Source: a virus. Taken from it: a DNA stretch of 22,184 bases. A program made the translations under genes and the position numbers. Positions 1 to 22,184 of this stretch are shown here, piece by piece. Each line of letters starts with the position of its first letter. The stretch's first letter is position 1. The stretch spans positions 1 to 22,184 of IMG/VR virus record IMGVR_UViG_3300025093_000140. One strand, given 5' to 3'. A model generated the notes under the pieces. It made no database searches. It was not told the DNA's origin and saw nothing but the letters and a program-made list of their open reading frames with translations.

Positions 1-104
1 AGTCCTCATTTGAAGCTATAAAAGATCGGGCAAATAGAGGAGACGAGCTTGATGATATGCGTCAACAGGCTCTTGAGGACTTTTTGCGGTATCATGGGAC
101 TTGA
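1..104 (+). CDS. C-terminal end of an unknown protein (partial, enters from left)
   Basis: An open frame (codons starting at base 3) runs from the window edge to a TGA at 102-104 and encodes about 33 residues ending in LEDFLRYHGT. The tail is rich in charged residues and probably helical. Its stop abuts the stop of the convergent minus-strand gene at 105, with no visible terminator between them. The beginning lies outside the window, so no function can be given. The compact junction and absence of stops support a real coding end. Confidence 0.6.
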   Translation, partial: SSFEAIKDRANRGDELDDMRQQALEDFLRYHGT

Positions 105-431
105 TTAATAGTAGTCAACCATAAAGTCATAAAGTTCTTGGATTTTATCCTCTAGTCTCAGGATGTAGCCGGCCAGTTCCAGACTGCAATTTAATTCTTT
201 GGCTTTTCTTTTAGTCATATTGTCTTGGGATTGCTTCCAATCTAACTCACAACCAATTCTAAAAGCCTTGAGTTCGATGTAATGATTTTCAAAGTCTGGC
301 GTATCTTCAATGTCCCAACAAGGATCAGCATACCATTCACGCTTTAAGATTTCAATGTCTTCTCTAGTTAGCTGATACTCTTGTTGATCTTCAATCATTC
401 GATCTGTTATTCCGGGCGGCAAATTACTCAT
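105..431 (-). CDS. Hypothetical protein, 108 residues, acidic helical
   Basis: This is the last gene of the first minus-strand cassette. The 108-residue product is charged and looks mostly helical, with a run of acidic residues near 40-50 and a C-terminal helix (EDKIQELYDFMVDYY). No family is recognised. Its ATG (429-431) overlaps the stop of the upstream 43-residue gene, which supports translational coupling and this start. It is transcribed against the neighbouring structural genes, probably from the promoter at 792-820. No signal peptide or membrane segment is visible. Confidence 0.7.
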   Translation of the reverse strand: MSNLPPGITDRMIEDQQEYQLTREDIEILKREWYADPCWDIEDTPDFENHYIELKAFRIGCELDWKQSQDNMTKRKAKELNCSLELAGYILRLEDKIQELYDFMVDYY

Positions 432-555
432 TGTTCCTCTTTTCTTCTAACTCTTTCAAAAATTCTTTCTCACATTTCTTACATATGCCGTGTGAGGTAT
501 CTTGGCCTTGTCCCTGTTTAAGTGTTTCGCCGCACCAGGCGCATATGATTTTCAT
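424..555 (-). CDS. Small zinc-ribbon-like protein, 43 residues
   Basis: A short gene starts at ATG 553-555 and ends at TAA 424-426, overlapping the start of the next gene by 8 bases. The 43-residue product has two CxxC pairs (C5/C8 in CAWC and C25/C28 in CKKC) separated by 16 residues, then a charged helical tail. This is the layout of a minimal zinc knuckle or treble-clef-like fold. Its ATG directly follows the stop of the 59-residue gene (TAAATG), so the three genes look like one coupled unit. Zinc binding and any nucleic-acid role are inferred. Confidence 0.65.
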   Translation of the reverse strand: MKIICAWCGETLKQGQGQDTSHGICKKCEKEFLKELEEKRNNE

Positions 556-735
556 TTATTCCTCTCCGTTAATCTTTTTTAATTCGCTCAAAATGTGTTT
601 CATGTCGCCCACATGTCCCCAGTGGACATTAGAGACCGCGTTGTGTTCGGCCAACATGTCTTGCAACTTTTCGATTTCTGCCTGGATTTCAAACTGAGCT
701 TGGACGTATGCCTTGTTTGCGGATTCGTTAAACAT
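556..735 (-). CDS. Hypothetical protein, 59 residues, helical
   Basis: This is the first gene of the minus-strand cassette. ATG at 733-735 is preceded by AAGGAAA at good spacing. The 59-residue product begins MFNESANKAY and is mainly helical (IQAEIEKLQDMLAEHN, then MKHILSELKKI), so a small coiled coil or helical hairpin is plausible. The stop directly abuts the start of the 43-residue gene. It lies downstream of the minus promoter at 792-820. No family is recognised. Confidence 0.65.
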   Translation of the reverse strand: MFNESANKAYVQAQFEIQAEIEKLQDMLAEHNAVSNVHWGHVGDMKHILSELKKINGEE

Positions 736-791
736 GATTTGGTTTCCTTTTTAACTAAATTTGTTCATTCATTACTGCTTTCTTGCTACTT

Positions 792-820
792 AGTCTAACA
801 TGGCTTAACAACTTTGTCAA
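792..820 (-). promoter_or_regulatory. Sigma70-like minus promoter E of the 735-105 cassette
   Basis: On the minus strand TTGACA (815-820), a 17 bp spacer and TAGACT (792-797) precede the 59-residue gene. The -35 lies in the same position relative to an AAGGTTG word (830-836) as in the four other minus cassettes, but the surrounding bases are the most diverged of the five. Confidence 0.6.
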
Positions 821-840
821 ACTCTTTTAAGGTTGACATA

Positions 841-869
841 TTGACATTTAGTTAGGGTCAAACTAAACT
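841..869 (+). promoter_or_regulatory. Sigma70-like plus promoter for the 896 gene
   Basis: TTGACA (841-846), 17 bp and TAAACT (864-869) lie 27 bases before the ATG at 896. A 7 bp inverted repeat TTTAGTT/AACTAAA (847-853 and 861-867) fills the spacer and reaches into the -10, so a repressor site here is possible. A second TTGACA lies 8 bases upstream at 833-838. Together with the minus promoter this makes a divergent control region of about 160 bases. Confidence 0.55.
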
Positions 870-895
870 GATAACAGGAAAGGACGGCGCGGTTT

Positions 896-1345
896 ATGTG
901 GTTAAAGTCAGTTGTTGGTTTAGGTGCTTATAAATTAGCGTTAATTGGATTATCTCAGTCTGATGTAATATCAGACGATGTACTACATATTTTTGAACAG
1001 TATCCGCCTCTTGTTGTGGTATTGGTAGTGGTCTATTATTTGCAGAAAGTCCAGAGAGAAGATATTCAAGAAAGAAGAAAACAGCATAAAGAGGATAATC
1101 AAGAGACACGTGCCTGGCTTGAAAAAATGCTTGAAATCCAAAGACAGTCTCTAAAAGGCATCTATGAGAGCCAACAGCAGTTTGTCTCAGTATTACTCGC
1201 TCAGATTGAGGGCAAGCAGAAAAACATGTCTGATCGAATTGAATTGCTTACGCAGCAAGTTGCATTGAATACCAGCACGGTGAATGAAGTGGCAAAGGTG
1301 GATTCCATCGTCAGTGAGTTAATTGCTAAACTGGAAAGCAAATGA
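896..1345 (+). CDS. Membrane-anchored coiled-coil protein, 149 residues
   Basis: The product has one hydrophobic segment at about residues 36-50 (PPLVVVLVVVYYLQ) followed by a long, highly charged helical region (about 50-149) with glutamine- and glutamate-rich heptad-like stretches. This fits a single-pass membrane protein with a coiled-coil tail. It could be holin- or spanin-like or a host-interaction factor, but no family is recognised. ATG 896 has a purine-rich AGGAAAGGA block about 12 bases upstream, longer than ideal. A strong terminator follows at 1393-1421, so it is probably its own transcription unit, driven by the promoter at 841-869. Confidence 0.7.
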   Translation: MWLKSVVGLGAYKLALIGLSQSDVISDDVLHIFEQYPPLVVVLVVVYYLQKVQREDIQERRKQHKEDNQETRAWLEKMLEIQRQSLKGIYESQQQFVSVLLAQIEGKQKNMSDRIELLTQQVALNTSTVNEVAKVDSIVSELIAKLESK

Positions 1346-1351
1346 TATAAT
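1323..1351 (+). promoter_or_regulatory. Possible promoter across the end of the 149-residue gene
   Basis: TTGCTA (1323-1328), 17 bp and a perfect TATAAT (1346-1351) sit just before a terminator at 1393-1421. If active, it would make an RNA of only about 60 bases. The -35 is a 4 of 6 match and the region is AT-rich, so chance is possible. Confidence 0.3.
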
Positions 1352-1392
1352 TTTTATGCATCGGATTTCTCCTTTTTTGTTCATCCTTTTTG

Positions 1393-1421
1393 AAAAGAGG
1401 CTTGATTAGCCTCTTTTTTTT
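1393..1421 (+). terminator. Rho-independent terminator after the 149-residue gene
   Basis: A 10 bp stem AAAAGAGGCT/AGCCTCTTTT (1393-1402 and 1408-1417) with a 5-base loop runs into a tract of eight T residues. It separates the 149-residue gene from the next transcription unit. Confidence 0.85.
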
Positions 1422-1457
1422 GGATGATTTCGTTCTCTTTTCTTTTCCTCTAAAATC

Positions 1458-1466
1458 TGCTATACT
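1458..1466 (+). promoter_or_regulatory. Extended -10 promoter of the 1474 gene
   Basis: TGC followed by TATACT (1461-1466) forms an extended -10 element with no good -35. Exactly 7 bases separate it from ATG 1474, so transcription would start at or next to the ATG. The core TCTGCTATA is identical to the one before the large terminase gene. Confidence 0.55.
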
Positions 1467-1473
1467 GTACATA

Positions 1474-1632
1474 ATGAAAAAGTTTAAGGGTATGGCGATA
1501 ATTGAGCGGTATGACCAAGACTGGAAGCGTCAGGAAACAATAGTTAAGCCAGATTTTGAGGATCGTTTTTCCTGGCCGCTGTTTGTAGTTATGATATTTC
1601 TTGGATTGGCGATAATTGGACAGATGATATAA
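1474..1632 (+). CDS. Small single-pass membrane protein, 52 residues
   Basis: The 52-residue product starts MKKFKGMAII, has a charged first half, and ends in a hydrophobic helix (about residues 34-52, WPLFVVMIFLGLAIIGQMI). A longer reading from 1390 would start inside the preceding terminator, so ATG 1474 is preferred. No Shine-Dalgarno site is visible, and the extended -10 is 7 bases away, which suggests a leaderless mRNA. Its stop overlaps the start of the small terminase gene (TAATG), so the two are probably co-translated. Function is unknown. Confidence 0.6.
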   Translation: MKKFKGMAIIERYDQDWKRQETIVKPDFEDRFSWPLFVVMIFLGLAIIGQMI

Positions 1633-2060
1633 TGGCGAGACCAACTAAACTTACACCAGAAATACAAGAGAAGATTTGTAAGGCTATTCGCTTAGGTGCG
1701 GTTTATCAACACGCATGCAATTATGCTGGTGTGAGTTATGGTTCTTTTCGCAATTGGATAGTCAAAGGCGAACAGGCTAAGAGTGGAAAATTTTTTGAGT
1801 TTTTGCACGCAATAAAAAAAGCCGAAGGTGCTGCCACTTCTCACTGGCTTGAAATGATTGAAGATGCTGCAGAAGATGGCAACTGGCAAGCTGCGGCCTG
1901 GAAACTTGAAAGGCGCTATCCGGCTGACTATGGCCGGCATACGAAACAACAAATTGAGCAACAGAATATCAATCTTGAAATAGATTGGAATGACTTGTCA
2001 GAAGATCAGCTTAAGCGTCTAGCCGATGGGGAAAATTTGGCCGATGTGCTTGGGGATTAA
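1632..2060 (+). CDS. terS: Terminase small subunit
   Basis: Small terminases recognise phage DNA and load the large subunit for packaging. The 142-residue product begins MARPTKLTPEIQEKI, with a helix-turn-helix region at about 16-45 (AIRLGAVYQHACNYAGVSYG). It continues with the family-typical region of a basic/aromatic helix, an AEGAATSHWLEMIEDAAEDG segment and WQAAAWKLERRYP at 85-97. The C-terminal acidic tail (about 115-142) may contact the large subunit. Its ATG overlaps the stop of the 52-residue membrane protein, and a bidirectional terminator follows at 2109. It is separated from the large terminase by a minus-strand cassette, which is unusual because the two genes are normally adjacent. 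Confidence 0.85.
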   Translation: MARPTKLTPEIQEKICKAIRLGAVYQHACNYAGVSYGSFRNWIVKGEQAKSGKFFEFLHAIKKAEGAATSHWLEMIEDAAEDGNWQAAAWKLERRYPADYGRHTKQQIEQQNINLEIDWNDLSEDQLKRLADGENLADVLGD

Positions 2061-2108
2061 GGGATAGGTAGTTTTGGGGGATGAATAAATTTAATACGCT
2101 TAGAAATG

Positions 2109-2136
2109 AAAAGAGCGCCTATTAAGGCGCTCTTTT
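2109..2136 (+). terminator. Bidirectional terminator between terS and the minus gene
   Basis: A perfect 11 bp stem AAAAGAGCGCC/GGCGCTCTTTT (2109-2119, 2126-2136) with a 6-base loop ends in T residues on both strands. It serves the convergent small terminase and the minus gene at 2167. A nearly identical copy lies at 5519-5546. Confidence 0.9.
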
Positions 2137-2166
2137 GTCTTTAGAATTAGTTGGCTTTTGAAAAAG

Positions 2167-2496
2167 TTATCGCCATTTTCCACAGAATTCAGGCGTGATA
2201 ACTGGTATAGCTTCTTCTCTTTTTGTTTCACTTTCAAAAAGTTCTTTCATTAAATCATCGTCCTCTATCTTTTGAGGTTTTGGTGAGTATTTTTGTATAA
2301 CCGTTAAATCACTTTGATAGAAATTTATTTTTCTGCCTGGTTTTGCCTGTTTGTTATCGGACTTTCTGGACAAGAAAATGATTTCAATCTCAACGCCGTT
2401 ATGTTTGTCATTATGAAATTTTGTGACAATTCCTTCACCTGTCATCTCCGATGTTTCAATTTTTACTTTGTCTCTCCATCCTACTTTGTTTTCCAT
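2167..2496 (-). CDS. Hypothetical protein with SH3/KOW-like start, 109 residues
   Basis: The product begins MENKVGWRDKVKI, and its first half alternates short hydrophobic strands with glycines (EGIVTKFHNDKHNGVEIEIIF), resembling a small beta-barrel of SH3, Tudor or KOW type. The second half is acidic and helical (QKIEDDDLMKELFESETKREE). A Shine-Dalgarno GGAAAAAG precedes the ATG at 2494-2496. It is the only gene of its cassette, driven by the promoter at 2540-2568 and ended by the terminator at 2109-2136. The fold suggestion is low confidence and the function is unknown. Confidence 0.65.
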   Translation of the reverse strand: MENKVGWRDKVKIETSEMTGEGIVTKFHNDKHNGVEIEIIFLSRKSDNKQAKPGRKINFYQSDLTVIQKYSPKPQKIEDDDLMKELFESETKREEAIPVITPEFCGKWR

Positions 2497-2501
2497 TTTC
2501 T

Positions 2502-2571
2502 TTTTCCTTTCATCTGCTAGTCAATCAATCTTGAATACAATCTTACCATATTCTAACAACCTTGTCAACCC
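2502..2571. repeat. 70 bp promoter repeat, copy 1
   Basis: These bases match 6069-6138 over 70 positions with two differences, both in the base pair CC versus GG at 2560-2561 and 6127-6128. The first 58 bases are identical. The block carries the leader with Shine-Dalgarno region, the -10, the spacer and the -35 of a minus-strand promoter. Shorter versions occur at 4800-4850 and 16420-16460. Confidence 0.9.
2540..2568 (-). promoter_or_regulatory. Sigma70-like minus promoter A with operator-like repeats
   Basis: On the minus strand TTGACA (2563-2568), 17 bp and TAAGAT (2540-2545) drive the 109-residue gene. CAACCTT (2558-2564) and AAGGTTG (2578-2584) form a 7 bp inverted repeat flanking the -35, a likely repressor site. 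Confidence 0.75.
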
Positions 2572-2591
2572 TTTTTTAAGGTTGGGTTTTC

Positions 2592-2600
2592 TGCTATAAT
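2592..2600 (+). promoter_or_regulatory. Extended -10 promoter of the large terminase gene
   Basis: TGC and a perfect TATAAT (2595-2600) lie 7 bases before ATG 2608, with no clear -35. The AAGGTTG word at 2578-2584 is just upstream. The arrangement matches that before the 1474 gene and predicts a start of transcription at or beside the ATG. Confidence 0.6.
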
Positions 2601-2607
2601 TTATTAC

Positions 2608-4062
2608 ATGAATAAGACACAGATACAAGCCAGAGCGCAATTAGAATTAAGACGGCGCGGCATACTCCCTGATTATATTTGGCCGAAGCGGTACAAATCA
2701 TCTAAAACTGGCAGAGAGTATATTCCGCAAAATGAGGCGGTAGCAGAGTTTATCAACAACGATAGACCGCGCTATATGCTGCTTAAAGGCGGCGAAGGAG
2801 GGGGGAAAAGTGCGGCTGGCGTGATGAAAAATCTTAATCGGCTCAGGCGCGGTTGTAATGGTATTATGGTCAGTACAGACCTGGAACACTTTAAGAAATC
2901 TATCTGGCCTACGTTTAAGGAATGGTGTCCTTGGAATTGTGTTATTGAGAGACATAGATATAGGCAAAGTGAAGGATGGGAACCAAGCCAAGCCTTTACA
3001 CTGGTATTTAAGAATGAAGTTGGCGGCTTTTCTGAACTGGTCTGTGGAGGTGCTAAAGAGGATAAGATAGGAAGTTGGGAGGGGCCAAATGTTAACTTTG
3101 TCCACTTTGATGAAGCGAGGGGGCATAAGACATCGGACGCGCTTAAAACGTTTGATGGACGTATTAGGATACTTGGGCCTAACAATGAGACGCCACAACT
3201 TTATTTGACTACTACGCCTCGTAAACATTGGCTTTTTGAGTACTTTGCCGGCGCGAAAGGCGATGAAGATAGCCTAAATCTTGTGCCTGATGAGATTAAA
3301 ATTAAGTACAGGGACTTTAAGCAGGACGCAGCGGTATATACTGTTTTAACCGCTGAAAATCCGGCTATAGATCAAGCATTTGTGAGGCAGAGAGCGCAGA
3401 CTTTGAGCGAGGCGGAGCAAAGGATTTTGCTTAAGGCGCTCTGGGAAGATGACACAGACATAGAAAAGTTTGTCAACATTATTTGGTGGGATAATTGTGC
3501 GGAAGGGACACAGGCGATTAGGAGAGATGAGCCGGCTATACTCGCTTTAGATGCTGCTACAGGTTCAGAAAATCCAGGCTACATGGCTGATTGCTTTGCA
3601 GCGGTTATGGTGACAAGACATCCTGATAGGTTGACTGATGTTATGGTGCGTTACTGTGGGATATGGGAGGCCGTTCCCGGTCAGCTATTGGACTTTGAGC
3701 CAATTAAAGAAGAAATCAAGCGGTTATGCAAGGAATTTTCCATCATAGAGGTGGCTTATGATCCGCACCAGTTGCACGATATGGCTACTAGCACAGAAAG
3801 CCGTCAGATGGCTAATTTCCAGGCTTTTAGTCAACAAAAAGACAGACTGCTGGCAGATAAACAATTGCAGGCTTTGATAATGAGCCGGCGCATTGCCCAT
3901 GATGGCAATCCACTACTGAGACAACATGTAGACAACGCAAACGTGAAAAAGTATGGCGAGGATGGGATAAGGTTGGTAAAGAAGAGTACAGCACAAAAAA
4001 TAGATGCCGCTGTTGCGTTAAGCATGGCGACATCTAGGTGTTTATATTTTAATTTGGGTTAG
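2608..4062 (+). CDS. terL: Terminase large subunit (packaging ATPase and nuclease)
   Basis: This motor pumps DNA into the prohead and cuts it. The 484-residue protein has a Walker A motif GGEGGGKS at 61-68, a Walker B NFVHFDEA at 163-170 (D168, E169) and the coupling motif LTTTPR at 200-205. The C-terminal RNase H-like nuclease shows three separated acids: D315 in ILALDAATG, D385 in VAYDPHQL and D466 in KIDAAVALSMA. Length and order fit complete, active large terminases. There is no Shine-Dalgarno site before ATG 2608, and the -10 is 7 bases away, so the mRNA may be leaderless. A minus cassette separates it from terS, and it converges with the minus genes at 4074 without a visible terminator. 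Confidence 0.95.
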   Translation: MNKTQIQARAQLELRRRGILPDYIWPKRYKSSKTGREYIPQNEAVAEFINNDRPRYMLLKGGEGGGKSAAGVMKNLNRLRRGCNGIMVSTDLEHFKKSIWPTFKEWCPWNCVIERHRYRQSEGWEPSQAFTLVFKNEVGGFSELVCGGAKEDKIGSWEGPNVNFVHFDEARGHKTSDALKTFDGRIRILGPNNETPQLYLTTTPRKHWLFEYFAGAKGDEDSLNLVPDEIKIKYRDFKQDAAVYTVLTAENPAIDQAFVRQRAQTLSEAEQRILLKALWEDDTDIEKFVNIIWWDNCAEGTQAIRRDEPAILALDAATGSENPGYMADCFAAVMVTRHPDRLTDVMVRYCGIWEAVPGQLLDFEPIKEEIKRLCKEFSIIEVAYDPHQLHDMATSTESRQMANFQAFSQQKDRLLADKQLQALIMSRRIAHDGNPLLRQHVDNANVKKYGEDGIRLVKKSTAQKIDAAVALSMATSRCLYFNLG

Positions 4063-4073
4063 ATATTTTATTG

Positions 4074-4268
4074 CTATCCTATTTTCTCGGAATATGCAAT
4101 CGCTTGTTTCAGCAATCTTTGAATTAATTTACTATTACCTTCGCCCGGCTTGCGTTCTATCTCAACTAATTCCCACAATTTAGGCGGAAGGGTGATGCTT
4201 AATTTTTTGTGCTTTTTTTCTCCCTTACTGGCCTTGGTCTTTGGTCCTGGTTTGCCGTTGTTGCTCAC
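4074..4268 (-). CDS. Ribbon-helix-helix-like DNA-binding protein, 64 residues
   Basis: The product has a basic N-terminus (PGPKTKASKGEKKHKK), a short strand LSITLPPKLW and two helices (LWELVEIERK and NSKLIQRLLKQAIAYSEK). This matches the CopG/Arc ribbon-helix-helix layout, in which the strand pairs in a dimer and reads DNA. The start is GTG (4266-4268), overlapping the stop of the upstream gene by 3 bases. As the only clear small DNA-binding protein in a minus cassette, it is a candidate regulator of the repeated AAGGTTG promoters. That link is inference only. Confidence 0.7.
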   Translation of the reverse strand: MSNNGKPGPKTKASKGEKKHKKLSITLPPKLWELVEIERKPGEGNSKLIQRLLKQAIAYSEKIG

Positions 4269-4486
4269 TTTTCACTCCTTTCATATCTTGATACGTTGCC
4301 ATCTACATAATGTCCCATTGGACTGCCTTCATAATTCCAGCGGATTTCTACGCACTGAAACATTCGCTTAATCCAGGCAATGGATTTGTCAATATCATTG
4401 TTTTCAACTTCTAAGACTACAGGGAGATCTTCCCATTTGGTGAGTTGGCCTTTTTCTTTGAATTTAAGTTCTGCTGTGTTAAACAT
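4265..4486 (-). CDS. Hypothetical protein, 73 residues
   Basis: The product begins MFNTAELKFKEKG and contains strand-like stretches (LPVVLEVENNDI, CVEIRWNYEG) around a helix (DKSIAWIKRMFQ), suggesting a small alpha/beta fold. AAGGAAAA lies upstream of ATG 4484-4486. It is the middle gene of the cassette and is coupled to the ribbon-helix-helix gene through a GTGA overlap. No family is recognised. Confidence 0.65.
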   Translation of the reverse strand: MFNTAELKFKEKGQLTKWEDLPVVLEVENNDIDKSIAWIKRMFQCVEIRWNYEGSPMGHYVDGNVSRYERSEK

Positions 4487-4530
4487 GATTTTCCTTTTGA
4501 GCCTTTTAATGTCTTGCTCAGGACTGGGGG

Positions 4531-4764
4531 TTAATTTAACTTGATTTTGATTTCTTCGTATTCGGCTCCGTTGATGCCGAGTTGGTCAAAGTAATGTCGA
4601 AAATTGGCCCAAACTGTATCAAAATCGTCTATGTCTTGTTGGGTGCACCCCTCTTTGTTAACATAGTCTATCTTTAAGGCTTCGGCTTCCCAGTAAACCG
4701 CTTTCTCGAAAGTAGTTTTAACTTCTTGGTTTGTTTGAATTAGATTTAATATTCGGTTTAGCAT
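4531..4764 (-). CDS. Hypothetical acidic helical protein, 77 residues
   Basis: The first gene of the cassette encodes MLNRILNLIQTNQEV and continues as a helical, acidic protein (TQQDIDDFDTVWANFRHYFDQL). A longer frame opens at 4815, but that codon overlaps the -10 of the promoter, so ATG 4762-4764 with the Shine-Dalgarno GAAAGGAAAAG is the sensible start. No family is recognised. Confidence 0.65.
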   Translation of the reverse strand: MLNRILNLIQTNQEVKTTFEKAVYWEAEALKIDYVNKEGCTQQDIDDFDTVWANFRHYFDQLGINGAEYEEIKIKLN

Positions 4765-4814
4765 TTTTTCTTTTCCTTTCTGTTTATCGTTAGCAATTGC
4801 TAATCTTGAATACA

Positions 4815-4843
4815 ATCTTACCAGATTATAACAAGGTTGCCAA
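4815..4843 (-). promoter_or_regulatory. Sigma70-like minus promoter B with palindromic operator
   Basis: On the minus strand TTGGCA (4838-4843), 17 bp and TAAGAT (4815-4820) serve the three genes at 4764-4074. The -35 lies within the palindrome GGTTGcCAACC (4835-4845), and a second AAGGTTG follows at 4853-4859 in the same orientation as the first. Confidence 0.75.
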
Positions 4844-4866
4844 CCCTTTTTTAAGGTTGAGTTTTT

Positions 4867-4894
4867 TTGATCTTAAAAACACATTTGTTATAAT
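4867..4894 (+). promoter_or_regulatory. Plus promoter of the RmlC-like gene
   Basis: TTGATC (4867-4872), 16 bp and a perfect TATAAT (4889-4894) preceded by TGT (extended -10) lie 20 bases before ATG 4915. Unlike the terL promoter it leaves a leader with a Shine-Dalgarno region (AGAGGCGAGAG). Confidence 0.65.
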
Positions 4895-4914
4895 ATAAAA
4901 AGAGGCGAGAGTAT

Positions 4915-5367
4915 ATGATTAATGGATTAGAAATAAAGAAGTTGACCAGGTTCACAGATACACGCGGGTATTTTCAAGAAAATATTCGTGTGACAGATGA
5001 TTTTTTTGGCGGCTTTGGTCAATGGTCACAGTCGCTTATGTGGCAAGGTGTGATTAAAGCCTGGCATATTCATCATATCCAGACTGACTATTGGCTTGTT
5101 CCTATTGGCGTTATACGTGCTGTTTTTTGTGATATGCGCGGGAATTCTGCAACATACAAGCAAATAGATGAGTGTATGATGGGGGATGGTTATGAGCCAA
5201 TTGTTATTAAAATCCCACCTGGCGTGGCTCATGGATGCAAAGTGTTGCAAGGGCCGGCCATATTAACATATATCACATCACACATTTACGATCCTGACGA
5301 TGAGGGGCGAATACCCTATGATGATCTGAAGATTGAATACGACTGGCACAAAGAGGTGATCAAGTGA
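4915..5367 (+). CDS. RmlC-like sugar nucleotide epimerase (cupin), 150 residues
   Basis: RmlC-family cupins epimerise dTDP-4-keto-6-deoxyhexoses on the way to rhamnose and related sugars. The 150-residue product keeps family landmarks: FTDTRGYFQEN (13-23), QWSQSLMWQGVIKAWHIHHI (36-55, carrying the histidine cluster H51/H53/H54), IPPGVAHG (100-107) and YDPDDEGRIPYDD (125-137). It is shorter than typical RmlC (about 180), and usual GLHYQ becomes AWHIH, so it may be a non-canonical 3- or 3,5-epimerase or a sugar-binding relative. It has its own promoter and is coupled by a GTGA overlap to a 51-residue gene. The glycosyltransferases and the RmlD-like start at 22060 suggest a shared glycan function. 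Confidence 0.8.
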   Translation: MINGLEIKKLTRFTDTRGYFQENIRVTDDFFGGFGQWSQSLMWQGVIKAWHIHHIQTDYWLVPIGVIRAVFCDMRGNSATYKQIDECMMGDGYEPIVIKIPPGVAHGCKVLQGPAILTYITSHIYDPDDEGRIPYDDLKIEYDWHKEVIK

Positions 5368-5519
5368 CTGAGACTAAAAAACCTTACAACCTTGAAAAAT
5401 CACCATTTTATGGGTTGATTAAAAAGCATCCTTGGATTGTGCCAGTATCAGAGTTGATTGTGCGTTGTATTGGCGCATATCGGGAATTTCACGAAGTTCA
5501 TATTAAGCCGCATAAATGA
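5364..5519 (+). CDS. Hypothetical protein, 51 residues
   Basis: A short gene with GTG start (5364-5366), overlapping the stop of the RmlC-like gene, ends at TGA 5517-5519. AGAGGTGAT precedes it. The product is basic (TETKKPYNLEKSPFYGLIKK, later YREFHEVHIKPHK) with a central hydrophobic stretch HPWIVPVSELIVRCIGAY that could be a weak helix. It runs straight into a terminator. No family is recognised. Confidence 0.6.
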   Translation: MTETKKPYNLEKSPFYGLIKKHPWIVPVSELIVRCIGAYREFHEVHIKPHK

Positions 5520-5546
5520 AAAGAGCGCCGATTAAGGCGCTCTTTT
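5519..5546 (+). terminator. Bidirectional terminator, second copy
   Basis: The 11 bp stem AAAAGAGCGCC/GGCGCTCTTTT (5519-5529, 5536-5546) is the same as that at 2109-2136, with one loop base changed. The shared block continues a few bases to the left (AAATG). It sits between the convergent 51-residue gene and the minus gene at 5560. Confidence 0.9.
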
Positions 5547-5559
5547 GGTTTTTCGTAAC

Positions 5560-5802
5560 TTATGTTTTTTTGAAGCGAGGATTGTAAATTAATTCTCCGC
5601 TAGAATTAGCTACAAAAGCAACAGGGGGGTAGCCGGTCAACATTGGATTGTCTTCTCCTGTGTGTCCTAGACTACGACAAACCTTTTTCGCTTCTTTTAA
5701 GTTGTTGTAAGTGCTGTGAGTTTGGATATTATTGTATTCCTCATCGGATTTGGGGAAATTGCCTTTTTCAAATTGATCATTCCAGTACATTACTCTAAAC
5801 AT
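5560..5802 (-). CDS. Hypothetical protein, 80 residues
   Basis: The product MFRVMYWNDQFEKGNF shows an early strand, a helix (NLKEAKKVCRSLG) and a later pair of strands (VAFVANSSGELIYNPRF), consistent with a small alpha/beta domain. AAAGGAT lies before ATG 5800-5802. It is the second gene of its cassette, ending at the terminator at 5519-5546. No family is recognised. Confidence 0.65.
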   Translation of the reverse strand: MFRVMYWNDQFEKGNFPKSDEEYNNIQTHSTYNNLKEAKKVCRSLGHTGEDNPMLTGYPPVAFVANSSGELIYNPRFKKT

Positions 5803-5836
5803 TTTTATCCTTTCATTATTTTTTTGATAGTATTAA

Positions 5837-6064
5837 TTAATTGCTGATTTGGTCAATTCTGGTGTTAAGCTCTTTTACAAGTCGGTTGCTTATTGTGTCT
5901 ACAGCAACCTGCGCTGAATGTATGTGATTACAACTTGCACGCGCTAGAATATCATTTGTTGATGGTGTTTGCATGCCTGACTTTACTTCATTTTTAATTT
6001 CTGCTTGTAGATTTTCCAGAGCTTTCCGAGCTTCGTTTATAGCTATTGCTAGTTTGGTGTTCAT
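5837..6064 (-). CDS. Hypothetical helical protein, 75 residues
   Basis: The product is almost all helix (MNTKLAIAINEARKALENLQ, then AQVAVDTISNRLVKELNTRI), with a short linker around GMQTPSTND, suggesting a two-helix bundle that could dimerise. GGAAAAGGAA precedes ATG 6062-6064. It is the first gene downstream of minus promoter C. No family is recognised. Confidence 0.65.
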   Translation of the reverse strand: MNTKLAIAINEARKALENLQAEIKNEVKSGMQTPSTNDILARASCNHIHSAQVAVDTISNRLVKELNTRIDQISN

Positions 6065-6068
6065 TTCC

Positions 6069-6138
6069 TTTTCCTTTCATCTGCTAGTCAATCAATCTTG
6101 AATACAATCTTACCATATTCTAACAAGGTTGTCAACCC
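6069..6138. repeat. 70 bp promoter repeat, copy 2
   Basis: This is the partner of 2502-2571, with 68 of 70 bases identical. The two changed bases turn AACCTT into AAGGTT, which restores the palindrome GGTTGtCAACC missing in copy 1. The near identity across leader, -10 and -35 suggests recent duplication or conversion. Confidence 0.9.
6107..6135 (-). promoter_or_regulatory. Sigma70-like minus promoter C with palindromic operator
   Basis: On the minus strand TTGACA (6130-6135), 17 bp and TAAGAT (6107-6112) drive the genes at 6064 and 5802. The palindrome GGTTGtCAACC (6127-6137) covers the -35. The second AAGGTTG word found at the other sites is absent here. Confidence 0.75.
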
Positions 6139-6179
6139 CAATTTCATAACTTTAAGATTAAATCAAATCATCGTATAAA

Positions 6180-6209
6180 TTGACACAGTATAGTCCAATC
6201 GTGTATACT
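6180..6209 (+). promoter_or_regulatory. Promoter of the head (portal to capsid) operon
   Basis: TTGACA (6180-6185), 18 bp and TATACT (6204-6209) predict transcription from about 6216. It is the only strong plus promoter seen before the nine-kilobase head operon. A 20-codon frame, ATG 6215 to TGA 6277, starts 5 bases after the -10 and covers the left arm and loop of the next hairpin. It could be a leader peptide, although it has no Shine-Dalgarno site. Confidence 0.65.
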
Positions 6210-6230
6210 AACAAATGAGACAATGCTCGA

Positions 6231-6291
6231 AAGTCCATTGTTCATTTCGCCCTATTTCTTATTCGGCGGCTAAATGACAATGGACTTTTTT
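6231..6291 (+). terminator. Terminator-like leader hairpin before the portal gene
   Basis: AAGTCCATTG (6231-6240) pairs perfectly with CAATGGACTT (6278-6287). The stem extends by TCATTT/AAATGA with one bulged T, and an inner CGCC/GGCG may pair in the loop. Six T residues (6286-6291) follow and the portal ATG is at 6293. No gene ends just upstream on this strand, so the hairpin can only act on RNA from the promoter at 6180. It resembles an attenuator or antitermination target. Confidence 0.7.
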
Positions 6292-6292
6292 A

Positions 6293-7855
6293 ATGTCTGA
6301 GAACATCGCAATTATCCGCAACGGAAAAATAGAATATGCAACGGCAAAGCAGGTTAATGGCAGCCTAACGGATTTGTCCATTCAAAGACGCGCATTGCCG
6401 GCTGATGACCAGAACAGTATTGCAAATTTTTGGCCCAGTTCATTCTCTTTTGGCTACCATAATGATAGTTTAGTGCCTCCCTGGTGGAGCGAAAAAAGAG
6501 ATCACGCATTAAGAGCGTTTGTATATCGTCCGAACAATGACATTTTAATTGGCGCTGTTTCTTCAATGATTAAAAAGTTCAAGAGCATGAACTGGGTTAT
6601 TGAAGGACCTTTAAGAGTGGTTAATAGGTATCAAAAGGTCCTCACAACTGCTGAATTTTGGCAAGGGTGGAGCTTTTGGCTTGGCAAGATACTATTTGAC
6701 TATTATACACAGGATAAGGGCGCATTTAGCGAAATTATAGGCGCTGGTAATCCTAATGGACCTATCGTTGGGCCTGTTATTGGACTGGCCCATCTTGATG
6801 CACAACATTGCCAACTTACCGGCGATGTGGAATATCCAGTTATTTTTAATAACCCAAAAGATGATAGGTCACATAAGTTGCACACAACCCGCGTTGCTCA
6901 TTTTGTTGATATGCCATCGCCGGCGGAGAATATGAATAATACTGGTTTCTGTGGCGTTAGTCGGGTGATTGGCTCATCTGAAATCCTCCTCAAAATCAAC
7001 AAATATAAGAATGAAAAGTTAGATGACTTGCCGGAAGCCGGATTATTGCTTTTTAACAATGTGCTACCTGAAAAATGGAATGACGCGAAAGCACATTATG
7101 CAAGAGAGACTAGACGGCTAGGCCAAGATCATTGGCGTAACATTATGACAATGTTTGGTCTTGACCCGGCGCAACCTGCTACGGCTGATTTAATCTCATT
7201 TGCTAATCTTCCAGAAGCCTTTAATGAGCTTGAGAGTACTAACACTTACGCCACCATCCTCGCCTTATCTTTTGGCGTTGATGTGCGAGAGTTTTGGCCT
7301 ATGTCTAATGGTCAGTTAGGGACTGCCACAGAAAGCCTGGTGATGCACCAAAAAGCGCGCGGCAAAGGTGTAGGTGAAGTCATCGGCATGATTGAACGCG
7401 TGCTTAACTGGAAAGTCTTACCAGACAGTGCCACATTCTCTTTTGATTTTACCGATGACGAGGAAGATTTATTATCTGCTGAAATAGATGAAAAGCGCAC
7501 AAACACTATTATGTCTATGTGGACCGGTGATGAATTTGGGCCGGTTAACGCTTTTGAGATACGTCAAATGTTGGCTGATAACGTGAGCTATTTCAAAGAT
7601 GACTTCTTAGAGTTGGATGCGACAGACGAGGAAAATGCTACAGATAATGAGATAGCCAAGATGTTTGGTGGCTTAGTTGAGATTAATCAGAAGGGTGATA
7701 TTAAGCGATTGGGGCGACGCAAACGAATTAAACCAATAATAGACGACGCTGTGAGTTTGGCGGCTGAAAATTACCGAAAAGGTGCGATAACGGCAGAAAC
7801 AGTAGCCGAATTTGCACTAGGAGAGTTGATAGATGCAAAATCCATATCCGACTAA
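6293..7855 (+). CDS. Portal protein
   Basis: The portal forms the ring through which DNA enters the head. The 520-residue product has portal-like features: HALRAFVYRPNNDILIGAVSSMI (71-93), the HFVDMPSPAENMNNTGFCGVSRVI segment (203-226), and FANLPEAFNELESTNTYA (303-320) leading to LALSFGVDVREFWP (323-336) and TATESLVMHQKARGKG (344-359). The last block is typical of phage portals near their stem and crown. Its size and its position after the terminase and before a Mu-F-like protein fit. There is no Shine-Dalgarno site; the six T residues of the leader hairpin end 1 base before the ATG, so expression may depend on that structure. Its end overlaps the next gene by 23 bases. Confidence 0.85.
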   Translation: MSENIAIIRNGKIEYATAKQVNGSLTDLSIQRRALPADDQNSIANFWPSSFSFGYHNDSLVPPWWSEKRDHALRAFVYRPNNDILIGAVSSMIKKFKSMNWVIEGPLRVVNRYQKVLTTAEFWQGWSFWLGKILFDYYTQDKGAFSEIIGAGNPNGPIVGPVIGLAHLDAQHCQLTGDVEYPVIFNNPKDDRSHKLHTTRVAHFVDMPSPAENMNNTGFCGVSRVIGSSEILLKINKYKNEKLDDLPEAGLLLFNNVLPEKWNDAKAHYARETRRLGQDHWRNIMTMFGLDPAQPATADLISFANLPEAFNELESTNTYATILALSFGVDVREFWPMSNGQLGTATESLVMHQKARGKGVGEVIGMIERVLNWKVLPDSATFSFDFTDDEEDLLSAEIDEKRTNTIMSMWTGDEFGPVNAFEIRQMLADNVSYFKDDFLELDATDEENATDNEIAKMFGGLVEINQKGDIKRLGRRKRIKPIIDDAVSLAAENYRKGAITAETVAEFALGELIDAKSISD

Positions 7856-8570
7856 AATTTTAGATGTAAGGCCAGATAACCATAGTTCGCTCGGCACAAT
7901 CCCTCGCTTTATGGAAGGTGACTATGACCGTCTTCAACATCACTGGAAATTTGAAATCTTATTTGATCAAGGTCACAACCGCGCTAACTCAGGTGAGTTG
8001 TTTTGGGCTATAGATGCGATAGAAGTTAAGGCGGGGCCGGCGACATTGCAGCCGCAGGTCAGGGATATTGACAATAATCTCATAACTGCTCATCCCGGTA
8101 TCCTTATGTTTAATCACTGGCCCAGTGCGCCATTAATTGAGTTTAACGCAGATCCAAAATACTTTGACCGTGCTGTTGTGGGATTTACTGAGGGCAACGG
8201 TTCAATTGGTTGGGGATTTGGTGGGGAAAGCTGGATAAATGCGGCTGAACCAAGCAGTCATAGCGGGGGGCCATATTCTGTTTGGGCATCTGCCCATCCT
8301 GAAAATTTTCAACCTCCGCAAGATAGGGTTGTAGGCTCAGATTGCTTGCATAAAATCGGATGGTGGGATGATCATATTGTTCTTAATCCGATTTTTAGGA
8401 TTATGCGGAAAGCTGGTGCGCCACCACCAGATGGTGACAGTGAGCTTAGAGTATTTGATAAGGACGGCTCATTTGTGGGCAAGGTAGCGCTAATAAGCGG
8501 TGGTGGCTCAGGCGGTAGAATTGGGCTATTTAGCGGAGAAACAGAACAGGCGTATGTTGAGTTTGAATGA
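7833..8570 (+). CDS. Conserved-looking phage protein of unknown function, 245 residues
   Basis: Lying between portal and minor head genes, this is probably virion-associated or an assembly factor. ATG 7833 has GGAGAG upstream and overlaps the portal end. The sequence is rich in aromatic residues, glycine and proline, with IGWGFGGESWI near the middle, GGPYSVWAS, and HKIGWWDDHIVLNPIFRIMRK before a glycine-rich tail (ISGGGSGGRIGLFSG). The pattern of many W, H and G motifs suggests a beta-rich fold, perhaps carbohydrate binding. I do not recognise a named family. No signal peptide or membrane segment is visible. Confidence 0.7.
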   Translation: MQNPYPTKILDVRPDNHSSLGTIPRFMEGDYDRLQHHWKFEILFDQGHNRANSGELFWAIDAIEVKAGPATLQPQVRDIDNNLITAHPGILMFNHWPSAPLIEFNADPKYFDRAVVGFTEGNGSIGWGFGGESWINAAEPSSHSGGPYSVWASAHPENFQPPQDRVVGSDCLHKIGWWDDHIVLNPIFRIMRKAGAPPPDGDSELRVFDKDGSFVGKVALISGGGSGGRIGLFSGETEQAYVEFE

Positions 8571-9186
8571 GGTTAAAGCGCCAGCAATAAACACCATATC
8601 CGGCACAGGTGGCATAGTAGCGTTTAGGCGCAATCTTCGCTCCGCTATACGCGGGTTATGGTCTGGTGCGTTAACTAAGCGTCAAGCGTTATTAACTTTT
8701 AGAAGTGCGATTGAAAGAGCGATTGAAAGAGCATGGGTTGAGGGTGCAGCGGAGTGTGGTATACAGTCTGATGAATTAACAACAGAAGAGTTAACGAAAC
8801 GTGACGAGTTTATCTTTAATCAAAATGATTTAGCTCCTAATTTTATTGATCATATAGCCGCTCAAAGCAAAGAGAATGGGGGGAAACTCACTCCTCTGTT
8901 GCAACGGGCTGAGATGTGGATTAATCAATATGATAGCGCAAAGCAACAAGCAACTACATTAGCTTGTGGAAATCTTAAGCTCGAATGGCGCATAGGGAGA
9001 ACCGAGCATTGCAGAACTTGTCTCGCTCTTAATGGTCAAGTAAGACGTGCGTCGTTTTGGCAAAATAATGTAGTGCCTCGCAATGCACCTAATCCGAAAT
9101 TAGAGTGTAGGGGATTTAGGTGTCAGTGCATGTTGATAAAAACTGACAAGCCAATTTCAAGGGGCAGAGCGCCACGGTTAAACTAA
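8554..9186 (+). CDS. Mu gpF-like minor head / head morphogenesis protein
   Basis: Proteins of this type (Mu gpF, SPP1 gp7) bind the portal and help assemble the head. The 210-residue product has helical N-terminal and middle regions with arginine-rich repeats (RSAIERAIERAWVEG) and the family's C-terminal cysteine block. That block comprises C153/C156 in HCRTC, followed by LALNGQV, then C185, C190 and C192 in ECRGFRCQC. A longer frame opens at 8500, but ATG 8554 overlaps its neighbour by only 17 bases and has GGAGAA upstream, so it is preferred. Its stop overlaps the start of the next gene (TAATG). Confidence 0.8.
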   Translation: MLSLNEVKAPAINTISGTGGIVAFRRNLRSAIRGLWSGALTKRQALLTFRSAIERAIERAWVEGAAECGIQSDELTTEELTKRDEFIFNQNDLAPNFIDHIAAQSKENGGKLTPLLQRAEMWINQYDSAKQQATTLACGNLKLEWRIGRTEHCRTCLALNGQVRRASFWQNNVVPRNAPNPKLECRGFRCQCMLIKTDKPISRGRAPRLN

Positions 9187-9365
9187 TGGCTAAAAAAGAG
9201 AGTTTGTACACAGTTTATAGACCGGTACGTATTTCAGACAAAAAAATAGCTGTACCAGGCGACATTGTGAAATGCACTGAAGTTGAAGCGATGTGCATAA
9301 ACACCATGCAACCTATGACATTGAGATTAATAAATGATAAAAAGAGGTTGGCACAATGGACTTAA
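9186..9365 (+). CDS. Small basic protein, 59 residues
   Basis: ATG 9186 overlaps the stop of the minor head gene, and the frame ends at TAA 9363-9365. The product MAKKESLYTVYRPVRI has a PVRISDKKIAVPGDIVKC stretch resembling a small beta-rich head protein, then helical TLRLINDKKRLAQW. It overlaps the start of the next gene by 10 bases. Similar small proteins are common between minor head and capsid genes of phages. Function is unknown. Confidence 0.6.
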   Translation: MAKKESLYTVYRPVRISDKKIAVPGDIVKCTEVEAMCINTMQPMTLRLINDKKRLAQWT

Positions 9366-9532
9366 TAAAAAGCAAAAAATTTCAGATGGCTTTGGCCGGC
9401 GTAATTGTGGTTATTATTACCAGTTTTATTCCTGAAATTGACGAGACGGAACTAACCAAAATCGTCGGTCTTATCATTGCTTACATTGTTGGTCAAGGTT
9501 TGGCTGATTTTGGTAAAGAGGCTAAAAAATGA
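9356..9532 (+). CDS. Small two-segment membrane protein, holin-like, 58 residues
   Basis: ATG 9356 follows AAGAGGTTGG and the frame ends at TGA 9530-9532. The 58-residue product has two hydrophobic stretches (about 11-26, MALAGVIVVIITSFIP, and 36-47, IVGLIIAYIVGQ) joined by an acidic hairpin (EIDETEL) and ends in a charged tail (DFGKEAKK). This is the layout of small class II-like holins or other phage membrane proteins. Its position within the head operon, not beside a lysis enzyme, makes a holin role uncertain. It overlaps the next gene by 4 bases. Confidence 0.65.
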   Translation: MDLIKSKKFQMALAGVIVVIITSFIPEIDETELTKIVGLIIAYIVGQGLADFGKEAKK

Positions 9533-10044
9533 TAGGCAGAACGGACAAAGAAAGTGGAGCAAGCATAGTTATTTCGCTTGGTCATGCTCATTCGCATGAT
9601 GGCCGAATGTTTGAAATTAGCTATAAGACGCCAGATGGTAGTCCGCTGGCAGATAATGCTAATCTTGATTTTTTGTTTAGACCAAACGGCGCTCATGTGC
9701 ATTTTTCTTTTGGGCCTGTTGCTGCCAATCCAATTGAGGTTTTGTTTTACGAGGCGCCTACTATCTCTAATGTTGGCACATCGCTTAGTGTTGTTGGCCT
9801 TAATAGAATAAGGTCTCTTGCGCCGTCATCAGTGGTATATCATACGCCAACTGTTTCAGCGGTTGGCAACCAGCTTCAAAGCGTTTTGCAAGTCTGGGGA
9901 ATTACATCCTTGACACCTGCATTTTCTGAGACCCCTTGGATTTTGGCACTCAATACGGATTATCTTGTCCGCATCACTAACAGAGCGGGTAGCGCGCAGG
10001 ATGTAGGATTGGTTATGCAATGGTTTGAGGAGGCAACGGTTTAA
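9529..10044 (+). CDS. Putative virion structural protein, 171 residues
   Basis: The product is beta-rich with many short polar loops and a repeated pattern of NRIRSLAPSSVVYHTPTVS and WILALNTDYLVRITN. The latter resembles proteins often found in environmental phage head or tail modules, usually unannotated. No cysteine or catalytic motif is apparent. ATG 9529 is in an ATGA overlap with the small membrane protein, and its stop overlaps the next ATG. A decoration or minor structural role is inferred from position and fold impression only. Confidence 0.65.
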   Translation: MIGRTDKESGASIVISLGHAHSHDGRMFEISYKTPDGSPLADNANLDFLFRPNGAHVHFSFGPVAANPIEVLFYEAPTISNVGTSLSVVGLNRIRSLAPSSVVYHTPTVSAVGNQLQSVLQVWGITSLTPAFSETPWILALNTDYLVRITNRAGSAQDVGLVMQWFEEATV

Positions 10045-10379
10045 TGGTGGCTCAAACATCGCCAGAACGAGAGGATGCACGGGCAACATATCCGGCTGAA
10101 CTATATACGGTAGGCAATCATACTGTGCTTGATATTAGTCCAAATGGTGATTTTATCGAAAAACCCGCGCCGGGACCGGGCAACTTGCAGGCTACACACA
10201 TACAAATACAGGCGTTCAATCAAAACGTGCGATATAAAATTGATGGAAATGAAGCAAGTGCGACTGAGGGGTTTCAGTTGGCAGCCGGCGCAATATCTTT
10301 AGTTCCAGTTCCCAATCGTGGTATTAGCGTATTTGAGGAAATAGCCGGCGCAACTGTTCAATACCAGTTTGTGAGGTGA
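10044..10379 (+). CDS. Small putative virion protein, 111 residues
   Basis: The product has a charged N-terminus (SPEREDARATYPAELY), then a beta-strand-rich half with NQNVRYKIDGNEASATEGFQ, ISLVPVPN and ATVQYQFVR. Small all-beta proteins of this pattern are found among phage head and tail accessory proteins. ATG 10044 overlaps the stop of the previous gene, and the next gene starts 1 base after its end. It is probably made together with the neighbouring 171- and 432-residue proteins. The specific role is unknown. Confidence 0.6.
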   Translation: MVAQTSPEREDARATYPAELYTVGNHTVLDISPNGDFIEKPAPGPGNLQATHIQIQAFNQNVRYKIDGNEASATEGFQLAAGAISLVPVPNRGISVFEEIAGATVQYQFVR

Positions 10380-10380
10380 T

Positions 10381-11679
10381 ATGTCTACTTGGCAGCATAC
10401 AGGATTAGCAGGGAGCGGTTCGGGTGGCGTTGCTATCAAGTTTGCCGATGGTGGTGGTATAGATGCGTTTGCAAGACAAAGAACATCTGAGCCATTTACA
10501 CTGTTCGATTCTAAGCAAATATGGGATGATGGCGACATAGCTAATAATGCTGAAAATTATCCGCTCTTCTATGATAATCAAGAAACGAGTGGGTCAGGCA
10601 CAAGCACAACGTTCAACGTTAACAGAGCCAGCACTATACTTAGCGTGTCTACCACTACCGCAGGCACAAGGGTTAGACAAACCAAACAACGATTTAACTA
10701 TCAGCCTGGCAAGTCTCAACTGGTAATTATTACTGGTATTATTGGCGCTGTTACTTCTGGCAACACGAAGCGCTTTGGTTATTTTGATGAAAATGACGGC
10801 TTATTTTTCGAGAGTAGCGGTAGCAATATAAATGTAGTTGTTAGGTCTAATGTATCTGGCAGTCCAGTTAATACCAAGGTTGCCCAATCAGATTGGAATC
10901 TTGACACTATGGACGGTAATGGGCCAAGTGGCGTTAATCTTGATTTCTCTAAAGTTCAAATATTTTTTTGTGACTTTGAATGGTTGGGCGTTGGACGGGT
11001 GCGATTTGGATTTTACATAGATGGCTTACCGGTTTATTGTCATCATGTCCTAAACGCCAATGTTATCGGATCGGTTTATATGTCTAACCCTAATTTGCCA
11101 GTCAGGGTTGAGATAGACAATGATGGCACTGGGGCAAGTGATAGCATAGAGCATATTTGCAGTACGGTTGTTAGTGAGGGAGGCGTACAGCCTAATGGCA
11201 TCACTCGCTTTGCTGATATAGGAGACACAACAGCAGAAGATATTAGTACTCCGACGGCAGGTGTGACATATGCTATTTGTGGTATCAGGTTGAAGTCTGC
11301 TTATTTGTCGGCTGATGTAAAAGAGCTTTTTGTGTCTTTAATTGAAAATTCAGGTGCTAATAATCCTTTTGTGTGGCGATTGCATTTTAACCCGACAATT
11401 GCTGCGGCGTTGACTTATTCAGATGTGACTAATAGCGCTATTCAATTTGGGATAGCAAGCACGGCTACACCAGCTAACAACGTGATTGATCCTGCTGGCA
11501 CAATAGTGGCTGGTGGTTATCAGGCGCGTACTGACGCCAATGCCAGTATCCCATTAGAAAGCGCATTAAGACTTGGCAGCTTGATAGATGGTACTGTTGA
11601 TCAATTAGTTTTATCTGCTGCCCCAATCACGGCTAACAATTTGTTTTTTGGCGGTATACAATGGCGAGAGGCTTGGTAA
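10381..11679 (+). CDS. Conserved phage structural-type protein, 432 residues
   Basis: The product starts with a glycine-rich stretch and then reads like a widely distributed uncharacterised phage protein. Landmarks are SEPFTLFDSKQIW (36-48), PLFYDNQETSGSG, RQTKQRFNYQPGKSQL, VQIFFCDFEWLGVGRVRFG and PNLPVRVEIDNDGTGASDS. The composition is beta-rich with many T, S and G, as in surface or decoration proteins. I remember similar sequences in environmental phages without a firm function. It follows the 111-residue gene by 1 base and its end overlaps the possible upstream start of the protease ORF. A virion location is inferred. Confidence 0.7.
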   Translation: MSTWQHTGLAGSGSGGVAIKFADGGGIDAFARQRTSEPFTLFDSKQIWDDGDIANNAENYPLFYDNQETSGSGTSTTFNVNRASTILSVSTTTAGTRVRQTKQRFNYQPGKSQLVIITGIIGAVTSGNTKRFGYFDENDGLFFESSGSNINVVVRSNVSGSPVNTKVAQSDWNLDTMDGNGPSGVNLDFSKVQIFFCDFEWLGVGRVRFGFYIDGLPVYCHHVLNANVIGSVYMSNPNLPVRVEIDNDGTGASDSIEHICSTVVSEGGVQPNGITRFADIGDTTAEDISTPTAGVTYAICGIRLKSAYLSADVKELFVSLIENSGANNPFVWRLHFNPTIAAALTYSDVTNSAIQFGIASTATPANNVIDPAGTIVAGGYQARTDANASIPLESALRLGSLIDGTVDQLVLSAAPITANNLFFGGIQWREAW

Positions 11680-11681
11680 TT

Positions 11682-13691
11682 ATGGATATAAAATTCGATG
11701 AAGTGTTAGAGCTTGAAGCGCCTCATGGTTTTTTGGTAGCACAGGGCAAAGAGACGGCTATTGCCAGAATTGAGCCATTGGACGCGGACAAATCTTATCT
11801 GATTGTTTGCAACGGCGAGGCTTTTGGTGTGGCTAATTTTAGTCAACCTGCGCAAATCAAAATTAAAGATTTTGATGACAATGAATGGCAGAAACAGCAT
11901 AGAGTAACAGCCAGAGAGCGTCGGCAATGGTGGCCAGACAGTGAATTGTTTTATGTTTATCGCATCAAAGATTGGAAACCGTTCGAAGGCGTAAAACTCT
12001 TTGAGGATGGGCAAGTTGTTGATGAGCCTAAATTAACAACAGAGCAATGGCAGATAGTTAGTAAGGCTAAGGAATTGCCTAAGCAGATTATCTTATTAAA
12101 AGATGCTGTTTCTGTCACTGACAAGTCAGAATTTGTTATTAATTTGTCAGATGAATGTAGGGAGCTTGACAGTATTTTATCAGCCACTTATGAGATTGAT
12201 GTTAAAGAGGCAAAGGAAGTTAACGAAATTATACCTCTTTATTCTCTCGTCTTAGTTCGCAATCCACGCATGCGCGTGTCAAAAAAAAGCCCAGAGGCGG
12301 CAAAAAAAGAGATAACAGAGGCAGAAATAAAACAAGAGGGTGAAAATATGCCATACAGTATAGTTCGCAGAGAAGGCGAATTTTGTGTGATTAAAGATGA
12401 AGATAAAGAGGTGATGGGTTGTCACGAAAATGAGGAAGATGCGGAGGCCCAACTTGCAGCTTTAAGGATTAATGTTGAGGCTGAAGAAAGTGAAGCTGAG
12501 GCTGGAATGGACAAGCCGAAAAAGCGCAAGCCGAGAAAGAAAGAGCTAATTGAAGCTGACTTTAGCGGCAATGATGTTTCATATGAAACAGTTGAGATGT
12601 TTGCTGAGGAAGCAAAAAAAGACAATTTCATGACACGCCTCAAATTAGCGGCTAAAAACATCTTAAATATCATCACGGTAGCCGAAATTGAAGAGAAAGA
12701 GGCTGGATTAGATATTTTGAATAGCAATTATGGTGTAACGCAGAAAAAAGTTAATGGTGATCTGTGGCATTTCACATGGTCTACTAATGCTTTCGAAGAT
12801 CGAGAAAAAGAGATATTTTCAACCAGTTCACTCAAGCAATATGTTGAACAAGCTAACAAGAGAGAAGATCGAGGCTTTTTTAATTTTTGGCATATGCAAG
12901 GGACTGATTTTGCCAAGAAAGAATGGCAAATGGTGATAGGTAGATTTTTAGTTGAAGCTGGCCCTTATATTGATGACACAAGAGGACAAGCGGCTAAAGA
13001 ATTTTTCAAACAATATTCAGATGGGCATCCTGAATTTGCGCCTGAAGGATGGGGATGTTCTCCTGAATTTAAGTACCTTCCAGAGGAGAGGGCAACTGGA
13101 GTTTATGAAAATATTTGGATAACTAGAACTAGCACGTTGCCAAAAATGGCAGCGGCTAACATCTGGACTGAAACAAGTCAATTAATGAGGTCTAAAAATA
13201 TGGCTATTACTGATTATAGTAAAGAGCAGATTGAAGCAGCCGTTGAAGTGTTTAAGGATGAAGATTTTGTGAAATCAATTATCCAGCAAGGTGAGACCAA
13301 AACGGCTGAATTGGAAGCGGCTAATGTAGCTCATAAAGGCGAAAGTGAAAAATCCGAAACTGAGCCGCAGTCAGAACCGCAAAAAATTAATATGGAAGAA
13401 TTAGCGGCTGAAGTTGGCAAGCAATTTGGCGCTAATCTTGATCCGATAGCAGAGGCTATTGCTACTATGGCCAGTGGCATTAAAGAGTTGGATGAACGAC
13501 TTAATAAGCTAGAGAAAGAGCAAGGCATTAAAGATAAGACTGAATCGCCGCGTTATGTTTTTGAATGGAAGAGAGCGAGTGAAGCGAACGAAACTATGGT
13601 CACAGAGGATGACGATTTGAAAGACAAAAAACCTGCTGAAACCAAGATAAAAAGTAATGATCCTTGGGAGCAGATGGGCTTTGGTAAATAA
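11682..13691 (+). CDS. Prohead protease with N-terminal extra domain and C-terminal scaffold
   Basis: Numbering from the longer possible start at 11661, this protein has 676 residues and at least three parts. Residues 1-210 form a separate domain with HRVTARERRQWWP, which looks PUA/ASCH-like but is not firmly assigned. Residues 230-273 (MPYSIVRREGEFCVI and a CHENEEDAEAQLAAL motif) resemble the start of many phage prohead proteases. Residues 350-505 look like an XkdF-type serine protease, with FTWSTNAFEDREKEIF, H411, GCSPEF (S467) and a TSTLPKMAAANIWT finish. Residues 514-676 are acidic and coiled-coil-rich (IKELDERLNKLEKE), as in scaffolds. ATG 11682 avoids overlap with the previous gene. Catalytic assignments are tentative. 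Confidence 0.75.
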   Translation: MDIKFDEVLELEAPHGFLVAQGKETAIARIEPLDADKSYLIVCNGEAFGVANFSQPAQIKIKDFDDNEWQKQHRVTARERRQWWPDSELFYVYRIKDWKPFEGVKLFEDGQVVDEPKLTTEQWQIVSKAKELPKQIILLKDAVSVTDKSEFVINLSDECRELDSILSATYEIDVKEAKEVNEIIPLYSLVLVRNPRMRVSKKSPEAAKKEITEAEIKQEGENMPYSIVRREGEFCVIKDEDKEVMGCHENEEDAEAQLAALRINVEAEESEAEAGMDKPKKRKPRKKELIEADFSGNDVSYETVEMFAEEAKKDNFMTRLKLAAKNILNIITVAEIEEKEAGLDILNSNYGVTQKKVNGDLWHFTWSTNAFEDREKEIFSTSSLKQYVEQANKREDRGFFNFWHMQGTDFAKKEWQMVIGRFLVEAGPYIDDTRGQAAKEFFKQYSDGHPEFAPEGWGCSPEFKYLPEERATGVYENIWITRTSTLPKMAAANIWTETSQLMRSKNMAITDYSKEQIEAAVEVFKDEDFVKSIIQQGETKTAELEAANVAHKGESEKSETEPQSEPQKINMEELAAEVGKQFGANLDPIAEAIATMASGIKELDERLNKLEKEQGIKDKTESPRYVFEWKRASEANETMVTEDDDLKDKKPAETKIKSNDPWEQMGFGK

Positions 13692-13713
13692 GTGACTGTA
13701 GGAGTTTGGTACA

Positions 13714-15207
13714 ATGGAATTAACACAAGATTTTTTGAAACAATTTAGCACCATGAATGCGGGTGCATTGGCTGAGGCGTTAGGGCCATACCTTTCGGGT
13801 GAAAAACACGTTGAGTACAAAGGTTTTGTGCCTAATGGTTTAGGCCATCTTCAGAATTATAAGGCGAGTGGCAATCCCTCCAGTGATGCGTATCTTTACG
13901 TTAATGGCGGTTTGTTTGGGCGCTGTGACGGCAATCCCACATTAGTTAATGCATTGGTTGGGCCAATTGGGTTTGAGGCGGTTTTGGACTGGGTTGGGAC
14001 CAACACGGAGCGCGAATTTTTTGATGCCTGGACGGGCATCCCCGATACAGGTGCGGAGCAAAGCACTGTTTGCGGGGATTGTCCGACAGTTGACTTGCAA
14101 GCCTGCGCTCAGTTTTATTGCTTCGGCAGGTTTTGTAGGCAGACGCAGGAATTGCAGTTTGACCGCATTGGATTACATGGTAATGGGTCAATTCCCAAAA
14201 AAGTTATGTTTGGCAACATTACCGATGCAAGTGGTAATGTACTAGTTCGTCAAGGCGAGACCGTAGAAAATATTTTTCAGGTTCAAACAGCGGCGGCTGG
14301 CTACCATCTCGCACTGAAAAACTCTGAGCTTTTATGGGCCGGCGATCCGTGTAACAATGCTGGTGCGTATCAAGAGTATATCGGTTTCCAGAACATTGTG
14401 AACACTGGTAAGGTGGACGCCTATACGCAACTGGCCTGTAACGCAATGGATTCATTCCTTATGGATATGAATTTCCAGAACTTCACAACTGACGGCGCTC
14501 TGGCTGTTCGGCGCTGGTTTAAGCGCGTAGTAGACCAGTTGAAAATGCGGGCTAACCGGGCTGGCCTGGATTGGAACAGCGCAGAAATGTACATCGTGAT
14601 GCAAGATGATTTGTGGGATTGTGTGGCGCGTGTGTATAGTTGCGCTGGTCTTGATCTGTGTTCGGTTGGTGAGACTAACAACCGTAATATGTCTAGCAGT
14701 GATCAGGCACAAAACCGCTATGAGGAGTATCTTAGCCGGCAGGCGTTGCCAATTGGTGGCCGCATGTATCCAGTTGTGCTTGATAGCCAAATTCCTGAAA
14801 CAGCCGGGCAAGCTAACGGTATCTGTAGTGATATTTATTTCATCACTACGCGTATTAGCGGTGAGACCATTACTTGGGGACAATATCAAGATTTTAATAT
14901 GACTTACGGTATGGTTCGGCAAGAAATGGTGAGCGTTTTTGGCAGTGATGATATTGGTATAACCGATAATGGGCGCTTTGCTCTGGTGCGCGATAATTCA
15001 CGCGGATGTTTTGATGTTCAAATTCTCACTAAACCGCGAATTGTGGCAACTATGCCCTGGTTGAGTGGACGTATTCAGAACGTGTGCTGTGACGTGCTAC
15101 AGCAACCATTCCCTGATCCTTCTGGCAGCGATGGCGTATATGAGCTTGACGGAGGCAGAAGCACTACACCTGTTCCAGTGTTATACGGTGATTGCGTGGA
15201 TTGTTAG
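13714..15207 (+). CDS. Putative major capsid protein, cysteine-rich, 497 residues
   Basis: The last gene of the head operon directly follows the protease/scaffold, the usual place of an HK97-type capsid gene, and has a good Shine-Dalgarno site (TAGGAG). The 497-residue protein has an amphipathic N-terminus, a middle with YQEYIGFQNIVNTGKVDAYT and MDMNFQNFTTDGALAVRRWF, and a late TKPRIVATMPWLSGRIQNV. These resemble environmental phage capsid proteins. It carries about 17 cysteines, including pairs such as VCGDC, VCCDV and a C-terminal CVDC, which is very unusual for a capsid protein. A strong terminator follows. Capsid identity rests on position and size as much as on sequence. Confidence 0.75.
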   Translation: MELTQDFLKQFSTMNAGALAEALGPYLSGEKHVEYKGFVPNGLGHLQNYKASGNPSSDAYLYVNGGLFGRCDGNPTLVNALVGPIGFEAVLDWVGTNTEREFFDAWTGIPDTGAEQSTVCGDCPTVDLQACAQFYCFGRFCRQTQELQFDRIGLHGNGSIPKKVMFGNITDASGNVLVRQGETVENIFQVQTAAAGYHLALKNSELLWAGDPCNNAGAYQEYIGFQNIVNTGKVDAYTQLACNAMDSFLMDMNFQNFTTDGALAVRRWFKRVVDQLKMRANRAGLDWNSAEMYIVMQDDLWDCVARVYSCAGLDLCSVGETNNRNMSSSDQAQNRYEEYLSRQALPIGGRMYPVVLDSQIPETAGQANGICSDIYFITTRISGETITWGQYQDFNMTYGMVRQEMVSVFGSDDIGITDNGRFALVRDNSRGCFDVQILTKPRIVATMPWLSGRIQNVCCDVLQQPFPDPSGSDGVYELDGGRSTTPVPVLYGDCVDC

Positions 15208-15262
15208 CAGTCAATACGGTAACAGATTGTAATAACTGTTATAGGTGCAAGTAACGCATTAA

Positions 15263-15289
15263 AAAAGACCCTCATTGTGAGGGTCTTTT
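15263..15289 (+). terminator. Bidirectional terminator after the capsid gene
   Basis: A perfect 12 bp stem AAAAGACCCTCA/TGAGGGTCTTTT (15263-15274, 15278-15289) with a 3-base loop has T residues on both strands (TTTTCTTTTT on plus, six T on minus). It closes the head operon and the convergent minus cassette that ends at 15309. Confidence 0.9.
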
Positions 15290-15308
15290 CTTTTTGGCCG
15301 GCGATTAA

Positions 15309-15464
15309 TTAAAATGGTTCGTCATCTGGGTGCGTAATGACGGCGGTTATCTTCATGTCCCACAAACGTTTCCACCAGTAATGAGCGTCTTCCAGGCTAA
15401 GATTGGCCCTGAGTGGTGTAAATTTACCGTTTTCGTCTAAAACTTCGATTTTATAGTTGTTCAT
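15309..15464 (-). CDS. Hypothetical protein, 51 residues
   Basis: ATG 15462-15464 is preceded by a strong AGGAG, and the frame ends at TAA 15309-15311. The product MNNYKIEVLDENGKFT starts with a strand, has a helix with aromatic residues (LEDAHYWWKRLW) and ends with a strand and acidic tail (KITAVITHPDDEPF). It looks like a compact beta-alpha-beta protein. It is the last gene of the four-gene minus cassette. No family is recognised. Confidence 0.65.
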   Translation of the reverse strand: MNNYKIEVLDENGKFTPLRANLSLEDAHYWWKRLWDMKITAVITHPDDEPF

Positions 15465-15479
15465 TTTGTCTCCTAAAGT

Positions 15480-15701
15480 TTAATTTTCGGTTAAAAAAAC
15501 ATTAACATTTTTGTCGGATGTTGGTCTAAGTGTGAAATCCATGTGATCAAAAAGATCATCCAGATCAAACATTTCATTTAAGTTTGCGCCAACTTCGACC
15601 TCTGAGGAGTTAAGTACGGTTATTAAATTTAACTCCGTTATTGCGTGCGTGCTGAAACCTCTTTGGAATAATTTTTCTGCTATCAGATTTATGTATTTCA
15701 T
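15480..15701 (-). CDS. Hypothetical protein, 73 residues
   Basis: The product MKYINLIAEKLFQRGF begins with a helix, then has strand-like stretches and an acidic middle (NEMFDLDDLFDHMDF) and ends TSDKNVNVFLTEN. GAAGGAAAAAGGA lies before ATG 15699-15701. It is the third gene of the cassette. No family is recognised. Confidence 0.65.
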   Translation of the reverse strand: MKYINLIAEKLFQRGFSTHAITELNLITVLNSSEVEVGANLNEMFDLDDLFDHMDFTLRPTSDKNVNVFLTEN

Positions 15702-15734
15702 TTTCCTTTTTCCTTCTTGGTAGTTAGGGTTAAG

Positions 15735-15770
15735 GCCCCCTCCGGCTGGGGAGTTTGGAGGGGGCTTTTT
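15735..15770 (+). terminator. GC-rich terminator, antisense to the minus cassette
   Basis: GCCCCCTCC (15735-15743) pairs with GGAGGGGGC (15757-15765), followed by five T residues on the plus strand only. It lies between two minus-strand genes, so it does not end them. It would stop plus-strand RNA that escapes the terminator at 15263. Confidence 0.75.
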
Positions 15771-15779
15771 GGTTTCTGC

Positions 15780-16160
15780 CTATACCCATCTTTGCCCATC
15801 ATTCCAGGCTTTTACCATAGCTTCTATTTTTTCTTTTTCTTCATTTGGTAACTTCTCCCAGACGGGCGAGGGGAAAATTTCAATATACCCCTGAGATCCT
15901 GTTTCTTTGCTATAACCGGTCTGGGTAAATTGTGTATAATATCCCGTACCACATAGTCTCCAAATCGAAGTTTTATCTGATACTTCCCATTTGTAAGGGG
16001 CAATCTCTTGTTTTCTGGGCTTAGGAGTTTTGTCTTTTTGTTGACCTTTACCTTGCTCTCCTTTGATTGTATTCTTACTACTTGGTAGATATTGACCGCC
16101 TTCGTACCATTCCCCGTTTACTCCTTGCTCTCCGCCCTTCTGCGCTCTTACCTTTGTCAT
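15780..16160 (-). CDS. Hypothetical protein, 126 residues
   Basis: The product begins MTKVRAQKGGEQGVNGEWYE and has a low-complexity lysine-, glutamine- and proline-rich region (GEQGKGQQKDKTPKPRKQE, about 34-52), then an aromatic region WEVSDKTSIWRLCGTGYYTQ, and an acidic helix near the end (NEEKEKIEAMVKAWND). AGGAGAAAG lies before ATG 16158-16160. The N-terminal glycine- and aspartate/glutamate-rich stretch resembles a short motif seen in some phage and plasmid proteins, but I cannot name it. It is the second gene of the cassette. Confidence 0.65.
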   Translation of the reverse strand: MTKVRAQKGGEQGVNGEWYEGGQYLPSSKNTIKGEQGKGQQKDKTPKPRKQEIAPYKWEVSDKTSIWRLCGTGYYTQFTQTGYSKETGSQGYIEIFPSPVWEKLPNEEKEKIEAMVKAWNDGQRWV

Positions 16161-16213
16161 TTTCTTTCTCCTTTAGTGTCTCAAAAAATCCTTAATCTTT
16201 ATATAAATTTTAG

Positions 16214-16387
16214 TTATGGTTTTTCGTATCCTATTATAACATCACCACTTGGCGTAACAGTGATAATATTGCTTTGCCAATCCATAAAGTAGTAATATCC
16301 GTCTTTGTGCCATTTGTCTGCTACTTTGAAATCTTCGTACCAGTCAGAATATTTGAACATTTCTATTGCCCAATTCCAGTTAGCCAT
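16214..16387 (-). CDS. Hypothetical protein, 57 residues
   Basis: The first gene of the cassette encodes MANWNWAIEMFKYSDWYEDF and is very rich in W, Y and D, with a later VTPSGDVIIGYEKP strand pair. A longer frame starts at 16441, upstream of the promoter -10, so ATG 16385-16387 with AGGAGAAAT is preferred. No family is recognised. Confidence 0.65.
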   Translation of the reverse strand: MANWNWAIEMFKYSDWYEDFKVADKWHKDGYYYFMDWQSNIITVTPSGDVIIGYEKP

Positions 16388-16431
16388 TTTAATTTCTCCT
16401 AAAAAGTTATAATCAGTTAATCTTGAATACA

Positions 16432-16460
16432 ATCTTACCATATTACAACAAGGTTGTCAA
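16432..16460 (-). promoter_or_regulatory. Sigma70-like minus promoter D
   Basis: On the minus strand TTGACA (16455-16460), 17 bp and TAAGAT (16432-16437) drive the four genes at 16387-15309. AAGGTTG occurs at 16450-16456 and 16480-16486. One half of the palindrome is altered (CAAGG instead of CAACC). Confidence 0.75.
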
Positions 16461-16510
16461 GGGGTAAAATGAAATATTTAAGGTTGACTTTTGCATAGAT
16501 TATCATCTAT

Positions 16511-16558
16511 ATGTCCAGATAATTACTATATAATATCCTATAGTAATTATCTGGACAT
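16511..16558. repeat. 48 bp perfect inverted repeat with 20 bp arms
   Basis: The arms at 16511-16530 and 16539-16558 are perfectly complementary over 20 bases (left arm starts ATGTCCAGATAATT), with an 8-base centre, and four T residues end the plus strand. It lies between the divergent minus promoter D and the plus promoter at 16581. It may be a plus-strand terminator or attenuator, a cruciform or operator, or an insertion remnant. Confidence 0.85.
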
Positions 16559-16580
16559 TTTGGCTTAAACAGGCGATTTG

Positions 16581-16609
16581 TTGACAGAATTGTTAAAAAA
16601 GACTAAAAT
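16581..16609 (+). promoter_or_regulatory. Promoter of the glycosyltransferase operon
   Basis: TTGACA (16581-16586), 17 bp and TAAAAT (16604-16609) are near consensus. Transcription would begin about 16616, just before the AAGGAG (16617-16622) of the first gene, leaving a very short leader. Confidence 0.75.
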
Positions 16610-16631
16610 GTTACTAAAGGAGAGCGCTTTT

Positions 16632-17396
16632 ATGAAAGTACATTCACTTACCATTCTGCATTACGGCAAAGATTATCTATCCTACGCTTTAAGGTCAGTC
16701 TATCATAGTGTAGACCGTTGTCATATTTTTTACACTCCCACACCCTCACATGGTCATAGCACAAACATTCCTCCGATTGAAACAAGAGAAGAATTACAAG
16801 CGGCGGCTTATGCCTATGATCCAGACAACAAGATTAATTGGTACGATATGATTGGCGTGATGCACGAAGGACCGCAGCGAGATATGGCATTAGAAACTGT
16901 TGCTGATGCCGGCGCTGAATTAGTTTTGGTTGTAGATTGTGATGAAGTTTGGCCGCAAAAAACATTAAATTATTTTTTGAATAAAGTAGCAACGGACGGG
17001 CTGAATAGAAATTATCTTGTGAATATGGTTCATTTCTGGCGTTCGTTTAATTGGGTGTGTCATGACAATGGATGGCCGGTTAGAATTATTAAATTGGCTT
17101 TTGATAATGGCACTCAGTATCTATCGACAGAATATGGCCGCGTTTTTCACTTCGGCTATGCAGTTACCAATAAGGTTATGCGTTACAAGTGGGAGATACA
17201 CGGCCATAAAAATGAGCTTAGGCCGAACTGGTTTAACGATAAATGGTCACGGTGGCCTCCTCCTGACAATTGCCATCCAACTAACGGGCGCAATGAGCAA
17301 GGTGAACCATTTTGGGCGCCGCGAATGTTTGATAAACTCAAGTTGCCTGTTTTTATGGCAGAACATCCCTTTTGGGGAATGGATAAAATAGAATGA
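16632..17396 (+). CDS. Glycosyltransferase-like protein, 254 residues
   Basis: This is the first gene of the right-hand operon. The product has a VVDCDEVW segment (101-108) with the DxD-type acids expected for a GT-A nucleotide-sugar transferase, preceded by LTILHYGKDYLSYALRSVY. The rest is rich in W, H and P (WRSFNWVCHDNGWP, HPFWGMD). It lacks a clean GT2 GASTDGT block, so it may belong to a divergent phage-type transferase. ATG 16632 has a perfect AAGGAG; a longer frame from 16578 starts with a codon upstream of the promoter -35. It ends in an ATGA overlap with the next gene. Confidence 0.65.
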   Translation: MKVHSLTILHYGKDYLSYALRSVYHSVDRCHIFYTPTPSHGHSTNIPPIETREELQAAAYAYDPDNKINWYDMIGVMHEGPQRDMALETVADAGAELVLVVDCDEVWPQKTLNYFLNKVATDGLNRNYLVNMVHFWRSFNWVCHDNGWPVRIIKLAFDNGTQYLSTEYGRVFHFGYAVTNKVMRYKWEIHGHKNELRPNWFNDKWSRWPPPDNCHPTNGRNEQGEPFWAPRMFDKLKLPVFMAEHPFWGMDKIE

Positions 17397-17608
17397 AGTG
17401 GGAATATAAAGTAGAAAACATCAATGGATTTTGTCGCTTACGAAAGGAAGAAGTCCTGTTAATAATGGGCAATGAGGGCTGGGAACTTGTGTCGGTTGAC
17501 AATGACACAGCCTATTTTAAGCGCCCGGCAAAATCTGAGCTTGAAGAATTCAAAGAAGTTTTCGCAAAAAAGCCCATAGAGGGTTATTTTGGGGGGAAAG
17601 TTGGCTGA
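17393..17608 (+). CDS. DUF4177-like small protein, 71 residues
   Basis: MKWEYKVENINGF, then LLIMGNEGWELVSVDND and TAYFKRP match the small DUF4177 layout of strand, helix and strand with GNEGWELV as the landmark. The role of the family is unknown; it is common in phages and bacteria. The first ATG overlaps the stop of the glycosyltransferase, and its tail overlaps the next gene by about 20 bases. Confidence 0.7.
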   Translation: MKWEYKVENINGFCRLRKEEVLLIMGNEGWELVSVDNDTAYFKRPAKSELEEFKEVFAKKPIEGYFGGKVG

Positions 17609-18482
17609 AATAGTCTTCGCTCGCCCGGTTCATCATTATGACAGTTATATGGACTTTTGGCGGCTTGTTGAACTTTCTCGTTTTCCTGTTATCTCGGTTA
17701 GCGAGATAGACATAACCAGAGAGCAGATTATTATTACCGCACCGATGAACGGGGATTATCAAGAGCATATGGTTGGCAATCTGGCTCATTGGGAAGAAAC
17801 TGGCGAGATAACGGGCGGCCAGTTATTGCAACAAAAACAAAGTGGATTACCACGAATGTCTCATCTAATAGTCTGGAATTTAGAGCGTCCAAGTAGCAGT
17901 GGCTCAGTGCCAGAATACGCTAAACGGTCTAAATTTTGGATTGATAATCGCTTTTGTGATGAGGTTTGGGTGAGTGATCCGGTTTTGGCCGATGAAATAA
18001 TGTTGCGCTATGTGCCGCTGGGAAGTGACTACGGTCTGGGCGAGATTGGCAAAGAAAAAAAGTATGACTTTGCTCATATGAGCGTGGTTATTCCGCGTAG
18101 GGCGCATATTTACAAAGAGTTTAGCAATGTAGGCCCTAATTGTTGGCCTCCTGAACGGGATGAAATATTAAAACAATCTCGTTTTGCGCTTAACGTACAC
18201 CAAGACAATTTTCCATTCTGTGAACCGTTGCGGATAGCGCTTTTTGCAGCTTATGGATTGCCGGTGATTACAGAAAATTTAGCCAATGGTTCACTTTACA
18301 AAGGCGCACACCAATTGCCTTATCATGACCTTGTGAGGGGGCTTAAGTCTGCGCTGGCGGATGATTACAAGATTTGGCAAGACAGAGGCTTGGAGTTGCG
18401 CGAAAGATTATGCAAGCAATTTCAGTTTGGCAAAATGGTGAAAAAAGCTATTGACGAAAGTGCGGGGGCAGGATGGCGATAG
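17589..18482 (+). CDS. Glycosyltransferase, GT-B-like, about 297 residues
   Basis: The C-terminal part has ALNVHQDNFPFCEP (200-213) followed by LRIALFAAYGLPVITE (214-229). The two glutamates (E212 and E229) are positioned as in the EX7E-type donor-binding region of GT-B transferases. An earlier DEVWVSD fits the hinge or acceptor side. The start is uncertain: TTG 17589 or TTG 17601 both follow purine runs and overlap the DUF4177 gene. The product probably modifies a phage or host glycan along with the neighbouring transferases. Confidence 0.7.
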   Translation: MGGKLAEIVFARPVHHYDSYMDFWRLVELSRFPVISVSEIDITREQIIITAPMNGDYQEHMVGNLAHWEETGEITGGQLLQQKQSGLPRMSHLIVWNLERPSSSGSVPEYAKRSKFWIDNRFCDEVWVSDPVLADEIMLRYVPLGSDYGLGEIGKEKKYDFAHMSVVIPRRAHIYKEFSNVGPNCWPPERDEILKQSRFALNVHQDNFPFCEPLRIALFAAYGLPVITENLANGSLYKGAHQLPYHDLVRGLKSALADDYKIWQDRGLELRERLCKQFQFGKMVKKAIDESAGAGWR

Positions 18483-18790
18483 ACAAATGTAATTTTTGCG
18501 GCAACAAGAATGTAAATGATTTTGGCGAAAAAATCACTTTGTTTGTGCAAAGCAAAGATGGCATTGTTTCTTTAAGGCATCTCTGCGATGATTGTGCAAG
18601 AGAAATATCAACTGTTTTAATAATGTGGAGTGATCACATTTCCAGAAAACTGTTTAGAAAAACAGTTGAAAATCAGCCTTGCTTATGCTCAAAGTGTATG
18701 TACGCAGGCGTCCAAAAAGAATGGTTGAGCGGTGGCAAATTAATTTGTCCTAATTGTAAATATGCTAAAGAGATTGTGGCAATAGGATAG
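18473..18790 (+). CDS. Zinc-ribbon protein, 105 residues
   Basis: The product has cysteine pairs at C6/C9 (CNFC), C38/C41 (CDDC), C70/C72/C75 (CLCSKC) and C92/C95 (CPNC), consistent with two zinc-binding units separated by a helical spacer. Such proteins often bind nucleic acid or partners, but no family is recognised. ATG 18473 overlaps the end of the glycosyltransferase and follows a G-rich run (GGGGGCAGG). An HNH protein gene starts 4 bases after it. Confidence 0.65.
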   Translation: MAIDKCNFCGNKNVNDFGEKITLFVQSKDGIVSLRHLCDDCAREISTVLIMWSDHISRKLFRKTVENQPCLCSKCMYAGVQKEWLSGGKLICPNCKYAKEIVAIG

Positions 18791-18794
18791 AATA

Positions 18795-19094
18795 ATGGCG
18801 ATAAGTCCAGAGTATCAAAGGTATCTAAACAGTGACAAATGGCAAGCCAAGCGGCGAAAAGTGCTTTTCAAAGATGGCAAAAGAGTGAGGTGTAAAAAGT
18901 GTAGATTTAGATACGCTACGCAAGTGCATCATTTGACCTATAAGCGCATCTTTAATGAGCCGTTAGGCGACCTCCTGGCGGTCTGTGCGCCTTGTCACGG
19001 GAGAATACATGGAATAAAGGAAAAGTCTAAGAGACGGCAAATTTTTGGCAGTTTGGGCAAAGTCTGGGCAAAGGTTATGGGGGTTATGGGATAA
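18795..19094 (+). CDS. HNH endonuclease-like protein, 99 residues
   Basis: The product follows the HNH pattern YQRYLNSDKWQAKRR, then C33/C36 (CKKC), VHHLTY with H45/H46, and VCAPCHGRIHG with C64, C67, H68 and H72. This zinc-supported core can nick or cut DNA. Its small size suggests a minimal nuclease, either a homing enzyme or a packaging-linked nuclease. It follows the zinc-ribbon gene by 4 bases. The C-terminal basic region (KEKSKRRQ) could help DNA binding. Whether it is a homing element or a resident nuclease is not settled. Confidence 0.8.
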   Translation: MAISPEYQRYLNSDKWQAKRRKVLFKDGKRVRCKKCRFRYATQVHHLTYKRIFNEPLGDLLAVCAPCHGRIHGIKEKSKRRQIFGSLGKVWAKVMGVMG

Positions 19095-19129
19095 TTAAAC
19101 TTTTTTACTTTTTTCGATTGGTTATTGTG

Positions 19130-19279
19130 ATGTTATCAGTGGTTATTGTGATTCAGCTTGCTATAAATAATAAAATGATATTGCCTGACAGGGCTTGGAT
19201 GGCTTACATAGTTGTATTTGTCATAATGATTGAAGCATCTTTAACATTTTCTAGTATAGTGGAGAAAATGAAGCAATGA
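19130..19279 (+). CDS. Small two-segment membrane protein, 49 residues
   Basis: From ATG 19130 the frame encodes MLSVVIVIQLAINN, then a loop, and a second hydrophobic stretch AYIVVFVIMIEASLTF, ending at TGA 19277-19279 and overlapping the next ATG by 4 bases. Upstream starts (GTG 19127, TTG 19118) would lengthen the first helix, and no Shine-Dalgarno site is seen. Two helices and the coupling to the glycosyltransferase suggest a membrane partner, but this is inference. Confidence 0.5.
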   Translation: MLSVVIVIQLAINNKMILPDRAWMAYIVVFVIMIEASLTFSSIVEKMKQ

Positions 19280-20079
19280 CGACAAAAACTAGTGGTTTTA
19301 CTTTTATACACAATGCAATCCAGTCAGGTTATCCAATCGTTGAGGCAATTAGAGCGGTGCAACCGTATGTTTGGGAAGTTGTTATAGTTGATTGCGCCTC
19401 AACGGATGGCACAAGAGAATTGTTAGAAAAGTTGGCTAAGAAATCCGTCTATGATGCATATGGGCGCAATCGCGGAGTGCCACTAAAAATCATTGATGGC
19501 GAATGGGGGAATGAAGCCGGTGAGACATTGCGCCAGGCTCACAATAAATATATTGAGTGCGAAGGTGATGTAATTATACACTTCGAAGCTGATGAAGTGT
19601 ATGATGACAGTTTGATTAAAAAGATTATGAGCCACGTTAATGTGTCCAATCCTGATGACTGTTATTTATCTGTAATGAGACTTCAGCTAGAACAAAACTT
19701 TCAGCGATGTCGCTGGTATCCTGAGCCTGTACATAGGGTTTTTCCACGTCTAAGCGGAGTAAGGAAATCAGGTCATACGACAGATCAAGCAGAGAAATCG
19801 TTTCTTGTAACAGAAAGAAACGGGTATCTATGGGACATAACTAATTGTTTCCGTGACAACTGGTTTAGTCGAGTAAGGCAACAAGCAAAATTGAGAGATG
19901 ATAATCCACAATATATTTTTGTGCCATTACACGCTTTGCATAAGAGCGAATATAATAGAGATGAGGCGCAAAAGATTATTTGTGCTAGTGATGTGTGGAC
20001 TAAAACTAATACGCCATTTAACATTCCTGATATTCTTAGGCCACTTGTTGGGATGGTGAAATATGAGCCGAAAATATAA
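19276..20079 (+). CDS. Glycosyltransferase family 2-like protein, 267 residues
   Basis: The product has the GT-A pattern: VVIVDCASTDGTRELL (35-50) for nucleotide binding and IIHFEADEVYD (100-110) with a DxD-like acid set. The middle contains DCYLSVMRLQLEQNFQRCRW and a W/H-rich C-terminal half typical of small phage transferases. ATG 19276 overlaps the preceding membrane protein. It probably transfers a sugar to a phage or host molecule in concert with the neighbouring transferases. Substrate and acceptor are unknown. Confidence 0.8.
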   Translation: MTTKTSGFTFIHNAIQSGYPIVEAIRAVQPYVWEVVIVDCASTDGTRELLEKLAKKSVYDAYGRNRGVPLKIIDGEWGNEAGETLRQAHNKYIECEGDVIIHFEADEVYDDSLIKKIMSHVNVSNPDDCYLSVMRLQLEQNFQRCRWYPEPVHRVFPRLSGVRKSGHTTDQAEKSFLVTERNGYLWDITNCFRDNWFSRVRQQAKLRDDNPQYIFVPLHALHKSEYNRDEAQKIICASDVWTKTNTPFNIPDILRPLVGMVKYEPKI

Positions 20080-20416
20080 GGAATTGACTGGATTAGATTT
20101 AATCAAAGGGTTTTGTGAGCAGGTAATAGGCTATGGTGTCAGAAATGGGCTTGGCACTGATGGTATTAAAATATGGATGTCTGAAAAGTTGGTTAAGGTT
20201 CTTGAATTAAATGATTTTTTGTTGGTAAAACATAACAATAATGAATATAAAATACCTATTATTTCAGATGATTTCATTAAAGAGATTCCACTTGGAAATA
20301 ACATGTTTCAAACCGATATTTATGTAGGCGATCCTGAATGGATTATAGACTTAGCGAAGGGGGAGTGTTGTTTTAATGATGTTCTTAGGAGAAATAAAGA
20401 AGACGCCTTGTATTGA
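20063..20416 (+). CDS. Hypothetical protein, 117 residues
   Basis: The product begins MSRKYKELTGLDLIKGFCEQ with helical regions and strand pairs (FLLVKHNNNEYKIPII, MFQTDIYVGDPEW), so an alpha/beta fold is likely. ATG 20063 has GGTGA upstream and overlaps the GT2 gene by 17 bases. Its end overlaps the next gene by about 40 bases. No family is recognised. Confidence 0.6.
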   Translation: MSRKYKELTGLDLIKGFCEQVIGYGVRNGLGTDGIKIWMSEKLVKVLELNDFLLVKHNNNEYKIPIISDDFIKEIPLGNNMFQTDIYVGDPEWIIDLAKGECCFNDVLRRNKEDALY

Positions 20417-20702
20417 TTATTTCGCGTATCACAAATCCATTAGAGAAGGCAGAAATAGATTGATGCTAATATCTGATTTTGAAATTGAGGGTTGTTTTGA
20501 TGTTTATGCAATAGTATACGGAAAATTTGACGATAGTTTTTGTTCTGGCGCAAATCCTCTTAAGATTTCTGAAAATGGCAAAGAAGAGGTGAAAGCAAAC
20601 ATCCAAATAAGTAATGACCTTGTTGCAAGGCTTGAAAGTGATGGTGAAACATCAACCGAAAGTATAATGGTCCTTAAAAAGGAGTTAGGTCATGAAAGTT
20701 GA
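20376..20702 (+). CDS. Hypothetical protein, 108 residues
   Basis: The product shows alternating strands (LMLISDFEIEGCFDVYAIVYG), a helical NGKEEVKANIQISNDLVARL stretch and an acidic C-terminus. Its start overlaps the end of the previous gene by about 40 bases, so ATG 20376 is not fully certain; AGGGGGAG lies upstream. Its stop overlaps the next glycosyltransferase gene by 11 bases. No family is recognised. Confidence 0.55.
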   Translation: MMFLGEIKKTPCIDYFAYHKSIREGRNRLMLISDFEIEGCFDVYAIVYGKFDDSFCSGANPLKISENGKEEVKANIQISNDLVARLESDGETSTESIMVLKKELGHES

Positions 20703-21462
20703 TTTCGCCACATTCTGCTACAAAGGAGACGCGCACAGATTGCACGCGCCTGGGCAAATTATTAGACAAATAAAATCAAACAATTTTCTTTTTGGCACTA
20801 TGATAATAATTTATCAAGGTGTCCGCACTGGTAATTATATGTCAAATGATTTCTGCACTTCCGAAATAACAAAATGCTGCAAAGTCAATACATCTGTTCC
20901 GGTTATCGAAAATGGCGAATACGGAATTGATGCAATCTTAACAAGATTTGGAATTGATTTGGACAGATCACAATATGTGAGCCAAACAGATGCAGCGCAC
21001 ACTTGGAAAAATCACGTTGTTAATCATTTGGCGGCTGTTAAGCAATCCGAGGCAGACTACATTGTCTTTGCTGATAATGATTGTTGGATAGTGAGACAAC
21101 CTAAAGGAAAGTCATGGGTAGATATAGGTATTAAGTACTTGGAAAGTCATCCAGAGATATTTATAGTTTCGCCTAATGATGGTGAGCCGCAACGGGTGAC
21201 ACAAAGAATGTCTCAGCAAATGTTTTTGGCGCGTGTTGATGAGTTTCGCAACGCTGATTTTAATCAACCGGGATGGGATGGCAATGTGAATATCCCAGGC
21301 GGTCCAATGCCTGAATATTGGGCAATGTTAGAGGGCAGAATGGAATTGCATTGTCGGGTTACTGGGCAATATAGATATGTGCTTGGGCCAGAGTATAGAT
21401 ATTATCACCATAACAAATTGACAAAAGATGACTTGTTTGAAACGGATTTGAGCAAGTATTAG
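20692..21462 (+). CDS. Putative glycosyltransferase, 256 residues
   Basis: YIVFADNDCWIV (123-134) gives a GT-A-like strand ending in a D-N-D motif (D128/D130), the usual metal and sugar-nucleotide site. Later there are GGPMPEYWAMLEGRMEL and RYVLGPEYRYYHH. The N-terminus has FATFCYKGDAHRL, which resembles the start of several uncharacterised phage transferases. The start at ATG 20692 is preceded by AAAGGAGTTAGG. Its function is assigned from motif and neighbours only. Confidence 0.65.
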   Translation: MKVDFATFCYKGDAHRLHAPGQIIRQIKSNNFLFGTMIIIYQGVRTGNYMSNDFCTSEITKCCKVNTSVPVIENGEYGIDAILTRFGIDLDRSQYVSQTDAAHTWKNHVVNHLAAVKQSEADYIVFADNDCWIVRQPKGKSWVDIGIKYLESHPEIFIVSPNDGEPQRVTQRMSQQMFLARVDEFRNADFNQPGWDGNVNIPGGPMPEYWAMLEGRMELHCRVTGQYRYVLGPEYRYYHHNKLTKDDLFETDLSKY

Positions 21463-21472
21463 AAAGGTGTGT

Positions 21473-22063
21473 ATGCCAAGCAAATTATCTCAAGCAGAAT
21501 ACAATGAACGGAAAGGCAAGTTGCTTATAGGATTTCATTGGTGTTCTAAATGCAAGCAATATTTAGAACTTGAGAGTTTCTCCAAGTCCAAATCAGCCGA
21601 GTTTGGATATTATTGGTGGTGTAAATCTTGCCATAGTAAAAACAGGAAAGGAAATAATTATGTTAAAGGTAAGGCAAGACAATATAACAGAGAGTTAAAG
21701 TCTTATTACAAACATCTTGCAGGCGGAAAATGTGCTAAGTGTGGTTATGATAAAACTCAAGCAGCATTAGAATTTCATCATGTAAATCCTGAAAATAAAG
21801 AGAGTACAGTTGCCCAGATAATAAACTCTGGTATTCATAATGATATTGTCCACGAAATGGAGAAGTGTATATTGCTTTGCAGAAATTGCCATCAAGAGTT
21901 TGGCGCTTATTGCTGGATAGCTGAATTCGTTAAAAACGATGAGGGCATTGGTTACAAAATAAAGCCCGGTTCTGTTAATGAAAATGTGAATGAGTTTTGG
22001 ACTGAACCAAGCGATAAAATTTTGTATTCTCAACAAACATTTTTTGACGGGAAAGCAATATGA
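21473..22063 (+). CDS. HNH endonuclease with N-terminal zinc finger, 196 residues
   Basis: The N-terminal part has CSKC (C24/C27) and CKSC (C50/C53), a zinc-finger pair often found on phage HNH proteins. The HNH core follows with CAKC (C87/C90), FHHVNPENKES (H102/H103) and CRNCH (C136, C139, H140). ATG 21473 has AAAGGTG upstream; an earlier frame at 21467 lacks support. Its stop is in an ATGA overlap with the RmlD-like gene. It may be a mobile homing nuclease inserted in the operon or a resident nuclease. Confidence 0.8.
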   Translation: MPSKLSQAEYNERKGKLLIGFHWCSKCKQYLELESFSKSKSAEFGYYWWCKSCHSKNRKGNNYVKGKARQYNRELKSYYKHLAGGKCAKCGYDKTQAALEFHHVNPENKESTVAQIINSGIHNDIVHEMEKCILLCRNCHQEFGAYCWIAEFVKNDEGIGYKIKPGSVNENVNEFWTEPSDKILYSQQTFFDGKAI

Positions 22064-22184
22064 AAATCTTAATAACCGGCGCATCTGGTTTACTCGGCAA
22101 AAGTCTGATTGAAACAGCGTCAAAGGATTGCGAATTAAGCGCAACATACAACAAGAATTGGCAAAATCATACAGAAGATGTTAT
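22060..22184 (+). CDS. NAD(P)-dependent epimerase/reductase-like protein, RmlD type (partial)
   Basis: The first 41 residues, MKILITGASGLLGKSLIETA, show the Rossmann start with GASGLLG, as in dTDP-4-dehydrorhamnose reductase and other extended SDR sugar enzymes. The gene overlaps the HNH gene by 4 bases and leaves the window after base 22184. With the RmlC-like enzyme and the transferases it suggests sugar nucleotide synthesis. The exact reaction cannot be told from this fragment. Confidence 0.7.
   Translation, partial: MKILITGASGLLGKSLIETASKDCELSATYNKNWQNHTEDV

Follow-up and report, generated by a model that had tools for sequence, protein, structure and literature searches.

The control of late genes by tailed phages is commonly ascribed to Q-like antiterminators, sigma factors or activators. 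In the lambda Q system, the late promoter pR' is followed by a short leader and the terminator tR' ahead of the structural genes. The put element of phage HK022 acts processively and free of any protein, through the zinc-binding domain of the RNA polymerase beta' subunit. In the sugar operons controlled by BglG, SacY and LicT, a protein-bound RNA hairpin (RAT) that overlaps the terminator gives readthrough. The HK022 putRNA is about 70 nt long, binds the RNA polymerase zinc-binding domain and acts on terminators up to 10 kb away (PMC9378689). The targets of the ANTAR proteins EutV, NasR and AmiR are dual-hairpin antiterminators with conserved hexanucleotide terminal loops carrying A1 and G4 (PMC3369931), and canT of Tn916 is a cis-acting antiterminator of mobile elements (PMC11658703).

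Here we describe the leader of a probable head operon in an uncultured tailed phage, using as the window (the whole stretch of DNA analysed) the 22,184-base IMG/VR record IMGVR_UViG_3300025093_000140. ANTAR dual-hairpin antitermination is the closest system in design, and the leader would work like an ANTAR target but is not one. Both have two small consecutive hairpins that precede or overlap an intrinsic terminator, an antiterminator opposed to that terminator in a 5' leader, and a regulon of several operons. In contrast to ANTAR targets, it is a 2x2 pyrimidine internal loop that is conserved here, with terminal loops of differing length and sequence; hexanucleotide loops with A1 and G4 were not found among 18 hairpins, and no ANTAR domain scored above the cut-off in ten partial phage records. 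The RAT systems share the hairpin over a terminator, but here the hairpins are in tandem and the genes are phage structural genes, and a CAT_RBD protein was not found in nine partial records. As in put, two stem-loops lie just downstream of a phage promoter, whereas one of the hairpins here has a strand in common with the neighbouring terminator; canT also differs, being processive and not overlapping. The order of promoter, leader and terminator is that of lambda, although the control element here appears to be RNA. As judged against the open-access PMC literature, the leader would be a variant of leader-RNA attenuation/antitermination outside the families tested.

Gene content of the window

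The features that frame the locus are the following.

1632: TerS gene
2608: TerL gene
4915: dTDP-sugar epimerase-like gene
5519–5546: separate terminator closing the upstream plus-strand operon, with a near-copy at 2104
6293–7855, plus strand: probable portal gene, which leads the head operon
13714: probable capsid gene, up to which the head operon runs

Small minus-strand ORFs lie between the epimerase-like gene and the probable portal gene, while glycosyltransferase-like genes stand with the probable capsid gene at the far end of the listed gene order. The capsid and portal labels are probable, their main basis being synteny (portal after TerL). The original prediction spoke of the portal without reserve; a relative (L024) matched the portal family phrog_11117 with E 0.0017, and three of seven portal-family members matched phrog_146 (best E 0.06, window E 0.14). 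An AlphaFold model of the probable portal was too poor to support its identity. The GenBank phages searched contained no relatives of the window portal or capsid, and among the GTDB genomes searched, portal homologues were limited to one distant MAG contig without a usable leader.

The window also carries four copies of a repeat of about 75 nt (2497–2571, 4772–4846, 6064–6138 and 16389–16463) upstream of minus-strand small ORFs. They contain a minus-strand promoter, TTGACA-17-TAAGAT in three copies, and are probably a shared early promoter/leader. An extended −10 element, TGCTATAAT, lies at 2595–2610 with the TerL ATG 8 nt after it, and TGCTATACT at 1463–1477 is similarly placed before an ORF; both sites look like leaderless messages. 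A perfect 20-bp inverted repeat (GTCCAGATAATTACTATA.../...TATAGTAATTATCTGGAC, 16511–16558) precedes a glycosyltransferase-like gene and its promoter.

A strong promoter and a predicted intrinsic terminator precede the probable portal start codon

The leader of the probable portal gene contains the following elements.

6180–6209, plus strand: sigma70-type promoter TTGACA-18-TATACT (−35 at 6180–6185, −10 at 6204–6209)
6219–6242, plus strand: hairpin A (putative antiterminator), GACAAUG-CU-C-GAAA-G-UC-CAUUGUU, its 3' strand being terminator left arm
6230–6247, plus strand: left arm of the intrinsic terminator, overlapping hairpin A
6247–6269, plus strand: hairpin B, UCGCC-CU-AU-UUCUU-AU-UC-GGCGG, within the apical part of the terminator
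6272–6288, plus strand: right arm of the terminator, holding GGA at 6282–6284
6286–6291, plus strand: U-tract of six T, followed by A6292 and the ATG at 6293

The promoter had been predicted at these positions and is borne out; it matches the consensus at 11 of 12 positions and is the top plus-strand match in 1–12000. The RNA from 6205 to 6310 folds at −31.1 kcal/mol, compared with a shuffled mean of −16.3 (z −5.0), and none of 200 shuffles was as good. The original prediction of a plain 16 bp stem holds for the hairpin itself, which spans 6230–6288, while the stem is of about 18 pairs with one bulged T; its T tract, said to end 1 base before the ATG, does so exactly. That the portal has no Shine-Dalgarno (SD) site was nearly right, as the GGA in the right arm, 8 nt ahead of the ATG, resembles a weak SD, and a weak GGA or GAG lies in the right arm of several leaders, 7–10 nt before the AUG. 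SD-looping across the hairpin, reportedly in the style of T4 gene 25, was rejected, there being no upstream SD in the leaders examined. The proposal that no upstream gene needs the terminator fits the window, where the separate terminator closes the upstream operon, but fails in two relatives (L001 and L020/G005), in which a small upstream gene abuts the promoter with no terminator between.

Terminator-like hairpins recur at the portal start codons of divergent relatives

Relatives of the portal were gathered by tblastn-confirmed scans; among them are L001 (77% identical), L020/G005 (74%) and L021/G007 (55%). Since the proteins of relatives align from Met 6293, this start codon is probably right. 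A terminator-like hairpin whose U-tract ends 0–2 nt before the portal start was observed in these three and in L024/G008, L025/G009, L027/G010 (with a GTG start), L028/G011 and L032/G013. Because this placement recurs with hairpin sequences that are unrelated between subgroups, the arrangement is selected, and its retention in divergent relatives supports the predicted gating of the head operon by promoter, hairpin and T tract. Variants also occur: in L029/G012 a U-rich stretch extends to the portal ATG, in L065/G014 the hairpin lies about 33 nt upstream of the start and an SD is present, the L005 leader has promoter and hairpin without a T tract, and no terminator was found directly at the portal of L031 or L022/G003. 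Across 14 contigs and ORFs of at least 100 aa, 23 start codons lie 0–3 nt after a terminator U-tract, compared with 4.75 expected from neighbouring distances.

Several single loci in the relatives are recorded here in their own right. The probable portal ORF of L002 (contig 3300032731_000303) is interrupted in frame by about 1.1 kb (~4891–6005); the insert ends ...VVHN/TQD at the conserved TQDKG motif within an open frame of 864 aa and, from these features, is probably an intein. In G013 an in-frame TGA and a change of frame disrupt the probable portal ORF (4556–6032). A hairpin at G005 12296 has its U-tract directly against the start ATG of a GIY-YIG-like gene; because the promoter −10 sits inside this hairpin, its transcripts would lack the left arm.

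Predicted tandem hairpins with pyrimidine internal loops overlap the terminator

Folding the leaders up to, but without, the terminator right arm revealed a recurring shape, missed by the original prediction: stem, two pyrimidines, stem, loop, stem, two pyrimidines, stem. It occurs twice in tandem, with one copy over the left arm of the terminator. In the window both hairpins have a 2x2 all-pyrimidine CU/UC internal loop, and in nascent folds both are present until the right arm emerges. Hairpin A of L001 is GAUAGUG-CC-C-GCGA-G-UC-CAUUAUC, and its hairpin B has UU on one side of the internal loop. The G005 portal leader has GAUUAUG-UC-C-GCAA-G-UC-CAUUAUC, with one U-U mismatch, followed by GCC-CC-GC-UCU-GC-UC-GGC. 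In G007, G010 (portal and tail gene), G013 and G003, as in three tail-side leaders of G005, the second hairpin is the one over the left arm, the first standing upstream of it; the G008 leader has one hairpin only.

Among the 18 hairpins listed, the internal loops are CC/UC (9), UC/UC (4), UC/CC (2), CC/CC (2) and CU/UC (1), while the stems use many different base pairs and the terminal loops, of 3–7 nt, are dissimilar (GAAA, GCAA, UAAU, UUAC, UCAUAU and others). A promoter matching 11–12 of 12 consensus positions lies 3–12 nt before the first hairpin in seven of 12 leaders, which places the dual hairpin at the 5' end of the transcript; no clear adjacent promoter was found for the G010 tail, G013, G003 and G008 leaders. 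Rfam 15 covariance models gave no match at gathering score in the window, and chance-level scores only for the relatives and the window together.

A descriptor of two consecutive pyrimidine-loop hairpins with an overlapping terminator matched nine times in 562 kb of family contigs, every time within a leader or immediately before a head or tail-side gene, and the unit precedes such genes in G003, G005 (three tail-side), G007, G010 (two) and G013. Unrelated IMG/VR control contigs (719 kb) and 20,000 shuffled versions of the window leader yielded no match. After dinucleotide shuffling, the family contigs gave seven matches over eight shuffles (0–3 each, mean 0.9) with a top score of 19, while six of the real matches score 22–27, the window being highest (27). 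A YC/YC hairpin lies over the left arm in 6 of 29 start-abutting terminators vs 6 of 595 others (Fisher p 4.5e-6); a pool of eight control internal loops showed no bias toward start-abutting terminators (p 0.72). As the motif was first recognised by eye in these same leaders, the terminator overlap and most of the descriptor enrichment are post hoc, and the shuffles, control loops and control contigs serve as guards. Two leaders were found by scan after the motif had been defined (G003 12489–12557 and G005 44140), and a third (G005 40625) through orthology to the G010 tail-side gene. Single YC/YC hairpins are not enriched genome-wide (117, vs 93–193 for control loops), so that the enrichment is limited to their coupling to terminators and their tandem arrangement. 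A scan of IMG/VR with a G005-like sequence pattern was too loose and found nothing real.

One base of the left arm (column 33) covaries with both of its partners, in the upstream strand and in the right arm: the hairpin A pair is C-G in the window vs U-A in L001 and the G005 portal leader, and the terminator pair G-C vs A-U. This amounts to one fully compensatory pair per helix among three homologues and is not significant against shuffles. A free-energy test of the upstream pairing across leaders gave a weak signal (combined p 0.015).

A second subgroup carries a different putative antiterminator hairpin

In G009, G011 and L107, and with variations in G014 and G012, another hairpin has its end in the terminator left arm, either at the portal or at a tail-side gene. 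It reads CACC/GGUG or GCC/GGC, then UUUUC, stem, loop, stem and YAGC. In its six distinct copies 38 of 38 cells are paired with seven double-sided changes, a covariation score reached by none of 500 shuffles. Each genome uses one antiterminator type at its different operons, and the two subgroups use different types; this is what one would predict if every phage supplied its own reader.

Upstream of the tail-side antiterminator of G011 (L113), at ~48480–48580, lies a structured-looking RNA of about 80 nt (CTAGGT..ACCTAG, GCTGTAC..GTACAGC), for which no Rfam match was found.

Discussion

We read the region, with a probability of about 0.6, as a transcription attenuator of the head operon in which the dual hairpin would be stabilised by a factor, and as part of a regulon of head and tail genes. 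In the leader the antiterminator and intrinsic terminator pairings are mutually exclusive, as in the attenuator class. In the scheme that we infer, including termination itself, which way the switch acts, and whether a factor exists and of what kind, RNA polymerase would start at ~6216 from the strong promoter and the first ~50 nt of transcript would fold into hairpins A and B, each with its tandem pyrimidine-pyrimidine mismatch. In the default state, completion of the right arm would let the terminator (about −23 to −28 kcal/mol) retake the left arm from hairpin A (about −6), and transcription would stop at the U-tract directly ahead of the start codon, leaving an RNA of ~75 nt. A trans-acting factor, most likely an early-made phage protein, would bind both internal loops and hold hairpin A; no terminator would then form, polymerase would read through, and the AUG would be exposed by the single-stranded right arm and U-tract. 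With such tight spacing, a single fold may settle transcription and AUG access together, and the same switch on tail-side operons would make a late structural-gene regulon. That the factor is a phage-encoded RNA-binding antiterminator which reads the tandem 2x2 pyrimidine loops and acts on head and tail genes together, the hairpin of the sister subgroup having co-evolved with its own, is a tentative proposal to which we give slightly less than even odds; the family proteins, of which mostly structural and glycosyltransferase genes are common, offered no obvious candidate for a shared trans factor.

The alternative that fares best, though it is unlikely, is a put-like cis-acting RNA, whose 5' hairpins would bind RNA polymerase and make it terminator-resistant free of any protein. 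A strong promoter is indeed followed at once by two stem-loops within ~55 nt, as PL is closely followed by putL (PMC9378689), and known antiterminators were not found in the contigs. However, every leader has one hairpin over the terminator left arm, an overlap that processive action would not require; the operon would be constitutively on; and the stem sequences vary freely. Less probable again is that the terminator is an ordinary, leaky intergenic one, which closes off transcription from upstream and adjusts the portal level, the overlapping hairpins being incidental. The absence of any other terminator between the upstream small gene and the portal in L001 and G005 would suit it, and terminator-like hairpins are common in these genomes, yet a strong promoter stands between the upstream gene and the terminator, the YC/YC overlap is concentrated at start-abutting terminators, and the dual unit recurs at tail genes.

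Control of the lambda type, proposed in the original prediction, is disfavoured and ranks slightly lower still. It would load a Q-type processive antiterminator at promoter DNA and make the hairpin a tR'-like terminator, which agrees with the strong promoter, short leader and terminator, and with the spacer motif AGTATAG common to the window, L001 and G005 portal promoters. It leaves the dual hairpins unexplained, and the head and tail promoters of G005 have no common spacer motif. In that genome the head leader and three tail-side leaders agree in RNA architecture, with stems that are unrelated and promoter spacers that differ; this is the strongest argument for a factor that reads RNA rather than promoter DNA. 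Besides, Q proteins (Antiterm and Phage_antitermQ; PF03589/PF06530) were not found in nine records, which are partial, Q proteins being diverse; NusG-family proteins were not found in the family contigs. Least probable of all is a device of translation or processing (a ribosome standby or RNase site, giving a portal message that lacks an SD or a leader and may be coupled to a leader peptide), which would fit a start codon 0–2 nt after the U-tract with little SD and the leaderless-looking arrangement at TerL (TATAAT 2595–2600, ATG 2608), but G003, G014 and G005 40643 keep the hairpin/U-tract unit with the start codon 10–33 nt away, that of G003 with a good SD, and the predicted 20-codon frame at 6215–6277 is present but, like the leader-ORF coupling, not conserved.

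Under the attenuator reading, an RNA dual-hairpin antiterminator appears to govern the structural operons throughout an uncultured phage group. To our knowledge, as far as the open-access PMC literature goes, no known antiterminator matches in using tandem pyrimidine mismatches as its recognition element. Because the stems vary while the internal loop stays, the unit provides a searchable motif, a late regulon for each genome and a target for the reader protein. Its position before head and tail genes points to an on/off switch for virus-particle production that is undescribed in the same literature. If true, this would be a new class of phage late-gene regulator, one that reads tandem 2x2 pyrimidine internal loops.
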